Assembly (NCBI GenBank): GCA_030424845.1
Contig: JAUHWC010000002.1
Span: 434,001-498,000, forward strand
DNA from: Alphaproteobacteria bacterium
GTDB lineage: Bacteria; Pseudomonadota; Alphaproteobacteria; Sphingomonadales; Sphingomonadaceae
Reading direction: 5' to 3'
DNA length: 64,000 nt
Under the pieces are notes generated by a model. That model had not been told where the DNA came from. It worked only from the letters and a program-made list of their open reading frames with translations, and searched no databases. Position 1 is the stretch's first letter; each line of letters begins with the position of its first letter. The position numbers were made by a program, and so were the translations under genes. Positions 1 through 64,000 of the stretch are shown in pieces.

Positions 1-626
1 GCTATCACCTGCCCGTGCGTTACCTGAATCCGCTGGCCCGGTTCGAAGCGTTTCGCGAACTGGTGGAACAACGGCTGGAAGTGGACGGGCTGGCGCTGGT
101 GCCGCTCAACACCAATGTTCCTGCCCAGCCGCGGCTCAACTGGTCGAAGGGTTGGGTGTCGAGGGCGGCGCTGGAGGATTGCCTGGCCCAGATCGATGCC
201 TTGCCTGCCGGCACGAAAGTGCTGGTCACTGCGCACCACCCGCTGCGCGAGGCCGGGACCCATGGCACCGCGCTGACCCGCGGCGGTGGCAATGCGCTGG
301 AGGAACTGGCGAAGCGCAATGTGCTCGCCGTGCTCTCCGGCCATGTCCACGATGCCTTCGATATCATGGAGGATACGCCTGCAGGCCCGGTGCGCATGAT
401 CGGCGCGGGCACGCTGTCCCACAGGATCCGTTCCACCCCGCCCGGCTTCAACCAGCTCACCTGGGATGGAGAGACCCTGCGCGTGCAGGTGCGCAACCTG
501 GAAGGCGTGGCGAGCGATGACATGATGATCGATGCCGTGCCCGAAGATGCCAGCCCCCCGCGCGAGGAAGGCGAACCTGTCGCACCTGTCGGCCATGTGC
601 CGCGCACCGATCCGCCGGTGGACTAG
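1..626 (+). CDS. Metallophosphoesterase, C-terminal part (5' end outside the window)
   Basis: The open frame runs in from the window edge (first full codon at base 3) and stops at 624-626, giving about 207 C-terminal residues. The motifs VLVTAHHPL and LSGHVHDAF (the GHxH block) are the later metal-binding motifs of the calcineurin-like phosphoesterase family, which hydrolyses phosphoesters at a two-metal centre. The N-terminal DxH and GD motifs would lie upstream. The last 35 or so residues are acidic and proline-rich and look disordered. The family is clear but the substrate cannot be told. Confidence 0.8.
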   Translation, partial: YHLPVRYLNPLARFEAFRELVEQRLEVDGLALVPLNTNVPAQPRLNWSKGWVSRAALEDCLAQIDALPAGTKVLVTAHHPLREAGTHGTALTRGGGNALEELAKRNVLAVLSGHVHDAFDIMEDTPAGPVRMIGAGTLSHRIRSTPPGFNQLTWDGETLRVQVRNLEGVASDDMMIDAVPEDASPPREEGEPVAPVGHVPRTDPPVD

Positions 627-723
627 CCAGCATCCGGTTTTCTCGGCGATTTGATCGAAATCATCGAGGCGCGCCCTGCGCGCGCGCAAGGCAACGGACA
701 TTGTCCAAGATGGAGACCGTCCG

Positions 724-924
724 ATGTCCCGGCTTGCCCTTGCTCTCTACTTCCCGATCGCGACCACCCTGATGGGTGCCGGCATTGCCGCCGTGCTTTC
801 GCTCGACATGGTCGCGCCCTTGCCGATCCTGGCGGCTGTCGGTGCCGGCCTGCTGCTCGGCGTTCCGGCGTCATGGCTGGTGGCCAGGCAGATCCTTCCC
901 AAGGCAGGCGACGCGCAGGAATAG
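724..924 (+). CDS. Small hydrophobic membrane protein, unknown function
   Basis: This 66-residue protein is preceded by a GGAG-like ribosome site (ggagaccgtccg). It has two predicted hydrophobic helices (about residues 4-26 and 31-53) separated by a short polar turn, and a charged C-terminus (KAGDAQE). This is the shape of a two-pass inner-membrane protein. I do not recognise the family. It lies between the phosphoesterase and a response regulator on the same strand, with 97 and 96 bp gaps. Confidence 0.55.
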   Translation: MSRLALALYFPIATTLMGAGIAAVLSLDMVAPLPILAAVGAGLLLGVPASWLVARQILPKAGDAQE

Positions 925-1020
925 CCCTCCTGCCGCCCTGATCGGGGCCGGGGCGTTCGATATTTGCGCCCAACCGCAAGATCTTGCGGCACCAAATGGC
1001 CGTTTGTCCGTTCTGCCGGA

Positions 1021-1389
1021 ATGTCGGCGCGCATCCTTGTTGTCGAAGACGACCTGCTCAACCGCATGTTCTATCATGAGGTACTGGAATCGCGCGGGTA
1101 CGAGGTGCGCCTGGTAGCCGATGGCGCGCTGGTGCTGGACGAGGTTGCGCGCTTCCGGCCCGACCTGATCACGATGGACATCCAGCTGCCGAATATTTCC
1201 GGCCTGCGCCTGATCCGCAAATTGCAGGGCGAGGAGGCTACGCGCGCGATCCCGATCATTGCCATCACCGCCTTTGCGGGCAGGGGCGAGGAGGAAAAGG
1301 CGCTTCAGGCAGGCGCGCGCGGCTACCTCGCCAAGCCCGTGACGGTCGGCAGGCTCCTGGGGGCCATGGAAGGGCTGCTCGCAAGCTGA
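1021..1389 (+). CDS. Single-domain response regulator, DivK/CheY-like
   Basis: This 122-residue protein is a lone receiver domain. It shows the acidic pocket (E9, D10, D11), the phospho-acceptor D53 in TMDIQLP, T83 in AITAFA and K105 in YLAKP. The sequence around D53 and the ITAFA block resemble DivK, the alphaproteobacterial cell-cycle receiver. There is no output domain, so it must act through partner proteins. I chose ATG 1021; a TTG at 964 would add 19 residues that do not look like a receiver. Identity as the true DivK is not proven, because other sphingomonad single receivers look alike. Confidence 0.8.
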   Translation: MSARILVVEDDLLNRMFYHEVLESRGYEVRLVADGALVLDEVARFRPDLITMDIQLPNISGLRLIRKLQGEEATRAIPIIAITAFAGRGEEEKALQAGARGYLAKPVTVGRLLGAMEGLLAS

Positions 1390-1396
1390 AGGCTGG

Positions 1397-2284
1397 CTAT
1401 TGCACCAGGGCCTGGTCGATGAACTGCAGCACTTCGCTGCCTGCTCCGCCCGGCTCCACGAACAGGAATGTCTCCAGGGCGCCTTCGCGCGAATCCGTGA
1501 ACGTGGCGAGGCTTGCCGGGATGCCGGCACCCACCAGTTGCCGCATGAAGTCTTGTGAAGAGGCAACGGCCTCTTCGTTGTCTTCAAGCGCATAGAGGAA
1601 GAACCGCGCGGCATTCGGCGCCGCAAGGTGCCGGACCGGCGAGAAGGGCCGGTATTCCTCCGGTTCGCGCCCATAGGCGCGCCGCAACTGGCCGCGCACG
1701 TAATCGCTTCTGGCCATCTCGCGGTCTATGTCGAGCACGGTGCAGTTCACGCAAACCACGCCCCTGATGGCTTCGATCGGAACGTCGCTTGCTGCGAGGA
1801 AGGCCTCGTTGGTTCCCAGCAGGGCAGCGTCGTGGCCGCCTGCCAGCACGATCCTGCCCGGGTTTATGCCGAGCTCGGCGCCACGGTCGCGCAGGTATGC
1901 GATTGCCCGGGCCTTGTTCTCCATTTCGAACCCGGGCCGCGGCCTGCCGGAATGATAGGATACAATGGCAAGAGAGATGCCGTTCTGGTTGAGGCGGTAG
2001 CGCAGCCAATCGTCAGCCGAATATCCAGCGCTGCGGCGATGAAAGCCGAACAGGACGACCAGCGGGGCAGGGTCCGGTCTTTCGGCAGGGTAGAAGTGGA
2101 TCTCCTGCCAGTATCGACTGCTGTACTTCATCCGTTCGGCCGGTGCGTGCGGTGCAACCATGCGCATGTCGGCCGGCCGCGTCACTTCGCGCAATTGGCG
2201 CTCCACCTCCTGCGATGCCTGGGCACGGGCAGCAAGCGGCAGGGCCAGCGTTGCCACCGCGAGCAAGAGGCGAAGCAGGAACAT
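1397..2284 (-). CDS. Secreted alpha/beta-hydrolase-fold protein lacking the catalytic serine
   Basis: This 295-residue protein begins with a Sec signal peptide (hydrophobic residues 2-20, cleavage near AARAQA). The body follows the esterase/acetylxylan-esterase layout: a beta strand with LVVLFGFHRR near residue 75, then IVLAGGHDAALLG near 145-157, where the nucleophile elbow GxSxG is expected. The serine position is Asp152 (G-H-D-A). The C-terminal region where the catalytic His normally lies reads TFTDSREGAL, with no His. It may be a non-catalytic fold or use an unusual nucleophile. ATG 2284 is preferred because it puts the signal peptide at the N-terminus. Confidence 0.65.
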   Translation of the reverse strand: MFLLRLLLAVATLALPLAARAQASQEVERQLREVTRPADMRMVAPHAPAERMKYSSRYWQEIHFYPAERPDPAPLVVLFGFHRRSAGYSADDWLRYRLNQNGISLAIVSYHSGRPRPGFEMENKARAIAYLRDRGAELGINPGRIVLAGGHDAALLGTNEAFLAASDVPIEAIRGVVCVNCTVLDIDREMARSDYVRGQLRRAYGREPEEYRPFSPVRHLAAPNAARFFLYALEDNEEAVASSQDFMRQLVGAGIPASLATFTDSREGALETFLFVEPGGAGSEVLQFIDQALVQ

Positions 2285-2310
2285 GGCAGGCAGCATAGCC
2301 CCGCAAGGCC

Positions 2311-2342
2311 AAAAGAAAAGGGCGGCCCCACAGGACCGCCCC
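2311..2342 (-). terminator. Rho-independent terminator of the rplM-rpsI operon
   Basis: Read on the minus strand, a GGGCGG...CCGCCC stem is followed directly by TTTTCTTTT. It lies about 30 bp past the rpsI stop codon, as expected for the end of the ribosomal protein operon, and just upstream of the hydrolase-like gene, which must then have its own promoter or rely on read-through. Confidence 0.75.
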
Positions 2343-2372
2343 CTTGTTTCCGGCGATATGTGCCTGGAAAGC

Positions 2373-2888
2373 TTAGCGCTTCGAGAACTGGAAGCTGCGG
2401 CGTGCCTTGGCACGGCCATACTTCTTGCGTTCCACCACGCGGCTGTCGCGGGTGAGGAAGCCTGCTGCCTTCACGGTCGAACGCAGCGCCGGTTCGTACT
2501 TGGCGAGAGCCTGGCTGATGCCGTGCTTCACGGCGCCTGCCTGGCCGGAAAGGCCGCCGCCCTTCACGGTGGCGACAACGTCATACTGGCCTTCGCGATC
2601 GGAGATGGCGAAGGGCTGGTTGATGACGAGGCGCAGCGTGGGACGTGCGAAATACACTTCCTGGTCCCTGCCGTTCACGGTGACCTTGCCGGTACCGGGC
2701 TTGAGCCATACGCGAGCCACGGCATCCTTGCGGCGACCGGTGGCATAGGCGCGGCCCTGTGCGTCCAGTTCCTGCTCGCGCAGGGGTGCGGCGGGCGTTG
2801 CGGGTGCGGCTTCACCAGCGGCGGGTGCGTCGCCAGCGATATCCTTCAGGTCCGACAGGTCGGACACGGTGTTGTTTTCATCAGCCAT
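2373..2888 (-). CDS. rpsI: 30S ribosomal protein S9
   Basis: This 171-residue protein belongs to the small ribosomal subunit, and its C-terminal tail reaches the P-site tRNA. The conserved core starts near residue 45 ([17 protein letters not shown]) and ends with the family hallmark tail rich in K/R, closing in FSKR. The first 40 residues are an acidic, Ala/Pro-rich extension; the core alone is about 130 residues, the usual S9 length. The ATG shares its A with the TGA stop of rplM (TGATG), so translation is coupled. A GTG one codon earlier is possible but unlikely. Confidence 0.97.
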
Positions 2889-3367
2889 CACGAAGCAGCC
2901 TTGTTCTTGCGGTTCATCGAGGCAACGTCGAGCACTTCGGGCTTCTGGCCTTCATGCGGGTGCTCGGTGCCGTTGTAGAGGTGCAGGTTCTTCATCTGCG
3001 CGCGGCCCAGCGGGCCGGTGGGGATCATGCGTTCCACGGCCTTTTCCAGGACGCGTTCCGGGAAGCGGCTGTCCAGGACCTTGCCGGCAGTGATGCCCTT
3101 GATGCCGCCCGGGTGGCCGGTGTGCTTGTAATAGGTCTTCTGGCCAAGCTTGTTGCCGGTGAACTTCACCTTGTCGGCATTGAGGATGATCACGTGATCA
3201 CCGCAATCGACATGCGGGGTGAAGCTCGGCTTGTGCTTGCCGCGCAGGAGGTTGGCAACGATCGTGGCGAGACGGCCGACGATGAGGCCTTCGGCATCGA
3301 TGATGTGCCACTTCTTTTCGACCTCGGCCGGCTTGATCGACCGGGTCTGCTTGCTGAGCGCCTTCAT
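2888..3367 (-). CDS. rplM: 50S ribosomal protein L13
   Basis: This 159-residue protein is an early-assembly component of the large subunit. Family signatures include [17 protein letters not shown] near residue 17, the [14 protein letters not shown] block and the HTGHPGG motif. ATG 3367 gives the usual L13 N-terminus ([10 protein letters not shown]); upstream in-frame codons reach a less plausible start at 3409. It is first in a two-gene operon with rpsI, the standard bacterial arrangement. The 186 bp upstream (3368-3553) holds its promoter region and no gene. Confidence 0.97.
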
Positions 3368-3553
3368 GGCTGTATTCCCTAGTAATGCGATAATTCGACG
3401 CTTGCGCATGCGGAATCACGCCGACACGCTTGCGAAGGCGCGCCATTTGCGTCGGAAGCGTGTGCAAGTCAAGCATTCATGCGGGTTTGCGGAGAGGTAA
3501 AATAATACCGCAATGCAGAGATAGGTGCCACATCTTGGCACATCGAATGCGCT

Positions 3554-4282
3554 TCAGGCTGCAAACAGCTCCCAGGCTTCGCGATTGCGGCGCTCCTCGC
3601 CACCCAGGCTGGTGGTCACGATCCGTTGCGCCTGTCGCATAAGCCGGGTCTGCGGATCGCGGCTCGCCTCGAAACGGGTCGTCACTTCGCCCTCGTCGCC
3701 CCAGGGCAAGGCAATGGCGCGGCTGTCCACCCGCGTTTCCTCGCCCGGTGCGAACAGGTCGTGCGGCAGGATGGCCAGCATCCGGCTGGTGGCGTTGTGC
3801 AGCGCCTCGATCAGAATGCCCACTTCCTGCCCGCTGTTGACGAACTGGCTGCGGACCTCCTCCAGCGCCAGCGCAACCTGCTCGTCCGCCGTGCGCGCGG
3901 GCCAGTTGGTGATCCGCCCGGCTGCATCCAGCTGTAGCGGGAAAATGCCCCGCTCCAAGCGCTGACCTTCAAGCTCGGCATAGCGCGCCAGATTGTCCGG
4001 CGCACCGACGCTGACCGCCACCTGCCTGCCGGACAATACGTACCCGCCTTCAGGAGCGGGTGCGAAGTGTATTTCGAAATCGCGAGTCACGACAAACCGG
4101 GACGTGCCGCCGGGCAACCCGCGTTCAAGCCTGCGCCGATAGATCATGGCGCAATCAGGCGGGTCGATCGATTCGCCGGCTGCCGGCGTAACGCGCGCAT
4201 GCAGCACTCGGGATGACAGCAACGGCAGAAGCGCGGCGCCCAGCGCCAACTTCAGGCTCTCGCGTCTGTCAGTCCTGCTCAC
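3554..4282 (-). CDS. Tat-exported protein of unknown function
   Basis: Starting at GTG 4282 gives 242 residues with a twin-arginine signal (TDRRESLKLALGAALLPLL) ending near HARVTPA, so the protein is probably exported folded to the periplasm. The mature part has no motif I recognise: a FEIHF strand, QVAVSVGAP, then a helical stretch and a Trp/Glu-rich end. The gene overlaps the end of cutA by 14 bp and sits downstream of ctaA-cutA on the same strand, probably as one operon. A longer frame begins at 4393 but buries the Tat signal. Confidence 0.6.
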   Translation of the reverse strand: MSRTDRRESLKLALGAALLPLLSSRVLHARVTPAAGESIDPPDCAMIYRRRLERGLPGGTSRFVVTRDFEIHFAPAPEGGYVLSGRQVAVSVGAPDNLARYAELEGQRLERGIFPLQLDAAGRITNWPARTADEQVALALEEVRSQFVNSGQEVGILIEALHNATSRMLAILPHDLFAPGEETRVDSRAIALPWGDEGEVTTRFEASRDPQTRLMRQAQRIVTTSLGGEERRNREAWELFAA

Positions 4283-4613
4283 CGGCCAAGCCCCCTGTTT
4301 CAAGGCCTTCCAGCCAGTCTGCCGTGGCTGCGGGGAAGGCGCATGCGTCCCACTGCATGATCGCAGGGGTTTGATAGGAATGCAATTGGGCAAGCCGCGC
4401 AGTCATTTCGGCCACGCGCGACTGGTGCGTCTTGAACAGGACGCCAACCTCTTGCCCCTCGCCATTCTCGCCATTCCAGCGGTAGAGCGAGATCATCCCG
4501 GGAATGATGTTGGCGCAGGCCACCAGCCCTTCGTCCAGCAGGCTGGTGCTGACGCTGCGCGCCTCGGCCACGTCAGGAAACGGGCACCAGACCAGCGCGG
4601 CTCCTGCCGTCAT
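4269..4613 (-). CDS. cutA: Divalent-cation tolerance protein CutA
   Basis: This 114-residue protein matches the CutA1 family throughout: an N-terminal strand, SLLDEGLVACANIIPGMISLYRW, then EVGVLFKTHQSRV and a C-terminal YQTPAIM. CutA proteins form compact trimers; a role in copper or divalent-cation tolerance has been proposed, but the molecular function is unsettled. The ATG overlaps the ctaA stop codon (ATGA). Beside heme A synthase, whose product serves a copper-containing oxidase, a metal-related role is plausible but inferred. Confidence 0.9.
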   Translation of the reverse strand: MTAGAALVWCPFPDVAEARSVSTSLLDEGLVACANIIPGMISLYRWNGENGEGQEVGVLFKTHQSRVAEMTARLAQLHSYQTPAIMQWDACAFPAATADWLEGLETGGLAGEQD

Positions 4614-5674
4614 GACCTGGCCTGGCCAAGCCGATGCGCCCCCCAGGCGCAAGCTGCCACGAGCAGCGCGCCTACGACCTGGTGGGCCACCGCCAGCCAC
4701 AGATCGACCCCGGTCATCACGGTGGCGATACCCAGGATGATCTGGATGCCGAATGCCGAATGGATATACACCGACGCGGGGCGATCTCCCGCCGCGCGGA
4801 TCCGGCGCGCTATCACGACCAGCGCGGCCACCGCGACCCAGGCCCACCATCGATGCAGCCAGTGGAGCAGGAAAGGATCATGCCCCAGGGTCCACCAGAA
4901 GCCGCGCGACCAGCCGATCTCGGGAAAGAAGCGGTCCTGCATCAGCGGCCAGGTGTTCGAAGCCAGGCCTGCATTGAGCCCGGCCACCCAGGCGCCCAGC
5001 AGCAACTGGATGAAGAGGATGAACAGCGTCAGGGCCGCAAGGCCTGTCAGGCGCGCAGGGCGCGCGGCCGGATCGTGGTGCAGCACCAAGAGGTCCCGCG
5101 CAGTCCAGACCAGCCCCCCCAGCGTGAACAAGGCAGTGAGCAGGTGGATCGACAGCCAGAAGTGCGAGACATCGGTCATCTCGGTGTTGAGGCCGGAGCG
5201 GACCATGAACCACCCGAACGCACCTTGCAGCCCGCCCAGCGCCAGCAGGGCCAGCAGTCGCGGCTTGTAGCCGGTCGGGATCGCGCCCTTGATCCAGAAC
5301 CAGGCCAGGGGAAGGGCAAAGGCGATGCCGATGATCCGGCCGATCAGGCGGTGGAACCACTCCCAGAAATAGATGAACTTGTAATCGGCAAGCGTCATGC
5401 CTTGCGGGCCGGCCACTTGCTGGAATTCGCCGATCTGCTGGTAGGCTGCGAACTCCGCCTGCCATTGCTCTTCGGAAAGAGGTGGCAGGGTGCCGGTCAC
5501 CGGCTTCCACTCGGTAATCGACAAGCCGCTTTCGGTCAGGCGGGTGATGCCGCCCACCGCAACGATCAGGGTGACGAGTCCGGCAACAACCAACAGCCAG
5601 CGCGCCAATGCCAGGGGCCGGCCAAGGGCGGGCGGAGCGGAAGTTGCGGTGTTTTCATCGGTCAGGGAAGCCAT
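4610..5674 (-). CDS. ctaA: Heme A synthase (COX15/CtaA)
   Basis: This 354-residue polytopic membrane protein oxidises the C8 methyl of heme O to a formyl group, giving heme A for aa3-type cytochrome oxidase. It shows the family ITRLTESGLSITEWKPV block near residue 45, the heme-ligand region WEWFHRLIGR, about eight hydrophobic helices and the second His pair in LLHWLHRWW. This is the longer alphaproteobacterial/mitochondrial type. ATG 5674 is preferred to a TTG at 5710. It is first in a probable operon with cutA and the Tat protein. Confidence 0.93.
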   Translation of the reverse strand: MASLTDENTATSAPPALGRPLALARWLLVVAGLVTLIVAVGGITRLTESGLSITEWKPVTGTLPPLSEEQWQAEFAAYQQIGEFQQVAGPQGMTLADYKFIYFWEWFHRLIGRIIGIAFALPLAWFWIKGAIPTGYKPRLLALLALGGLQGAFGWFMVRSGLNTEMTDVSHFWLSIHLLTALFTLGGLVWTARDLLVLHHDPAARPARLTGLAALTLFILFIQLLLGAWVAGLNAGLASNTWPLMQDRFFPEIGWSRGFWWTLGHDPFLLHWLHRWWAWVAVAALVVIARRIRAAGDRPASVYIHSAFGIQIILGIATVMTGVDLWLAVAHQVVGALLVAACAWGAHRLGQARS

Positions 5675-5753
5675 GCGCGCCGATTTGCGCCTGTCATCGA
5701 TGAATCGCAAGACCGCTTTTGGCCCAGCGCGCTCCGCGAAAACCGGTTGCGCA

Positions 5754-5770
5754 ATGTTACAGCATTACAT
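5754..5770. promoter_or_regulatory. Imperfect palindrome upstream of the MerC-like gene, possible Zur/Fur-type operator
   Basis: The sequence ATGTTACAGCATTACAT has matching ends (ATGT-A...T-ACAT) and ends three bases before the chosen ATG at 5773. It is AT-rich against a GC-rich surround. The position and size suit a repressor site of the Fur/Zur class; the assignment is inference. Confidence 0.3.
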
Positions 5771-5772
5771 AC

Positions 5773-6153
5773 ATGGAGCGCATGGGTTCGATCCTTGCAA
5801 GGATTCGCGGCCAGATGGACCGCGTCGGCGTGCTGTTGTCATGCCTGTGCCTGGTGCATTGTGTCCTCGGACTGGTGCTGGTTGCCGGCCTGGGCGTGGG
5901 GGCGACCTTCCTGCTCGATCCGGCAATTCACAAGGTCGGCCTGCTGCTTGCCATGATCGTTGCTGGCGTAGCCATCGGCCTCGGGGCCATTCGCCACCGT
6001 CGCAGCGCACCCTTCGTGGTGGCGATGACCGGCCTGTCCTTCATGGGCGGCGCGGTTGCCGTGGGCCACGGGGCAGAGGAGGCCGTGCTGACCATCATCG
6101 GCGTAATTCTTGTCGCGATCGGCCACATCCTCAACTTGCGCAAGCCCGCGTAA
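5773..6153 (+). CDS. MerC-domain membrane protein
   Basis: This 126-residue protein has four hydrophobic helices and the motif LSCLCLVHCVLGL in helix 1, the paired-cysteine/His signature of MerC-type proteins. MerC members carry mercuric ion across the inner membrane; chromosomal sphingomonad homologues without a mer operon are more likely linked to other metals such as zinc. No merR, merT or merA is nearby. ATG 5773 is preferred over an upstream frame from 5719 that lacks hydrophobic character. It is followed 20 bp later by thiS. Confidence 0.75.
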   Translation: MERMGSILARIRGQMDRVGVLLSCLCLVHCVLGLVLVAGLGVGATFLLDPAIHKVGLLLAMIVAGVAIGLGAIRHRRSAPFVVAMTGLSFMGGAVAVGHGAEEAVLTIIGVILVAIGHILNLRKPA

Positions 6154-6173
6154 ACGCTATCTCCTCGCCTGTC

Positions 6174-6383
6174 ATGAGCGAGAGCATTTCCATCACCGTC
6201 AACGGCGAGCCGCGTCGCAGCACCGCCAGCACCATTGCGGGTCTCGTGCGCGAACTGGGACTCAAGCCGGAAAAGGTCGCCGTTGAGCACAATGGCGAGA
6301 TTGCGCCGCGTTCCACGCTGGAGAATGTCCCGCTCAACGAAGGCGACGTGCTGGAAATCGTCCATTTCGTGGGTGGAGGCTGA
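6174..6383 (+). CDS. thiS: Sulfur carrier protein ThiS
   Basis: This 69-residue ubiquitin-like protein carries sulfur as a C-terminal thiocarboxylate for thiazole formation in thiamine synthesis. The sequence begins ISITVNGEPR, has the core VAVEHNGEI and ends VHFVGGG, with the terminal GG required for adenylation by ThiF. It is directly upstream of thiG (57 bp), the usual pairing. No TPP riboswitch is apparent in the short space before it; the other thi genes are outside the window. Confidence 0.95.
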   Translation: MSESISITVNGEPRRSTASTIAGLVRELGLKPEKVAVEHNGEIAPRSTLENVPLNEGDVLEIVHFVGGG

Positions 6384-6440
6384 GGCCATGCCCGATTGGC
6401 GGCCTTGCCACTGCGCTGCTGGGCGGATACCGAGCGCGAC

Positions 6441-7247
6441 ATGACCGAGATGCCGACGATTTCACCCGATTCCGCAAATGATGACAGCTGGGAGGTCGCG
6501 GGCCGCCGCTTCACCTCGCGCCTGATCGTGGGAACGGGCAAGTACAAGGACTTCGAACAGAACGCAGCGGCGGTGGAGGCATCGGGCGCGGAAATCGTCA
6601 CCGTGGCGGTGCGCCGGGTCAACATCTCCGACCCGAACCAGCCCGTGCTGATGGACTACATCGATCCCAAGAAGATCACCTACCTGCCCAATACTGCCGG
6701 TTGCTTCACTGCTGACGATGCGATCCGCACCTTGCGCCTCGCGCGCGAGGCCGGCGGCTGGGACCTGGTGAAGCTGGAAGTGCTGGGCGAAGCGCGTACG
6801 CTCTATCCCGACATGCGCGAAACCCTCAAGGCGACCGAGGTGCTGGCGAACGAAGGTTTCAAGCCGATGGTCTATTGCGTGGATGACCCGATTGCCGCCA
6901 AGCAGCTGGAAGAGGCAGGCGCGGTGGCCATCATGCCGCTGGGCGCGCCGATCGGCTCCGGCCTTGGCATCCAGAACAAGGTAACGATCCGCCTGATCGT
7001 GGAAGGCGCGAGCGTCCCCGTGCTGGTCGATGCCGGCGTCGGCACTGCGTCCGAAGCTGCACAGGCGATGGAACTGGGTTGCGACGGCGTGCTGATGAAC
7101 ACCGCCATTGCCGAAGCAAAGGACCCGATCCGGATGGCCCGCGCCATGAAGCATGCGGTGCTTGCCGGACGCGATGCCTATCTTGCCGGTCGCATGCAGC
7201 AGCGCAAGTATGCCGACCCCAGCTCGCCCTTGGCAGGGTTGATCTAG
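6441..7247 (+). CDS. thiG: Thiazole synthase ThiG
   Basis: This 268-residue TIM-barrel enzyme condenses 1-deoxy-D-xylulose 5-phosphate, dehydroglycine and ThiS-bound sulfur into the thiazole of thiamine. The Schiff-base lysine is K111 in [10 protein letters not shown]. Other family blocks are [28 protein letters not shown] and [14 protein letters not shown] 6441 matches the conserved N-terminus; a TTG at 6396 would add 15 unrelated residues. Confidence 0.96.
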
Positions 7248-7342
7248 GCTTAACCGGCAGGCGGTCTCTCCAGGCTTGCCCGCAACGATATCTTAACCAT
7301 GATTGGCGCAACCTGCCCTCATTGCACGAGGACAGACGCCTC

Positions 7343-7870
7343 ATGGGCAGCACCAGGACGACATCGCTGAGCATTTCCGAGATGCGCGAGTTTGCCAGCT
7401 TCACGGCTGGCGAGCAGGCTTTCATAACGCGCAGCCTAGATGTGTTCATGGGCCGGGGTGATGCCTTCAAGGCCTGGGGCGAGAAGACCGGCGAGTGAGC
7501 CCGCATCCGCGCGCAGTATATCGCCTATCGCGAGTTGCGCGGCCTTGCCGGCGACTTGCCTTGCACTACCACCATGGATGGCCTTGCGAGCTTCATCGGG
7601 TCACTTATCCGCATTGCCGCACAAGACCTCGCGCTGGAGCAGATCGAGAGCTTCTCCGCCTTCCGCTTCCTCTACGAACGCATGCTGGGCGCGGCTTCGC
7701 GGCCGTTCCTTCCGGCAGCCTTCGTCGGTGCGGCAGCCTTGCCGCAGATCCGCCCGGAACAGCGCAAGCTGTTGCTGCAGAGCCTGAGCGAAGCGGCAGC
7801 GACTGCGCCGGGCTGGTCCGCAAGCGAACCGGCCTTCTTTCCCGAGAGGATCGAAGACGAAGCGGCCTGA
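7343..7870 (+). pseudogene. Hypothetical protein gene interrupted by one in-frame TGA
   Basis: One frame starts at ATG 7343, reads 51 codons, meets TGA at 7496-7498 and continues in the same frame without another stop to 7870. The two halves together (about 174 residues) read as one mainly helical protein: SISEMREFASFTAGEQAF in the first part, then RAQYIAYRELRGLAG and SFSAFRFLYERML in the second. A TGG-to-TGA change is the simplest explanation. The second half has only TTG or internal starts. I do not recognise the family. Nothing suggests a selenocysteine element. Confidence 0.5.
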
Positions 7871-7885
7871 GCGGCCCGCTCAGCT

Positions 7886-9709
7886 TCAATACAGTGCGTC
7901 CAGCCGTTCCTGGTACATGGCGCGGATAAAGGGCCGACGGATCTTCAACGTGGGTGTCATCTGGTCATTCTCGACCGTGAACGGACCGTCCGCGATGATG
8001 AACTTGCGCACCTTTTCCAGCACCGAAAGGTCCGTGTTGGTGCGGTCCACCGCAGCCTTGATCGCCTTGTGGAACTCCGGCAGCGCATGGAGGGCGGCGG
8101 TATCGAGGCCGGCATGGCCGTTCTCGCGTGCCCACTGCTTTTCCCATTCCGCATCAGGCACGATCAGGCCGACCATGTAGGGCCGCTTGTCCCCGCTGAC
8201 CATCGCCTGCGCGATCTCGGGTTGCAGGGTGAGCATGCCTTCCAGCTTCTGCGGGGCAATGTTGTCGCCCTTGTCGTTGACGATGATGTCCTTCTTGCGG
8301 TCGGTGATCACGATCCGTCCGCCTTCGTCGAAATGGCCGATATCGCCGGTATGCAGCCAGCCGTCCTCCTGCAGGGCGGCCTTGGTGGCTTCGGGGTTCT
8401 GCCAATAACCCTTCATCACGCATTCGCCGCGGACCAGGATTTCGCCATCCTCGGCGATCTTCACTTCAACCCCGGACAGCGGCGGGCCGACGGTGTTCAG
8501 GCGGATGCCTGCGGAAGGATAGTTGCACGCCACCACCGGCGCGGTTTCCGTCTGGCCATAGCCCTGCAGCATCACGAGGCCCATCGCCTGGAAAAAGCCG
8601 CCCACTTCGGGATTGAGCGGGGCGCCGCCTGACACCAGCGCCTTTACCCGCCCGCCGAACGTCTTGCGGATCTTGGGCCGCAAGGTGGCATTCAGCAGCC
8701 AGCCGACGGGAATGTCCTGCAGCGATTTCTTGCCTGCGATCTGCCGCTCGCCCAGCGCCATCGCCTTGTCGAGCAGGAAGGTGGCGGCACCCCCCTGCTT
8801 CTCGACGGCCTTCATGATCTTTCCGCGCAGCAGTTCGAACATGCGGGGCACCACGATCATGAAGGTGGGCTGCGCCTCCTCGAGGTTGGAGGACAGCTTG
8901 TCGAGTCCCTCGGCAAACCAGATATCCGCGCCCATCCCGGCGGGCAGGTAGATGCCGGCAGTATGCTCCAGCGCATGGCTCATCGGCAGGAAGGACAGGA
9001 AGCGCTCCTCCTCCCAGCCGAAATCGTTTGCCAGCAATTCGCCGGCGGCGAGGCAATTGTGCAGGATGGCACCGTGGTGCAGCATCACGCCGCGGGGGCT
9101 ACCGCTGGTGCCGCTGGTGTAGATGATGCAGGCGATGTCGTCGCGGGTGAAGCCGGCGATGCGCGCTTCCACAGCTGCCCGGGCGGCCCCCGCCTCGCCC
9201 GACACCAATTCCTTCCACTGGTGGATGGTGAATTGCCCGGACTGGGCATTGGACACGCCGTCGATGGCGATCACGTGTTCGGCATGGCCTGCGCGCCACA
9301 TGGCGGCAAACAGCGTCTGCGCAAGCTTGGAATTGGAGACGATCACGGCGCGTGCGCCGCTGTCATCCAGTATATGGCAGTGGTCGCCTTCGGTATTGGT
9401 GGTGTAGGCCGGTGTGGTGATGCAGCCTGCCGCCATGATGGCCAGGTCTGCAATGACCCATTCGGGCCGGTTTTCGGAAACCAGCATCACCCGGTCGCCG
9501 GGATTGAGGCCCATCGCCACCAGCCGGTCTGCCAGCACGCAGACTTGCCGCGCCGCTTCGGCATAGCTGATCGGTTTCCACTGCCCGTCGACCTTGGCGG
9601 TCAGGAACGGCTTGTCGCCTTGCTCGTCCGCCCGCTGGAGGAAGAGCCCGACCAGGCTTTGCGCGTTCTCGATATCCTGCAGTTCCACCGACTTCGCACT
9701 CCCATGCAT
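7886..9709 (-). CDS. Long-chain acyl-CoA synthetase (FadD15-like AMP-dependent ligase)
   Basis: This 607-residue enzyme of the ANL superfamily activates a fatty acid with ATP and joins it to CoA. It shows the P-loop-like motif CIIYTSGTSGSPRG, the GYGQTETAPVV motif, GWLHTGDIG and the C-terminal ITDRKKDIIV hinge with a Lys-containing end (TPTLKIRRP). Length and the ENRPEWVIADLAIMAAG block fit the bacterial long-chain FadD15-type branch. It is convergent with the interrupted gene to its left and stands alone, so its physiological substrate is not indicated. Confidence 0.92.
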   Translation of the reverse strand: MHGSAKSVELQDIENAQSLVGLFLQRADEQGDKPFLTAKVDGQWKPISYAEAARQVCVLADRLVAMGLNPGDRVMLVSENRPEWVIADLAIMAAGCITTPAYTTNTEGDHCHILDDSGARAVIVSNSKLAQTLFAAMWRAGHAEHVIAIDGVSNAQSGQFTIHQWKELVSGEAGAARAAVEARIAGFTRDDIACIIYTSGTSGSPRGVMLHHGAILHNCLAAGELLANDFGWEEERFLSFLPMSHALEHTAGIYLPAGMGADIWFAEGLDKLSSNLEEAQPTFMIVVPRMFELLRGKIMKAVEKQGGAATFLLDKAMALGERQIAGKKSLQDIPVGWLLNATLRPKIRKTFGGRVKALVSGGAPLNPEVGGFFQAMGLVMLQGYGQTETAPVVACNYPSAGIRLNTVGPPLSGVEVKIAEDGEILVRGECVMKGYWQNPEATKAALQEDGWLHTGDIGHFDEGGRIVITDRKKDIIVNDKGDNIAPQKLEGMLTLQPEIAQAMVSGDKRPYMVGLIVPDAEWEKQWARENGHAGLDTAALHALPEFHKAIKAAVDRTNTDLSVLEKVRKFIIADGPFTVENDQMTPTLKIRRPFIRAMYQERLDALY

Positions 9710-9804
9710 CGCGCCGGTTCGTATCCGGCTGTTATGGTTTCAGGGCTTACGATGTCCGCTTGGTCCGGGCAAGCCGTGGAAGGAGGCAAAGGGCCGGGGA
9801 CGGC

Positions 9805-11622
9805 CTATTGGGCATCAATGTCCTGCGATGAAAGGCCTTCGGAAAAGCCGGCTTCAACCGATGCTTCGCTACCTGCGGCGGCGGGAATGCGGACAAGCTC
9901 CTCGAGGCGCGGATCGTACAGCGCCTGCCAGCCGTGCTCTCCGCGCAAGGCCCCGGTGGTGCGCAGCAACTGGCCGAAAGGGATGACGCGATCGTGGCCC
10001 AGCGCGGCAAGCTCGGCTCCAAGCCCTTCCATCCACGTTCCCTCTTCCACCAGGACCGCGCCCTGCCCGACGGCCATCACGAAGGGGAGGCCCAGCGCTT
10101 CTTCCAGCGGCAGGCCGAAATCGATCACGGCCACGATGGCGCGCGCGGTCTGCACCGGGATCAGCCCGCCGCCCGCCGCGCCGACGGCGAATAACGGCTT
10201 CCCTTGCGGATCATAGACGACGGTCGGCGACATGGAGCTGACCGGTCGCTTGCCGCCTTCGACGCGGTTGGCCACGGGTTGACCATCGCTGGTTGGCGCG
10301 AAGGAGAAATCGGTCAGCTCGTTGTTGAGGTAGAAGCCGCGATAGACGAGGCCCGATCCGAAAGCCCCCTCGACCGTGGCGGTATAGCTCACCATCGTGC
10401 CATCACCTGCCACCGCCACGAAATGCGTGGTCCCGCTTTCGGGCCAGCGCTGCGGCTGGCCCAGCGCAAGCGGGGCGCCTGCAGGCTGGCCGGGCGATGC
10501 CGTTGCCATGCTGCCTGCCGGATCGATCAAGGCGCTGCGGCGGGCAAGATAGGCCGGATCAAGCATGCCGGTGACTGGCACATCGATGAATTCCGGGTCA
10601 CCGACAAAGTAATCACGGTCCGCATAGGCGAGGCGCTGCGATTCCACGAACAGGTGCCAGGTCACCGGGTTGCGCAGCCCCAGTGCGGCAAGGTCGAAGC
10701 GTTCGAGCTGGCCCAGTGTCATCAGCACGGCAAGTCCGCCGGACGAGGGCGGCCCCATCGTGCACACCTTGTGCAGGCGGTAAAGGATGCACAGCGGATC
10801 GCGGGCCGGGGCGGTATAGGCGGCGAGGTCAGCGGCCGTCATCACCGTGTCGGAGGGCGTATCCTGCGCCACGGCTTCGGCCAGCCCTTCGGCGAATTCC
10901 CCCGTGTAGAATGCCTGCGGCCCTTCGCGGGCGATCATCTCCAGCGTATCTGCCAGTTCGGGAAGGCGGATGATCTCGCCTGCGGCAGGGGCCTCTCCGT
11001 CGGGCCGGTAGAACATCGCCCGGCCTTCCTCGAAGCGCCCGGCGCGCGTGGGGTATGCGGCAAGCGATCCGGACAGGCGCGGCGTAATGGGAAAGCCCTC
11101 TCGCGCCAGGGCAATCGCGGGGGTGAAGAGCTCCGCCCAGGCAAGGCGCCCGTGGCGGGCATGGGCTTCGGCGGCCAGCGCAACCGCGGCAGGAACGCCG
11201 GTGCTCAGACCGCTGAGCATCGCCTCGCGCCGGTCGCGCGGCTGGCCTGCCGGATCGAGGAACCAGTTCCCGTTCGCCGCCGCTGGTGCCGCCTCGCGCC
11301 CGTCGAATGTCTCGACCGTGCCATCAGGCGCACCGCGAACCAGGAAACCGCCGCCGCCAAGGCCGGAGCTTTGCGGTTCGACCACGGCCAGCGCCAGCAT
11401 CATGGCAATCGCCGCGTCGGTCGCGCTGCCGCCGCGGCGCATGATCTCTTCACCGATGGGGCCGATGCGCGGGTCATTGCCTGCAGCGACACCTCCGGCA
11501 ACCGCCGCCGACTGTTCGACAACGGCCGGCTGGGCCTGTGATGCTGCCGCGCATCCGGCGAGGGCAAGCGGTGCGGCAAGCAGGATCGGGATGAGGCGCA
11601 GTGCCCGGGCAAGCCTACTCAC
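9805..11622 (-). CDS. ggt: Gamma-glutamyltransferase, lipoprotein
   Basis: This 605-residue Ntn-hydrolase is made as a precursor that cleaves itself before the catalytic threonine, here T398 in ESGTTHF, to give large and small subunits; it hydrolyses or transfers the gamma-glutamyl group of glutathione. Substrate-side motifs PQSSGLGGGGFL and MGPPSSGGLAV are present. The N-terminus has a signal peptide ending in a lipobox (LALAGC, C24), so it is probably anchored to a membrane. It overlaps the end of pyrD by 8 bp. Confidence 0.93.
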   Translation of the reverse strand: MSRLARALRLIPILLAAPLALAGCAAASQAQPAVVEQSAAVAGGVAAGNDPRIGPIGEEIMRRGGSATDAAIAMMLALAVVEPQSSGLGGGGFLVRGAPDGTVETFDGREAAPAAANGNWFLDPAGQPRDRREAMLSGLSTGVPAAVALAAEAHARHGRLAWAELFTPAIALAREGFPITPRLSGSLAAYPTRAGRFEEGRAMFYRPDGEAPAAGEIIRLPELADTLEMIAREGPQAFYTGEFAEGLAEAVAQDTPSDTVMTAADLAAYTAPARDPLCILYRLHKVCTMGPPSSGGLAVLMTLGQLERFDLAALGLRNPVTWHLFVESQRLAYADRDYFVGDPEFIDVPVTGMLDPAYLARRSALIDPAGSMATASPGQPAGAPLALGQPQRWPESGTTHFVAVAGDGTMVSYTATVEGAFGSGLVYRGFYLNNELTDFSFAPTSDGQPVANRVEGGKRPVSSMSPTVVYDPQGKPLFAVGAAGGGLIPVQTARAIVAVIDFGLPLEEALGLPFVMAVGQGAVLVEEGTWMEGLGAELAALGHDRVIPFGQLLRTTGALRGEHGWQALYDPRLEELVRIPAAAGSEASVEAGFSEGLSSQDIDAQ

Positions 11623-12667
11623 TGCCGACAGCCTCGGCGATGGAGGAGAAACCGTCGCGCTTCATCAGCCGTTCGAGGCCGCGCGTGATGTCCCTTGCTA
11701 TGCCCGGGCCGCGATAGACGATGGCGGAATAGAGCTGCACCAGGCTGGCCCCGGCGCGGATTCGCGCCCAGGCATCCTCTGCCGTGGCGATGCCCCCCAC
11801 GCCGACCAGCGGCAATTGCCCGCCTGTTGCCTTGCGGAAGTCGCGCAGCCGCTCCAGCGCCAGGCCTTTCAGAGGCGCACCGGACAGGCCGCCGGCCTCG
11901 TTCGCCCCGTACGATTTCAGGGCAGGCCGGGAAATCGTGGTGTTGGAGACGATCAGCGCGCCCAGCTTCTTGTCCAGCGCGATGCGGGCAATGGCCTCGA
12001 CATCGGCGGGTTCAAGGTCGGGCGCCACCTTCAGGAACACCGGGGGGCGATGCCCGCCTGACTGCGCGCAGGCATATTCACGCGCTTCCAGCACCCCGTC
12101 GAGCAGGCCGGTCAGCGCGCCTTCATCCTGCAGCGCCCGCAAGCCGGGGGTGTTCGGGCTGGAGATGTTGACCGCCAGGTAATCGGCCAGCGGGGCCATC
12201 AGTGAAGTCATGTGCGCATAATCGGCGATCCGGTCTGCCGAATCCTTGTTGGCGCCGATGTTGATGCCCACGATGCCGCCGCGCCAGCGCCGTCGTGCCA
12301 GCCTTGCCGCGGCTTCCTTGCCCCCGCGGTTGTTGAAGCCCATGCGGTTGATCACCGCCTCGTCCTCGGCCAGCCGGAACAGCCGCGGCCTGGGGTTGCC
12401 CGGCTGCGGCAGCGGCGTGATCGAACCCACCTCGGCAAAGCCGAAGCCCAGCTTCAGCAGTGCGTCGGGGACTTCTCCATCCTTGTCGTAGCCTGCGGCC
12501 ATGCCCAGCGGATTGGGAAAGGTCAGGCCGGCTACCTTGACTGCCAGCGGTCCTGCATCCGGGTGCCTGTGCGGCTTGGGCAACAGCTTGAGAGCCTTGA
12601 TCGAAAGGCCATGCGCGGTTTCTGCATCGAGCCGGAAAATTGCCGGGCGGATCAGGCGATAGAGCAT
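11615..12667 (-). CDS. pyrD: Dihydroorotate dehydrogenase (quinone), class 2
   Basis: This 350-residue membrane-associated flavoenzyme oxidises dihydroorotate to orotate with quinone in pyrimidine synthesis. Class 2 features are the N-terminal helix (MLYRLIRPAIFRLDAETAH), the FPNPLGMAAGYDKDGE block, GSITPLPQPGNPRPR, NRMGFNN and the serine active-site block NISSPNTPGLR. ATG 12667 gives the normal N-terminus; the longer frame to 12763 adds unrelated residues. It is co-oriented with ggt and probably precedes it on one transcript. Confidence 0.95.
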   Translation of the reverse strand: MLYRLIRPAIFRLDAETAHGLSIKALKLLPKPHRHPDAGPLAVKVAGLTFPNPLGMAAGYDKDGEVPDALLKLGFGFAEVGSITPLPQPGNPRPRLFRLAEDEAVINRMGFNNRGGKEAAARLARRRWRGGIVGINIGANKDSADRIADYAHMTSLMAPLADYLAVNISSPNTPGLRALQDEGALTGLLDGVLEAREYACAQSGGHRPPVFLKVAPDLEPADVEAIARIALDKKLGALIVSNTTISRPALKSYGANEAGGLSGAPLKGLALERLRDFRKATGGQLPLVGVGGIATAEDAWARIRAGASLVQLYSAIVYRGPGIARDITRGLERLMKRDGFSSIAEAVGSE

Positions 12668-12755
12668 GGCGTGCCTATGGCAGGACGCGTGACGCAAGTC
12701 GATTCCATGCGGCACTTTGCTCCACCGGCTTGAAAGGCGTCGACAAAACTTCCGG

Positions 12756-12818
12756 ATGGACAATTTTCGGGCCCATGTTGTCGTTTCCTTACAAATGAAA
12801 AGCGGACGAATCGGCTAG
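12756..12818 (+). CDS. Possible 20-codon leader or small ORF in the pyrD/iscR gap
   Basis: The 354 bp between pyrD and the Rrf2 gene has no ordinary gene. It does contain an ATG at 12756 opening 20 codons that end in TAG at 12816-12818 (begins MDNFRAH, ends SGRIG), followed by a GC-rich structured stretch and a terminator-like hairpin. The ribosome site is weak (cttccgg). It could be a leader peptide or chance; support is limited to its place ahead of the hairpin. Confidence 0.2.
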   Translation: MDNFRAHVVVSLQMKSGRIG

Positions 12819-12876
12819 ACCACGCGACGCGACCCGAAGGGCTCGACGCGTATACGCGACGGGTTCTCGACTTTGA

Positions 12877-12909
12877 GGGCGGTTCCCGCATGTCGGGGCC
12901 GCCCCTTTT
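12877..12909 (+). terminator. Orphan rho-independent terminator on the plus strand
   Basis: GGGCGG and CCGCCC arms (12877-12882 and 12899-12904) enclose an inner CCCG/CGGG pairing, and TTTTT follows directly. No annotated plus-strand gene ends here, since the neighbours to the left are all on the minus strand. It therefore implies a short transcript beginning in 12668-12850. Just before it lies a perfect 12-bp palindrome CGCGTATACGCG (12847-12858). Confidence 0.6.
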
Positions 12910-12920
12910 TCTTCCTGCAA

Positions 12921-12937
12921 TTGCTAACGACTCGCAA
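12921..12937. promoter_or_regulatory. Fur-family-like box upstream of the Rrf2-suf operon
   Basis: TTGCTAACGACTCGCAA has palindromic ends (TTGC...GCAA) and resembles the TTGCGAATGATTCGCAA-type sites seen for Fur-like regulators in alphaproteobacteria, from memory, with about three differences. It lies just upstream of the inferred -35 element of the iscR/suf promoter. Iron control of Fe-S assembly would fit. The exact protein (Fur, Irr) cannot be told. Confidence 0.4.
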
Positions 12938-12951
12938 CAAGCGGTTTGCCG

Positions 12952-13008
12952 TTGAAAGCGGCGATTCGCGCTCCTAGGTTAAATCGGAACGAATCACTCC
13001 GATTAACC
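12952..13008 (+). promoter_or_regulatory. Promoter of the suf operon with an overlapping inverted repeat
   Basis: A -35 element TTGAAA (12952-12957) and a -10 element TAGGTT (12975-12980) are separated by 17 bp. The inverted repeat GGTTAAATCGGA (12977-12988) and TCCGATTAACC (12998-13008) covers the -10 and the likely start site and ends just before the ribosome site gaggag. This is where a repressor would act, and the first gene encodes an Rrf2 protein, so autoregulation is the simplest reading. Confidence 0.5.
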
Positions 13009-13021
13009 GCGAGGAGCAGCA

Positions 13022-13467
13022 ATGCGCCTTTCCAGCATGGCCGATTACGCCGTCGTCACGATGTGCGCCGCCGCGCGCCATTGCGGCCTGATGGGCGTTT
13101 TGGGGGCGCGCGTTTCCGCCAATGACCTGGCGCAGGAAACCGGCCTTCCGCTGCCCACGGTGCAGAAGCTTGTCAGCACGCTGTCCAAGGGCGGTTTGTT
13201 GAAGAGCACGCGCGGCGCGGGCGGCGGTATCCAGCTGGCGCGGCCCGCTGCGGCGATCAGCCTTGCGGATATCGTGGAGGCGGTGGAAGGCCCGATCGCG
13301 CTCACCGCCTGCGTCGAGGACGGGCGGCACGATTGCGCTCTTGAGAAGAATTGCAGCGTGCGCCCGCACTGGGGGTTGGTGAACGCCACCCTGCGAAGCG
13401 CGCTGGACGAGGTCAAGCTGACCCAGCTTGCCCGCACACAAATTCAGGAAGTGGCACAAGAATTGTC

Positions 13468-13471
<4 letters not shown>
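13022..13471 (+). CDS. Rrf2/IscR-family regulator of the SUF operon
   Basis: This 149-residue winged-helix regulator has DNA-binding residues in the first 75 positions ([29 protein letters not shown]) and three cysteines, C97, C105 and C111, at the place where IscR-type proteins bind an Fe-S cluster. It is the first gene of the suf operon, and its stop overlaps the sufB start (ATGA). By analogy it senses cluster status and represses the operon from the inverted repeat beneath its own promoter. Confidence 0.92.
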
Positions 13472-14972
<1,501 letters not shown>

Positions 14973-14973
<1 letters not shown>

Positions 14974-15311
14974 TGCTGACAACTGGCACAGCGATCGGAA
15001 TCGCAGTTGCGCTATGGTTCGCAACCGGCTGGTACTTGAATGAGCGGCTCAAGGCCGTTCACGCGAAACTGGACCGAGTTCTCGACGCATTTCATGGGCT
15101 TCGCGAATACTTATACGAGATTGATCCGCAATTTGATGAGGAGAGAGAGCTCCTCGACGGACTATACTCCGACGATCCTCCGCACGTTATGGACGGAATG
15201 CACCACATGAACCTTCAGAGAGCTAAGGCCGCCGATGGCTATCGCACTCTCAAATCAACTTTCTTCGACGGCGGTTATCGGTCGTCAAGAAACGGAATTC
15301 GTTCCAAATGA
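14973..15311 (+). CDS. Membrane-anchored hypothetical protein inserted in the suf operon
   Basis: This 112-residue protein starts with one transmembrane helix (TTGTAIGIAVALWFATGWYL), followed by a soluble helical part with acidic segments (YEIDPQFDEERELLDGL) and a His/Met patch (HVMDGMHHMN). The DNA is visibly less GC-rich than its neighbours, with codons such as tta, ata and aga that are rare around it, suggesting later acquisition. ATG 14973 shares its A with the sufB stop (TGATG). I do not recognise the family. Confidence 0.6.
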
Positions 15312-15823
15312 CTGACCGCAAGAAACTCGAACTCCGCGCGCCTACCGAAGACGCCGAAGCTCCCGCGCTCAAGAAGAAGGGCCGCGGGTGGGAAATTTCC
15401 GAGGCGCGGCTTGACGTGCTGCATGAGCAGGCGCGCGAGTTGCGGCGGCATTCGTCCGAAGCGCACAAGGCGCTGGCGGCGAAGTTCTCTGCTGCCGACA
15501 TGGAGCCTTACACTTTCAAGCGCCACGCCGTGGTCGGCAGCGCGATTGTCGACTTCAATTGCCACAAGCTCGGCATGGCCATCGTGATCGACGAGGAAGG
15601 TCAGAACGAAACGCTGGCGAAGCGGCGGGACAAGAGCCTCGAGGCCGTCGGCATCCGCGTGATGCGAATTGCCGCCTCCGACATCCTCGAGAATATCGAT
15701 GATGTGCTCAAACGCATTACCGCCGGCATGCGGATGCGCATTGCCGACAAGAAGCAGGCGCGTGCAGCGCATGGCAAGCAGATGCGCGAAGGGCGCGTCC
15801 GCAGGGAAGGACAGGTCCGATGA
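15308..15823 (+). CDS. DUF559-type (Vsr/restriction-endonuclease-fold) protein
   Basis: Of its 171 residues, the C-terminal two thirds match the DUF559 layout: AHKALAAKF, then YTFKRHAVVGSAIVDFNCHKLGMAIVIDEEGQNE, then KSLEAVGIRVMRIAASDIL. In related nucleases the D of VDF and the E/D near IDEEG form the metal site. The family is related to very-short-patch-repair endonucleases, but cellular roles are mostly unknown. The first 45 residues are charged and probably flexible. It overlaps both neighbours by 4 bp, so it is firmly inside the suf operon. Confidence 0.75.
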   Translation: MTDRKKLELRAPTEDAEAPALKKKGRGWEISEARLDVLHEQARELRRHSSEAHKALAAKFSAADMEPYTFKRHAVVGSAIVDFNCHKLGMAIVIDEEGQNETLAKRRDKSLEAVGIRVMRIAASDILENIDDVLKRITAGMRMRIADKKQARAAHGKQMREGRVRREGQVR

Positions 15824-16128
15824 AGAAGTACCTCGCAATCGTCGCCATCCCGCTGGCGCTTGCCGCATGCGGTGAGGAAGCTGCCGATCCCGCACTGGCG
15901 CTGGCCGATTGCCGGGCCGAAGTGGAGGCCATCGAGGCCGAGCGTGAAGCCTATGTGGCCGAGAACATGGGCGATTCGGGTGAAATGCCCACCGATCTCG
16001 GCAGCGGGCAGGTCTCGCTGGAAGAGCTGGACCGCTTCGCCGAGATGCAGACCCGCCTCCAGGAATTCGAAAACCGCCTCGCGGTGCAGCAGGCAAGCTG
16101 TGACGCGCTGGCGGGTGGACAGGAATGA
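15820..16128 (+). CDS. Small lipoprotein, unknown function
   Basis: This 102-residue protein has a signal peptide ending in a lipobox (IPLALAAC, Cys17), then an acidic coiled-coil-like helix (VEAIEAEREAYVAEN and LDRFAEMQTRLQEFENRLAVQQ) with two further cysteines (CRAE and SCDAL). It is probably lipid-anchored at a membrane. ATG 15820 overlaps the DUF559 stop and its own stop overlaps sufC. There is no obvious link to Fe-S assembly apart from position. Confidence 0.7.
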   Translation: MKKYLAIVAIPLALAACGEEAADPALALADCRAEVEAIEAEREAYVAENMGDSGEMPTDLGSGQVSLEELDRFAEMQTRLQEFENRLAVQQASCDALAGGQE

Positions 16129-16886
16129 CAATGCTGAAAATCGAAAACCTCCATGCCGAAGTCACCAGTGACTCCGGGGCAAAGAAGATCCTCAAGGGCC
16201 TCACCCTCGAAGTGGGCGCGGGCGAAGTGCACGCGATCATGGGCCCCAACGGCGCCGGCAAGTCCACGCTTGCCTATGTGCTGGGCGGCCGCCCGGGTTA
16301 TGAAGTGACGGAAGGCTCCGTCACCTTCATGGGCGAGGACCTGCTGGCGATGGACCCGCACGAACGCGCTGCTTCCGGCATGTTCCTGGGTTTCCAGTAT
16401 CCGGTCGAAATTCCCGGCGTGTCCAACGTGCAGTTCCTGCGCGAGGCCTTGAATTCCCAGCGTCGCACGCGCGGGGAAGAGCCGCTTTCGGGTGGCGAGT
16501 TCCTGAAGCTGGCGAAGGAAAAGGCCGGGCTGCTCAAGCTCGACATGGAGATGCTCAAGCGCTTCGTGAATGTCGGCTTTTCGGGCGGCGAGAAGAAGCG
16601 CGCGGAGATGGTCCACATGGGCATCCTCGACCCGAAGCTCGCCGTGCTCGACGAGACGGACAGCGGCCTCGATATCGATGCGCTGAAGATCGTGGGCCAG
16701 GGCATCAACACCATCATGCGCTCGCCCGACAAGGGCGTGCTGCTGATCACCCATTACCAGCGCCTGCTCGATTACGTGAAGCCGGACCATGTCCATGTGC
16801 TGGCCGATGGCCGCATCGTGAAGAGCGGCGGGCCGGAACTGGCCCTGCAGCTGGAAAACGAAGGTTACGAGGCCGTCGCGGCATGA
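16125..16886 (+). CDS. sufC: Fe-S cluster assembly ATPase SufC
   Basis: This 253-residue ABC-type ATPase drives conformational change in the SufBCD scaffold. Walker A is at residues 40-48 (GPNGAGKST), the signature motif is FSGGEKKRAEM, Walker B is LAVLDETDSGLDIDAL and the switch His is in LLITHYQRLL. It lacks membrane partners, as expected for SufC. The start at 16125 overlaps the lipoprotein stop; a second ATG two codons later is an alternative. Confidence 0.97.
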   Translation: MTMLKIENLHAEVTSDSGAKKILKGLTLEVGAGEVHAIMGPNGAGKSTLAYVLGGRPGYEVTEGSVTFMGEDLLAMDPHERAASGMFLGFQYPVEIPGVSNVQFLREALNSQRRTRGEEPLSGGEFLKLAKEKAGLLKLDMEMLKRFVNVGFSGGEKKRAEMVHMGILDPKLAVLDETDSGLDIDALKIVGQGINTIMRSPDKGVLLITHYQRLLDYVKPDHVHVLADGRIVKSGGPELALQLENEGYEAVAA

Positions 16887-17632
16887 GCGCACTTCCCACC
16901 ATCAAGGACGAGGAATGGCGCTACGCCGATTTCGACGTGGTCGGGCAGTTCGCGCCCGAGACGATCGACAACTGGCAAGAGATCGCCGTGCCGGCCGGCG
17001 AGACCATGCGCGAATGCATGGTGATCGACGGCAGCGATCCCTTCATGCGCCGCATCCGCATCAGCGTGGGCGCTGGAGGCCGGGCAGAGCTGTTCGCCGT
17101 CAATGCCTGCGCCGATTACGCGCGGCTGGAAGTGCAGGTCACGCTGGCTGAAGGCGCGCATTTCGAGTTCGGTGGGGTCACCATCGGCGGCGGCGATGCC
17201 GTGCGCGAATTCGTGACCCGTACCTGCCATGGCGCGCCCGATGCCACCTCCAACCAGGTCGTGCGCGCCGTCCACTGGGGGCAGGCGACGGGCAATTTCC
17301 TTGGCCGGATCGATGTCGGCCGCGACGGCCAGCGCACCGATGCCGCTCAGGATTTCAAGGGCCTGCTGCTGGAAAAGGGCGCTTCGGCCAATGCCAAGCC
17401 GGAACTGGAAATCTATGCGGACGATGTGAAGTGCGCCCACGGTGCCGCTATCGGCCAGATGGACGAGATGGCGCGCTTCTACATGGCCAGCCGCGGCCTT
17501 GCGCCCGATGTGGCGCGCCGCCTGTTGATCCGTGCCTTCATCGCCGATGCCTTCGCCGCGCTGGAGGACGAGGGCGAGGCCGAGCGCATGTTCGCCGCTG
17601 CGCTCGATGTGCTGGAGGATGCGGAACGGTGA
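16883..17632 (+). CDS. sufD: Fe-S cluster assembly protein SufD
   Basis: This 249-residue protein is the SufB paralogue that completes SufBC2D. It is short compared with many SufD proteins (often above 400 residues), as in other sphingomonads, but keeps the beta-helix core with GGVTIGGGDAVREF, KGLLLEKGASANAKPELEIYADDVKCAHGAAIGQMD and the helical C-terminal ARRLLIRAFIADAFA. H and C in VKCAHGA are the conserved cluster-forming residues. It overlaps sufC by 4 bp. Confidence 0.93.
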   Translation: MSALPTIKDEEWRYADFDVVGQFAPETIDNWQEIAVPAGETMRECMVIDGSDPFMRRIRISVGAGGRAELFAVNACADYARLEVQVTLAEGAHFEFGGVTIGGGDAVREFVTRTCHGAPDATSNQVVRAVHWGQATGNFLGRIDVGRDGQRTDAAQDFKGLLLEKGASANAKPELEIYADDVKCAHGAAIGQMDEMARFYMASRGLAPDVARRLLIRAFIADAFAALEDEGEAERMFAAALDVLEDAER

Positions 17633-18024
17633 AGCCTGTGCGCCTCATCCTCGGCCTGGTTGCCGCTGCGCCGCTGGCAGCCTGCGCGAGCGGGTTCGAC
17701 AGCACGGTGGTGCCTGCCGCCAGCTACATTCCGCTGCAGCCCCCTGCGCAGGGCTTCGCCGGGCCTGACGAGGTGGTCGCCTTCTACCTCGACCCGATCG
17801 AGGCCAGCGTGAGCGAGCGGCAATATGGCGATTATCCCGGTGATGCCGGTGACCGCCTGCTGGTCTTTTCCGCCGAGGGTTTGCGGGACGATTCGATCTC
17901 CGCCCAGCAATGGCGGGTCTTGCTCCAGGAAGATGCAAGCGGCCTGCGCATCGTCAGCGTGGGCCTGCGCCAGCGCTGCGCGCGCAGCGGCAGCGATGAA
18001 TGGACCAACGCCCCATGTCCGTGA
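17629..18024 (+). CDS. Small lipoprotein in the suf operon
   Basis: GTG 17629 overlaps the sufD stop and opens 131 residues with a signal peptide and lipobox (LVAAAPLAAC, Cys18). The mature part has YLDPIEASVSERQYGDYPGDAGDRLLVFSAEGLRDDSISAQQW and ends with two Cys, RQRC...NAPC. I know no function. The end overlaps the sufS start. It is a second lipoprotein in an operon otherwise devoted to cytosolic Fe-S assembly. Confidence 0.65.
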   Translation: MKPVRLILGLVAAAPLAACASGFDSTVVPAASYIPLQPPAQGFAGPDEVVAFYLDPIEASVSERQYGDYPGDAGDRLLVFSAEGLRDDSISAQQWRVLLQEDASGLRIVSVGLRQRCARSGSDEWTNAPCP

Positions 18025-19235
18025 CCGAAGCGCCCCTGCTGGCCCTGAAGGGCGATTTTCCCGGCCTTGCCACCTCTTCGGGTGAGCCGTGGCATTATCT
18101 CGATTCCGGGGCGACGGCGCAAAAGCCATTCGCCGTGATCGAGGCGATGACGCGCGCACTGGGTGTCGATTACGCCACCGTCCATCGCGGCGTCTATGCC
18201 CGCAGCGCGGAGATGACCCTGGCTTACGAAGCCGCTCGCCGCCGCGTCGCTGCTTTCATTGGCGGCAAGGAGGATGAACTGGTCTTCACCCGCGGCGCGA
18301 CCGAGGCGATCAACCTTGTGGCCGCCACCTGGGGCGAGGTGAACGTGGGTGCGGGCGATCGCATCCTGATCTCGCAACTGGAACATCATTCCAACATCGT
18401 GCCATGGCAGATGCTGGCCCGGCGCAAGGGTGCGCACATCGATATCTGTCCGCTTACGGAGGATGGCCGGATCGATCTTGATGCGGCTGAAGCCATGCTC
18501 ACGCCAGAGCACAAGCTGGTGGCGCTGGCGCATGTTTCCAACGTGCTTGGCTCTGTGCTGGATGTCGAACGGGCGGTGGCCCTGGCGCACGGTGTTGGCG
18601 CGAAGATGCTGGTGGACGGTTGCCAGGCCGTGCCGCGCCTCGCTGTCGATGTGGCGGCGCTGGGTTGCGATTTCTGCGCTTTCAGCGCCCACAAGCTCTA
18701 CGGCCCGACCGGTATCGGCGCGCTGTGGGCGAAGGGCGAGATCCTGGCCGACATGCCGCCATACCAGGGAGGCGGCGCAATGATCGACAAGGTTACTTTC
18801 GAGCGCACCACCTATGCCCCGCCACCCCAGCGTTTCGAAGCAGGCACGCCGGCGATTACCGAAGCTGTCGCCTTTGCTGCGGCTTGCGATTACGTGGCGG
18901 ATATCGGGCTCGATGCCATCCATGCCCACGAAACCGTGCTTGTCGCCCAATTGCGTGAAGTGCTGGGCGCAATGAACGATGTTACCCTTTTCGGGCCGGA
19001 GGATTCCGCAGGGATCGTGAGCTTCCTGATCGACGGTATTCACCCGCACGACCTCGGTACCATATTGGACGAGGAAAACGTGGCCATTCGCGCCGGGCAC
19101 CACTGCGCCCAGCCCCTGATGGACCACCTTGGCGTGCCGGCCACCGCCCGCGCCAGTTTCGGCCTCTACAGCGACGAGGCAGATGTCGCCGCGCTTGTGC
19201 GCGGCATTGAACGCACCAAGAGGATTTTCGGCTGA
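18015..19235 (+). CDS. sufS: Cysteine desulfurase SufS
   Basis: This 406-residue PLP enzyme removes sulfur from cysteine as a persulfide and passes it to the SUF scaffold. PLP binds K227 (FSAHKLYGP); the persulfide-carrying cysteine is C364 in RAGHHCAQPLM. The group II hallmark RxGHHCAQP loop identifies SufS rather than IscS. I prefer ATG 18015; ATG 18000 in the same frame would add five residues. A separate SufE/SufU was not seen in the window. Confidence 0.96.
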   Translation: MSVTEAPLLALKGDFPGLATSSGEPWHYLDSGATAQKPFAVIEAMTRALGVDYATVHRGVYARSAEMTLAYEAARRRVAAFIGGKEDELVFTRGATEAINLVAATWGEVNVGAGDRILISQLEHHSNIVPWQMLARRKGAHIDICPLTEDGRIDLDAAEAMLTPEHKLVALAHVSNVLGSVLDVERAVALAHGVGAKMLVDGCQAVPRLAVDVAALGCDFCAFSAHKLYGPTGIGALWAKGEILADMPPYQGGGAMIDKVTFERTTYAPPPQRFEAGTPAITEAVAFAAACDYVADIGLDAIHAHETVLVAQLREVLGAMNDVTLFGPEDSAGIVSFLIDGIHPHDLGTILDEENVAIRAGHHCAQPLMDHLGVPATARASFGLYSDEADVAALVRGIERTKRIFG

Positions 19236-19738
19236 TGAACAAGCCCGAGGAAAAGAGCGATTTCGTGGCAGCTCCGCCGCCCAGTGCCGAGGTAGTCGAT
19301 GCGGTGGAAAAGCCGCAGCGCGCCAAGGTGTCCGATGCGCAGGAAACGGCAGCGGAAAAGCTGGAGCGCAAGCGCGATTATCTCGAAGGCTTCCTTCAGG
19401 CCAAGCCCGAGGGAGTGAGTGCGGGCGAGCCCGGTGGCGAGCTCTACGAAGCCGTGATCGAGGCGCTGAAGGACATTTATGACCCGGAAATCCCGGTGAA
19501 TATCTACGACCTCGGCCTGATCTATGGCGTGGAGGTGTCGGATGAGGCCGATGTGGCCGTCACGATGACGCTGACCACGCCGCATTGCCCTGTGGCCGAG
19601 ACCATGCCGGGTGAAATCGAGCTGCGCGTCGGCTCCATCCCCGGCGTGCGCGATGCCGAAGTGAACGTGACCTGGGACCCGCCGTGGGATCCTTCCAAGA
19701 TGAGTGACGAGGCTCGCCTCGAACTCGGGATGTTGTGA
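19235..19738 (+). CDS. sufT: SufT-like MIP18/DUF59 protein
   Basis: This 167-residue protein has a DUF59 domain from about residue 68: ALKDIYDPEIPVNIYDLGLIYGVEV, then TLTTPHCPVAETMPGEIE with the conserved Cys, and VNVTWDPPWDPSKMS. SufT/PaaD-like proteins act in late Fe-S maturation. The first 65 residues are a charged low-complexity extension (EKLERKRDYLEGFL). It starts on the sufS stop (TGATG). Confidence 0.92.
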   Translation: MNKPEEKSDFVAAPPPSAEVVDAVEKPQRAKVSDAQETAAEKLERKRDYLEGFLQAKPEGVSAGEPGGELYEAVIEALKDIYDPEIPVNIYDLGLIYGVEVSDEADVAVTMTLTTPHCPVAETMPGEIELRVGSIPGVRDAEVNVTWDPPWDPSKMSDEARLELGML

Positions 19739-19739
19739 C

Positions 19740-20102
19740 ATGAGCGATACCACCACCAAACGCCCGGCCCCCAAGGCCGCCGTCATCCTCACCCCCGCCG
19801 CCGAACAGCGCGTGGCGGACCTGATGGCCAAGGCCCCCGAAGATGCGATCGGCGTGAAGCTCTCCACTCCGCGCCGGGGTTGCTCGGGACTGGCCTATTC
19901 GGTCGATTACGTCAGCGAGGAAGACAAGTTCGACGAGAAGATCGAAACCCCGCGCGGCACCTTCTATATCGACGGCGCTTCCGTGCTCTATCTCGTCGGC
20001 AGCACGATGGACTGGGTGGAGGATGACTTCACCGCCGGTTTCGTGTTCGACAACCCCAATGCCAAGGGCGCGTGCGGCTGCGGCGAAAGCTTCATGGTCT
20101 GA
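19740..20102 (+). CDS. sufA: A-type Fe-S carrier (SufA/IscA/ErpA family)
   Basis: This 120-residue HesB/IscA-type carrier has the three cluster-binding cysteines C48 (RRGCSG), C112 and C114 (GACGCGESF). It delivers clusters to apo-proteins. The first 16 residues are a polar extension. The ATG lies 1 bp after the sufT stop. Assignment to SufA rather than IscA is by operon context only. Confidence 0.93.
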   Translation: MSDTTTKRPAPKAAVILTPAAEQRVADLMAKAPEDAIGVKLSTPRRGCSGLAYSVDYVSEEDKFDEKIETPRGTFYIDGASVLYLVGSTMDWVEDDFTAGFVFDNPNAKGACGCGESFMV

Positions 20103-20106
20103 CGCG

Positions 20107-20568
20107 GTGGGGCTGGTCGAGATCTCCAGCCACTTCGCACCCCCGCCCGAAAGGGTATGGGAGCAGGTCCAGCGGCCTGCCGTGCTGCTATACGCTGCCA
20201 GGCCGCTCCTCTCCTTTGTCTCGCGCGATGGCGGCTGGCCCGACAAGTGGGAGCAGCGCGAATACCGCGCGGGGCTGCGCGCCTTCGGCGTGCTTCCCGT
20301 GGGCGAACAGGTGATCGGGATAGAGTTCCAGCCGGACCAGCCACCGGGCTATCGCCTGCGCGACAATGGGCGCGGAGGCATGATCAGCAAGTGGGACCAC
20401 ATGATGGTGATCGAGCCGGAAGGGGATGGCACGCGCTACACCGACCGGGTCGAGATCGAGGCGGGCGTGCTCACGCCCATTGCCTGTGCCTTCGCCAAAT
20501 TCTTCTATCGCCACCGCCAGAAGCGCTGGCAGCAGCTGATCGCGCAGGATTTCGCCCAGCTGGGCTAG
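20107..20568 (+). CDS. SRPBCC-family (START-like) protein
   Basis: GTG 20107, 4 bp after the sufA stop, opens 153 residues with the SRPBCC layout: VEISSHFAPPPERVWEQV, a central GYRLRDNGRGGMISKWDHMMVIEPEGDGTRYTDRVEIEAG and a long C-terminal helix RHRQKRWQQLIAQDF. The fold binds hydrophobic ligands. It appears to be the last gene of the suf operon and converges with the next gene, leaving 4 bp between stops. Confidence 0.75.
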   Translation: MGLVEISSHFAPPPERVWEQVQRPAVLLYAARPLLSFVSRDGGWPDKWEQREYRAGLRAFGVLPVGEQVIGIEFQPDQPPGYRLRDNGRGGMISKWDHMMVIEPEGDGTRYTDRVEIEAGVLTPIACAFAKFFYRHRQKRWQQLIAQDFAQLG

Positions 20569-20572
20569 CCGA

Positions 20573-21478
20573 TCAGGCTTCGCCCGTTTCCTCTGCCAGG
20601 AATTCCAGCGGCGCCCGGTCATAGGAATCGATCTGGCCGTTGGCGTTCATCTGCGCATCCAGCCAGTCCTGCTCATAGGGGGTGAAGGCGGCGGCTTCTG
20701 CGACCTTTTCCTCGCGCGAGGGCGCTGAAGGCTGCTTCTTGCCGAAAACGATGCCGAAGGCGTTGGGTGCCGATTTCGCCATCTGGCCCATGAAGCGGCC
20801 GATGTTCGGCTTGGCATCGGCAATGAAGGTTTCAAGCTCGAGCATGCGTGCACGATCAAGGTGTGCGCTCTCGCTGGCAAAGCCGAGCAGGTAGTTGCCC
20901 ACCCCTTGCACGAAGATGCCCTGGAAATCGGGATGGTTGGCATCCTCCAGCGTCGCATCCTTCAGGCGGAAGAGCATTTCCGCCTCGCGCATGCTGACAG
21001 CACCGGGGCGATCGCTGGCCGCGCCGAATACGACGCGGCGCAGGATGCGGGCCTCGGCCTCGCTCACATGCGTATCGGACAATTCGCCGCCGCAGCGGGT
21101 GGGGCCGGTGCCCGTCAGCACTTCGCGTTCGAGTGTCTCGAGCACGAAGGCCTTGAGCTTTTCGGGCACGTTGGTGCCCTTTTCGATCACTTGAACGAGT
21201 AGCTCGAATTCCGTCAGCGAGCAGACCTTGCCGTCAGCCTCGACCATGCGGATCAGCCATTCGGCCTCTTCCTCGCTGGCGTAGCCGCGCGGTTCGGAGC
21301 CGCTGAGTACATAGCTGCGCAATGCTTCGACGAAGAAATCGCTCCACACTTGCGTCGGCTCTTCCAGCGCGTGCTGCAGGGCGAAGATCGCCTCGGCTTC
21401 CTCGCGCAGGATGTGGCCGTCGGCCCAGCCGGACTGGCGCAGCTTGAGGACTTCCGCATCGGAAATCGCGCCATCCAT
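20573..21478 (-). CDS. Helical protein with two similar halves, unknown function
   Basis: This 301-residue acidic, all-helical protein has no signal peptide. Two halves share a pattern: ISDAEVLKLRQ...REEAEAIFALQHAL then WSDFFVEALRSYVL in the first, and VSEAEARILRR...MREAEMLFRLKDAT then FQGIFVQGVGNYLLG in the second. Segments such as EADGKVCSLTEFELL and NANGQIDSYDRAPL look like loosened EF-hand or TerB-type loops, which is only a visual resemblance. It is convergent with the suf operon and transcribed alone. Confidence 0.65.
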   Translation of the reverse strand: MDGAISDAEVLKLRQSGWADGHILREEAEAIFALQHALEEPTQVWSDFFVEALRSYVLSGSEPRGYASEEEAEWLIRMVEADGKVCSLTEFELLVQVIEKGTNVPEKLKAFVLETLEREVLTGTGPTRCGGELSDTHVSEAEARILRRVVFGAASDRPGAVSMREAEMLFRLKDATLEDANHPDFQGIFVQGVGNYLLGFASESAHLDRARMLELETFIADAKPNIGRFMGQMAKSAPNAFGIVFGKKQPSAPSREEKVAEAAAFTPYEQDWLDAQMNANGQIDSYDRAPLEFLAEETGEA

Positions 21479-21597
21479 GGCGGCCTGGCGGGTGAAATCG
21501 GCAAATTGGGCAGTCCTGACGTGCTTTTCATTCCCTCGTTTGGAGGAAGGATATGCCGCAATAGCCTTAAATTCGGGTTACCCCGGCCGTGCCGCGC

Positions 21598-22038
21598 TCA
21601 ACCTGCGCTGCGCAGCGCCTGCATGCAGGCCAGCATGTCGACCTGCGCCCCGTCACTTGCGCGGCGGGTTTCGATCCACGTGGCGACAGGCTCCGCATCC
21701 GGCCGCAGGGGGTAGAGGTAGATATCCATCACGCAGGCCTGCGAGGCGAATTGCAGCTTGCGCATGTCACCTTCGGCAACATCCAGCCGGGGTTGCCCGA
21801 ACTGCGCCACCAGCGAGTTCGCCCCTTCGCGGATCACGCCCGAAAGGCCCGGCCCCTGCATGATTTCCGGCATGCGGAAGCCGTCCACCGGCGGTGGCGG
21901 CGGGGCGCTGGGCGGTGTCGGCCGGGCCTGCCCGGAAGAAGGCGCCGTCGGCGGCGCAGACGGGCGATCGACCGGCCGGGGCGTGCTGGCACAGGCCGAC
22001 AGCAGCAGGGCCGCGATCACGGGAATGGCCAGCTTCAT
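21598..22038 (-). CDS. Lipoprotein with proline-rich linker
   Basis: This 146-residue protein has a signal peptide ending in a lipobox (VIAALLLSAC, Cys15), followed by a proline-rich stretch to about residue 52 that could span peptidoglycan. A conserved-looking C-terminal domain follows: ANSLVAQFGQPRLDVAEGDMRKLQFASQACVMDIYLYP. It begins 1 bp after the stop of the EI24-like gene, so the two are co-transcribed. The function is unknown. Confidence 0.7.
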   Translation of the reverse strand: MKLAIPVIAALLLSACASTPRPVDRPSAPPTAPSSGQARPTPPSAPPPPPVDGFRMPEIMQGPGLSGVIREGANSLVAQFGQPRLDVAEGDMRKLQFASQACVMDIYLYPLRPDAEPVATWIETRRASDGAQVDMLACMQALRSAG

Positions 22039-22039
22039 C

Positions 22040-22720
22040 TCACGCCTCTTTCTTGCGGTGGACAAGGTGTGTCGCGCTTGCCGCTCCCAGCACCGGTGCC
22101 AACAGGTTGACGAAGGGCAGCGCCAGCAGGGCCGCCACCATGCCGCCCAGTGCAAAGCGCTCCATGCGCGAAACGGGGCACAGCTCCGCCGCCGCCCGCG
22201 TGCCTTTCGGCGCATGGCGCAACCAGACCATGTCCTGCATCTCGCGCCCGATCAGCACGGCGTTGACCGCCCAGAACAGCAGCGCCAGCGCAAAGGGCAG
22301 GGCGACAAGGTTGGCCAGCAGCGCCCGCCCCGCGCCGCCCAACGCCGCCCGCACCTGCTCGGCCGCATCGAGATCGCGCGCGGCACTTGCTTGCGCGGGA
22401 TAATGCCGGGCCTCGACCGCGCGCACCACATCCTCGGCATAGAACTGGATGACCGCCATCGCCACGATGCGCCACACCAGCCACAAGCCCATGACGGCGA
22501 GCAGGAAGGAAGCGATCTGGCGCAACTGCCCGGCGCCTGAAAACAGCGCCTCGCCCAGCCCGGCCCATGCCAGCAGGGCATCGAAGGCATACCATCCCGC
22601 CGTTGCCACCGCCACGAAGGCCACGATCGTCACGCCCAGGCTCCGGGCAAGGATGCGCAGCACCTTGCCATCGGCCAGCTGGCCGAGCGCGAGGGTGAAG
22701 CTGGAGAGGATGGCGCTCAT
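22040..22720 (-). CDS. EI24/CysZ-like membrane protein
   Basis: This 226-residue protein has about four to five hydrophobic helices (residues 27-50, 65-90, 130-155, 190-215) and matches the EI24 domain layout: an N-terminal AILSSFTLALGQL, a polar middle segment (EQVRAALGGAGRALLANL) and a final helical pair. Distant relatives include the sulfate transporter CysZ, but most EI24 proteins are uncharacterised. It heads a two-gene operon with the lipoprotein. Confidence 0.75.
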   Translation of the reverse strand: MSAILSSFTLALGQLADGKVLRILARSLGVTIVAFVAVATAGWYAFDALLAWAGLGEALFSGAGQLRQIASFLLAVMGLWLVWRIVAMAVIQFYAEDVVRAVEARHYPAQASAARDLDAAEQVRAALGGAGRALLANLVALPFALALLFWAVNAVLIGREMQDMVWLRHAPKGTRAAAELCPVSRMERFALGGMVAALLALPFVNLLAPVLGAASATHLVHRKKEA

Positions 22721-22793
22721 TCGTCCTTGCGATTGCTCTTGCTAGCGTCCAAGTCAATGGCAGAGAGAAATGCTCCACCAAACAGGGAATTCC

Positions 22794-23789
22794 ATGTCCG
22801 AACCACGCTATGAGGTTATCGCCATCGGCAATGCCATTGTCGATGTAGTGTCCTCCTGCTCCGACGAACTGATCGAGGAACTGGGCATGCCCAAGGGCGG
22901 CATGACCCTGATCGATGCCGACCAGGCGCAGGAGCTGTATGACGCGATGGGCCCGGCGCGTGAAATCAGCGGCGGTTCGGCGGCCAACACGCTGGCAGGC
23001 CTTTCCGCGCTTGGCGTGCAATGCGCCTTCGTGGGCCAGGTCGCGGCAGACCAGCTGGGCAGCGTCTTTGCCCATGACATCCGCGCCGTTGGCATCGATT
23101 TCGACACCCCCGCGCGCGAGGGCGAACCGCCCACCGCGCGGTGCCTGATCTTCGTCACGCCCGATGGCCAGCGCACCATGAACACCTTCCTCGGCGCATC
23201 GCAGTTCCTGCCTGCCACGGCGCTGGACGAAGAGGCCATCGGCGCTGCCTCGATCCTCTACCTCGAAGGCTATTTGTGGGACCCGGAAGAGCCGCGCGCC
23301 GCCATGCGCCGCGCCATCGAAACGGCCAAGAACGCGGGCCGCAAGGTCGCCTTCACGCTGTCCGATGCCTTCGTGATCGCCCGCTATGGCGATGATTTCC
23401 GCGCCCTTATCGATGACGGGCTGATCGACATCCTCTTCGCCAACGAGGTGGAGCTGGGCGCGATCACCGGCGAGGAGGACTTCGAGGCCGGCATCGCCGC
23501 CTTGCAGGACAAGGTGCCGACACTTGTCGTCACCCGCAGCGAGAAGGGTGCGGTCGCCCTTTCCGGCGGCGAGCGCGCTGCCGTGGCCGCCGAACCGGTG
23601 GACGAAGTGGTCGACACCACCGGTGCGGGGGACCTGTTCGCCGCCGGCTTCCTTGCGGGTTACGTGAAGGGCAGGTCGCTTGAAACCAGCCTCAAGATGG
23701 GGGCCATCGCCGCGGCCGAGATCATCAGCCACTATGGTGCCCGCGCCGAGGAAGACCTCGCCAAGCTGATGGCTGCCAAGCTCGGCTGA
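22794..23789 (+). CDS. Adenosine kinase-like PfkB-family sugar kinase
   Basis: This 331-residue ribokinase-fold enzyme shows VIAIGNAIVDVVS at the start, the GGSAANTLAGLS substrate motif and the PfkB signature VDTTGAGDLFAAGFL with the catalytic Asp. The length and N-terminal block match bacterial adenosine-kinase-like proteins that phosphorylate nucleosides. ATG 22794 follows an aaacaggga ribosome site. It is followed 3 bp later by a SnoaL-like gene, probably in one operon. Confidence 0.88.
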   Translation: MSEPRYEVIAIGNAIVDVVSSCSDELIEELGMPKGGMTLIDADQAQELYDAMGPAREISGGSAANTLAGLSALGVQCAFVGQVAADQLGSVFAHDIRAVGIDFDTPAREGEPPTARCLIFVTPDGQRTMNTFLGASQFLPATALDEEAIGAASILYLEGYLWDPEEPRAAMRRAIETAKNAGRKVAFTLSDAFVIARYGDDFRALIDDGLIDILFANEVELGAITGEEDFEAGIAALQDKVPTLVVTRSEKGAVALSGGERAAVAAEPVDEVVDTTGAGDLFAAGFLAGYVKGRSLETSLKMGAIAAAEIISHYGARAEEDLAKLMAAKLG

Positions 23790-23792
23790 TCC

Positions 23793-24458
23793 ATGACCGA
23801 AGCCGCCATCGCCGCCGAACTCCAGCAGGTGAAGCAGAGGCTCGCCGCGCTGGAGGACAAGGCGGCGGTGGAGCGGCTGCAATACCAGTATGGCTATTAC
23901 ATCGACAATCGCATGTGGGATGCGATGGTCGAACTGTTCTGTGACGATGCACCAGAGATCGAGATCGGCCAGCGCGGCACCTATGTCGGCAAGGTTCGCA
24001 TCCACCGCTTCCTGCAAGAGGTGCTGGGCGGCGGGCGCTGGGGCCTGCTGAAGGATGAAATCATCCATCACATCCAGATGCAGCCGATCGTTACCGTGGC
24101 CGAGGACGGGCAAAGCGCGAAATGCCGTGCGCGCGCCATGGTGCAGGGCAATTCCCCGCCAGGCAGCGGCAAGTTCCTGCTGGCGGAAGGCCTCTATGAA
24201 AACGCCTATGTGAAGGAAGGCGGAAGCTGGAAGATCAAGCGGCTGTACTGGGTGCCCACCTATTACTTCCAGGTCGAAGGCTTCGATGGCGCGGTGTTCG
24301 ACAGCGGCCCGCCCAGCAAGGATTTTCCGCCCGACCGCCCCTCGCCCCCGCGCAACGAGGCCCTGGGGCGACGCTTCCCGCCCTTCCATTATGCCCACCC
24401 CTATGCGCCGGGTGATTTCGACGATCCGGCCAGCGCATCGCGCGATCAGGGCTATTGA
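23793..24458 (+). CDS. SnoaL-like (NTF2-fold) protein
   Basis: Residues 1-30 of 221 form a coiled coil (AAELQQVKQRLAALEDKAAVERLQYQYGYY), then a cone-shaped NTF2-like domain follows: MWDAMVELFCDDAPEIEIGQRGTYVGKVRIHRFL and GGSWKIKRLYWVPTYY. The last 55 residues are rich in proline and aromatics. Such SnoaL-4-type domains occur in dehydratases, isomerases and dioxygenase small subunits; no substrate is indicated here. It lies 3 bp after the kinase gene. Confidence 0.75.
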   Translation: MTEAAIAAELQQVKQRLAALEDKAAVERLQYQYGYYIDNRMWDAMVELFCDDAPEIEIGQRGTYVGKVRIHRFLQEVLGGGRWGLLKDEIIHHIQMQPIVTVAEDGQSAKCRARAMVQGNSPPGSGKFLLAEGLYENAYVKEGGSWKIKRLYWVPTYYFQVEGFDGAVFDSGPPSKDFPPDRPSPPRNEALGRRFPPFHYAHPYAPGDFDDPASASRDQGY

Positions 24459-24528
24459 CCGCATCGCCGGAAAGTCGCGTGATTCCAACGGATGGAACAC
24501 ATGGAACACGGTCCTGACGCGAAAAATC

Positions 24529-24585
24529 CGCCCGCCCGATCCACGCGCTGAAACAGGCATGCGGAGAAGGGCCGGGCGGGTTTTC
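24529..24585 (+). terminator. Probable terminator after the kinase/SnoaL pair
   Basis: CCGCCCG (24528-24537 region) and CGGGCGGG (24573-24580) can pair around a loop of about 36 nt, followed by TTTTC on the plus strand and preceded by an A-run (gaaaaat) that would serve the minus strand. It sits between the convergent SnoaL-like gene and purD and may work both ways. The 175-bp gap holds nothing else visible. Confidence 0.45.
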
Positions 24586-24633
24586 ATGTGCGCCGGATCT
24601 GGCGAAGGGATGCCGGTGTAGGAAAGCGGGGCG

Positions 24634-25917
24634 TCACCCCCGGGCGATTTCCCGCCAGCCGATATCGTTGCGGTAGAAGCCGCTTGCGAAATCGATCTTC
24701 TTCACCGCGGCATAGGCAGCGTCCTGGGCGGCCTTGATGTCATGGCCCCTGGCGACGACGTTGAGCACGCGGCCGCCATTGGCGCGCAGCACGCCGTCAT
24801 CATCCAGCACGGTGCCTGCGTGGAACACCTTGGCGCCATCGGCCTCGGCATCCTTCAGGTCGATCAGGCCGCCCTTTTCCGGCGTGCCGGGGTATCCCTT
24901 GGCCGCCATCACCACGGTCATCGCCGTGTCGGAGGAGAAGCGCGGTCGCTCCATGCTGGCAAGCGCGCTGGTGGCGCAGGCGAGCATGTAGTCCGCCAGG
25001 TCTTCCTCCAGCCGCATCATCAGCACCTGGCATTCCGGATCGCCGAAGCGGCAATTGTATTCCACCAGCTTGGGGCCTTCGTCCGTCAGCATCAGCCCGG
25101 CATAGAGCACGCCGGAATAGGGCGTGCCCTCGTCGGCCAGTTGCCGCACGGTGGGCGTGATGATCTTCTGCATCACCTCGGCGCGCAGTTCGGGCGTGAT
25201 GATCGGTGCGGGGCTGTAGGCACCCATGCCGCCGGTGTTGGGGCCGGTATCGCCATCGCCCACGCGCTTGTGATCCTGCGCGGTGCCGAAGGCGACGATG
25301 CTGGCGCCGTCTGTCAGGGCGAAGAAGCTCGCCTCCTCGCCTTGCATGAACTCCTCGATCACCACTTCCGCGCCGGCTTCGCCGAACTGGCCGCCGAACA
25401 TGTCGGCCAGCGCTTCCTCTGCCTCTTCCAGCGTTTCGGGGATCACCACGCCCTTGCCCGCGGCAAGGCCGTCGGCCTTGAGGACATAGGGCGGGCTGAA
25501 CCTTGCCAACGCCGCCTTCGCCTGTTCGAGGCTGGTGGTGCGCACGTAGCCGGCGGTGGGAATATTCGCCCGGTCGCACAATTCCTTGGTGAAGGCCTTG
25601 CTGCCTTCCAGCTGGGCGGCGGCCTTGCTGGGGCCGAACACGGCGAAGCCTTCCGCCCGCAGCGAATCGGCCAGGCCATCGACCAGCGGGGCTTCGGGGC
25701 CGATCACGACCAGGCCGATCTGCTCCTGCTCGCAGAAGGCGACGACCAGGTCATGGTCCGTCAAATCCATGTCGAAACATTCCGCGTGGTCCGCGATTCC
25801 CGGATTTCCGGGGGATGCGAACAGTTTTCCGCCTTCCCTGGCGATCACACGGGATTGCGCGAGCTTCCAGCTCAGCGCATGTTCGCGTCCGCCCGAACCC
25901 AGCAACAGGATGTTCAT
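24634..25917 (-). CDS. purD: Phosphoribosylamine-glycine ligase
   Basis: This 427-residue ATP-grasp enzyme carries out the second step of purine synthesis, joining glycine to phosphoribosylamine. It has [15 protein letters not shown] at the start, [12 protein letters not shown] for ATP binding, [18 protein letters not shown] for metal binding and the [10 protein letters not shown] motif. ATG 25917 gives the canonical N-terminus. It is divergent from xseA, and the two ATG codons overlap within a single CATG. Confidence 0.97.
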
Positions 25918-27361
25918 GCCAGACACAAACAGGCCCTCCGATTCCGATTCTGCAAGAGGTGGGCTGGTAGCCAACCAGAGCGCCGGGGACAATTCCGCTG
26001 CGCTGACCATCACCGAGATTTCGCAGGCGCTGAAGCGCACGGTGGAGGATCGCTTCGGCTATGTGAAGCTGCGCGGCGAGCTTTCCGGGGTGAAGCGCGC
26101 GGCCTCCGGCCACCTCTATTGCAGCCTGAAGGACGAGAACGCGGTGATCGACGCGGTGATGTGGCGCGGCACCACGCAGCGCCTCTCCTTCGTGCCGGAA
26201 GACGGGATCGAAGTGGTCGCGACCGGCAAGATCACCACCTATCTGGGCCGCTCGAAATACCAGATCGTGATGGAAGGGATGGAGATCGCCGGCGAAGGCG
26301 CGCTGCTCGCCCTCCTGGAAAGGAACCGCAAGCGCTTCGAGGCGGAAGGCCTGTTCGCGCCCGAGCGCAAGCGCCGCCTGCCCTTCATTCCGCGCACCAT
26401 CGGCGTGGTGACATCGCCCACCGGCGCGGTGATTCGCGATATCCTGCACCGGCTGGCGGATCGCTTCCCCAGCCATGTGCTCGTCTGGCCGGTGCTGGTG
26501 CAGGGCCAGGGTGCTGCCGAACAGGTGGCGGCTGCCGTGCGCGGCTTCGGCGCCATGCCTGAAGGCGCGCGGCCCGACCTGCTGATCGTTGCGCGCGGGG
26601 GTGGCTCGATCGAGGACCTGTGGGCCTTCAACGAGGAAGTGGTGGTCCGCGCCGTGGCCGAATCGCCGATCCCCACGATCAGCGCGGTCGGTCACGAGAC
26701 GGACACGACCCTGTGCGATTTCGCCGCTGACCGGCGCGCACCCACGCCCACCGCCGCGGCGGAAATGGCAGTGCCGGTGCGTGCAGACCTTGCCAACACG
26801 CTCGATGACCTGGGCCTGCGCCAGCGCCGCACCGCGATGCGCCCGGTGCAATTGGGGCGCGAACGGCTGGAAGCGCGCGCCCAGCGCTTGCCACGGCCCG
26901 ACCAGCTGCTGCAACCGCAAGCCCAGAAGCTCGACGACCTGTCGGAGCGGCTGCGTCGCGGGCTGGTGGACAAGGCCTCCCACGGCCGCGAGCGGCTGGC
27001 GCAGCTGCGCCTCTCGCCCGCCGTGCTCACCCGCACATGGCGCGAATCGCAGGCGCGGCTGGAACGGGTCCGCCTGCATCCCGCACTGGTCACGCGCCCC
27101 ATCGCCGACAAGCGCCAGCAGCTTGCCGCGCTCGCCCGCCTTGCCGAGCAGCTGCACCCGGAAAAGCCGCTCTCGCGCGGCTATGCCATGGTGCTCGATC
27201 CGCAAGGCAAGGCGGTCACCAGCCGCGCTTCAGCACAGGGAAAGCCTTCATTGGCTATCCGCTTTGCCGATGGCGATTTGCAGGTGGTACCGGGGGCGGC
27301 CAAGCCGAGGGCCGCACCCAAGCCGCCGCCGCCTGAAAACGGCCAGCCGAAATTGCTCTAG
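25916..27361 (+). CDS. xseA: Exodeoxyribonuclease VII large subunit
   Basis: This 481-residue protein binds and degrades single-stranded DNA with XseB. The N-terminal OB domain runs to about residue 120 ([27 protein letters not shown]); the catalytic core has [36 protein letters not shown] and [28 protein letters not shown]; the C-terminus ends in the LSRGYAMV block and a proline-rich tail. The only ATG in reach is 25916, overlapping the purD start. XseB is not in the window. Confidence 0.95.
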
Positions 27362-27404
27362 GCGCAAATTGCCTTGCAGCGACCCTGTTGATAGGAAGCG
27401 CCCC

Positions 27405-27605
27405 ATGTTGATGTCATCTTCAGACAAGCCCGCCACGCTGATTTACGGCCCTAACGGCTTCCGTGTGATCAAGCCCGGCAGTTTCGTGCTGTGCGCCGTG
27501 ACGGGGGAGCCCATCGCCCTGGAAGAGCTGATCTACTGGAGCGTGGAACGGCAGGAGGCCTATGTCTCCTGCGAGGTTTCCACCCGCCGCGTCACGGAGG
27601 GCTGA
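27405..27605 (+). CDS. DUF2093 protein
   Basis: This 66-residue protein matches the small alphaproteobacterial DUF2093 family over its length: ATLIYGPNGFRVIKPGSFVLCAVTGEPI and LIYWSVERQEAYVSCEVS. Two cysteines and the compact size could suit a zinc-binding role, which is only a guess. It lies between xseA and a peptidase gene. The next gene starts on the base after its stop. Confidence 0.8.
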   Translation: MLMSSSDKPATLIYGPNGFRVIKPGSFVLCAVTGEPIALEELIYWSVERQEAYVSCEVSTRRVTEG

Positions 27606-28508
27606 GTGAAGCGGATCGCGCTCGCCGCCATCCCGCTGTGCGCGATCCTGCTGGCGGCAGGCGGCTATGCGGCGGCTTCCGCCAGTGCCGAAGGGGACGC
27701 CGAGCCGGCTGAATCCTCCGCTCCGGCCGTGGACGCGCCCGCACCGCGCACGCAGTTTTCGATCATGGGCGAGCGCACGCAGGGCGGCTGGGTCCGCGGC
27801 CTTGCGCCCACCGGCGCGGTCAGTGCGCGGCTGGGCACGCAGGAACTGGTGCTGGAAGCAGACGGCGCCTTCTTCGCTGCCTTTGACCGCGATGCCGCCG
27901 GGCAGGAGGAATTCGTCGCCACGATGGCGGATGGCTCCACCATCGTCACCCCGGTGGTGATCGCGCCGCGCAACTGGAACATCGAACACGTCAACGTGGC
28001 ACGAAGCGCCGGCGGGGCCAGCGCATCCTTCATGGAACGCCGCCGGCCCGAACTTGCGCAGATCAACGCCGCCCGCACGCAGGATGCCCCGGCAACGGGG
28101 TGGGAAGAGGATTTCATCTGGCCGCTGACGGGCCGTATTTCCGGCCGTTTCGGTTCGCAGCGGATCTATCGCGGCGAGCCCGGCAGCTACCATTCGGGCA
28201 TCGACATCGCCACCGGCGGCAGCGGCAACCCCTTTGTCGCGCCCGCCAGCGGGGTGGTGACACTGGCGACGGACCGGCCCTTCAGCCTCGAAGGCTATCT
28301 TCTGATCATCGATCATGGCCACGGCCTCAATTCCGCATTCCTGCACCTGTCGGATATCGCGGTGAAGGAAGGGGACGTGGTGGAGCAGGGCCAGTTGCTG
28401 GGCCATATCGGCTCGTCGGGCAGGGCCACCGGGCCGCACCTGCACTGGAGCATCAAGTGGCGCGACGCGCGGCTTGACCCGCTGCTGTTCACCGGCCCCA
28501 TGCCCTGA
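27606..28508 (+). CDS. M23-family peptidase (LytM-type), probable peptidoglycan endopeptidase
   Basis: GTG 27606 directly follows the previous stop and opens 300 residues with a signal peptide (IALAAIPLCAILLAAGGYAAA). The C-terminal LytM domain has zinc ligands in YHSGIDIATG (HxxxD) and GPHLHWSIKW (HxH), so it is likely active in cleaving peptidoglycan cross-links in the periplasm. The middle part (IVTPVVIAPRNWNIEHVNV) is the family's usual N-terminal beta domain. Confidence 0.9.
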   Translation: MKRIALAAIPLCAILLAAGGYAAASASAEGDAEPAESSAPAVDAPAPRTQFSIMGERTQGGWVRGLAPTGAVSARLGTQELVLEADGAFFAAFDRDAAGQEEFVATMADGSTIVTPVVIAPRNWNIEHVNVARSAGGASASFMERRRPELAQINAARTQDAPATGWEEDFIWPLTGRISGRFGSQRIYRGEPGSYHSGIDIATGGSGNPFVAPASGVVTLATDRPFSLEGYLLIIDHGHGLNSAFLHLSDIAVKEGDVVEQGQLLGHIGSSGRATGPHLHWSIKWRDARLDPLLFTGPMP

Positions 28509-28516
28509 GCAGGTCC

Positions 28517-29530
28517 TTGCGTCTCCCATCGATCCGCGCGCGCGGCTGGCGGCTGGCGATCCTGGGGCTCATGATCCTCGGGCTTGCTCCCGGCACCTGG
28601 ATACGCACGCCGATCGACCCGACGGCACCGCCTGATCCGTCCATCGTCCCCCTGCCTGTGACCACGGGGGAACATGCGGGCTTCACCGTGCAGAACCTGT
28701 GGCAGATCACCGGCACGGGAGAGCGCATCGGCGGCTATTCGGCGATGGGGCTCTTGTGGGGAGGACAGGTGCGCCTGTTCTCGGACAAGAACTGGCTGCT
28801 GTCCTTTCCGCGGCCTGACGAAGGGCCGGTGGCGCGCTCAGAAATCTAGCTGCGCCGGCTCTATCCCACCGGGCTGCCGCTGGTGGACCTGATGGATCTC
28901 GAGGCCGTTACCTATCACAGGCCCGCCCAGCAGTTCTGGGTGGCTTACGAGAACCGCCACACCATCTACCGCTACCAGGTCAGTGGAGAACCGCAGGCTT
29001 ATGTGGAGCCGAGTTTCGCCCGCGGATGGTCCAGCAACAGCGGGATGGAGGCGATGGTGCGGCTGGAGGACGGGCGCTTCATTGTCCTGCGCGAAAGCGA
29101 GGGGGAAGGCTTCCTGTTCGCAGGCGATCCGGTGGAAGGCGCGCCGGCCATGGCGTTCCGCGTGCGCTATCCGGAAGATTACCGGCCCACGGACATGGCA
29201 CAATTGCCCGATGGCCGCGTGCTGGTGGTGTTGCGCCGGGTGGCCTTTGCCCGCCCCGTGTTCGAGGCGATGCTCGGGATCGCCGATCCGGCCCTGATCA
29301 GCGCGGACGAGCCGTGGCAGGTCCGCCCGCTGGTGCAGCTGGAGGATATTGTCCCGCGCGAGAACTGGGAGGCCATCGCCATCGAAGCTGCCGCGGGCGG
29401 CGCGGTGGACGTGTGGCTTGCATCGGACGACAACATGTCAGCCTTCCAGCGCAGCCTGCTGGCCAAGCTGCGTTGGCATCCGGGCAATGCGCAAGAAAAA
29501 GGGCGCCGGACCGAAGCCCCGACGCCCTGA
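28517..29530 (+). pseudogene. Esterase-like-activity-of-phytase family protein, interrupted by an in-frame TAG
   Basis: A single frame runs from TTG 28517 to 29530, broken only by TAG at 28847-28849. Before the stop are a signal-anchor helix (RLAILGLMILGLAPGTWI) and GGYSAMGLLWGGQVRLFSDKNWLLSFPRPD; after it come VDLMDLEAVTYHRPAQQFWVAYENRHTIYRY and SGMEAMVRLEDGRFIVLRE. Together this is the beta-propeller-like phytase-esterase domain found in many alphaproteobacterial exported proteins. One substitution would restore the gene. It follows the M23 gene by 8 bp. Confidence 0.65.
29496..29527 (-). terminator. Rho-independent terminator of rpmB
   Basis: On the minus strand the hairpin GGGCG-TC-GGGG-CTTCGG-TCC-G-GCGCCC, with a UUCG-type loop, is followed by TTTTTC. 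It lies about 35 bp beyond the rpmB stop and inside the last codons of the interrupted gene on the other strand. Confidence 0.75.
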
Positions 29531-29560
29531 TTTCGTGGCAGGCCTTGCGGCCCTGCGTGA

Positions 29561-29848
29561 TCAGGAGGCAGCGATTGCCTTCTTCAGCTCACGCTTCACC
29601 TTCAGCGCATTGGCCGAAAGCTTGGAATCGCTGGTCTTCAGCAGCCAGTTGTCGAGGCCGCCGTTGTGTTCGACCGAACGCAGGCCCTGCGTGGAGACGC
29701 GGAACTTGAAGCTGCGGTCCAGCTTCTCGGAGATCAGCGTGACGTTCTGCAGGTTGGGCAGGAAGACACGCTTGGTCTTGTTGTTGGCGTGGCTCACGTT
29801 GTGGCCAACCTGGCGGCCCTTGCCGGTAAGTTCGCAAATGCGCGACAT
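29561..29848 (-). CDS. rpmB: 50S ribosomal protein L28
   Basis: This 95-residue protein of the large subunit has the family N-terminus [37 protein letters not shown] and a C-terminal Ala/Lys helix. It is the longer alphaproteobacterial form. It is transcribed alone, with a strong hairpin terminator after it and a 160-bp upstream region (29849-30008) that should carry its promoter and that of the divergent tadA. Confidence 0.97.
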
Positions 29849-30008
29849 GGCGAAAACTCTCTCGCTCGAGTGTGAATCAGTAACAGCTAATGCTGGAAGA
29901 AGGCGCGCGCATACATGCGGGGCGCACCCCCGTCAAGCAATTGACGCCTCTGGAAAGCGCCGAAAACCGCCCATTGCTGCCTTTGCCCTTAGAGTCTAGC
30001 GATAAAGC

Positions 30009-30464
30009 ATGACTCGCTGGCCTCTTCCTGATCCCATGTTGCAGGCCCTGGCCCATGCCCGCATCGCCGCGGAATCGGGCGAGGTGCCCGTGGGCGCGGT
30101 GGTGGTGAAGGACGGGATCGTGATCGGCGAAGGTCACAACCTCACCCGGACAGACCATGATCCCACGGCCCATGCCGAGATCGTCGCCTTGCGGATGGCG
30201 GCGCGGGCGCTCGGATCGGAACGGCTTGTCGGCTGCGAACTCTTTGTCACGCTGGAGCCTTGCGCCATGTGTGCCGGCGCGATCAGCCATGCACGCATCG
30301 CCCGCCTCACCTATGGCGCGGAGGACCCCAAGGGCGGGGCGGTGGACCACGGCGCGCGCGTGTTTGCGCAGGAGCAGTGTCTCCACGTCCCCGAAGTGAT
30401 TGCCGGCGTGGGCGCGGCGGAAGCGGCGGAGCTGTTGCGCAAGTTTTTCGCAGGGCGGCGATAG
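30009..30464 (+). CDS. tadA: tRNA-specific adenosine(34) deaminase TadA
   Basis: This 151-residue zinc deaminase converts A34 to inosine in tRNA-Arg(ACG). The active site is H55-A-E57 (PTAHAEIVAL) with C85 and C88 in TLEPCAMCAGA. Substrate-loop features such as EVPVGAVVV and the FF near the C-terminus (RKFFAGRR) are typical of TadA rather than cytosine deaminases. Confidence 0.93.
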   Translation: MTRWPLPDPMLQALAHARIAAESGEVPVGAVVVKDGIVIGEGHNLTRTDHDPTAHAEIVALRMAARALGSERLVGCELFVTLEPCAMCAGAISHARIARLTYGAEDPKGGAVDHGARVFAQEQCLHVPEVIAGVGAAEAAELLRKFFAGRR

Positions 30465-30479
30465 CTGCGAACGAGGTAG

Positions 30480-30875
30480 TCAGTTCTGGAAATAGACCTG
30501 CTTGGTTTCGGACAGCGTCACCAGCTGTGCGGGCACGAAAGGGATCACCGGCTGCGCCTGGTAGGTGATGGAAAGGCGGCCAAAGTCTGCCCCGTTCTGC
30601 ATTCCGCGGGTGTAGTCGATGGCGGTCAGGCCGCCGGTATCGATGCCGGTGAAGGCCTCGCGCGTGTAGGTCTCGACCTGCTCCTCGCTCGCGCCCGGGT
30701 TGACCTTGGCATAGCGCAGCCCTTCGCCGATGGCGTGGCGCAGCCCGCCATTGGTGTGCATCAGCATGCCTGCCTGCAGGATCCCCACCATGAGCGTGGC
30801 CAGCAGCGGCAGCGCCAGCGCCAGTTCAAGCGTGGTGACGCCCGTGTCGTCTTTCAGGAAGCGGCGGATGGTCAT
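30480..30875 (-). CDS. TadE-like pilus assembly protein
   Basis: This 131-residue protein has a type IV prepilin-like N-terminus, RRFLKDDTGVTTLELALALPLLATLMVGILQAGML. The E after the GVTT-LE pattern and the following hydrophobic helix are typical of TadE-type pseudopilins of Flp/Tad systems. The rest is predicted periplasmic. Its start overlaps the stop of the next upstream TadE-like gene by 4 bp. It is third in a three-gene operon. Confidence 0.82.
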   Translation of the reverse strand: MTIRRFLKDDTGVTTLELALALPLLATLMVGILQAGMLMHTNGGLRHAIGEGLRYAKVNPGASEEQVETYTREAFTGIDTGGLTAIDYTRGMQNGADFGRLSITYQAQPVIPFVPAQLVTLSETKQVYFQN

Positions 30876-31357
30876 TGGAACCTCACAGTGCTGTCACCGG
30901 TGATGGTGAAGGTGGAATCAAAGGCGCTGGTGCCCAGCAGCCCGCCCAGGTTGGACCAGTCGAACATCGGTTCGACCTCGTCCTGGATGCTGACGGTGAC
31001 ATAGCGCGAACGGACATTGCCGCCCGGGCAACCGGCGTTGAAATCGCTCATCCGCTCGCCGTTGCATTCAAGGAAGAGCTGGACGGTAACATGCTGGGCG
31101 GAAAGGCCCGAGGCGGCCACGGCTTCCGCCACCAGGTAGCTGGTATCGGAGCCGTTGGGCCGTGACGAAAGGGCGAAGTCGGTGGTCCGCTGGGCGGCCT
31201 GTTCCAGGTCCATGCGGGTGGAGATCATGCGCGACATGTCCACCGATCCCAGAAGCAGCAGGAGCAGGAAAGGCATGATCAGCGCCAGTTCGATATAGCT
31301 GGTGCCGCGCTCGTCGGCGGCAAGGCTGGTCAGGCGGTCGGGCAGGCCCTTCGTCAT
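30872..31357 (-). CDS. TadE-like pilus assembly protein with Cys-rich loop
   Basis: This 161-residue protein has the TadE N-terminus DERGTSYIELALIMPFLLLLLLGSVDMSR. Two cysteines in LFLECNGERMSDFNAGCPGG could form a periplasmic disulfide. It lies between the TadG-like and the second TadE-like gene, 6 bp after the former. Tad components of this type help to build Flp pili used for surface attachment. Confidence 0.82.
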   Translation of the reverse strand: MTKGLPDRLTSLAADERGTSYIELALIMPFLLLLLLGSVDMSRMISTRMDLEQAAQRTTDFALSSRPNGSDTSYLVAEAVAASGLSAQHVTVQLFLECNGERMSDFNAGCPGGNVRSRYVTVSIQDEVEPMFDWSNLGGLLGTSAFDSTFTITGDSTVRFQ

Positions 31358-31363
31358 GATCGG

Positions 31364-32611
31364 TTACTCCACGATCCGCATGCGGCGACCGGACAGGTCA
31401 AGGTCGTCGAAACCTGACGGGCACTGATTGTCGAGCGAGACAGTGCCCGTCAGGAGCACGCGATGGGCGACCATCAGCAGGCATTCGGAATGCTGGCCGG
31501 AATTGCCGGCAAAGCGGATGGTGCTGCCCGGCATGTAGACGATCCCCTCCATGTCGAAATCGCTGCCGCCGGCCAGCTCGCTGCGCGTCGAGCTGCCGCG
31601 ATGATCCTGGTAGATCAGGATGTTCTCCCAGACTGCATCCTCGGCCGCCGTTGGTGCGCGCATGCTGATATCCGCCCCGCCCGCGAAATTGGCGGTGGCG
31701 ACATTGTTGGCGTTGGTGCCGGTCAGGATGATCGTCACCCCTTCACCGGTAACGGCCGCCTGGCTGGAGATGTAGAACTCACCCTGGTCGACGATGTAGA
31801 CACCGGGGCTCAGCGTGACGGTGCCCTTGAGCGCAAAGCCGTTGCAGTATCGGCCCGGAGAAAGGGTAACGGTCTGGTTGGGCGATACCTCGAAGGCATT
31901 GGCCGTGCAGGCAGCAGGGCTCGCAGGTGGCGTGAGGTTGCGCGATGCCAGCGGGTCCTCCAGCGCCAGGCCATAGGGGTTGAGGTCTGTCGTCCCCGGC
32001 AGGTTGTTGGAGCCGTATTCGATCCCGCCCACCGCGCTCAGCAGGGAGGCTGCCAGCCAGGAGGAGCCTTCCAGCTTGATGGCATTGGCGCTTTGCGAGT
32101 TCGCCCCCACGCCGCAGCCCAGCAGCACGTCGCCCGTACCCGAGACATTCACGCCGATCCCGCTGTCTGCCAGCGAGATGATGCAGTGTTCGCCCTCCGA
32201 AACGAAGGCCGCCACCGCGCGGCTGGTGATGGTGGGCGGCGTGGCCAGGAACACGCTGCTGAAGGGCAGGGAGCGCTGCGTGGTGGCGATCACCTCCACA
32301 GCAGTGCTGCTGCCTGACCAGGCGCCCGATGCGGGCGGCGCGTTGACGGCTTGCACGATGATGTTGGTGTTGTCGTTCTTGTCGATATCGTCACCGGCCG
32401 CAGCCGTGACATCGCGCCCCTCGGACAAGGCATAGGATCCGGCCAGCGCGCCCGAATCCACTGCCTGCTGCAACTGGCGCTTCCACAGGTACCAGGAAAC
32501 GGTATCCACGGCCAAGCCGCCGCCACCGACCACTGCCATTGCGCCGAAGCCACCGATGGCGAGGATATTTGCTGAAGTGTCACGTGCCAGTGCGGCAAGA
32601 AATTGGCGCAT
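31364..32611 (-). CDS. TadG-like pilus assembly protein
   Basis: This 415-residue protein begins with the TadE/G-type N-terminal helix (ANILAIGGFGAMAVVGGGGLAVDTVSWYLWKRQLQQAVDSGALAG) and continues as a long secreted domain with repeated beta-rich blocks (VTLSPGRYCNGFALKGTVTLSPGVYIVDQGEFYI) resembling a right-handed beta-helix. It is first of three tad-like genes. No CpaF ATPase, TadB/C or Flp pilin gene is nearby, so these depend on a locus elsewhere. Confidence 0.82.
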   Translation of the reverse strand: MRQFLAALARDTSANILAIGGFGAMAVVGGGGLAVDTVSWYLWKRQLQQAVDSGALAGSYALSEGRDVTAAAGDDIDKNDNTNIIVQAVNAPPASGAWSGSSTAVEVIATTQRSLPFSSVFLATPPTITSRAVAAFVSEGEHCIISLADSGIGVNVSGTGDVLLGCGVGANSQSANAIKLEGSSWLAASLLSAVGGIEYGSNNLPGTTDLNPYGLALEDPLASRNLTPPASPAACTANAFEVSPNQTVTLSPGRYCNGFALKGTVTLSPGVYIVDQGEFYISSQAAVTGEGVTIILTGTNANNVATANFAGGADISMRAPTAAEDAVWENILIYQDHRGSSTRSELAGGSDFDMEGIVYMPGSTIRFAGNSGQHSECLLMVAHRVLLTGTVSLDNQCPSGFDDLDLSGRRMRIVE

Positions 32612-32734
32612 GCGAGCCCCCTTGTTCTTGCCTCAGGCTTGCCGTGCGCGGTTAATTCCATCCTGCCGGATATGGTGAGCATGAAGTTAAGCGCGTTGTG
32701 CCCTTGTTTGGAGTGGCTTGCGCGCCGGTGCCTG

Positions 32735-33505
32735 TCACAGCCCGCGCCAGATGCCGGCTGCGGCATCGTCCGGCGCGCCGAACTGGCTGCGGTTGCAGCG
32801 AGTCGGCCTGAAGTCCCGGCCATAGCAAAGCCGCAGTTCGCGCAGCCATCCGCGCTGGTTCAGCCGCACGCCGATATGCTCTTGCTCCCAATGCGGGTTC
32901 GCTTCGGCAAAGGCGGTGCGGATATCGCCCGCCGTCAGCCCTTCGCGGCGGGAGAGGCGATCGAAATCGGGCCAGCGCAGCGAATTCCACAGGATGCGGG
33001 TGACGCGGAAATAGGTTTCCGGCCGCGTGACCATGCAGCTGCCGTGCTTGGCCCATTCATGCGCCAGCAGCCGGGCATCGGGCGTCATGCACATGTTCTG
33101 GCGAATGGTTGCGGGATCGGGCGAGCGGCGCGCGGGGCACCACTGCGGATAGGAATTGCCGCGCCCTTCCGGCCACAATCCGTGGACGATGAAGCCGAAT
33201 CGCCCTTCGCGCCCGGAACACTGGCGCGCATCGCGGGCGCTGTTGGTGCGGCCGCGGCAATATTCGGGGCTCCAGCTCAGCGCCAGCGTGTAGCCGTTGA
33301 CCGGCATCTGCCGCGTCGGCCCGTCCTGCTCTATCTGCGGAACGGATTGCGGGGCGGCCGGAATGGTGCACTGGTAGGCTTGGGCCTGGGCGATCCCGCC
33401 GTGGCAAAGCAGCGCAAGCAAAGGGCTGAGACCGACAGCCCGCAAGCCCCCCTGGCCGCGCCCGCGCAGGCATCGCCGGAGACGACCGGCCGCGCGCGCA
33501 ATCAT
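32735..33505 (-). CDS. Ribonuclease T2-family protein, secreted
   Basis: This 256-residue protein has a signal peptide ending near GIAQAQA. Both catalytic boxes of RNase T2 are intact: CAS-1 FIVHGLWPEG (His108) and CAS-2 HEWAKHGSC (Glu150, Lys153, His154). Cysteines at about 46, 83, 96, 123, 139 and 157 suit the family disulfides. It should degrade RNA in the periplasm or outside. Its start overlaps the nadC stop by 4 bp. Confidence 0.9.
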   Translation of the reverse strand: MIARAAGRLRRCLRGRGQGGLRAVGLSPLLALLCHGGIAQAQAYQCTIPAAPQSVPQIEQDGPTRQMPVNGYTLALSWSPEYCRGRTNSARDARQCSGREGRFGFIVHGLWPEGRGNSYPQWCPARRSPDPATIRQNMCMTPDARLLAHEWAKHGSCMVTRPETYFRVTRILWNSLRWPDFDRLSRREGLTAGDIRTAFAEANPHWEQEHIGVRLNQRGWLRELRLCYGRDFRPTRCNRSQFGAPDDAAAGIWRGL

Positions 33506-34377
33506 AGCGGCGTGAAGTCCAGCCCGATATCAGCCGCAGGAGCGCTTTGCGTCAGCCGGCCGACGGAGACATAGGTCACGCCCGTTGCGGCCTTGGCGGC
33601 GATGGTGTCGAGGTTGATGCCGCCTGATGCCTCTGTCGGCACGCGGCCCGCCACGAGCGCCACGGCTTCGCGCAGCATATCGGGGTCCATGTTGTCGAGC
33701 AGCAGGTGGCTCGCCCCTGCTGCAAGCGCCGGTTCGATCTGGTCAAGCCGGTCGACCTCGCAGATGATGTCCGTCACGCCTGCTTCCACCGCGCGCCGCA
33801 CCGCTTCGCCCACGCTTCCGGCCACCAGCACGTGATTGTCCTTGATCATCGCCGCATCCCACAGGCCCATGCGGTGGTTCTTTGCCCCGCCCATGGTCGT
33901 CGCATACTTCTCCAGGTGCCTGAGTCCGGGAATGGTCTTGCGCGTATCAAGCAGCGCGCAATCCGTCTTGCCCCCGGAGCCCTGCATCGCATCGACATAC
34001 TGGCGCGTCATGGTGGCAATGCCGGACAGGTGCTGCACCGTGTTCAAGGCGCTGCGTTCCGCCGTCAGCATGGCGCGGGCATTGCCAGTGAGGCGCATCA
34101 GGTCCGATCCGGCCGGAACGGACTGGCCCTCTTGCGCCAGAACCTCGATCTCCATCTCCGGGTCGAGCGCGCGGAAGAAGGCCTCGGCCACCGGCAGGCC
34201 CGCCACCACGATGGCATCGCGGCTGTCCATCACGCCCGAAAAACGCGCATCGGCGGGGATCACGCTGTCCGCCGTCACATCCCTGCCGCCGCCGGGCAGG
34301 CCAACGCCAAGGTCCTCGTCGAGAGTGGCGCGGACGAAGGCGGAAAGGTCGAAACCGGGGAGAGTGAATTGGGTCAT
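33502..34377 (-). CDS. nadC: Nicotinate-nucleotide pyrophosphorylase (carboxylating)
   Basis: This 291-residue enzyme converts quinolinate and PRPP to nicotinate mononucleotide in NAD synthesis. Family motifs are LNTVQHLSGIATMTRQYV, LLDTRKTIPGLRHLEKYA, GGAKNHRMGLWDAAMIKDNH and LLDNMDPDMLREAV. ATG 34377 gives the normal length; the frame extends to 34428 with unrelated residues. It is upstream of the RNase T2 gene on one transcript. Confidence 0.95.
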   Translation of the reverse strand: MTQFTLPGFDLSAFVRATLDEDLGVGLPGGGRDVTADSVIPADARFSGVMDSRDAIVVAGLPVAEAFFRALDPEMEIEVLAQEGQSVPAGSDLMRLTGNARAMLTAERSALNTVQHLSGIATMTRQYVDAMQGSGGKTDCALLDTRKTIPGLRHLEKYATTMGGAKNHRMGLWDAAMIKDNHVLVAGSVGEAVRRAVEAGVTDIICEVDRLDQIEPALAAGASHLLLDNMDPDMLREAVALVAGRVPTEASGGINLDTIAAKAATGVTYVSVGRLTQSAPAADIGLDFTPL

Positions 34378-34657
34378 GCGGCTGCTTTGAAGCCTTTTTT
34401 CCTTGGCCTCAAGCGCCGGCGTTCGCATCCGCTCACTTGGCTATCCTCGCCTGAATCCCTCCGCTGCGCTCCGGGGCGGCTGCGGGCGCGCAGTCGCGCG
34501 CTGGCTTCGCCTGCGGCTCAGCGACCCTTCCAGGCCATCAGAAACGTGCTGAAGATCGGTCACAAGTGACCCAAGGGCGACCGCCCACCCGCAGCGGGGG
34601 CAGCTTGCCTGCCCGCAAAGCGAGGACGAAGGCGCGGATGCGCCTTCGCAAAACAAA
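34378..34657. other. 280-bp gap with no gene; perfect hairpin at 34627-34648
   Basis: I see no credible coding frame. Near the right end CGAAGGCGC (34627-34635) and GCGCCTTCG (34640-34648) form a perfect 9-bp stem with a GGAT loop, just past the stop of the LytTR regulator gene on the minus strand. There is no T-run on either side, so it could be a weak terminator or an RNA-stabilising hairpin. The rest is GC-rich and should contain the nadC promoter. Confidence 0.4.
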
Positions 34658-35458
34658 TCAATGCACGAAGCGCGCGACCACGTCGCGATAGGATCGGCTC
34701 ACCTTCACTTCCGCGCCCGATTCCAGCACCAGGAAGCACTCGCCATTGGTGTGCGGGCGCACCTGGCGCACCTGGTCGAGGTTGACGATGGTGGAACGGT
34801 GCACGCGCTGGAAGCTGCGCGGGTCCACGCGGCGCTCGAGGTCCTTCATTGTCTCGCGCAGGATCAGCGAATTGTCGGCGGTGTAGATCACCATGTAATC
34901 GCCGGCCGCCTCGATCCGCTCGATCGAATCCACGTCCACGCGGAAGATCTGGCCCTTGTCCTTGATGTTGATGAGCTTCTCGTAGCGCGAGGTGGAGGTG
35001 TCATCCTCGCCCGTGTCGATCCCCTCCAGGCTTTCGGGGCTGACTTCGGCCAGCACGTCCTTGAGCTTTTCGGCCTCTTCGGCAGAGCGCTTGTCCGCCA
35101 GGCGCTGCTTCACGCGCTCGATGGTATCGGCCAGCTTGGCCTCGTCCACCGGCTTCATCAGGTAGTTCACGGCATTGGCCTCGAAGGCGCGGATGGCGTG
35201 TTCCTGGTAGGCGGTGACAAAGACGAACAGCGGCGGCTCGACCTCCATCACGCCCTTGACCACCGAAAACCCGTCAAAACCCGGCATCTGGATGTCGAGG
35301 AAGACGAGGTCGGGCTTCAAGGTCTTGATCGCGCGGATGGCCTCGCGCCCGTTGGCGCAGGTTTCGATCACTTCGACATCGGGAAAGGCCTCGAGCCGCA
35401 GCTGCAGGCCCTGGATGGCGAGCTTCTCGTCATCGACGATAATTGTGCGGATGGTCAT
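34658..35458 (-). CDS. LytTR-type response regulator
   Basis: Of 266 residues, the receiver domain occupies 1-120 (acidic pocket VDDE, phospho-acceptor D55 in VFLDIQMPG, KPVDEAKL). A charged linker follows, then a LytTR DNA-binding domain from about 165 (LINIKDKGQIFRVDVDSIERIEAAGDYMVIYT, FQRVHRSTIVNLDQV, VSRSYRDVV). LytTR proteins bind DNA with beta strands and often control cell-surface or competence functions. Its start overlaps the kinase stop by 4 bp. Confidence 0.93.
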   Translation of the reverse strand: MTIRTIIVDDEKLAIQGLQLRLEAFPDVEVIETCANGREAIRAIKTLKPDLVFLDIQMPGFDGFSVVKGVMEVEPPLFVFVTAYQEHAIRAFEANAVNYLMKPVDEAKLADTIERVKQRLADKRSAEEAEKLKDVLAEVSPESLEGIDTGEDDTSTSRYEKLINIKDKGQIFRVDVDSIERIEAAGDYMVIYTADNSLILRETMKDLERRVDPRSFQRVHRSTIVNLDQVRQVRPHTNGECFLVLESGAEVKVSRSYRDVVARFVH

Positions 35459-36717
35459 GTCGTGCTTCCAATCGGCTGATTGACGAAGTGTTCGCGGGCA
35501 GGTTCCGGCGCCGCGAGTGCCGGGGCAGATCGCATCTGCTCGTCTTCTTCCGAAATGGCCCTTTCGAAGGGAATTTCAATGATCACGGTAAAGCCGCCGC
35601 CGGCGGGTGTTTCGATGGCGAACAGGTGGTCATCGCCATAGGCCTGCTCCAGCCGGTTGCGGATATTGGCCAGGCCCACGCCGGTCGAACTGGCGCTGTC
35701 CGATGTCGGGCTGTTCTCGATGATCTCGGTGCGGCGCGATCCCTGCAGGCCCGGCCCTGTATCCGCAACAGACAGGCGCAGCCGTTCCCCCACCACCTGT
35801 GCCGACAAGGTGATCTGTGCGCCTTCTTCCTGCGCGGAGACGCCGTACTTGATGGCGTTTTCCATCAGCGGCTGCAGCAGCATGGACGGGATCAGGGCAC
35901 GCGATGCCGCCGGGTCGATCCGGAATTCGGTGCGCAAGCGCTCCTCGAAGCGCATGCGCTCGATCTCGAGGTAGAGCTGCAGCGTTTCCACTTCCTGTGC
36001 CACCGTCACCTTGCCGCCCGGCTGCGTCACCAGCGTATGCCGCAGGAAGCTGGACAGGCGGGTTAGCATGGCATTGGCCGGTTCGGTCTGCTTCAGCAGA
36101 ACCAGCGTGCTGATCGAATTGAGCGTGTTGAACAGGAAATGCGGGTTCAACTGGTATCGCAGCATCGCCAGCTGGGCGCTGGTGGCCTGCGCCTTCAGCC
36201 GCTCCAGCCTGTCGTTCTGTTCTTCCACCTGGAGGAAGAAGTTGATCGCGTAATAGAGCGCGGACCATGCCGCCAGCAGCGTCAGGTCAAGGTAGAACAC
36301 GCCCAGCACCAAGCTGGTGAAGTTCGCCTCGCTGGCATTGGGCCTGAGGCTGATGGTCCAGGCGTTGATCGTTGCCGCAATCACCACCGCAATGGCGAGC
36401 ACGATGGCGGTCGCGCCCCAGGTCACCAGCGGCCGGCGGTTGATCAGCTGGGCATAGATCACGGACAGGACAAGGCTGATCGAAAAGCCGGTGATGGTGG
36501 CGATCAGCACCGAGATCAGTTCCTCGGGCGGACGGCTGTTGGCGATCGAGCTGGCGGTGCGCAGGGCCATGGCCCCGCCCCAGCCGATCAGCTGCAAGCG
36601 CCAGAAGGCGCGGTTCTTGTCGGCAAAGAAGGGCGTGGGCCGGAATGGCAGCGCAGACACGCCGCCATCGGGGGCAGGTTGGGCCTTCCTGGGCGAGAAG
36701 ATTTTCAAGAGCGCCAT
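35455..36717 (-). CDS. LytS-type sensor histidine kinase
   Basis: This 420-residue membrane kinase has four hydrophobic helices in the first 160 residues, a short coiled coil, then the His_kinase block with H193 in RYQLNPHFLFNTLNSI and an HATPase domain (LLQPLMENAIKYGV, DTGPGL, GVGLANIRNRL). There is no dedicated sensor domain, so it probably senses something within the membrane. It is translationally coupled to the LytTR regulator, which is its likely partner. Confidence 0.93.
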   Translation of the reverse strand: MALLKIFSPRKAQPAPDGGVSALPFRPTPFFADKNRAFWRLQLIGWGGAMALRTASSIANSRPPEELISVLIATITGFSISLVLSVIYAQLINRRPLVTWGATAIVLAIAVVIAATINAWTISLRPNASEANFTSLVLGVFYLDLTLLAAWSALYYAINFFLQVEEQNDRLERLKAQATSAQLAMLRYQLNPHFLFNTLNSISTLVLLKQTEPANAMLTRLSSFLRHTLVTQPGGKVTVAQEVETLQLYLEIERMRFEERLRTEFRIDPAASRALIPSMLLQPLMENAIKYGVSAQEEGAQITLSAQVVGERLRLSVADTGPGLQGSRRTEIIENSPTSDSASSTGVGLANIRNRLEQAYGDDHLFAIETPAGGGFTVIIEIPFERAISEEDEQMRSAPALAAPEPAREHFVNQPIGSTT

Positions 36718-36735
36718 GACGGTGCCCGCACCCTA

Positions 36736-37428
36736 TCAGGAATCGCGCGCTTCGGCGATTGCCCTGCCGATGGCATCAGCACCGACCGCCCCGTTCAATG
36801 CACGGTCTCCCACGATCCAGGCCGGCGTGCCGGAGATGCCCAGGTTGCGCGCGAGGAAGACATTGTTCTGCAATTGCGCATCAAAGATGCCGGTGGCGAT
36901 GGCGCTGCGCGCCTGCGGCAGGTCAAGCCCGGCCTCCACGGCCGCCGCCTCGATCGTTTCCGGCGTCACCTGCCCCTGGGCGAACATGGCGAGGTGGAAT
37001 TCCTCGAACCGGCCCTGCTGTGCAGCCGCCAGCGCCATGCGCGCGGCATCGGCGCTTTCGGCGGTGAGGATGGGATATTCGCGGATCACCACCCGCAAAT
37101 CGGGATTCTCGGCGATCAGCCGGTTCACGTCAGCCAAGCTGGAGCGGCAGAAGCTGCAAGCATAATCGGTGAATTCCACCAGCGTGACGGTGCCTTGCGG
37201 ATTGCCCAGGACGGCGCCGGGGAAGGGCGCTTCCAGCTCGCTGCGTAGGGGCTCGATCCGGGCCAGCATGTCGCGCCGTTGCAGCTCGTCCATCGCCTCG
37301 GGCAGCACTTCGGGGTTGGCCAGCAGGTATTCGCGTGTCTGGCTGTCGGCCAGCCCGGAAAGCGAAAAGATGGCCGCGCCGGCAAATCCGGCGATCAGGG
37401 CGATAAGGACAGTGGCAAACCAGCGCAT
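36736..37428 (-). CDS. DsbA-family thiol oxidoreductase
   Basis: This 230-residue protein is anchored or secreted by its N-terminal helix (WFATVLIALIAGFAGAAIFSL) and has a thioredoxin-like domain with the active site C91-S-F-C94 (TDYACSFCRSS) and the cis-proline loop GTPAWIV. Similar DsbA/DsbG-like proteins of alphaproteobacteria shuffle disulfides in the periplasm. It lies 9 bp downstream of the M48 peptidase gene, so both may share a role in envelope protein quality. Confidence 0.9.
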   Translation of the reverse strand: MRWFATVLIALIAGFAGAAIFSLSGLADSQTREYLLANPEVLPEAMDELQRRDMLARIEPLRSELEAPFPGAVLGNPQGTVTLVEFTDYACSFCRSSLADVNRLIAENPDLRVVIREYPILTAESADAARMALAAAQQGRFEEFHLAMFAQGQVTPETIEAAAVEAGLDLPQARSAIATGIFDAQLQNNVFLARNLGISGTPAWIVGDRALNGAVGADAIGRAIAEARDS

Positions 37429-37437
37429 GAACCCTGC

Positions 37438-38793
37438 TTATTGCCTCTCTTCCATGCGTTCAATCAGGTCACGCGCTTCGATTGCGACATCCTGTGCACG
37501 AATCCAGTCCGGCGTGCCTTGCGCCAGCCCTGCTTCCGCGGCGCGCGCGCTCATCAAGGCGGCGCGGGGCTGGCCGCTCATGATCTGCTGTTCGGCGCTG
37601 GCGAGTTGGGCGCGGGGAATGTCGCCGCGCTGGCCGAAGACAACGCCCAGCTGGTACCAGGCAAAGGGGTTGCGGTGATCGCGGCCGACTGCGGCGCGCA
37701 GCACATCCTCTGCCTCGGCAAGATAACGCGGATCCTCGGTGGCGATCAGGGCGTGGCCCAGCATCGGGGCGATCAGCGGATCGGAATTGGTCAGTTCCAC
37801 CGACCGGCGCAGCGGCACCAGCGCCTCCTCCGGCCTGCCGGATTCGAGCAGGATCTGCCCTTTCAGTTCGAGGAAATAGGGATTGTCCGGCTCGAGCGCG
37901 ATCAGCGCCTCGGTTTCTGCCAGCGCCCGGTCAATCCGCGCATCCTTGTGCCAGGCATAGGCGCGGGCATAGCGGGCCGGCACGTCATCGCGCGAGACGG
38001 GATAGGCGTTGAGTGTCCGCTCGGGTGTCGAGAGGTAGCCGAACAGCTTGGCCTTGGCCCGGCGGAAGCGTTCCTCCAGCTCGGGATCGAGCGGCGCCTC
38101 CCACGCCGCATCCGCCTCGAAATCGGCGCGCAGCACCGCGATGCGGTTGCCCGACAGCGGATGGGTGCGCATGTATTCGACCTCGTCATCCTGCCGGTAG
38201 CCGCGGCGGAATTCATAGGCTTGCAGCTTGCGGAAGAATTCCAGGCTGCCGCGACCGGAGATCCCGGCGCCGGAAAGATATTCCACGCTGGCGGCATCGG
38301 CGCTGGCTTCCTGGTCGCGGCGGAAAGACAGGTAGCTGCCCATGGCGACCTGCTGGCCCAGCGCCATAACGCCCATTGCGGCTTCCCCGCCGCCGGCAAA
38401 GGCGGCAGCGATGCCGGCGAGGGCCGACAGCAGGGTGATGCGGGTGGCGGTGCCGGCACCTTCGGAATGGCGGATGATATGGCCACCGGTGATATGGCCA
38501 AGCTCGTGCGCCAACACGCCCTGCACTTCGTTGGCGGTATCCGCCGCCTCGATCAGCCCGGCATGGACATAGACACGCTGCCCGCCGGCGACGAAGGCGT
38601 TGATCGAGCGATCGCTCACCAGCACCACGTCCACCGCGCCTTCGCCAAGGCCGGCCGCTTCGGCCAGCGGATCGATCATGTCCTGCAGCAATTGTTCGGT
38701 TTCGGCATCGCGCAGGATGCTTTGCGCGGCGGCGGGCACCGCGCTGGCGGCAAGCAGCACGAAGGCGGCTGCGAGATGGGACAGGATACGCAT
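37438..38793 (-). CDS. M48-family metalloprotease with TPR domain, BepA-like
   Basis: This 451-residue protein has a signal peptide (cleavage near VPAAAQS), an M48 zinc site H96-E97-xx-H100 (LAHELGHITGGH) and a TPR-type helical C-terminus from about residue 290 (ALIALEPDNPYFLELKGQILLESGRPEEAL, NPFAWYQLGVVFGQRGDI). BepA-type enzymes assist or degrade outer-membrane proteins at the Bam complex. It comes before the DsbA-like gene. Confidence 0.9.
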   Translation of the reverse strand: MRILSHLAAAFVLLAASAVPAAAQSILRDAETEQLLQDMIDPLAEAAGLGEGAVDVVLVSDRSINAFVAGGQRVYVHAGLIEAADTANEVQGVLAHELGHITGGHIIRHSEGAGTATRITLLSALAGIAAAFAGGGEAAMGVMALGQQVAMGSYLSFRRDQEASADAASVEYLSGAGISGRGSLEFFRKLQAYEFRRGYRQDDEVEYMRTHPLSGNRIAVLRADFEADAAWEAPLDPELEERFRRAKAKLFGYLSTPERTLNAYPVSRDDVPARYARAYAWHKDARIDRALAETEALIALEPDNPYFLELKGQILLESGRPEEALVPLRRSVELTNSDPLIAPMLGHALIATEDPRYLAEAEDVLRAAVGRDHRNPFAWYQLGVVFGQRGDIPRAQLASAEQQIMSGQPRAALMSARAAEAGLAQGTPDWIRAQDVAIEARDLIERMEERQ

Positions 38794-38912
38794 GCTTGGG
38801 CCTTGCTAGCGCGTTGGCCCCTTAACGGGAACTGAAGACTTCTTGCCGCACGCGGCTGGCGGCATGGATTCAGCCCCGCCAAGATGATCTGCTGCCAGCT
38901 CCCTTCGGAGGG

Positions 38913-40298
38913 TTAGTCGAGCAGGCGGCGGGCAGCGCGTTCGACCAGCGCCGTGTCTGCCGGAACCTCGCCCAGCAGCACCACCTCGCCTTCATCGGTC
39001 CGGCGAACCATGACAAGGGCGAACTCCTCGCCCTGGCGATCGATCGCGGCGATCGGGCGCGGGGCCATGGCGCGCAGCTTGCGGACCAGCGACTTGCGCG
39101 GGCCGGCGGCGCTCTCGACAGCGGGCTTGCCGCTTTCGGCGCGGCGCAGGCGGCGCTCTTCCTTCACCACGCCTTTCAGGCCGCCATCGGCCTGGCGCAG
39201 GTAATCGGCCAGCATCCCGCGGCCCAGGCCGATGCGCTGGGCATGGCTGAGGGCGGCTGCATATTCGGTGAGGCGCGTCTTGTCGTAATCGGCGCCGAAG
39301 ACCAGCTTCACCACCGGCGTCAGGGGAGCGCGGTCCTGCACGGCAAGGCCTGCATCTTCCACGATCCCGGCAAATTCGGCGGGGGCTTCGGCGGCGGCCA
39401 GGGCAAAATCATGCGCGCGGCCGATCGCGTCATACAGCGCGCTGCGGGTGCGGTCCTCGCTGCTGCGCGCGCGCTGTGCCAATTCGCGAGCAGAGGCGAG
39501 GTAATCGCCAAGGCCCATGAACTGCTCGTCTTCATCCATCGCCACGTCGCCGGCCGCATCGACCGGCTGGCCGGACAGGTCATCCAGCCCGAAGGACGGG
39601 CGCGGCAGGTGGTCGGCAACCGGAGCGTCAACAGCCAGGCTGTCTGCGCCCGGTCCATCCGCCCAGTCCGCCATCGGCGCGGCATTGCGGTGGCTGCGGC
39701 CTTCTTCCAGCGCCTGGTCGATTTCCAGCAGGAGCTCCTCGGCTTCGCGGGCTCCGGCCATTTCCTTCCAGTTGATGACACCGAAGATGTAGTCGATCGT
39801 CTCGTCATCGCTGGAGAAGGGCAGCAGGATGCCGCGATAGAGGATGGTGGCGCCGCGCTGGTTCACGAATTCCGCCTCGAAGCCGATCGGCGCCTGGTTG
39901 GCGAGGATCTGCATGTAGTGGTCGGTGATGCGGCTCAGCAGCGAGCGGGCAGGGACATCGGACAGGTAACGGATGGCAAGGCGATCCGCGTCGCATTCCT
40001 CAGCCAGTCGCTCTCCCAGAAAGGAGATTGCCGGGTCTTCGATGCCGTTGGAGAAATCGAGCAGCACGCCGTTGGGGCCGAAGTCCGGCAATGCCTCGGG
40101 ATCGAGGTCACTCACATGCGGCAGGTTGCGGTCCGCCAGCAGGCTGGCCCAGAAATTGTAGGCGCGCACCTGCATGCGGCGTTCGTCCGCGCCGATCTGA
40201 GGGGGCAGCACGTCATCCGTGGCGTCGTCCTCGGCCAGATCGCCGTTGGAGCCATGGCCGTAGGCCGGATCTCCATATTCGCCGCGCAGATTTTCCAT
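38913..40298 (-). CDS. PAS_5-type domain protein with coiled middle region
   Basis: In this 461-residue protein a PAS_5-like domain spans about residues 45-180: RAYNFWASLLADRNLPHVSDLDPEAL, LLDFSNGIEDPAISFLGERL and RGILLPFSSDDETIDYIFGVINWKEM. A long acidic, helical and partly disordered region follows, then a basic segment and a short C-terminal domain (VMVRRTDEGEVVLLGEVPADTALV). There is no kinase or output enzyme. Proteins of this layout are common in sphingomonads, with unknown function. Confidence 0.7.
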   Translation of the reverse strand: MENLRGEYGDPAYGHGSNGDLAEDDATDDVLPPQIGADERRMQVRAYNFWASLLADRNLPHVSDLDPEALPDFGPNGVLLDFSNGIEDPAISFLGERLAEECDADRLAIRYLSDVPARSLLSRITDHYMQILANQAPIGFEAEFVNQRGATILYRGILLPFSSDDETIDYIFGVINWKEMAGAREAEELLLEIDQALEEGRSHRNAAPMADWADGPGADSLAVDAPVADHLPRPSFGLDDLSGQPVDAAGDVAMDEDEQFMGLGDYLASARELAQRARSSEDRTRSALYDAIGRAHDFALAAAEAPAEFAGIVEDAGLAVQDRAPLTPVVKLVFGADYDKTRLTEYAAALSHAQRIGLGRGMLADYLRQADGGLKGVVKEERRLRRAESGKPAVESAAGPRKSLVRKLRAMAPRPIAAIDRQGEEFALVMVRRTDEGEVVLLGEVPADTALVERAARRLLD

Positions 40299-40421
40299 GA
40301 CCCAGTGAATCCCTTGAACTTTTTGTCAGGGACACCTTTTGGCGCGACGTGGTAAATTTTCGGTGAAGTTGCGCCGATTGATGCAGTGGCGTCATTGCGG
40401 CGGGGCGGTGATCCGCCGCGT

Positions 40422-40886
40422 TCAGAGCATGTAGCGCATCTTGATCGTCTGGCTGACCGGCGATCCCCCCACTTCAAAGGCGGCATCCTCGAAATCCGGC
40501 GGACCAAGGCGCACGGGGGCATCGCGCGAGAATCCGAATCCCTCGCGCGGGATCATGGACAGCGCGCGGTCGGCACGGCCGTTCTCGTTCTCGTCATGCA
40601 GCAGGGCGATGGCATAGGTGCCGGGCGTGACATTGTCGAAGCGCAGCACCACGCTTTCGCCCGCGGGCACGTTGGCGCGGTGCGAATTGGCATCGCCGCG
40701 GCAGCGTGGGAAGCGATCCTCGTCATCCGTCATGCACGCCATGACCACGCCTTCGGAATTGCGCAGGTTGGTCACGGTGATGCGCACCGTGGTCGCCCCG
40801 GATTGCGATGCGGCAGGGGCCGCCGGAATGGCCAGCGCCGCGGCGGCTACTGCCAGCGCTGCGAGAGCCCCTTGTCCGTGCCGCAC
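40422..40886 (-). CDS. DUF2141 protein, exported
   Basis: GTG 40886, preceded by GGGA, gives 154 residues with a normal signal peptide (ALAALAVAAAALAIPAAPAASQ). An ATG at 40925 would add 13 residues and deepen the overlap with the preceding gene to 79 bp. The mature part is the DUF2141 beta-sandwich: VRITVTNLRNSEGVVMACMTD, VVLRFDNVTPGTYAIALLHDENENGRAD and GFGFSRDAPVRLGPPDFEDAAF. The function is unknown; the family is often beside lipid or surface genes, here a sterol-desaturase-like gene. Confidence 0.78.
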   Translation of the reverse strand: MRHGQGALAALAVAAAALAIPAAPAASQSGATTVRITVTNLRNSEGVVMACMTDDEDRFPRCRGDANSHRANVPAGESVVLRFDNVTPGTYAIALLHDENENGRADRALSMIPREGFGFSRDAPVRLGPPDFEDAAFEVGGSPVSQTIKMRYML

Positions 40887-41566
40887 AGGCGATCCCAGAA
40901 GCGAAAATAGAGGCCGAAATTGCATAGATACTCGTCATGATGGCGCTGGTGATGGCTGGCCGTTATCAGCCAGTTTCCCAACGGGGAATGAACAATCCAG
41001 CGCGGGAACATCTCCCACCCCATGTGATTGGTGACGCCCATCACCGTCATGATCAACAGCACCAGCCCCAGCATCCCCACATGAATGGGAATCAGGAAAA
41101 CAAGCAGCGGGATGACGATCGCGCCGGTGATCGCCTCGATCGGATGAAAGCTCATCGCGGCCCATGCGGTGGGCGGACGGCTGGCATGGTGCACGGCATG
41201 GGCGATGCGGAACCACCTGGGGACATGCATCCAGCGATGCGTCCAGTAGAACCATGTGTCATGCGCGAAGAGGTAGAGGAACAGCGACAGCGGCAGGTAC
41301 CACAAGGGATAGTCGCCGATGTCGGTGTAGATGCGCGTCCAGCCCAGTTCCTGCCAGCCCCATGCCACCACGCCTGCAGGCACGCCATAGATCGCGGCCG
41401 AGGCGAGCGACCACCAGATTTCCTTGCGGATCTGCGGCTCCAGCCCCTTGTAGAGGCCGGGGCGCACGCGCGCTGTCGCCCAGGCGAAGAAGCCGCTGGT
41501 GAGCATGTAGCGCACCGCGACAATCGCCGTCATGGCCAGCGCGGACAAGAGGATCGCAAGGGTCAC
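40847..41566 (-). CDS. Sterol desaturase/fatty-acid hydroxylase-family membrane protein
   Basis: This 239-residue integral membrane di-iron protein carries the His boxes HDTWFYWTHRWMH, HAVHHAS and HHQRHHDEY, the family's eight-His iron site. Members hydroxylate or desaturate sterols, carotenoids or fatty acids. In a sphingomonad a carotenoid or lipid hydroxylase is plausible, but no carotenoid genes are next to it. It is followed by, and overlaps, the DUF2141 gene. Confidence 0.88.
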   Translation of the reverse strand: MTLAILLSALAMTAIVAVRYMLTSGFFAWATARVRPGLYKGLEPQIRKEIWWSLASAAIYGVPAGVVAWGWQELGWTRIYTDIGDYPLWYLPLSLFLYLFAHDTWFYWTHRWMHVPRWFRIAHAVHHASRPPTAWAAMSFHPIEAITGAIVIPLLVFLIPIHVGMLGLVLLIMTVMGVTNHMGWEMFPRWIVHSPLGNWLITASHHQRHHDEYLCNFGLYFRFWDRLCGTDKGLSQRWQ

Positions 41567-41625
41567 GAAGATGCGGTTAGCAAAGCATGGCCCGCTGCGA
41601 CAGGCCTTCCGTGCATGCCCGCCTG

Positions 41626-42153
41626 TCAGCCGGCAGGCAGGGCGTTGAGAATACGGCCCACGCCCTGCGGATCGTTGAGATGGGTATGCCGACGCAATGC
41701 CGCGCGGGCGAGCCGCTCCACCTCCACCTTGCGGCGGGCGGCAGCGAGCGGGTGACTGGGCGCCGGGCGGATGATTTCGGCATCGTATTCATCAGCCACG
41801 ATCACCCCGCACAGGTCCGGCCGGAAGTCCTCCCCTTCAAGGCAGGCGCGATCCAGTTCCGGCGGGACGCCCCAGAAGAAGCGATCGCAGAAGTCGAGGT
41901 AGTCGGGCCATTTGCCATCGCCCATCAGGTCTCCCCGCGCGGTCTTGATCTCAACGATCACGATGCGCCCCTTGGCATCGAGGCCCATCAGGTCTGCCCG
42001 GCGATTGTTGCGCAGCGGCATTTCCGGCAGGACCCAGATGTCATTGCGGGCGAACAGGCGGCAGATGCCGCGCGCCACCGCCGCCGAGCGCAGGCCTTCC
42101 ATGCCGGCGTCTTGCGCCATCGTGCGGTCATTACCGATTGCCGAATCATCCAT
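41626..42153 (-). CDS. mmcB: MmcB-family DNA repair protein
   Basis: This 175-residue protein has a restriction-endonuclease-like fold: WVLPEMPLRNNRRADLMGLDAKGRIVIVEIKTARGDLMGDGKWPDY contains the D...ExK metal site. MmcB is an alphaproteobacterial factor for mitomycin C resistance acting with translesion synthesis proteins. ATG 42153 is the first plausible start; another lies 12 codons later. It is separated by 68 bp from the gene upstream. Confidence 0.85.
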   Translation of the reverse strand: MDDSAIGNDRTMAQDAGMEGLRSAAVARGICRLFARNDIWVLPEMPLRNNRRADLMGLDAKGRIVIVEIKTARGDLMGDGKWPDYLDFCDRFFWGVPPELDRACLEGEDFRPDLCGVIVADEYDAEIIRPAPSHPLAAARRKVEVERLARAALRRHTHLNDPQGVGRILNALPAG

Positions 42154-42221
42154 CGGGCGAGATTGGAACGAAATGGGAACATCGTCAAGCTGGCGATGCC
42201 CTGTCCGTTCCGGGAGTTTTC

Positions 42222-42608
42222 TCAGGCGGTGCGGCGCGGCGCGTGCTCGCTGCCCTTGGGCAACAGGCCCAGGATGGCATCGCGCGAGACGCAATACTCT
42301 TGCCACAAGGCTCGCGCTGCGGGGCGCGGATCGGCACCGCGCGCGCTGATCGCCAGCAAGGCGGAAATCCCCGGCTCCATCACGGCGGCAAGATCGGCCA
42401 CGCTGTTCTCGGCAAGCTCGCGCTTCCACGCCGGGCATTCGCGCAGCAGCACCGGGAAATTGCGGATCTGTCGGCCCGGCTGCTCCAGCGGCATGCCGGC
42501 CAGGGCGGCAACCACCTTGCCGGCCTCGATCAGCGCAGCCCAGCGCAGGCTGGTGGAATTGGCACCGGCGGAAGCGCGGTTGCTGAAATGGGTGGGCGGG
42601 GCGTTCAT
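42222..42608 (-). CDS. Hypothetical protein upstream of mmcB
   Basis: This 128-residue protein has no signal peptide. The middle is helical and hydrophobic (LRWAALIEAGKVVAALAGM, AVMEPGISALLAISARG), with conserved-looking RQIRNFPVLLRECPAWKRELAENSVADL. The start has Ser/Asn/Thr-rich residues and the end is basic. I do not recognise the family. It has the codon usage of its neighbours and probably shares a transcript with mmcB. Confidence 0.6.
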   Translation of the reverse strand: MNAPPTHFSNRASAGANSTSLRWAALIEAGKVVAALAGMPLEQPGRQIRNFPVLLRECPAWKRELAENSVADLAAVMEPGISALLAISARGADPRPAARALWQEYCVSRDAILGLLPKGSEHAPRRTA

Positions 42609-42663
42609 GCCCTGCCCTTAACCCGGTTCTGCTTGCCAATTGGTTAGCGCGTTGCGCGAGCGC

Positions 42664-43443
42664 CTATTCGGCCTCGTCCAGCACATCGAAGCCGAGATCG
42701 ATGTTCGCTCCGTCGCCTTCGGAATGCAGGCGGTTGTTTTCCGCGCAGACATATTCGCGGATGGGGAACTCGTTATCCAGGCGATAGGAGACCCGCGTGA
42801 CATAGGGTTCCTCCAGGATTTCCGGATTGATGATCGTCATCTGGATCGTCAGCTCGTCTTCCGACATGCGCTGGATGTGGCCGTGCACACGGCTCGCCTC
42901 GGTATGCGGGATGCCGGCGGCGATATTGGTGGACGGGTGCAGGCCGACCACGTCGAAGACCAGCATGTCGCCTTGCCAATAGCCGGTGATGTTGCCCTTG
43001 AAGAAGGGATCGGGATCCTCGGGAAGCGGCCGGCCGTCGGTGTAGATGCGGAACACCTGCTCATAGGCTTCGGTGATGATCGTGGTGCGGCCGGGCGAGA
43101 ACAGGATTTCCAGCGGATAGGGCTGTTGCAGCGTGCCGGGAATGCCCGGCGGCAGGCATTGGGCCTGCGCTTCCTGGTTGGGGCCGTTCTCGCGAATCGA
43201 TTCCTGGTAGGCGTCGAAATCCCGCTGGGCCGAAGGGGTGAGCTGCGGTGGCCGTGCGCGATCGGCAAACAGGCGGCTCCAGTCCGGGTACCAGATGCCG
43301 GTCCAGTCGGGCAGCTGCAGCACCTCTTCATAGGCGGTCGCGCGCGGCGGCGTGTAACCCTCGTCCTGCGCGGCTGCCTGCCCGGCCAGCGCCAGCGCGG
43401 CGCCGCAGGCCGAAACCTGCGCGATTCGTCCCAGAAACTTCAT
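42664..43443 (-). CDS. Secreted hypothetical protein, divergent from the DUF6152 gene
   Basis: This 259-residue protein is preceded by a strong ribosome site (gggaggga) and begins with a signal peptide (cleavage near AGQAAAQDEG). The mature chain is a beta-rich domain: LPDWTGIWYPDWSRL, CLPPGIPGTLQQPYPLEILFSPGRTTIITEAYEQVFRIYTDGRPLPED and GDMLVFDVVGL. It resembles other secreted sphingomonad proteins that occur with DUF6152 genes; the function is unknown. It faces the DUF6152 gene across a 180-bp divergent region. Confidence 0.7.
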   Translation of the reverse strand: MKFLGRIAQVSACGAALALAGQAAAQDEGYTPPRATAYEEVLQLPDWTGIWYPDWSRLFADRARPPQLTPSAQRDFDAYQESIRENGPNQEAQAQCLPPGIPGTLQQPYPLEILFSPGRTTIITEAYEQVFRIYTDGRPLPEDPDPFFKGNITGYWQGDMLVFDVVGLHPSTNIAAGIPHTEASRVHGHIQRMSEDELTIQMTIINPEILEEPYVTRVSYRLDNEFPIREYVCAENNRLHSEGDGANIDLGFDVLDEAE

Positions 43444-43527
43444 GCTGTCCCTCCCGGAATTCCCATGTGACCATTGGTCGAATTCGTTGTCTTTGCCCAT
43501 GCAATTGATGTCGCAATTCGTATCAAG

Positions 43528-43544
43528 TCAAGCGTGCCGCTTGA
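43528..43544. promoter_or_regulatory. Perfect palindrome between divergent genes, likely operator
   Basis: TCAAGCG-TGC-CGCTTGA has two perfect 7-bp arms around 3 bp, in the 180-bp space shared by the promoters of the secreted protein gene (minus) and the DUF6152 gene (plus). The extended context atcaagTCAAGCG adds a partial repeat. The regulator is unknown. Confidence 0.4.
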
Positions 43545-43623
43545 TTCTGTCCGGCGATTGCTGGCAAGAATGGTGCGAGATCGCTCAGGATGCGTTCAGC
43601 CATCCTGTTGCAGGAGAGAGAGC

Positions 43624-44028
43624 ATGAAAAGCACAACCCTTCGCCGCGGCTTGCTCGGCTGCGCTATCGCCCTTGCCGGTGCCGCGACAATGTCGGTTCC
43701 CGGCTCCGCCCACCATTCCACGGCCATGTTCGCATGGGGCGAGGAAGTGGCCCTGTCGGACATGACGGTGCTGCGCTGGGAATGGACCAACCCGCACACC
43801 TTCCTCTACACCCGCGATGCCGATGGCAACCGCTGGGCGTTCGAGGGGATGAGCCCCAACCACCTCATCCGCTACGGCTGGTCGCGCCGCTCGCTGGCGC
43901 CCGGCCAGGTGATCGACCTGACGCACTACCCGCTGCGCGATGGGCGCAACGGCGGTTTCAACGTCACCGTCACCCGCCCGGATGGCACCATTCTCAACCA
44001 GTTCGGTGAAGGCGGCTCGCGGCAATAG
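43624..44028 (+). CDS. DUF6152 family exported protein
   Basis: This 134-residue protein has the ribosome site aggagagag 4 bp before ATG 43624. A signal peptide ends near PGSAHHS. The mature domain has the family features HHSTAMFAWGEEVALSDMTVLRWEWTNPHTFLY, with paired His and the W-x-NPH motif, then SPNHLIRYGWSRRSLAPGQVIDLTHYPLRDGRNGG. The NPH and HHS histidines could bind metal, which is not shown. It is the last gene before the tRNA. Confidence 0.8.
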   Translation: MKSTTLRRGLLGCAIALAGAATMSVPGSAHHSTAMFAWGEEVALSDMTVLRWEWTNPHTFLYTRDADGNRWAFEGMSPNHLIRYGWSRRSLAPGQVIDLTHYPLRDGRNGGFNVTVTRPDGTILNQFGEGGSRQ

Positions 44029-44102
44029 GCCGCCTTTCCCGACACTCCGCAAAGATTATCGCTTGGCGCGCTGGCTAGCTGTTGCTAGGCGGCAGCGCTG
44101 CT

Positions 44103-44179
<77 letters not shown>

Positions 44180-44327
44180 CTTAAGCTATTGATGTATAAC
44201 GTTTTATAAAAACGATCTTCTGCAAGAATGCATAAAAATGTGCATTTTCGCTATGCACAAAACGTGCACAAAGCTGTGTCCTTCCCCGTAAACCCTGATT
44301 AGGCTGGTTTCATAGAGGGGAGCCGCA
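44180..44327 (+). other. AT-rich integrase leader with repeated TGCAY motifs, likely att region
   Basis: Base composition drops sharply in GC just after the tRNA. Within 44228-44275 the motif occurs repeatedly in both orientations: aTGCATaaaaa, gTGCATtttc, aTGCACaaaa, gTGCACaaag. Such repeats near a tRNA 3' end resemble arm-type integrase sites. I found no second copy of the tRNA 3' end in the window. Confidence 0.4.
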
Positions 44328-45548
44328 ATGACAAAGGGCACTGAAGACCGAATCGATTTGCGTGGGGATGGAAGAATTATCCTCTACAAACGAACCGGCT
44401 CGAACGATTCTGTGTGGCAGGCCAGGATCCGGGTTCCCAATTCCACCGGCTACAAGCGGGTCACCACCAAGACCCCAAACCAGCGTGAAGCCGAGCGCTT
44501 TGCCCTCGACCTCTATGAAGAGCTCTACCTTCATGTGAAATCAGGCGGGTCGATCCAGTCTCGAACCTTCAAGCAGGTCTTCGAGGAATGGAAGAAGACC
44601 GTCACCACTATGGGTCATACTCGGCAAGGTGGATCGTGGGATGCGACCATCCACCGGATCGAATCTTATGCCGTGAGGTTTTTCGGGTCGATGAAGATCG
44701 ATAACATCGGCCCCAAGGAGTTTGCCGATTACTGGGTCTGGCGGAAATCGAACTTCAATCGTGCAAGGCCCTCTAACGGAACTCTGCGGCGGGAGCGGAC
44801 CAGTATCCTGCCTGTGTTCAAATTTGCGGTCACTCGAGGGTACCTCCAGTCGGTGCCTGAAACCGACCCGCCGAAAGCCTCGCTGGAGAGAAGGCCTACT
44901 TTTACGCAAGAGGAATGGAAGAAAATCTACACCAAGGCTCGAGCTTGGGTGAAGGAGGGCGAAGCACTCGCTACTGGGCGCCAGCGCTTCATGACCCAGC
45001 AGTATGTGCTGGTGCTTGCCAACACAGGTCTAAGAGTTGGTGAACTTCGAGGGTTACGGTGGAGTGATCTGCGAACAGTAAAGACGGGCGATGGCACACG
45101 GCTGGTTGCTGAAGTGCGTGGTAAGACAGGCATCCGAGAAGTGGTCTTTCAGGACGGTGCCGAGAACTACATCAAGCGCATTTATGACCTGCGCCTTGAT
45201 GAGCTCGGGGCTTCTCCATCCAACGATGAGGTTATTTTTTGCCACAAGGACGGGAAACCCGTTCAGACAATGAAAAAGGCTTTTAACTCGCTGCTCAAGT
45301 TTGCTGGCGTCCCCATTGAACGCAATGGCGGGTCTCGGACTCTCTATTCGCTGCGGCACTTCTACGCCACTATGCGCTTGTCGAACGACACCAGTCCCTT
45401 CCTTCTAGCGAAGCAGATGGGGACCTCGGTCGAGATGCTGGAAAAGTTCTACGGGCAGACCGTGTCGTCAGAGTTGGCAGCACAAATTACGAAGGCAAGC
45501 CGGTCGAAGGGAGCCGTTAGGAAAGCGACAGCTTATCCGTTTGAATAA
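44328..45548 (+). CDS. Tyrosine recombinase (site-specific integrase)
   Basis: In this 406-residue protein residues 70-180 form the core-binding domain and 190-390 the catalytic domain. Catalytic residues visible are R236 (NTGLRVGEL), K266 (VRGKTGIREV), R343 with H344 (YSLRHFYATM) and the nucleophile Y375 (LEKFYGQ). The first box residue is Tyr340 instead of His, and Thr366 sits where His/Trp is usual. DNA is less GC-rich than the core genes around it. Next to tRNA-Arg, it points to an integrated element. Confidence 0.92.
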   Translation: MTKGTEDRIDLRGDGRIILYKRTGSNDSVWQARIRVPNSTGYKRVTTKTPNQREAERFALDLYEELYLHVKSGGSIQSRTFKQVFEEWKKTVTTMGHTRQGGSWDATIHRIESYAVRFFGSMKIDNIGPKEFADYWVWRKSNFNRARPSNGTLRRERTSILPVFKFAVTRGYLQSVPETDPPKASLERRPTFTQEEWKKIYTKARAWVKEGEALATGRQRFMTQQYVLVLANTGLRVGELRGLRWSDLRTVKTGDGTRLVAEVRGKTGIREVVFQDGAENYIKRIYDLRLDELGASPSNDEVIFCHKDGKPVQTMKKAFNSLLKFAGVPIERNGGSRTLYSLRHFYATMRLSNDTSPFLLAKQMGTSVEMLEKFYGQTVSSELAAQITKASRSKGAVRKATAYPFE

Positions 45549-45568
45549 GAGGCTCGTCGCATTGAGCT

Positions 45569-45967
45569 TTAGAAGCTGACCGCAAGGATCACTAATGCAA
45601 GTACCCCCACTAAAACCCATGGTAGAGGATTAGACCTGTTAGCTTGAGCTTCCAGTTGGATGATCATGGCTTGGATCTGACCTTGCTGCTGGTGGAGCTG
45701 CTTGATCGCATCCTTCATTGTCTCGCTATCGACGTAAGATGCACTGTCATCGGCTAAAACCTCGGCGTCTTTCAGCAGCTTCAGAGCCTTCTTCAGCCTT
45801 GGCAGCGGATTGTCGTGCGGTGAGTGAAGCTCACCCATGGCTGCCTGGTGAAGCCTTGTAGCTTCAGCCAGCATGTCCGATACGTGGGCTTCGACTGGAC
45901 TTGGGCACACGCTCGAGCATTGCTGTTTGGGCCCGGTGAGCCGGGCTTGCTCTGGTAGCGGCGCCAT
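45569..45967 (-). CDS. Tail-anchored coiled-coil protein, unknown function
   Basis: This 132-residue frame ends in a C-terminal membrane helix (NPLPWVLVGVLALVILAVSF) preceded by heptad-like helices (MLAEATRLHQAAMGEL, MKDAIKQLHQQQGQIQAMIIQLEAQAN). It resembles a tail-anchored membrane protein. The start is uncertain: ATG 45967 or 45874 lack a clear ribosome site, and a longer frame to 46228 would run into the opposite-strand DUF3489 gene. It is convergent with the integrase and belongs to the mobile region. Confidence 0.45.
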   Translation of the reverse strand: MAPLPEQARLTGPKQQCSSVCPSPVEAHVSDMLAEATRLHQAAMGELHSPHDNPLPRLKKALKLLKDAEVLADDSASYVDSETMKDAIKQLHQQQGQIQAMIIQLEAQANRSNPLPWVLVGVLALVILAVSF

Positions 45968-45995
45968 ACTGGCGTGGCACAACCGGAGAACCAGA

Positions 45996-46283
45996 ATGAC
46001 CAGCACAACAAAATCGAAGAGCAAGAAGACCAGCGTGGCTAAGCCCACTGCAAATCCTCGAGTTGCCAAGCCAATGAAGCGGCCAAGCCGCCTCGACCAG
46101 CTCGAAGAGCTGCTTGCTCGCCCTTCGGGGGCCAGTATTGCCGAGTTGGGCGACGCAACTGGCTGGCTGGCGCCTTCGGTGCGCGGGGCGATGGCTGGCG
46201 CGCTCAAGAAGCGCGGCCTCGCGATCATCTCACAGAAGGTCGATAACGTCCGCCGCTATCGTGCGACGAGGCCCGAGCAATGA
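45996..46283 (+). CDS. DUF3489 protein (recombinase-associated)
   Basis: This 95-residue protein has a lysine-rich N-terminal tail (residues 1-30), then a small winged-helix-like DUF3489 domain: SRLDQLEELLARPSGASIAELGDATGWLAPSVRGAMAGALKKRGLAI. Families of this type are regularly encoded just before DUF2924 and large serine recombinases in alphaproteobacteria, as here. A DNA-binding or accessory recombination role is inferred. A ggagaacc ribosome site precedes ATG 45996. Confidence 0.82.
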   Translation: MTSTTKSKSKKTSVAKPTANPRVAKPMKRPSRLDQLEELLARPSGASIAELGDATGWLAPSVRGAMAGALKKRGLAIISQKVDNVRRYRATRPEQ

Positions 46284-46687
46284 GCGAGAGCATCGAGGAT
46301 ATGGTGGCTCGCATTGCCACCATGGACCTCGATGACCTGCGCGTGTTCTGGGGGCAGCGCTTCGGCGCTCCCCCGGCACTGCGCTCAGAACCCATCATGC
46401 GCAGGCTGCTCGCCTGGCGTGTGCAGGCGGAGGCCTTTGGCGGTCTCGATGAAACGACTGTCAAAGCGCTGGCTCGCAACGGCGCGCCCGAAGCCGAAGG
46501 CAAGCATCTTGGCTTTGGCGCAAGGCTTACGCGCAATTGGAAGGGCAGGAAGGTCGAGGTTGTGGTCGAGGAAGACGGGTTCCGCTGGGAGGACCAGCTT
46601 TTCCCGAGCCTTTCGGCCGCGGCCACCGCCATTGCAGGCACACGCTGGAATGGTCCACGCTTTTTTGGCCTCAGGGATCAGCCATGA
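46280..46687 (+). CDS. DUF2924 protein (recombinase-associated)
   Basis: This 135-residue protein matches DUF2924: MDLDDLRVFWGQRFGAPPALRSEPIMRRLLAWRVQAEAFGGL and GARLTRNWKGRKVEVVVEEDGFRWEDQLFPSLSAAATAIAGTRWNGPRFFGL. The C-terminal half is similar to the small DNA-binding domain that follows recombinase cores. It overlaps both neighbours by 4 bp, so DUF3489, DUF2924 and the recombinase are made together, probably as parts of one machine. Confidence 0.87.
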   Translation: MSESIEDMVARIATMDLDDLRVFWGQRFGAPPALRSEPIMRRLLAWRVQAEAFGGLDETTVKALARNGAPEAEGKHLGFGARLTRNWKGRKVEVVVEEDGFRWEDQLFPSLSAAATAIAGTRWNGPRFFGLRDQP

Positions 46688-48312
46688 GCCGCAAACCTAT
46701 CCGCTGTGCGATCTATACCCGCAAGAGCTCGGGTGAAGGGCTTGATCAGAGCTTTAACAGCCTTGATGCCCAGCGCGAGGCTGGCGAAGCCTATGTGAAG
46801 AGCCAGACCCATGAAGGCTGGAAGGTCATTTCCACGCTCTACGACGACGGCGGGTATTCCGGCGGGACCATGGAGCGCCCTGCCCTTCAGCGGCTGCTCG
46901 ACGATGTTGATGCCGGCCTCATTGATGTCGTGGTGGTTTACAAGATCGATCGCCTGACCCGTTCGCTGCCGGATTTTGCAAGGATCGTCGAATGCTTTGA
47001 TGCCAAGGACGTCAGCTTCGTCTCAGTCACCCAGTCGTTTAACACGACCTCGTCGATGGGCCGGCTCACGCTTTGTGTCCTTCTGTCATTCGCCCAGTTC
47101 GAGCGCGAAGTGACCGGCGAGCGTATCCGCGACAAGATCGCAGCCTCCAAGGCCAAGGGCATGTGGATGGGCGGCAATCTGCCGCTGGGTTATGATTTGC
47201 CTGCTCCAGGCACCCGCACGCTCCAGGTCAACGAGGAAGAAGCAAACACGGTCCGTCAAATCTTCGCACGCTATCTCAAGCTCGGCTCGGTCCATGCCCT
47301 GCAGCGCGAACTTGACAAGCAAGGCATCCGTTCCAAGGAATGGGTCAGCAGCAAGGGTAGGAACGTGGGCGGGCTTCCCTTCAGCCGCGGGGCCCTGTTC
47401 CATCTCTTGAGGAACCCAGTTTATCTGGGATGCATCAGGCACAAGGATGTCATTCACCGAGGCGAGCATCAGGCGATCATCGAACAGGGCCTGTTTGATG
47501 AGGTGCAGGAGCAGCTCGATCGCAATGCACGGCGCCACAAGGCAGCACCCGAACGCAAGGCAGCCGAGGCCCCACTCACCGGCAGGCTCTTCGATGCCGC
47601 TGGTGAGGTGATGAGCCCGAGCTTCTCGCAAGGGTGCAGCGGGCGCCTCTATCGCTACTATGTCTCCGCATCGCTCCAGCAAGGAGGGTCGCAGAGCGAT
47701 GATGGCATCATCCAGCGCATCTCGGCGCCTGCAATCGAGAAGCTGGTGATCGAAATCTTGGAACGGCTGCTGCCCAAGACCAATAACGCTCTCGACCAAC
47801 TGCACGCCATTCACCTGCACACGGAACGTCTGCTGATCGATCTTCCGGCGCACACCGGCAAGGATCTTGTCTCGAAGCTAACGGATGACGAAGAGATCAT
47901 CTTCACCAACACATCGATCACCCGCATCGCCATTCCAGTCCAGTTGCCGCTGCGCGGCGGCAAGCGCCTGATCATCGCTGGCGCCTCACATCAGGCCCGG
48001 CCCGATCCAACGCTGATCGCGGCACTGAGGAAAGCTCATCGCCTGGTGCGGCGCGAGCGCGGACAACCAACTATCGATACAGCACCACGCTCACCCTATG
48101 ATCGCAGGATCCTCAGGCTTGCCTTCCTTGCCCCCGATCTCCAGCGCGACATCCTGAAAGGCCTTCAGCCGCCATCGCTCAATCTCGAACGGCTGCAGAA
48201 GCTGGTCATTCCGCTGGGCTGGAAGGAGCAGCGCAAGGCGCTCGGTTGGCTGCGAAACTGTCGCTCCGAATTGCCGCCAGGCCTTCCCTGTTCTGCGAAA
48301 ATGTTTCCCTGA
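46684..48312 (+). CDS. Large serine recombinase
   Basis: This 542-residue protein has a resolvase domain with the catalytic serine (S15) in IYTRKSSGEG, then SLDAQREAGEAYV, YDDGGYSGGTMERPALQRLL, VVVYKIDRLTRS and ERIRDKIAASKAKGMWMGGNLPLGY. A recombinase domain follows to about residue 300, and a helical C-terminus (DLQRDILKGLQPPSLNLERLQKLVIPLGWKEQRKALGWL). Large serine recombinases integrate or excise DNA without host factors. The stop codon lies inside the first TTTCCCTG repeat. Confidence 0.92.
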   Translation: MSRKPIRCAIYTRKSSGEGLDQSFNSLDAQREAGEAYVKSQTHEGWKVISTLYDDGGYSGGTMERPALQRLLDDVDAGLIDVVVVYKIDRLTRSLPDFARIVECFDAKDVSFVSVTQSFNTTSSMGRLTLCVLLSFAQFEREVTGERIRDKIAASKAKGMWMGGNLPLGYDLPAPGTRTLQVNEEEANTVRQIFARYLKLGSVHALQRELDKQGIRSKEWVSSKGRNVGGLPFSRGALFHLLRNPVYLGCIRHKDVIHRGEHQAIIEQGLFDEVQEQLDRNARRHKAAPERKAAEAPLTGRLFDAAGEVMSPSFSQGCSGRLYRYYVSASLQQGGSQSDDGIIQRISAPAIEKLVIEILERLLPKTNNALDQLHAIHLHTERLLIDLPAHTGKDLVSKLTDDEEIIFTNTSITRIAIPVQLPLRGGKRLIIAGASHQARPDPTLIAALRKAHRLVRRERGQPTIDTAPRSPYDRRILRLAFLAPDLQRDILKGLQPPSLNLERLQKLVIPLGWKEQRKALGWLRNCRSELPPGLPCSAKMFP

Positions 48313-48476
48313 TATGCCGCGAAGTTTTCCCTGTTATGGATTTAGCCCGAAACTTGAGTTCTAAGTTCTTAACTTGTTGTAAGTTATAGATATTCTCCGA
48401 ATTGATTAGCGAAAATCCCATCAAAACACGCCTAAATCGCGATTTCCCGCGCTATTTTCCCTGTTAAACAGGGAAA
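48304..48476. repeat. Three TTTCCCTG repeats, the last part of a perfect 10-bp inverted repeat
   Basis: TTTCCCTG occurs at 48304-48311 (overlapping the recombinase stop codon), 48326-48333 and 48456-48463, each followed by an A/T tract. The last copy is the left arm of TTTCCCTGTT-A-AACAGGGAAA (48456-48476). The surrounding 48313-48480 is AT-rich. Position at the 3' edge of the recombinase cassette suggests recombination or binding sites. The rest of the 421-bp gap to 48733 has no gene I can support. Confidence 0.6.
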
Positions 48477-48733
48477 CCGAACTGATTTGGAACGGCGCAG
48501 AGACTGAGCCCGCAAAGCTCCCCTGATATCGAAGGAAATGGCAGCAGAGACGCCCGGTAGTAACGGCTTGGCGCGCGCAATGCCGCCTGTTCCGCGGCTT
48601 TGCCGCAGTGTCTTCGAAAATGAGACTTGTGCTGGGGGTGTGTGGCGGTGCTGTCAGTCTAACGCTAACTCGTCTCCACTTGGCAGAGGTACCACTACCC
48701 TCGTCCGCGGTTCAGGCCACTAGATTTTGCCAC

Positions 48734-49561
48734 TCAGCCAGGGCTGCTAGCACCGCCTGCCTGCTCGTCCGGTTTGCTTTGACAGTGCCCCTGAACGAGC
48801 TCCGAATCGATCGGAATATCGGTCACCAGCATACGGCTGGACACATGTGTCACCGCGATCGGCGGACGGGCATTCTCTATGGCAAAATGCGTGGTCACGC
48901 CGCAAGCCCAGAACACGGGCTCTTCATCCGCCGAGATACTTATGGCCCCCAGAGCCTCCATCGGCTCGGCCAGGCTCAGACCGATTTTCTCGGGATTGCC
49001 AACATGGACAGGGGCGCCGTGCAGGCCGGGCAGGTGTTCGCTGACAGCGATTGCCTTGTCGATTGCATCGCGCTGGATCGGTCGCATCGACACCACTAAC
49101 GCCCCGGCCATGCTGCCCGAGGGGACCGTTTCGATATTCGTTCGATAGATCGCGCCGCCAAAGCCGCGCTTCTCGTAATCCAGCGGAATACCGTGCGCAC
49201 GCAGGGCGTCCTCGAGCGAGAAGGAACAACCAAAGGCAAAGGCCTGCCAATCATCCTGCCAGAGATCCACGATATTGGGTAACTCGACTGCATCCTGACC
49301 GTCGCGCACCAAGCGATAGGCAGGCAGGTCGCGGCGAATATCGATATCCTCGCCCAAGCTGGGGAATGTCGGATTACCTGGTTCGGTTGCCGCGAGGACC
49401 GGGGCAACCGAGCGATTGAGCCTGCACCACTCGCGAAACTGGTCTGCCTGTTCGCCCGCCAGTATGGCGATATTGCACTGGACCATGCCCGGCGCCGAGC
49501 CGCGCGTGCTGCCCTGCCATTCATTGGCACGCGCCAGCCGCCTTACTTCGCTCGCAAGCAT
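48734..49561 (-). CDS. DUF1445/D-glutamate cyclase-like hydro-lyase family protein
   Basis: This 275-residue protein starts at ATG 49561 with the strong ribosome site aaggagttcgc. Family blocks are WQGSTRGSAPGMVQCNIAILAGEQADQFREWCRLN, DWQAFAFGCSFSLEDALRAHGIPLDY, MRPIQRDAIDKAIAVSEHLPGLHGAPVHVGNP and CGVTTHFAIENARPPIAVTHVSSRMLVTD. The family is usually annotated as putative hydro-lyase and includes D-glutamate cyclases. It lies 100 bp after receptor 1 on the same strand, so it may belong to the catabolic regulon. Confidence 0.85.
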   Translation of the reverse strand: MLASEVRRLARANEWQGSTRGSAPGMVQCNIAILAGEQADQFREWCRLNRSVAPVLAATEPGNPTFPSLGEDIDIRRDLPAYRLVRDGQDAVELPNIVDLWQDDWQAFAFGCSFSLEDALRAHGIPLDYEKRGFGGAIYRTNIETVPSGSMAGALVVSMRPIQRDAIDKAIAVSEHLPGLHGAPVHVGNPEKIGLSLAEPMEALGAISISADEEPVFWACGVTTHFAIENARPPIAVTHVSSRMLVTDIPIDSELVQGHCQSKPDEQAGGASSPG

Positions 49562-49661
49562 GCGAACTCCTTCCAAAGCCAAAGTGCGCGCCGGTGGCGG
49601 GACCATGCTTAACCCCGCCACCGGCACGCGCCCGGTACTCGCCTAATGCTGAGTCCTGGAC

Positions 49662-52058
49662 CTAGTAGCGGGCCTGGACGCGTACGCCGAAGGTACGCGG
49701 ATCGGGCGAGTAGATACGAATGCCGTCGAGGATCGGATCGACACCATAGACCGCTGCCTTGTCGGTCAGGTTCTCGATGAAGACACCAAAGTCGAACGGG
49801 CCGCTGCGCAGGCCTGCACTCACACCGATGAGCAAGAACTCGGGCAGTTCGGTGTTAAACGAGTTCATATCGTTGAAGCTGCTCGTGCTCGAGCTGCGAT
49901 AGTTGAAGTCGCTTTGCAGGTAGAAGTCGATCCCGCTGCGCAGTTCGCCTTCGTAGGAAGCGGCGCCGGCAAAGGTCCAGCGCGGCACCCTGGGCAGGCG
50001 ATCGCCGTCGAAGCCGAAGGTTCCGGCCGCGAGTACTTCCGGATCGAGATCCGCGGCCAGCTTCGCATCGGTATAGGTCACGCCGCCCGACAGGCTCAGG
50101 CCCATATCCGAGACATAGCGCAGCAGCACTTCCGCGCCGCGAATACGCGTCTTGCCGGCGTTGAGCGTGTAGGTGAAGGCACCGGAAGGATCGCTGGCGA
50201 CAACCTGCTGGTTCGACCAGTCCATCTGGTAGATTGAGGTGTCGAGGAAGAGATCGCGGTCGATCAGATAGACCTTGGCACCAAGCTCGTAGCTCCACAG
50301 GTCGTCCGAACCGAAGGAGAGCGGAATGTCCACGCCGGCCTGGTTGGCCAGCTGCTGGGCATTGTTATTGCCGCCTACGCGGAAGCCGGATGCCACACGG
50401 GCGAAGAAGCTGACGTCGGGCGTGGCTTCCCACAGCAGCGAGAAATTGTAGCTGGGGCTGTCCTCAGTCGATTCATCGTCCTGGATATTATAAGGAATTG
50501 TAAGCAGGCCGTTGGCCGCCCAGCTCGGCACAGGCACCGGAACCGCGAAATCGGGCGGGCCGGCAATATCCTGCACCTGCAGGCCCCAGTCGGTGATCTT
50601 GGCCTTGTAGTAGCGGATACCGGCGGTTGCGGTAAGCGAATCGGTAACCTCGAAATCGGCCTGGCCGTAGATTGCCCATTGCTTGACCTGGCGCTCAAAC
50701 TCGGTCTGGTAGATGAAGTCCGGACGCGGCACGCCCGGAGCGACGAAGCCCGGCTCGCGAAGGCCGGCAGCTTCGCAGGCAGCGATCGAACGACAGGCAT
50801 TCACGCCGGTAATGTCGTTGGCACGGATAGCTGCCAGGATGTCGTAGGACTTGTCATCCTGGTAATAGGCGCCGGCGACGAACTGGAACGGTCCAGGCAG
50901 GCTGGAGGCAAAGCGCAGCTCTGCCGTGTAGTCACGGAAGCTGACATCCTGTTCCAGGACCGTCTTGAACGGCTGCAGGTTGAAGGCCGAAGCCAGGGTA
51001 AGGCCGGTCTGGGTACTGTCGTAGCCAGCCACCGTATCCTGCTTGCCATACGAACCGATCAGGCTGAACGTGCCGAATTCGACATCGTATTCAGCAGTTG
51101 CGGAATATCCCTGATATTCATCCCGCAGGGGCGACACCGTCGGGCTCGATGAAACATAGGGACCGTCACCCAGAGTCCAGTATTGGACGTCGTCGACTTC
51201 CGCGACCTGCGCAGTCGCCTGGATGAGCAGGGTGAATTCCGGGGTCGGCTCGAACATCAGCGAGAAGCGTCCGCCCCAGACTTCGCGGTCGTTGACGTCT
51301 TCGACAAGGAAGGACGAAGAACCGTCAAGCGTCGTGATCTGGTGGTCGATATAGCCACCGCCCCATTCTCCCCAGCCGACGAAACGCGCCGCCAGCACGT
51401 CCGAGAGCGGCACGTTGAGGAAAGCATCGGCCTTGTACAGGTTCCCGCCGCCCTCGATCGTCGCAAGGGTTGCCGAACCGCCAGCCTCGACCATGTCGAA
51501 CTGGGGCTTGTTGGTGATGATGCGCAGCGTGCCGGCCATGGAGCCGGAACCGAACAGCGTGCCCTGCGGGCCCTTCAGCACTTCGATGCGCTCGATATCG
51601 TGCAGGCGGATACCCGGCGTGCCGTCGCCGGTCGATTCAGAACCGGCGGCGCCGAGCAGCGGCATTTCATCAAGGTAGAAGCCCGTGGTCGAGCCGATAT
51701 CGGAAACGATGCCGCGAATGATGAACTGGTTCTTGGAAACGCCTTCGTTATTGACGACGAGGGCGGGCTCGAGGCGTGTCAGGCTCTGGATATCGCTGAC
51801 GGCGTACCGATCGAGGCTTTCACCAGTCGTGACGGCCACCGCAACCGGCGTGTCCTGCACAGAGGCGGACCTGCGCGTAGCGGTGACGACGATGTCTCCG
51901 TCATCGGTCTCGGAAGGCGTGGCAACCGCTTCGTCGGAAGGCGGCGTGGTATCCTGCGCTTGAGCCGTCGCAGATGCGAGGGCAAACGTACTGACACCAA
52001 GCGCGACCGCAGCGCGACGGAATGTAACGCGGCCTGCAAACAATTTTCCGAAATTCAT
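49662..52058 (-). CDS. TonB-dependent outer-membrane receptor 1
   Basis: This 798-residue receptor has a signal peptide (ALGVSTFALASATAQAQ), a TonB box (DGDIVVTATRRSA), a plug domain to about residue 170 (PVAVAVTTGESLDRYAVSDIQSL, FIIRGIVSDIGSTTGFYLDEMPLLG, IEVLKGPQGTLFGSGSMAGTLRIITNKP), then a 22-strand barrel ending PDPRTFGVRVQARY. It is closely similar along its length to receptor 2 at 57930-60293. ATG 52058 has the ribosome site gaaggg; a GTG at 52067 is possible. Iron is not implied; carbon-substrate uptake fits the context. Confidence 0.95.
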   Translation of the reverse strand: MNFGKLFAGRVTFRRAAVALGVSTFALASATAQAQDTTPPSDEAVATPSETDDGDIVVTATRRSASVQDTPVAVAVTTGESLDRYAVSDIQSLTRLEPALVVNNEGVSKNQFIIRGIVSDIGSTTGFYLDEMPLLGAAGSESTGDGTPGIRLHDIERIEVLKGPQGTLFGSGSMAGTLRIITNKPQFDMVEAGGSATLATIEGGGNLYKADAFLNVPLSDVLAARFVGWGEWGGGYIDHQITTLDGSSSFLVEDVNDREVWGGRFSLMFEPTPEFTLLIQATAQVAEVDDVQYWTLGDGPYVSSSPTVSPLRDEYQGYSATAEYDVEFGTFSLIGSYGKQDTVAGYDSTQTGLTLASAFNLQPFKTVLEQDVSFRDYTAELRFASSLPGPFQFVAGAYYQDDKSYDILAAIRANDITGVNACRSIAACEAAGLREPGFVAPGVPRPDFIYQTEFERQVKQWAIYGQADFEVTDSLTATAGIRYYKAKITDWGLQVQDIAGPPDFAVPVPVPSWAANGLLTIPYNIQDDESTEDSPSYNFSLLWEATPDVSFFARVASGFRVGGNNNAQQLANQAGVDIPLSFGSDDLWSYELGAKVYLIDRDLFLDTSIYQMDWSNQQVVASDPSGAFTYTLNAGKTRIRGAEVLLRYVSDMGLSLSGGVTYTDAKLAADLDPEVLAAGTFGFDGDRLPRVPRWTFAGAASYEGELRSGIDFYLQSDFNYRSSSTSSFNDMNSFNTELPEFLLIGVSAGLRSGPFDFGVFIENLTDKAAVYGVDPILDGIRIYSPDPRTFGVRVQARY

Positions 52059-52235
52059 CAAATTCACCCTTCTCTATCACGGGAACTGTGACAGACGATG
52101 GGCCGTCTTGAACTTTGCGGGCTCGTTTGAACGATGCCTCCGCAACCTGAACGACCCAGCGACCTATTTTTCGCTTTCGAGACATCCTCCTGCATGTGCG
52201 AGGATTTGCTATCCCAATCTCATTGTCAAGTCTTT

Positions 52236-52246
52236 TTGTCCGACAA
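52236..52246. promoter_or_regulatory. TTGTCCGACAA operator upstream of receptor 1
   Basis: A perfect 11-bp palindrome (TTGTC-C-GACAA) lies in the 207-bp gap between the reductase stop and the receptor 1 start, about 180 bp ahead of the receptor's ATG. The same sequence occurs at 60639-60649. It fits the TnGTnnnACnA pattern of FadR/VanR-type GntR regulators. Confidence 0.6.
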
Positions 52247-52265
52247 TTATGAAGTGGATTGTCGG

Positions 52266-53513
52266 CTACGCTGCATGTTCGAGCGGCATCACTTTTAGCG
52301 GCTTGTCGGCGTTGGCTAATTCGTCTGCCGTGAGGCGTACTCGCGCCTCCACCAGCTTCTTGCCCTGGACGTAATCCTTCACCGAATTGACGCAGTCCAG
52401 GCAACGGACTTCGCCATTCCTCAAATAGACGACCGAGAAGCTGCCGCTGGCCGGATCGCCGCGGACAACTGCTTGGTCATGGCCAGCGGACAAGCCCACC
52501 GTCTGCAGCCTGATGTCATACTGGTTGGACCAGAACCACGGGACGCTGACATAGGGTTCGGGCCGCCCGCAAATAGCCTTGGCGGCTGTGAGCGCCATAT
52601 CGTTGGCATTCTGCACGCTTTCGAGCCGGATCACGGCGCCATCTGCGTAGGGATTTGGGTGCGCGGCACAGTCGCCGATTGCATAGATATTTGGTAGACT
52701 TGTGCGGCAGAATTGGTCGACGATGACGCCATTGCCGGTAGCAACCCCTGCCTCTTCAACCGGGCCGGTGGCAGGCACGATGCCGATCCCCACGATCACC
52801 ATGTCGCAAGGCAGGACCTCACCATCGACGAGCCGAACTCCGGCAACCTTGCCCGCCTCGCCCTCGAGACATTCGACGGTCGAACCGGTGCGCAGGTCGA
52901 CACCCTCCGCGCGGTGCTTCGCTTCGATGAAGCGCGAGATATCTTCGCCCGCGACACGGGCCAGAACGCGATCGAGCGCCTCGAGCAGCACGACTTCGCA
53001 GCCGCGCGCCGCCAGGACTGCAGCTGCCTCGAGCCCGATATAGCCACCGCCGATCACGACGACCTGGCTTGCGCCACTTTCGAGCTCGTCGCGAATGCGG
53101 TCCACCTCGGATTTTTCACGTACGACATGCACGCCAGCGAGATCCGCCCCGCTACAGGTGAGGCTGCGGGGCGAGCCGCCCGTTGCCCAGATGAGGTCGC
53201 CATATTCGACGCAGGTCCCGTCAGCGAGCTTCACGGATTTCGCTTGTGCATCGATCGCGGTGACAGCTTGTCCAAGCAGCAGCGTGATTTCCTTGTCGGC
53301 CCAGAACTTCTCGGGCCGCAGCATGATCCGCTCGAAGGTCTTTTCGCCCTGCAGATAGTCCTTGGACAGCGGGGGCCGCTCATAGGGAGGGACCGCTTCG
53401 CTGCCGATGATCGCGATGCTGCCGGTGAATTTCTGCTGCCTGAGCGCGACCGCCGCCTGGGCGCCGCCATGTCCGGCACCGACGATTACGACATCGAATT
53501 TGCTGGCAGGCAT
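52266..53513 (-). CDS. FAD-dependent ferredoxin reductase of a Rieske oxygenase system
   Basis: This 415-residue protein passes electrons from NAD(P)H to ferredoxin. It has an FAD site ([18 protein letters not shown]), [12 protein letters not shown], a second dinucleotide fold ([18 protein letters not shown]), [12 protein letters not shown] and a reductase C-terminal domain ([19 protein letters not shown]). This is the BphA4/rubredoxin-reductase-like class. Start ATG 53513; the frame extends to 53555. It is divergent from the stand-alone Rieske gene and the only reductase in the island, so it may serve both oxygenases. Confidence 0.93.
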
Positions 53514-53576
53514 AGTTTCGTTTCGACCCGGCTTGTTTGCGACTGACCATTGCACGGCTTGTGCTATTGGGTACGA

Positions 53577-53619
53577 TTGTCAGACAAACGGATAGCCTGT
53601 CAACCATATTGTCTGACAT
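53577..53619. promoter_or_regulatory. Paired TTGTC-N-GACAA operators in the divergent reductase/Rieske promoter region
   Basis: TTGTCAGACAA (53577-53587, perfect) and TTGTCTGACAT (53609-53619, 10 of 11) are centred 32 bp apart, about three helical turns, so they face the same side of DNA. A half-site (TTGTCT) follows at 53635-53640. The position between divergent genes lets one repressor control both. Confidence 0.65.
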
Positions 53620-53686
53620 TTTCGCTTGTCCTTTTTGTCTGTGCGTGTTTTCATTTCACCTGATCAGGACAGATTCGGGGGAATGA

Positions 53687-54856
53687 ATGGACAAGCCAGC
53701 CCAAGCGAAGACCAGCCTTGCCTATGCATTGGATGCGATCAGCCGGATGGCAGCCCAGCCGGACGAAGCCGCCCATGCGGCGGACCCTGCAATCTACACC
53801 TCCGAGGCACTGCTCGACCACGAGCAGGAGCAGATCTTCGACCATGAATGGGCCTGTGTCGGCCGGGCGGACGAACTCCCCAATCGCGGCGACTACATGA
53901 CCACCATGGTCGGTCGCACGCCGGTGATCGTCAATCGTCGCAAGGACGGTTCGCTGGGTGCCATGGCCAATATCTGCGCCCATCGCCTGGCCGCCGTTGC
54001 CGAAGGTCGCGGCAATATGCCGCGCTTCGTCTGCCCCTATCACGCGTGGACCTATGAAGAAGACGGGCGCCTGCTCGGCGCACCGCACATGCCGAAGGAT
54101 TTCGACAAGAAGGCGTGCGGTCTCGATCCGCTCGCGCTCGAAATCTGGAACGGATACATTTACATCAATCCCGATCCCGATGCTGCGCCCCTCGCCGACC
54201 GGCTCGAACCTCTCACCGCCCTGTTTCGCAATTATCGCCTTGGCGACATGCGGATCATGCACAAGGCAACCGAGGTGTGGGAAGGAAACTGGAAGGTCGC
54301 GACCGAGAATTTCATCGAATCCTACCACCTCACCGTGGTGCACGCGCAAAGCATCGGCCACCTTGCGCCGATGCAGGCCATTTCCATGGCGGAAGAAGGC
54401 CCCGGCTATGCCTTTCACCGCGTGCAGGCACCGCCCGAATTCATCCAGTCCATGCCGGGATCATTGCAGAAGCCCAATCCCGATATCAGCGACGAGGAAC
54501 GGATGACGATCTATGCCGGATGCGTCTTTCCCAACCACCTCTTCACCGTGCAGCACGACCAGGTGACCTGGATGCGGACCCAGCCCATTTCCACCGACAA
54601 GACACTGATCGAATGGGGCATTGCCGGCGCCTATGACTGGCCCGGAGACGAGCCCGATCCGGAGCACCCGGAATTCTACTACATGCGCGAAATGCCGCAT
54701 GTGAACGCGGAAGACCGGGCGGTCGTCGCATCGGTCCAGATCGGCGCGAAGTCAGGGCGCAAACTACCGGGCAGGCTGCACCCGGTGGAGCATGGCATCC
54801 TCACCTTCGCGCGTTATCTCGATACGCGCCTGCGCGGACCGGAAAACACGCTTTGA
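53687..54856 (+). CDS. Rieske non-heme iron oxygenase, alpha-type subunit
   Basis: This 389-residue protein has a Rieske cluster bound by C97, H99 (ICAHR), C116 and H119 (FVCPYHAW). The catalytic iron site is in NWKVATENFIESYHLTVVHAQ (H214, H219). The length and NWKVATENFxESYH motif fit single-component, homotrimeric oxygenases; no beta subunit is beside it. It would hydroxylate or demethylate an aromatic or quaternary-amine-like substrate using electrons from the divergent reductase, possibly via the ferredoxin at 62610. The substrate is unknown. Confidence 0.93.
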   Translation: MDKPAQAKTSLAYALDAISRMAAQPDEAAHAADPAIYTSEALLDHEQEQIFDHEWACVGRADELPNRGDYMTTMVGRTPVIVNRRKDGSLGAMANICAHRLAAVAEGRGNMPRFVCPYHAWTYEEDGRLLGAPHMPKDFDKKACGLDPLALEIWNGYIYINPDPDAAPLADRLEPLTALFRNYRLGDMRIMHKATEVWEGNWKVATENFIESYHLTVVHAQSIGHLAPMQAISMAEEGPGYAFHRVQAPPEFIQSMPGSLQKPNPDISDEERMTIYAGCVFPNHLFTVQHDQVTWMRTQPISTDKTLIEWGIAGAYDWPGDEPDPEHPEFYYMREMPHVNAEDRAVVASVQIGAKSGRKLPGRLHPVEHGILTFARYLDTRLRGPENTL

Positions 54857-54877
54857 GCGACGCGATTGGCTTGATTG

Positions 54878-56257
54878 TCAGGTCAGGTCGTAACCGTAAC
54901 GGAACAGGTTTTCGGGATCGTAGCGGCGCTTGATTGCGCGCAGGCGAACCATATGTACGCCCTGTCCATAGGCCGCGCCTGCCCCGCCCTCTTCGCCGCT
55001 CATGTAATTGATATAGGCACCCGCGCTCATGACCGGCTCGAGCGCGGAATAGGTCTCGCGCACCCAGGCGATATTGTCCGCATCCTGTTCGGGCTCGTCC
55101 CACACGCCCAGCACGTTGAAGACAAACCGTGCCGATCGATGAGGAAAAGCCGTCTCATCCTCGGCCACGCGATCGATTGCGCTGCCAAGCGGCTGTAGCT
55201 CGATTGCCGAGCGCCAGCTTGGCGTTTTCGCAGCGGCATCGAGCAGAGACGCGATCACGTCACTATCGATGACAGACAGGAAACCGGACTTGGTCCAGGC
55301 CCTGATGCCGTGCGGCTGGATGTGATCGACGAAGCTTTGCAGGGCGACAAAGGGCAGAGCCATCTTGGCCTGCATCTCGCCGCCGATCCGCTCCAGAATG
55401 CCATCGACTACTGGCCCGCCTTCACCGTGGTCGCCGTGCCATTCGATCAAGGACATCACCACCGGCCTGCCCTGCAGCTCTTCCGGAATGTCGGGGAACC
55501 CTTCCGCAATGCGGAGATAACAGCTCCAGTTCAGTTCCTCCCTCGCATCGGCCATCACGTCCCGCCAGGTTTCCAGCGCCGGAGCCGCGATATCGAGGCT
55601 GTGCATGGCGATGCCGATCAGCGGCGGACCAACCGGATGCGCCTTGAAGGTGAATTCGGTGACCACGCCGAAATTGCCGCCACCGCCGCGCAAGGCCCAG
55701 AACAGGTCCGGCTCGTTCTCCGCATCGACGCGCAGCTTGCGGCCATCCGCCAGCACCACATCCATGCCCAGCATATTGTCCACGGTCAGGCCGAACTTGC
55801 GCATCAAATGGCCATAGCCGCCACCCAGCGCCAACCCTGCAACGCCGGTATGCGAAACCGCCCCGGCCGGTGTGGCGAGGCCATGTTCCTGTGTCGCGGC
55901 ATCGAGATCGCGCAGCAATGCCCCGCCCTCAACGCGCGCAGTGCCTGAGGCCGGATCGACCGAGATCGCCTTCATGTCTCCCAGATCGATTACCAGCCCG
56001 CCATCGCACAGGCTCAGCCCCGGCACGCTGTGACCGCCTCCCTTGGCCGTCACGCCAATACCCTGCTCACGCGCATATTCGAGCCCGGCCACGACGTCGT
56101 CTGCGGTGCGGCAGCGCAAGATCGCTCCCGGCCGCTTGTCGATCATGTCGTTCCACAATGTGCGATATTCGTCATATCCGGCATCGCCCGGCGCGCAGAC
56201 GACACCTTCCACCTTCGCCGCAAGGCTCTCCAACCCGGGCAATCCATCGTCAGTCAT
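54878..56257 (-). CDS. BBE-type FAD-linked oxidase
   Basis: This 459-residue protein has a PCMH-type FAD domain with the covalent-FAD histidine in VTAKGGGHSVPGLSL and VEGGALLRDLDAATQEHGL, then GVAGLALGGGYGHLMRKFGL; the C-terminal berberine-bridge motif is INYMSGEEGG...YGQGVHMVRLRAIKRRYDPENLFRYG. Relatives oxidise alcohols, sugars or alkaloids with release of hydrogen peroxide. The second, cysteinyl FAD link appears absent (Gly/Tyr there). It lies 13 bp downstream of the tannase-like gene, as an operon pair. Confidence 0.92.
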   Translation of the reverse strand: MTDDGLPGLESLAAKVEGVVCAPGDAGYDEYRTLWNDMIDKRPGAILRCRTADDVVAGLEYAREQGIGVTAKGGGHSVPGLSLCDGGLVIDLGDMKAISVDPASGTARVEGGALLRDLDAATQEHGLATPAGAVSHTGVAGLALGGGYGHLMRKFGLTVDNMLGMDVVLADGRKLRVDAENEPDLFWALRGGGGNFGVVTEFTFKAHPVGPPLIGIAMHSLDIAAPALETWRDVMADAREELNWSCYLRIAEGFPDIPEELQGRPVVMSLIEWHGDHGEGGPVVDGILERIGGEMQAKMALPFVALQSFVDHIQPHGIRAWTKSGFLSVIDSDVIASLLDAAAKTPSWRSAIELQPLGSAIDRVAEDETAFPHRSARFVFNVLGVWDEPEQDADNIAWVRETYSALEPVMSAGAYINYMSGEEGGAGAAYGQGVHMVRLRAIKRRYDPENLFRYGYDLT

Positions 56258-56270
56258 GTGATGTCCCCTG

Positions 56271-57851
56271 TCAGGCTTCGGGAGCCCAGAGCCAGTCGAG
56301 CCGATCGTCGGGCATTACGTCCGGCGTGAACGGATGCCAGTTCGCGGCATCATCGACATCGCCTTCGCCATTATACCGCGCCACGGTGGGATAGGCGTAG
56401 AGCGGGCGCGTGCGGCGCACCGTTTCGCCATCGTCTCCCAGCTGCGTAGCAATCACGCCCTGCGGCGCTTCGCCAGCTTCGACCCAGGCGATTATCTCGG
56501 GCAGGAATTCGAAGGTGTTCGGCGCATCGCCGCCGCGGCAGTGATGCATGCCCGAGAGCATGAAGATGCGGAACCAATCCTGGGTTGCAGGAATGCCTCC
56601 GCTCGCTGCCGCAACCTGACCGTAATAGTCGAGCATGCCTTCGGGCGGAACGCCGGGATCGGCCCAGCCGTGATAGGCGATCAGCTTGCCGCCTGCCGCG
56701 TGGAATTCGGACAGATCGGGGGCAGTGCCCGGTACAACGGGATCGTAGAGTGCGGCCTGCGCGCGGATAAGCTCGGGATCGGTATCCCAATCGAAATCGC
56801 GATAGTAGAAGTCCGGGCGTGGTGCATCGAAGGCAAGGTATTTGAGGAAGCCTGCCGCGATCGAACGGCGGTTATATCCGTCCCAGGCCAGCTCGCTGCC
56901 ATAGGGCGATGCACCCGGCGCCAGAGCCACCCCGTCGCTATTGTGGGGGCCGCGATAGAGCGCGATTGCCGTGGCCACCTGTGCTGCGGTCAGGCAGTCG
57001 GCATTGTCTTCCCCGGCAGCGCAGGCAATCGTCTGCGGATCGAAGCTGCAGCGGCGCGGATCCTCGATGATGCCGTCCACCAGCGTATCGAGACCATCGC
57101 ATTCGGCCAGCACCGCCTGATTGAGCAGGACCAGCTTTTCATCGGAGAAGACCGGTTGGTCATTGTCGTCGAGCAGGTGGTTGGCATCCCAATTGTTGGC
57201 GATAGCACCCAGGCGGCCGGGAAAGGCCGGATCGCCAGCGATGATGCCATCGAAATCTTCCGGGTGATGCTGCGCTTCGTAGAGCGCTTCGCGGCCACCG
57301 GTCGAGCAGCCACGGAAATAGCTATAGGCCGGATCGACGCCGTAATAGGCGGCAATGATCGCCTTGGAGGCGACGGCGGTTACATGGGTCGAACGACCTC
57401 CGTAATCCTCGCGCAATTCCTCGACACCGCCCCACAGCGCGTCGCGCCAGAAATGGCCGACATGACCCATATTGTTGGCCGCGACGGCAAAGCCCTGTTG
57501 CTGGGCATCCATGCAGCGTTCGATCTGGATCATGCCGCACAGGCCGCCGCAGCCGGTCTGGAAGAAGCGGCCGTTCCACGTCGTCGTGGGCAGATTCAGC
57601 TGGAAGCCGACCTGCGGCGCGACATAGCCGGAAACAGCGCAATGTTCTTCCAGTCCGTCACCGGCGGCGACCAGCTCTGCCGAGGTAATCGAAGTCGGGG
57701 CACCGGGAATGTCGATAAAGCTCATCTCCGCCAGGGCGGAACATTCGATTGCCGCCGAGAGGTTTGCGGCGACGGCGGCGTCTTGCGCCCGCGCCGACTG
57801 AGAAGGTGCAAGGGCGGCCATGACAAGCGACGCGAAAAGGAAAAAGCGCAT
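56271..57851 (-). CDS. Tannase/feruloyl-esterase family protein, secreted
   Basis: This 526-residue protein has a signal peptide (cleavage near SARAQDAA). The catalytic core follows the tannase pattern with a disulfide-linked serine: RGCSTGGREAL (C182-S183), the Asp loop AYHGWADPGVPP and the His-Cys pair GMHHCRGG. These enzymes split gallate, ferulate or other aromatic esters outside the cell. Several further Cys pairs are present, as is usual. It is between receptor 2 and the BBE oxidase, suggesting that an ester is hydrolysed before or after import. Confidence 0.9.
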   Translation of the reverse strand: MRFFLFASLVMAALAPSQSARAQDAAVAANLSAAIECSALAEMSFIDIPGAPTSITSAELVAAGDGLEEHCAVSGYVAPQVGFQLNLPTTTWNGRFFQTGCGGLCGMIQIERCMDAQQQGFAVAANNMGHVGHFWRDALWGGVEELREDYGGRSTHVTAVASKAIIAAYYGVDPAYSYFRGCSTGGREALYEAQHHPEDFDGIIAGDPAFPGRLGAIANNWDANHLLDDNDQPVFSDEKLVLLNQAVLAECDGLDTLVDGIIEDPRRCSFDPQTIACAAGEDNADCLTAAQVATAIALYRGPHNSDGVALAPGASPYGSELAWDGYNRRSIAAGFLKYLAFDAPRPDFYYRDFDWDTDPELIRAQAALYDPVVPGTAPDLSEFHAAGGKLIAYHGWADPGVPPEGMLDYYGQVAAASGGIPATQDWFRIFMLSGMHHCRGGDAPNTFEFLPEIIAWVEAGEAPQGVIATQLGDDGETVRRTRPLYAYPTVARYNGEGDVDDAANWHPFTPDVMPDDRLDWLWAPEA

Positions 57852-57887
57852 GGAACAGGCTTCCTTTGAGAATGTGCCGAAACATGA

Positions 57888-57923
57888 AAAGGGCCGCTGC
57901 AGGTTTGTCCCGCAGCGGCCCTT
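57888..57923 (-). terminator. Strong hairpin after receptor 2
   Basis: AAGGGCCGCTGC (57889-57900) and GCAGCGGCCCTT (57912-57923) are perfect 12-bp arms; on the minus strand TTTTC follows. It lies 6 bp past the receptor 2 stop and just before the tannase-like gene, which has only 37 bp of remaining upstream space. Partial read-through from the receptor promoter may feed tannase-BBE. Confidence 0.75.
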
Positions 57924-57929
57924 CAGGAC

Positions 57930-60293
57930 TTAGAAGTGGGCCGAAACCTTGGCGCCTATTGTGCGCGGGTTGGCCGAATAGACCCTGATCCCGTCAGGCG
58001 AGGCATCGAAGCCGTAAACGGCAACTTCATTGGTCAGGTTGCGCACAAACAGGCTCACATCGATATTGTCGATGATGAAGCCGAGCTGGGCGCCCAGCAG
58101 CGTCGAAGCATCCAACGTCTGATTGAACGCGTTCTGATCGTTGAAGCTGTACGTGCTGCTGCTGCGATGGCTGATATCGCCCTGCACATACATGTCGACG
58201 CTATTGCTGACGGGCGTGTCGTAGCGGACCTGCGCCGCCGCAGTCCAACGCGGAACGCGCGGGATTCGATCGCCATCAAAGCCGATCGTGCCGGCATCGA
58301 TGATCTGCTGGTCGAGATCCTCGGTTAGCTTGGCATCGGTGTAAGTCAGGCCGCCGCCGAAGCTCAGGCCCATTCCGGTATTGTAGGTGATCTGCAGCTC
58401 GGCACCCTGGATACGGGTATCACCGGCATTGATGATATATTCGAATGCACCACTCGGATCCGTTGCTGCGAGCGGCTGGTTGGACCAGTCCATCTGATAG
58501 ATCGAAGTGTCGATATAGATACGACGGTCGGCCAGATAGGCCTTCATGCCTAGCTCGTAACTCCAGATCTTGTCCGAGTCATAGGCATCGGGAATGGTGA
58601 TGTTGGTCTGGTTGGCAAAGGCGGCTGCATTATTTACGCCGCCAACACGGAAGCCGGACGCTGCACGCGCAAAGAAGCTGAGATCGGGCGTAGCTTCGTA
58701 AAGCAGCGAGAAATTATAGCTCGGGCTGCTTTCCGAAGCGGTTTCGTCCATCGTCACATAGGGCGTGGTGATCAGGCCATTCGCTGCCCAGCTGGGCACG
58801 GGAACCGGCACAGCAAAGTCGGGCGGGCCGGCAATATCCTGGATAGTAGTCTGCAGATCGCTGACGGTGGCATCGAAATAGCGGATACCGGCCGTAGCGG
58901 TCAGACGTTCGGTGAGCTCGACATCGACCTGGCCGTAAAGCGCCCACTGCTCGATGTCGCGCAACGTGTTGACGGCATAGATGAGGTCTGCGGCCGGGAC
59001 ACCCGGAGCGGAGAAGCCCGACGGGCGCAGTCCCTTGGCTTCACAATCGGCAACCGAGTTGCAGTCGATCGTTCCGGTCACGTCATTCGCGCGGACGGCG
59101 ATGAGAGTGAAGTCGGTATCGTCTGCCTGATAATAGCCGCCGACCACAAACTGGACAGGTCCTTCCAGGGTCGAGGTAAAGCGCAGCTCCGCCGTATAGG
59201 CTTCGTAATCCTGAGAACTCTGCAACAGGGTTTTGAACGGCATCAGGTTGAAGGCCGCCGAAAGACCAAGTCCGGTCGGCGTGCTGTCTTCGCCATCAAC
59301 CAGCTTGTGGTTGGCATAAGACCCGATTGCCGTGATCGTACCGACGTTGGTGTCGTATTCGACGGTAGCGCTCACGAGATCGAAATTATCGCCATAGCTT
59401 TCAACAGTCGGTGAAGTGGAAATGTAGGGCCCGGCTCCCTGGCTCCAGCTTTCGCTACCCGCTACGTCGACTTCCTGGTGGGTAGCGCTCAGCAGAATCG
59501 AGAATTCGGGTACCGGCTCGAACAGGGCAGACACACGTACACCCCAGACATCTCGCTCGTTGACGTCTTCATTGACCGTGGTGGTCAGGCCATCCAGCGT
59601 GGTGATGGCATGATCGATAAAGGCACCGCCGGTTTCACCCCAGGCCACGGTACGGATGGCGAACTGCTCGCCCAGAGGCAGGTTAAAATAAACATCGCCT
59701 TCCAGGATTTCATCGCCTTCGTCGATGAAACCAACGGAAGCGCTGCCTCCACCTTCGACCAAGTCGAGGTCGGGTTTGTTGGTAATGATACGCAACGTGC
59801 CGGCCATGGAGCCGGAGCCGAACAGTGTGCCCTGCGGTCCCTTGAGCACCTCGATACGGTTTATGTCGTGCAGGCGGACACCCGGGCGGCCGTCGCCGGC
59901 ACCCTCATAGGCGCTGCTGCCAGTCAGCGGAATTTCGTCGAGGTAAAGACCGGTGGTCGAACCGATATCCGAGAGGATACCGCGAATGACGAACTGGTTG
60001 CTGGCCACACCCTGGTTGTTGACCACGAGCGAAGGCTCGATCTTGGTCAGGTCCTGCAGCGACTGAATGGAATTGCGCTCCAAAGCTTCGCCGGATGTGA
60101 CCGAGACGGAGAGCGGCGTATCCTGGAGGTCTGTGTCGCGCCGGCTGGCCGACACGACGATCACATCCGAGGAGTCAGCGGTTGATTCAGCTTCGACCTC
60201 TTGCGCAGCCACGGGCGTGGCAATGGAGACGGCCGTCAGACTGATGCCGAGGAGGCATGTAGTCCTGATGTTCTTGCCATGGAAAAACCGCAT
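57930..60293 (-). CDS. TonB-dependent outer-membrane receptor 2
   Basis: This 787-residue receptor has a signal peptide (SLTAVSIATPVAAQ), a TonB box (SDVIVVSASRRD), a plug with FVIRGILSDIGSTTGLYLDEIPLTG and IEVLKGPQGTLFGSGSMAGTLRIITNKPDLD, and a barrel ending ANPRTIGAKVSAHF. Long stretches match receptor 1 residue for residue (for example in the plug and around YNFSLLYEATPDLSFFARAASGFRVGG), so the two are recent paralogues. Differences in extracellular loops may give related but distinct substrates. Confidence 0.95.
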   Translation of the reverse strand: MRFFHGKNIRTTCLLGISLTAVSIATPVAAQEVEAESTADSSDVIVVSASRRDTDLQDTPLSVSVTSGEALERNSIQSLQDLTKIEPSLVVNNQGVASNQFVIRGILSDIGSTTGLYLDEIPLTGSSAYEGAGDGRPGVRLHDINRIEVLKGPQGTLFGSGSMAGTLRIITNKPDLDLVEGGGSASVGFIDEGDEILEGDVYFNLPLGEQFAIRTVAWGETGGAFIDHAITTLDGLTTTVNEDVNERDVWGVRVSALFEPVPEFSILLSATHQEVDVAGSESWSQGAGPYISTSPTVESYGDNFDLVSATVEYDTNVGTITAIGSYANHKLVDGEDSTPTGLGLSAAFNLMPFKTLLQSSQDYEAYTAELRFTSTLEGPVQFVVGGYYQADDTDFTLIAVRANDVTGTIDCNSVADCEAKGLRPSGFSAPGVPAADLIYAVNTLRDIEQWALYGQVDVELTERLTATAGIRYFDATVSDLQTTIQDIAGPPDFAVPVPVPSWAANGLITTPYVTMDETASESSPSYNFSLLYEATPDLSFFARAASGFRVGGVNNAAAFANQTNITIPDAYDSDKIWSYELGMKAYLADRRIYIDTSIYQMDWSNQPLAATDPSGAFEYIINAGDTRIQGAELQITYNTGMGLSFGGGLTYTDAKLTEDLDQQIIDAGTIGFDGDRIPRVPRWTAAAQVRYDTPVSNSVDMYVQGDISHRSSSTYSFNDQNAFNQTLDASTLLGAQLGFIIDNIDVSLFVRNLTNEVAVYGFDASPDGIRVYSANPRTIGAKVSAHF

Positions 60294-60481
60294 ACGTCTT
60301 GATCCCTCAAATATGGTTCACGCTCTCCCTTGGCGAGCACCAGGATCATTCATATCGCGATGGAACAGGAACCGTTCCCGACCGGAACTGGCCGGGGTGG
60401 TTGACCCCGCAATCTGATCCTAGGCGACTTTGCCGCTCCGTTGATCAAGATTTGCCAAAGCCGGTCCGTTGTCAATATATT

Positions 60482-60649
60482 TCGTCGGACAATATTGTAG
60501 TGTGCGATTCATGTCACGGTGAGGGCTTAGCGATCTGTAAAATAACATTTTCTGCGACACGTCCGGGGAACGCGCCGACCACTTATCCGCAGGCCAATTC
60601 CCTGCTTGACACCTGATGCCGCAACCTTAATGTCATTTTTGTCCGACAA
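60482..60649. promoter_or_regulatory. Two TTGTC-N-GACAA operators in the receptor 2 / HTH-SDR promoter region
   Basis: TCGTCGGACAA (60482-60492, 10 of 11) and TTGTCCGACAA (60639-60649, perfect) lie in the 372-bp divergent gap 60294-60665, which holds no other gene. The second ends 16 bp before the GTG of the HTH gene, over its likely start site. A further half-site TTGTCAATA starts at 60469. Confidence 0.6.
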
Positions 60650-60665
60650 TCTTGAAGGGTTCGCA

Positions 60666-60941
60666 GTGAACGACAACAGGCAAGAAGATTTGGCCCGCCA
60701 GTCTCTCGGAAGGGCGCTGGAAGATAGCGAACTAGCTCTGGCTGAAGCGCTCAGCGATATCTTTGGCACGGGTCAGCATGACCTCGCCAAAGTGGCCGAG
60801 GCGCTGCAGGAACGCGGCGTGGCTCGCCCGTCGGGCGAAAGCGGCGTATGGTCGCTGTCCGTGCTCGAAGAGGAGCTCGCCGCCATCAACGCTTCACTGG
60901 ACGCGGCCCACGAGCAGGGTGGCATTACGCGCCTCGCCTGA
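60666..60941 (+). CDS. Small recombinase-like helix-turn-helix protein
   Basis: GTG 60666, preceded by gaaggg, gives 91 residues; ATG 60630 in the same frame would place the operator inside the gene. Residues 28-75 (LSDIFGTGQHDLAKVAEALQERGVARPSGESGVWSLSVLEEELAAIN) resemble the HTH that follows the catalytic domain of serine recombinases (ALQERGV...W...L). There is no catalytic domain. Such small proteins occur next to Rieske and dehydrogenase genes in sphingomonads; the role is unknown. The SDR gene starts 14 bp later. Confidence 0.65.
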   Translation: MNDNRQEDLARQSLGRALEDSELALAEALSDIFGTGQHDLAKVAEALQERGVARPSGESGVWSLSVLEEELAAINASLDAAHEQGGITRLA

Positions 60942-60955
60942 AGGGAGTGCCCTGC

Positions 60956-61711
60956 ATGGTCGACCTGACCGGTCGCAAGATCGTTGTTACCGGCGCCGCA
61001 CGCGGCGTCGGCCTCGCCATCACCCAACGCTGTGTCGAGGCGGGTGCCGAAATCATCATTGCCGATATTCTCGAAGATGAGGGCGCTAAGGCCGCCGCCG
61101 AACTCACCACGAAGGGCAATGGCTCATGCCGCTTCGTCCCGGTAGACCTTGGCGACCCCCAATCAATCGAGGCCATGGCTGGCGATATCGCCGCCAATGA
61201 AGGCACGATTCACGGGCTGGTGAACAATGCTGCCATCGCCACAAATGTCGGCGGCAGGCCATTCGAGGAAATCGATATCGACTTGTGGGACAAGGTCATG
61301 CAGGTCAATATTCGCGGTACCTGGCTGGTCAGCCGTTCACTGTCTCCGCTGCTCGAGGATGGCTCGGGTCGCGTGGTCAACATGGCCTCTGACACTGCCT
61401 TGTGGGGGCCGACCAACCTGCTCGCATATGTCGCCAGCAAGGGCGCCGTGATCTCGATGACCCGCTCGATGGCGCGCGAGCTCGGCCCGCGCAAGATCGG
61501 CGTGGTAGCGCTGGCGCCGGGCATCATGAAGAACGAAGCGACCGATTACGTTCCGGCACAAAGGCACACTGAGTACGAAACACGCCGGGCCGTGCAGGGT
61601 CCGCAATATCCCGAGGATATTGTCGATGTGGTGGCCTTTGCCCTCACCCAGGGAGCCCTGCCCCTGACCGGTCAGGTAATTCCGACCGATGCAGGGTTCT
61701 GGTTCAAGTAA
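60956..61711 (+). CDS. Short-chain dehydrogenase/reductase
   Basis: This 251-residue classical SDR has the cofactor motif VTGAARGVGLAI (TGxxxGxG), an acidic residue in IIADILED suggesting NAD(H), NNAAIAT, catalytic serine region NMASDTALWGP, YVASK (Tyr-xxx-Lys) and a C-terminus typical of the family. It may oxidise a hydroxylated or cis-diol intermediate formed by the Rieske enzymes. It shares an operon with the small HTH gene, behind the TTGTCCGACAA operator. Confidence 0.93.
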   Translation: MVDLTGRKIVVTGAARGVGLAITQRCVEAGAEIIIADILEDEGAKAAAELTTKGNGSCRFVPVDLGDPQSIEAMAGDIAANEGTIHGLVNNAAIATNVGGRPFEEIDIDLWDKVMQVNIRGTWLVSRSLSPLLEDGSGRVVNMASDTALWGPTNLLAYVASKGAVISMTRSMARELGPRKIGVVALAPGIMKNEATDYVPAQRHTEYETRRAVQGPQYPEDIVDVVAFALTQGALPLTGQVIPTDAGFWFK

Positions 61712-61723
61712 CCCTAGGCTGGC

Positions 61724-62584
61724 TCAGCTGCGAAACCAGTCGGTGATTTCGCTGCCCGTTGCCATCCATACATCGTCATGCCCGGTGATATGCCCCAGCG
61801 CGCGATCAAGCGCCCGAGCGCGGAACGGGTGGCCGATCAGGAAGGGATGGACTGCGATCGACATGATGCGCGGGCTCTTGTCGCCTTCCTCGTAAAGCTG
61901 GTCGAACTGGTCGATCAGGATCCGGGTGAAATCATCCGCCGTGCCGCCATGCTGCAGGAAGATCGGAATATCGCCAATCTCGAGCGTGTACGGCAGTGCG
62001 AGAATGTCACCGGCCTTGGTCGTGATCTCGTAAGGCAGCTCGTCATTCGACCAGTCGCAGACATAGTCGATGCCAGCTTCGGCGAGGATATCGAGCGTGT
62101 TGTCCGTCTCGGTCAAGGCCGGCCCAAGCCAGCCGCGCGGGCGCGTGCCAGTGCTCTTCTCGATCGTATCGATCACGTGACCGACCAGCGGCTTCTCGTC
62201 GTCCGGACCCATGCCGGTAAACAGCATGGAATTGTTCGGCCCATGCGCCATCCATTCCCAGCCAGCCTTGCTGCCGGCCTCGACGATTTGCGGATATTGT
62301 TCGCACACATCCGAATTGAGCGCCGCAGTGACCGAGACACCATGCTTGGCCAGTACATCCATCAGGCGCCAAACACCCACGCGGGCACCGTAGTCTCGCC
62401 AGGAATAATTGAGTACGTCGGGCGAGAGGCTCGCCGTCATCGGGGTCATCGCCATGCCTGGCTGCTTCCACTGGAAATGCTCGATATTGGGCGAGATCCA
62501 CAGCCCGACCCGGGCATTGCCGGGAAGCGGTTTTGCCGGTCGGTCGACAATCGGCGAATAAACGAAACGGCCATGATCCATCAT
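61724..62584 (-). CDS. Polysaccharide deacetylase-like (PuuE/allantoinase-type) enzyme
   Basis: This 286-residue NodB-fold protein has no signal peptide. It shows DYGARVGVWRLMDVLAKHGVSVTAALNSDVCEQYPQIVE, EWMAHGPNNSM, TRPRGWLGPALTETDNTLDILAEAGIDYVCDW and SIAVHPFLIGHPFR. Cytosolic members of this branch act on small amides rather than polysaccharides. It is the last gene of the minus-strand operon alpha-beta-ferredoxin-deacetylase, so it probably hydrolyses a C-N or ester bond in the same pathway. Confidence 0.85.
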   Translation of the reverse strand: MMDHGRFVYSPIVDRPAKPLPGNARVGLWISPNIEHFQWKQPGMAMTPMTASLSPDVLNYSWRDYGARVGVWRLMDVLAKHGVSVTAALNSDVCEQYPQIVEAGSKAGWEWMAHGPNNSMLFTGMGPDDEKPLVGHVIDTIEKSTGTRPRGWLGPALTETDNTLDILAEAGIDYVCDWSNDELPYEITTKAGDILALPYTLEIGDIPIFLQHGGTADDFTRILIDQFDQLYEEGDKSPRIMSIAVHPFLIGHPFRARALDRALGHITGHDDVWMATGSEITDWFRS

Positions 62585-62609
62585 GCGAACGATCCTCTTT
62601 CCTTGCGTC

Positions 62610-62849
62610 TCAGTCTTTCTTCTTTTTCACCGGCGGGAAGATCTGCCCGTCGGCATCGCCGATCGTGATCACGCGATAGGGACAGCTCTTCGCCGCGCGG
62701 ACGAGCATCTTGTCGTCCTCGGTGGCGTCCGGGTCTCCCAAGACGACCTTGTTCTCCTCGTCGAGCGAAAATGTGTCCGGTGCCCAGTGCGCGCATTTGC
62801 CATAGCCCTGGCATTTCTCGCGCTCGACGGTGATCGTGTATTTGCTCAT
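62610..62849 (-). CDS. [3Fe-4S]-type ferredoxin of the Rieske system
   Basis: This 79-residue ferredoxin has the cysteines C13 and C19 (CQGYGKC, C-x5-C) and C56 (SCPYRVI), the three-ligand pattern of [3Fe-4S] ferredoxins used by cytochromes P450 and some ring-hydroxylating oxygenases. The central Cys of a 4Fe site is replaced by Tyr/Gly. It lies 10 bp after the beta subunit gene and should carry electrons to the oxygenase. The C-terminus is lysine-rich. Confidence 0.92.
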   Translation of the reverse strand: MSKYTITVEREKCQGYGKCAHWAPDTFSLDEENKVVLGDPDATEDDKMLVRAAKSCPYRVITIGDADGQIFPPVKKKKD

Positions 62850-62859
62850 CGTACTTTCC

Positions 62860-63321
62860 TCAGATCAGGACCTGCAGCAGCGGCATTTCGCGGCGGCTGT
62901 TGATCAGCAGTACCTTCTTGCCAGCGATCCGGAACGTATCGCCTTCACGGCGCAGTTCGTGGAAGCTGCGGCCCATCCAGAATTGCTGATCGGCACTGCG
63001 GGCAATGCCGAGCATGAAGTTCGATTCCACCGAAACTTCATCGCCTTCGTCGCGTGTGACAGTGATGTTGGACACCAGCCGCCGCATCGCACCGCGCGTC
63101 TCCTCGACGGCCAGAACCGAGCCACTCTTGAGCCTGTCGACGCGCTGTTCGAGGCGGATGTAATCGTCATTGATGATCGAGACACGGCGGCTCAACCAAT
63201 CCTGATCGGGGTCTGCGGGCACCCAATAGGTCGATCCTTCGAGCCACAGTGCGAACCATTCATCATAGCGCGCTTCATCCATCAGTTGCGCTTCGTGATA
63301 GAGGAAGTGTTCGGGGGTCAC
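62860..63321 (-). CDS. Aromatic-ring-hydroxylating dioxygenase beta subunit
   Basis: This 153-residue NTF2-fold subunit has FLYHEAQLMDEARYDEWFALWLEGSTYWVP, RRVSIINDDYIRLEQRVDRL and RLVSNITVTRDEGDEVSVESNFML near the middle, with the C-terminal KKVLLINSRREMPLLQVLI. It packs with alpha subunits in an alpha3beta3 dioxygenase. It overlaps the alpha gene by 4 bp. It is structural rather than catalytic. Confidence 0.95.
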   Translation of the reverse strand: MTPEHFLYHEAQLMDEARYDEWFALWLEGSTYWVPADPDQDWLSRRVSIINDDYIRLEQRVDRLKSGSVLAVEETRGAMRRLVSNITVTRDEGDEVSVESNFMLGIARSADQQFWMGRSFHELRREGDTFRIAGKKVLLINSRREMPLLQVLI

Positions 63322-64000
63322 TTGGCATCTCCGTTCATCAGCGAGATGTAGTGGCGCCAGAAGCCGCGCAGGTGCGTCTCGTCCATCGTATGGCCTGACT
63401 TGCCGCCATCGGGCATGTCCTTTTCACGATGCTCGCCGCGGCCGATGAACAACCAGTCATCGCCTTCGGCATGCATGCCCACCTGGTTGCGCTCCATGAT
63501 CTCGACATCGTCGGGTGAGACGAATCCGGCCGATCCGAACATGAATTCATGGTCCGAAAGACGGTTGTCGTTGATCTCCTCGGGCACGCCCTTGAGCATG
63601 ACGGGGTAGTTGGCGCTGACCGTCTCATCCACGCTGATCGGCTGGACGGTGCGAATATGTGTCATGATGTAGATCATGTTGGGGAAGACGTAGAGCAACG
63701 GCGCCATCGTGCCGAGCATCTGCTCCGCCTTTTCCTCGCCGTAGCGGGCCTTCATCTGCTCCACATATTCCTTGCGCGCAGGCGAAGGTTCCCCCGGACG
63801 CTTGGCCAGTGGGGCACCGCGATAGTCTTCCACCATGTGACCACCCGGAAGCGAGCGGATCACGTCCGGGATTTCTTCCTCGTGCAGCGTGCTGACGTCG
63901 AGGCCCGATCGGCGCGCGAACAGCTCGAAGGCGATCTTGTGGATGAAGGGACCGTGATAGTCTCCCTCCATCGAGTTCTCGGGCATGTATTTCCAATTGC
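63318..64000 (-). CDS. Aromatic-ring-hydroxylating dioxygenase alpha subunit, C-terminal part (5' end outside the window)
   Basis: About 227 residues of the catalytic domain are present. The frame stays open to the window edge, so the N-terminal Rieske domain lies beyond it. The visible start NWKYMPENSMEGDYHGPFIHK holds the catalytic-iron ligands (His of DYHG and His of FIHK). The final block FWRHYISLMNG is typical of the family. It is the first visible gene of a four-gene operon with beta, ferredoxin and deacetylase-like genes. Confidence 0.92.
   Translation of the reverse strand, partial: NWKYMPENSMEGDYHGPFIHKIAFELFARRSGLDVSTLHEEEIPDVIRSLPGGHMVEDYRGAPLAKRPGEPSPARKEYVEQMKARYGEEKAEQMLGTMAPLLYVFPNMIYIMTHIRTVQPISVDETVSANYPVMLKGVPEEINDNRLSDHEFMFGSAGFVSPDDVEIMERNQVGMHAEGDDWLFIGRGEHREKDMPDGGKSGHTMDETHLRGFWRHYISLMNGDAK

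Follow-up and report, generated by a model that had tools for sequence, protein, structure and literature searches.

A palindrome of the FadR/VanR type as the probable operator of a catabolic regulon on a tRNA-Arg island of a Sphingomonadaceae genome

Do the genes for uptake and for ring oxidation in a catabolic region of this alphaproteobacterium answer to a single regulator and, if so, to which one? The question arose from a sequence-only reading of the window (64,000 nucleotides, positions 434,001 to 498,000 of contig JAUHWC010000002.1; coordinates prefixed by a C number are contig coordinates), according to which five copies of the palindrome TTGTC-N-GACAA mark a shared operator. All five copies of this 11-mer (TTGTCNGACAA) were recovered, those at 52236, 53577 and 60639 being exact and those at 53609 (TTGTCTGACAT) and 60482 (TCGTCGGACAA) containing one mismatch. 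Two unlisted copies with one mismatch are coding: the one at 28778 is translated as FSDK within an open frame, and the one at 61283 lies inside the SDR ORF. The seven window copies with at most one mismatch compare with 0.98 expected, a number reached by none of 100 shuffles.

The palindrome is real and far above chance. The exact 11-mer occurs nine times in the 2.83-Mb genome, compared with two occurrences of a reversed-pattern control, and it is not equally common in coding sequence and unrelated promoters, the outcome that had been named as refuting the operator: seven of the nine copies lie inside the island (C9:486236-523070, 37 kb). Of the other two, one (C1:2022) falls inside an ORF that resembles an MFS transporter gene and one (C7:205056) spans the initiation codon of a citrate synthase-like ORF. 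Among inverted repeats with 5-bp arms and spacers of 0 to 8, TTGTC-N-GACAA ranks first in the 59-kb island, with seven copies against five for the runner-up; no copy is present in the 44.3-kb flank, and shuffled islands (n = 100) contain a mean of 0.04 copies and a maximum of one. The genome scan with one mismatch that had been proposed was uninformative for the 11-mer (95 matches versus 87 for the control). An extended form, the 13-mer WTTGTCNGACAWW, is found without mismatch at 10 places in the genome, every one of them inside the island, a confinement that is not wholly independent since the 13-mer was derived from the island's own copies. With one mismatch, 6 more places are found in the island (113 per Mb) versus 26 elsewhere (9 per Mb). 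One-mismatch matches beyond the island (17 forward and 18 reverse) exceed those of the reversed control (7 and 9), so further weak sites may exist elsewhere.

The island begins at a tRNA-Arg(CCG) gene (Table 1), followed at 44328 by an ORF whose translation reads like an integrase. Similarity to two of the five sister genomes probed (G014 and G165) ends at 44179, the last base of the tRNA, except for one 125-bp match in G165. The arrangement expected of an integrative island, an integrase next to a tRNA gene with the far side syntenic in relatives, is thus present at tRNA-Arg. A direct repeat of the tRNA end was sought as far as the contig end, and no shared same-strand 12-mer was detected; the right border may be on another contig.

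The 10 exact and 6 one-mismatch 13-mers form a set of 16 operators spread over ~53 kb of this degradation island. All 16 fall in the intergenic 7.8% of the stretch, according to a hand-made CDS table, and the 12 intergenic regions that contain them lead into ~20 inferred promoters and a total of 47 genes, which encode TonB receptors, Rieske oxygenases, a reductase, transporters, dehydrogenases and a ring-cleavage operon. The claim of a shared operator marking a catabolic regulon was supported, for a regulon several times larger than proposed. By strand and spacing, the FAD oxidase gene would belong to one operon with receptor 2. The genes at 61724 to 63986 would form an operon with an MFS-like gene beyond the window (named from its translation), for which operators are found at C9:500076 and 500221. 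The pairing of an HTH gene with a short-chain dehydrogenase gene was borne out by a PF20552 match on the former. The operator copy at 60639 overlaps the longest possible ORF of this HTH gene and lies upstream of its likely GTG start (60666).

Table 1. Coordinates of genes, operators and -35-like boxes in the window
Feature	Position	Strand	Basis or remark
tRNA-Arg(CCG)	44103..44179	+	Left end of island
TonB-dependent receptor 1	49662..52067	-	PF00593, PF07715
TTGACA -35-like box, receptor 1	52224..52229	-	
Operator TTTGTCCGACAAT ahead of receptor 1	52235..52247		Exact 13-mer; TTGAC box starts 12 bp from centre
Ferredoxin reductase, HcaD/AndAa-like	52266..53555	-	Below NCBIfam cut-offs
Operator ATTGTCAGACAAA in the reductase/Rieske oxygenase intergenic region	53576..53588		Exact 13-mer
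TTGACA -35-like box, reductase	53598..53603	-	Between the reductase's two operators
Operator ATTGTCTGACATT	53608..53620		Exact 13-mer on the + strand; 32 bp from operator 53576..53588
Rieske oxygenase alpha subunit	53687..54856	+	PF00355, PF00848
Berberine-bridge-type FAD oxidase	54878..56257	-	PF01565, PF08031
Tannase/feruloyl-esterase family protein	56271..57851	-	PF07519
TonB-dependent receptor 2	57930..60293	-	TonB receptor models, below cut-offs
TTGACA -35-like box, receptor 2	60470..60475	-	
Operator TTCGTCGGACAAT ahead of receptor 2 operon	60481..60493		13-mer with one mismatch
TTGACA -35-like box, HTH-SDR pair	60606..60611	+	Operator comes after presumed -10 region
Operator TTTGTCCGACAAT ahead of small HTH gene and SDR	60638..60650		Exact 13-mer
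Small protein, recombinase-like HTH (HTH_62)	60666..60941	+	PF20552
Short-chain dehydrogenase	60956..61711	+	Named from translation
Polysaccharide-deacetylase-like gene and ring-hydroxylating beta and alpha subunits	61724..63986	-	Deacetylase, PF01522; beta subunit, named from translation only

Operators and TTGAC boxes (-35-like) keep to three fixed distances, a new observation: the box precedes the operator centre by 19-21 or 36-38 bp, or it follows the centre by 11-12 bp. The best three 3-bp windows contained 12 of 14 cases, which was matched by none of 5,000 shifted controls, and the single best window (5 cases) was matched by 49 of 5,000. The best-three-windows version is the fair one, as the original distance bins were picked after seeing the data; two matches inside the motif were left out. 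The 12 operator-box pairs comprise 11 boxes, because the reductase has two operators and its box enters twice. A hexamer promoter scan of L010 revealed no excess (6 found versus 6.0 expected), and the distance test alone was informative. With respect to the presumed -10 and start sites, the arrangement suits repression in 7 of the 12 pairs. In the other five (receptors, reductase, transporter and ferredoxin operon), the operator is just upstream of the box, a placement that would suit activation too.

The operator form, GT-CNG-AC, agrees with the rule for FCD/FadR-type sites, which have GT, 3 (or 2) nt and AC (PMC4494728), as had been suggested from the resemblance to FadR/VanR-type sites. A close precedent is AlkR (PDB 9ISW), which represses an oxygenase gene and requires residues R45 and R49 (PMC12042122). 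Its footprint ATTGTCAGACAAT equals the island consensus and recurs as the operator at 514676 (minus strand). The footprinted AlkR site is at alkB2, other alkane genes are also named targets, and the inducer is an acyl-CoA (PMC12042122). LhgR, a GntR-family L-2-hydroxyglutarate regulator (PMC8206213), gives the footprints TAGTCTGACAA and TTGTCTGACAA, the second of them within the promoter of its own gene; this second footprint matches island sequence. Unlike the island regulon, LhgR is described for two promoters of another pathway in the available part of that report.

A single missing regulator had been postulated. A regulator gene does occur in the island, as predicted; it is not missing and lies beyond the window, where three GntR genes were found, two of them of the right subfamily, so that a single regulator is only one candidate reading. 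Overall, the earlier interpretation was partly supported, being right in most respects. The two genes with FCD domains are GntR2 (C9:512379-513182, 14 kb past the window end; GntR 2.3e-15, FCD 8.2e-18) and GntR3 (C9:533540-534244; GntR 4e-15, FCD 7.4e-15), all domain matches being above cut-off. Both keep the recognition-helix arginines corresponding to AlkR R45 and R49 (SRASLR in GntR2, SRGRVR in GntR3). The match of GntR2 to the AlkR chain is limited to residues 16-111 (E 1e-10), and its single-sequence structure model (mean pLDDT 44.7) is too poor for the count of C-terminal helices (six or seven in VanR versus FadR). Two operators, a good and a weaker one (512254 and 512293), are located in the GntR2 promoter, and GntR2 is the best candidate. 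We consider it probable that WTTGTCNGACAWW serves as operator for a GntR regulator of FCD type (FadR/VanR) from the tRNA-Arg island, most likely GntR2.

Relatives of GntR2 were hand-picked: 9 of the 15 listed (1343 matched) plus three genome loci, and a further 7 of the 25 listed for an A. vitis protein (119 matched). Seven of the 16 plasmid relatives have a site with ≤2 mismatches within 260 bp upstream. These upstream sites amount to 10 matches versus ~1.9 expected from the rest of the loci, a control consisting mostly of coding DNA, so that AT-rich upstream DNA may be favored. The residues EAELC and PN(R/K)GP are common to GntR2 and three of seven aligned relatives, and all three of these have the site. 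Nine of the 16 plasmid relatives lack such a site, four of which have TGGTATACCA instead, and one of the three genome relatives has a 2-mismatch site.

Homologues of GntR2 and GntR3 are rare: at E 1e-30 they were each found in 2 of 249 family genomes, and homologues of each in 3 of 385 class genomes, the source genome being counted in both cases; scanning named genomes for GntR2 turned up two distant matches. The exact 11-mer matched in 181 of the 249 family genomes (range, 0 to 12). In four genomes with high counts (12 each in G153 and G243, 8 in G096 and 7 in G203), the sites are scattered, the nearest pair being ~12 kb apart. Four plasmid loci sharing DUF2848 contained no exact operator and, in two of them, one one-mismatch copy each; two genome loci checked alongside had no operator with ≤1 mismatch. 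None of these searches turned up another genome carrying the regulon.

Binding of the operators by GntR3, alone or jointly with GntR2, is the strongest alternative and somewhat unlikely. Besides its FCD domain and retained arginines, GntR3 is encoded behind an aldehyde dehydrogenase gene that has an operator ahead of it (535817), and a one-mismatch site is present upstream in 2 of 8 inspected loci of its relatives (hand-picked: 5 of 15 listed, 898 matched, plus three genome loci). However, no operator is directly ahead of the GntR3 gene, and the two sites come from 31-32% homologues, each missing part of the central TCNGA (TTGTCATACAA, TTGTAAGACAA). It is very improbable that the regulator is GntR1 (C9:502450-503175, HutC/UTRA-like), even though a perfect operator 19 bp upstream of its gene gives the shortest exact operator-to-regulator distance. 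FadR-subfamily sites usually have 3 nt between GT and AC and HutC sites mostly 4; the 3-nt spacing of the operator speaks against GntR1. Moreover, the UTRA match is below the Pfam cut-off, and the GntR1 promoter contains two TGTAC copies, possibly GntR1's own site. Use of the palindrome by a non-GntR regulator, such as the HTH_62 protein at 60666, immediately behind an operator, or a chromosomal MarR/TetR-type protein, is equally improbable: the site corresponds letter for letter to GntR footprints, and confinement of the exact 13-mers to the island favors an island-borne regulator. That the palindrome is a by-product of base composition or of TTGACA-like promoter boxes, which TTGTCA resembles and which two sites reading TTGACTGACAA recall, is scarcely credible given the 0.04 exact copies in shuffles, the separate TTGAC boxes at fixed distances and the lack of exact 13-mers elsewhere in 2.83 Mb.

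In the mechanism that we infer, which covers the binding protein, the sign of regulation and the inducer, one dimer of GntR2 would grip each palindrome half when the inducer is lacking. Bound in this way, the dimer would silence the ~20 promoters, either because it blocks the -10/start region or because it lies next to the -35 box. An intermediate of the pathway would free it from the operators, and the regulator would then rise together with receptors, oxygenases, reductase and transporters. An unlikely, more elaborate possibility is that operator position sets the sign: one FCD GntR regulator would repress enzyme operons at which -10/start is covered by the operator (centre 19-21 or 36-38 bp after the box). 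With the centre 11-12 bp before the box, it would activate, or tune, its targets, namely the ferredoxin-oxygenase operon, an MFS transporter, the ferredoxin reductase and both TonB receptors (1 and 2). If so, uptake and electron supply would be set differently from ring oxidation. The operators before nearly every gene group, the candidate regulator pair and the positions predicting the sign of control provide a map of control that can be tested across the acquired degradation island as a whole. A search for the inducer would help to find the substrate, and a compact sensor-operator pair is on offer.

By sequence criteria, the island regulon appears to belong to a known type of GntR control. 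The available parts of three reports provide comparisons. Atu1419 of Agrobacterium fabrum (VanR/FCD; PMC7797058), an FCD-type repressor, controls a species-specific region for aromatic acids and has paired palindromes, as in the island; its palindrome, ATGTATACAT, and the number of genes that it represses, three, differ. FadR of Escherichia coli, also of the GntR family, represses some operons and activates others (PMC3460868), in host fatty-acid metabolism rather than on an island. In Sphingobium sp. SHPJ-2, the single repressor PheR affects both TonB receptors and ring oxidation; unlike the FCD candidates, it belongs to the IclR family and has the core GCAACG (PMC13273656).

The sequence-only reading had placed five copies of an 11-bp palindrome in the window, and a sequence scan located all five; two copies with one mismatch, at window positions 28778 and 61283, lay within open reading frames. 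In the whole assembly (2,833,544 bases in nine contigs, the window being C9:434001-498000, so that C9 positions less 434000 give window positions), exact TTGTCNGACAA occurred nine times versus two for the reversed control, and seven of the nine copies fell in C9:486236-523070, within the putative acquired degradation island. Allowing one mismatch abolished this signal (95 matches versus 87 for the reversed control). No other palindrome with 5-bp arms and a spacer of 0 to 8 was equally common in the island.

Fourteen island copies gave the extended consensus ATTGTCNGACAAT, in which the central base is mostly A or T. A leave-one-out scan covering 103 kb ranked 13 of these copies above every unlisted position, and the remaining one (494482) was outscored by 533509 alone, itself counted as an operator. 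Exact WTTGTCNGACAWW was found at 10 places in the genome (one strand or both), all in the island, although this confinement is not a fully independent test because the motif was built from island copies. One mismatch added 6 places in the island and 26 elsewhere (hand count from the match list). Genome totals for WTTGTCNGACAWW with one mismatch allowed were 31 forward and 34 reverse versus 7 and 9 for the reversed control, which was exceeded even by the matches outside the island (17 forward, 18 reverse). None of the 16 operators overlapped a gene in a hand-made CDS table with starts judged likely, the intergenic share of the stretch being 7.8%; with the longest ORFs taken instead, four (494639, 514677, 518094, and 535817) overlapped the first codons of a gene.

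Positions of the operators, candidate regulators, and other features (L010 to L012 are sub-stretches)
Feature	Position	Remark
tRNA-Arg(CCG), then integrase-like ORF	window 44103-45548	island left end
G165 match	window 46702-46823	125 bp
HTH_62 gene	window 60666-60941	recombinase-like helix, small protein
Operators 1-8 (11-mer starts)	C9: 486236, 487577, 487609, 494482, 494639, 500076, 500221, 503194
Operators 9-16 (11-mer starts)	C9: 512254, 512293, 514677, 518094, 521218, 523060, 533509, 535817
GntR1	C9:502450-503175	HutC-like
Two TGTAC copies	C9:503205-503241 (L010:19205-19241)	beside operator ahead of GntR1
GntR2	C9:512379-513182 (L011:8879-9682)	FCD domain
GntR3	C9:533540-534244	FCD domain
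Cupin, amidase, DUF2848 genes	L011:1925-5302
tRNA-Ser(GGA)	L012:13705-13795	near contig end, past last operator
Exact TTGTCNGACAA outside island	C1:2022	within MFS-like ORF (name from translation)
Exact TTGTCNGACAA outside island	C7:205056	across start codon of citrate-synthase-like ORF (name from translation)

Grouping genes into operons by strand and spacing gives about 20 promoters and a total of 47 genes that the operators would serve. The predicted operons are receptor 1 plus a D-glutamate-cyclase-like gene; receptor 2, tannase-like, and FAD oxidase; HTH_62 plus SDR; MFS, ring-hydroxylating alpha and beta, and deacetylase-like; GntR1 plus amidase; DHDPS-like, OCD, CMD, LigB-type dioxygenase, DUF2848, NMT1, cupin, and amidase; ferredoxin plus the second ring-hydroxylating pair; and ALDH3 plus GntR3. 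The other units are the reductase, Rieske 1, alpha/beta hydrolase, TPP enzyme, GntR2, aldehyde dehydrogenases, TauD, and Rieske 2 and 3. Names of SDR1, SDR2, SDR4, three MFS genes, the first beta subunit, and the cupin come from translations alone. The 250-bp CMD-LigB gap, internal to its predicted operon, contains no operator. Plasmids of Caballeronia, Roseateles, and Thioclava also have the cupin, amidase, and DUF2848 genes as a group, accompanied by a 4-hydroxyphenylacetate-3-hydroxylase-like gene; the Bradyrhizobium plasmid inspected lacks this grouping.

Within 70 bp of the operators, 16 copies of TTGAC were counted against an expectation of 3.1. With two boxes inside the motif omitted, 12 of 14 operator-box pairs, comprising 11 distinct boxes, stood at three distances (box start from operator centre), a number reached by none of 5000 shifted controls. 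Distances of -19 to -21 (reductase second site, DHDPS-like operon, and ALDH1) and -36 to -38 (HTH-SDR, ALDH2, ALDH3, and Rieske 2) would fit blocking of RNA polymerase at these seven pairs, the -35 and -10 elements having been assigned by eye. At +11/+12 (receptors 1 and 2, reductase, MFS3, and ferredoxin operon; five pairs), occupancy could block or activate; both roles are described for E. coli FadR (PMC3460868). Some promoters, e.g., those of Rieske 1, alpha/beta hydrolase, and GntR2, have no right-direction TTGAC within 70 bp. The operator set combines wide reach with a putative position code open to testing.

A GntR-family gene had been expected near the island, which indeed carries three, all past the window's end. 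Reported footprints cover TAGTCTGACAA and TTGTCTGACAA for LhgR (PMC8206213) and ATTGTCAGACAAT for AlkR, which requires R45 and R49 (PMC12042122). GT-to-AC spacing is described as usually 3 nt in FadR-subfamily sites and mostly 4 in HutC sites, and Arg at position 28 as preferring TGGT and avoiding TTGT (PMC4494728). Numbered from the invariant Glu (position 27), this residue is Ala in GntR2 and Gly in GntR3, which does not contradict putative binding of TTGT. GntR2 relatives sharing the EAELC and PN(R/K)GP residues, on plasmids of Agrobacterium vitis, Mesorhizobium, and Shinella, have TCGTCAGACAA and TTGTCTGACGA, or TCGTCTGACAT, upstream; both relatives in the alignment that show ERTLC or ERPLC have TGGTATACCA. 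The three A. vitis sites are spaced 32 and 31 bp, like the island's reductase/Rieske pair (32 apart). These upstream sites favour GntR2 as the putative regulator, although the case falls short of proof because a site is missing from 9 of 16 plasmid relatives, and because 2 of 8 loci of GntR3 relatives show sites with one mismatch. At its C-terminus GntR2 has a tail of some 35 residues, rich in lysine and arginine, that none of the eight other regulators aligned over the whole ORF shows and that may provide extra unspecific DNA contact. GntR1 itself might recognise the TGTAC copies as a site distinct from the operator.

The palindrome itself is already known. Among the open-access matches listed, a coverage outside which most subscription journals lie, no title or abstract start concerned this island and none an FCD regulator with such an operator set on one island.

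The tRNA-Arg(CCG) and integrase-like ORF mark the left end of the inserted island. In two of the five sister genomes probed (G014 and G165), similarity to this region breaks off at the last tRNA base, the single G165 match excepted. No 12-base repeat was found for the right border. A tRNA-Ser(GGA) gene lies near the contig end.
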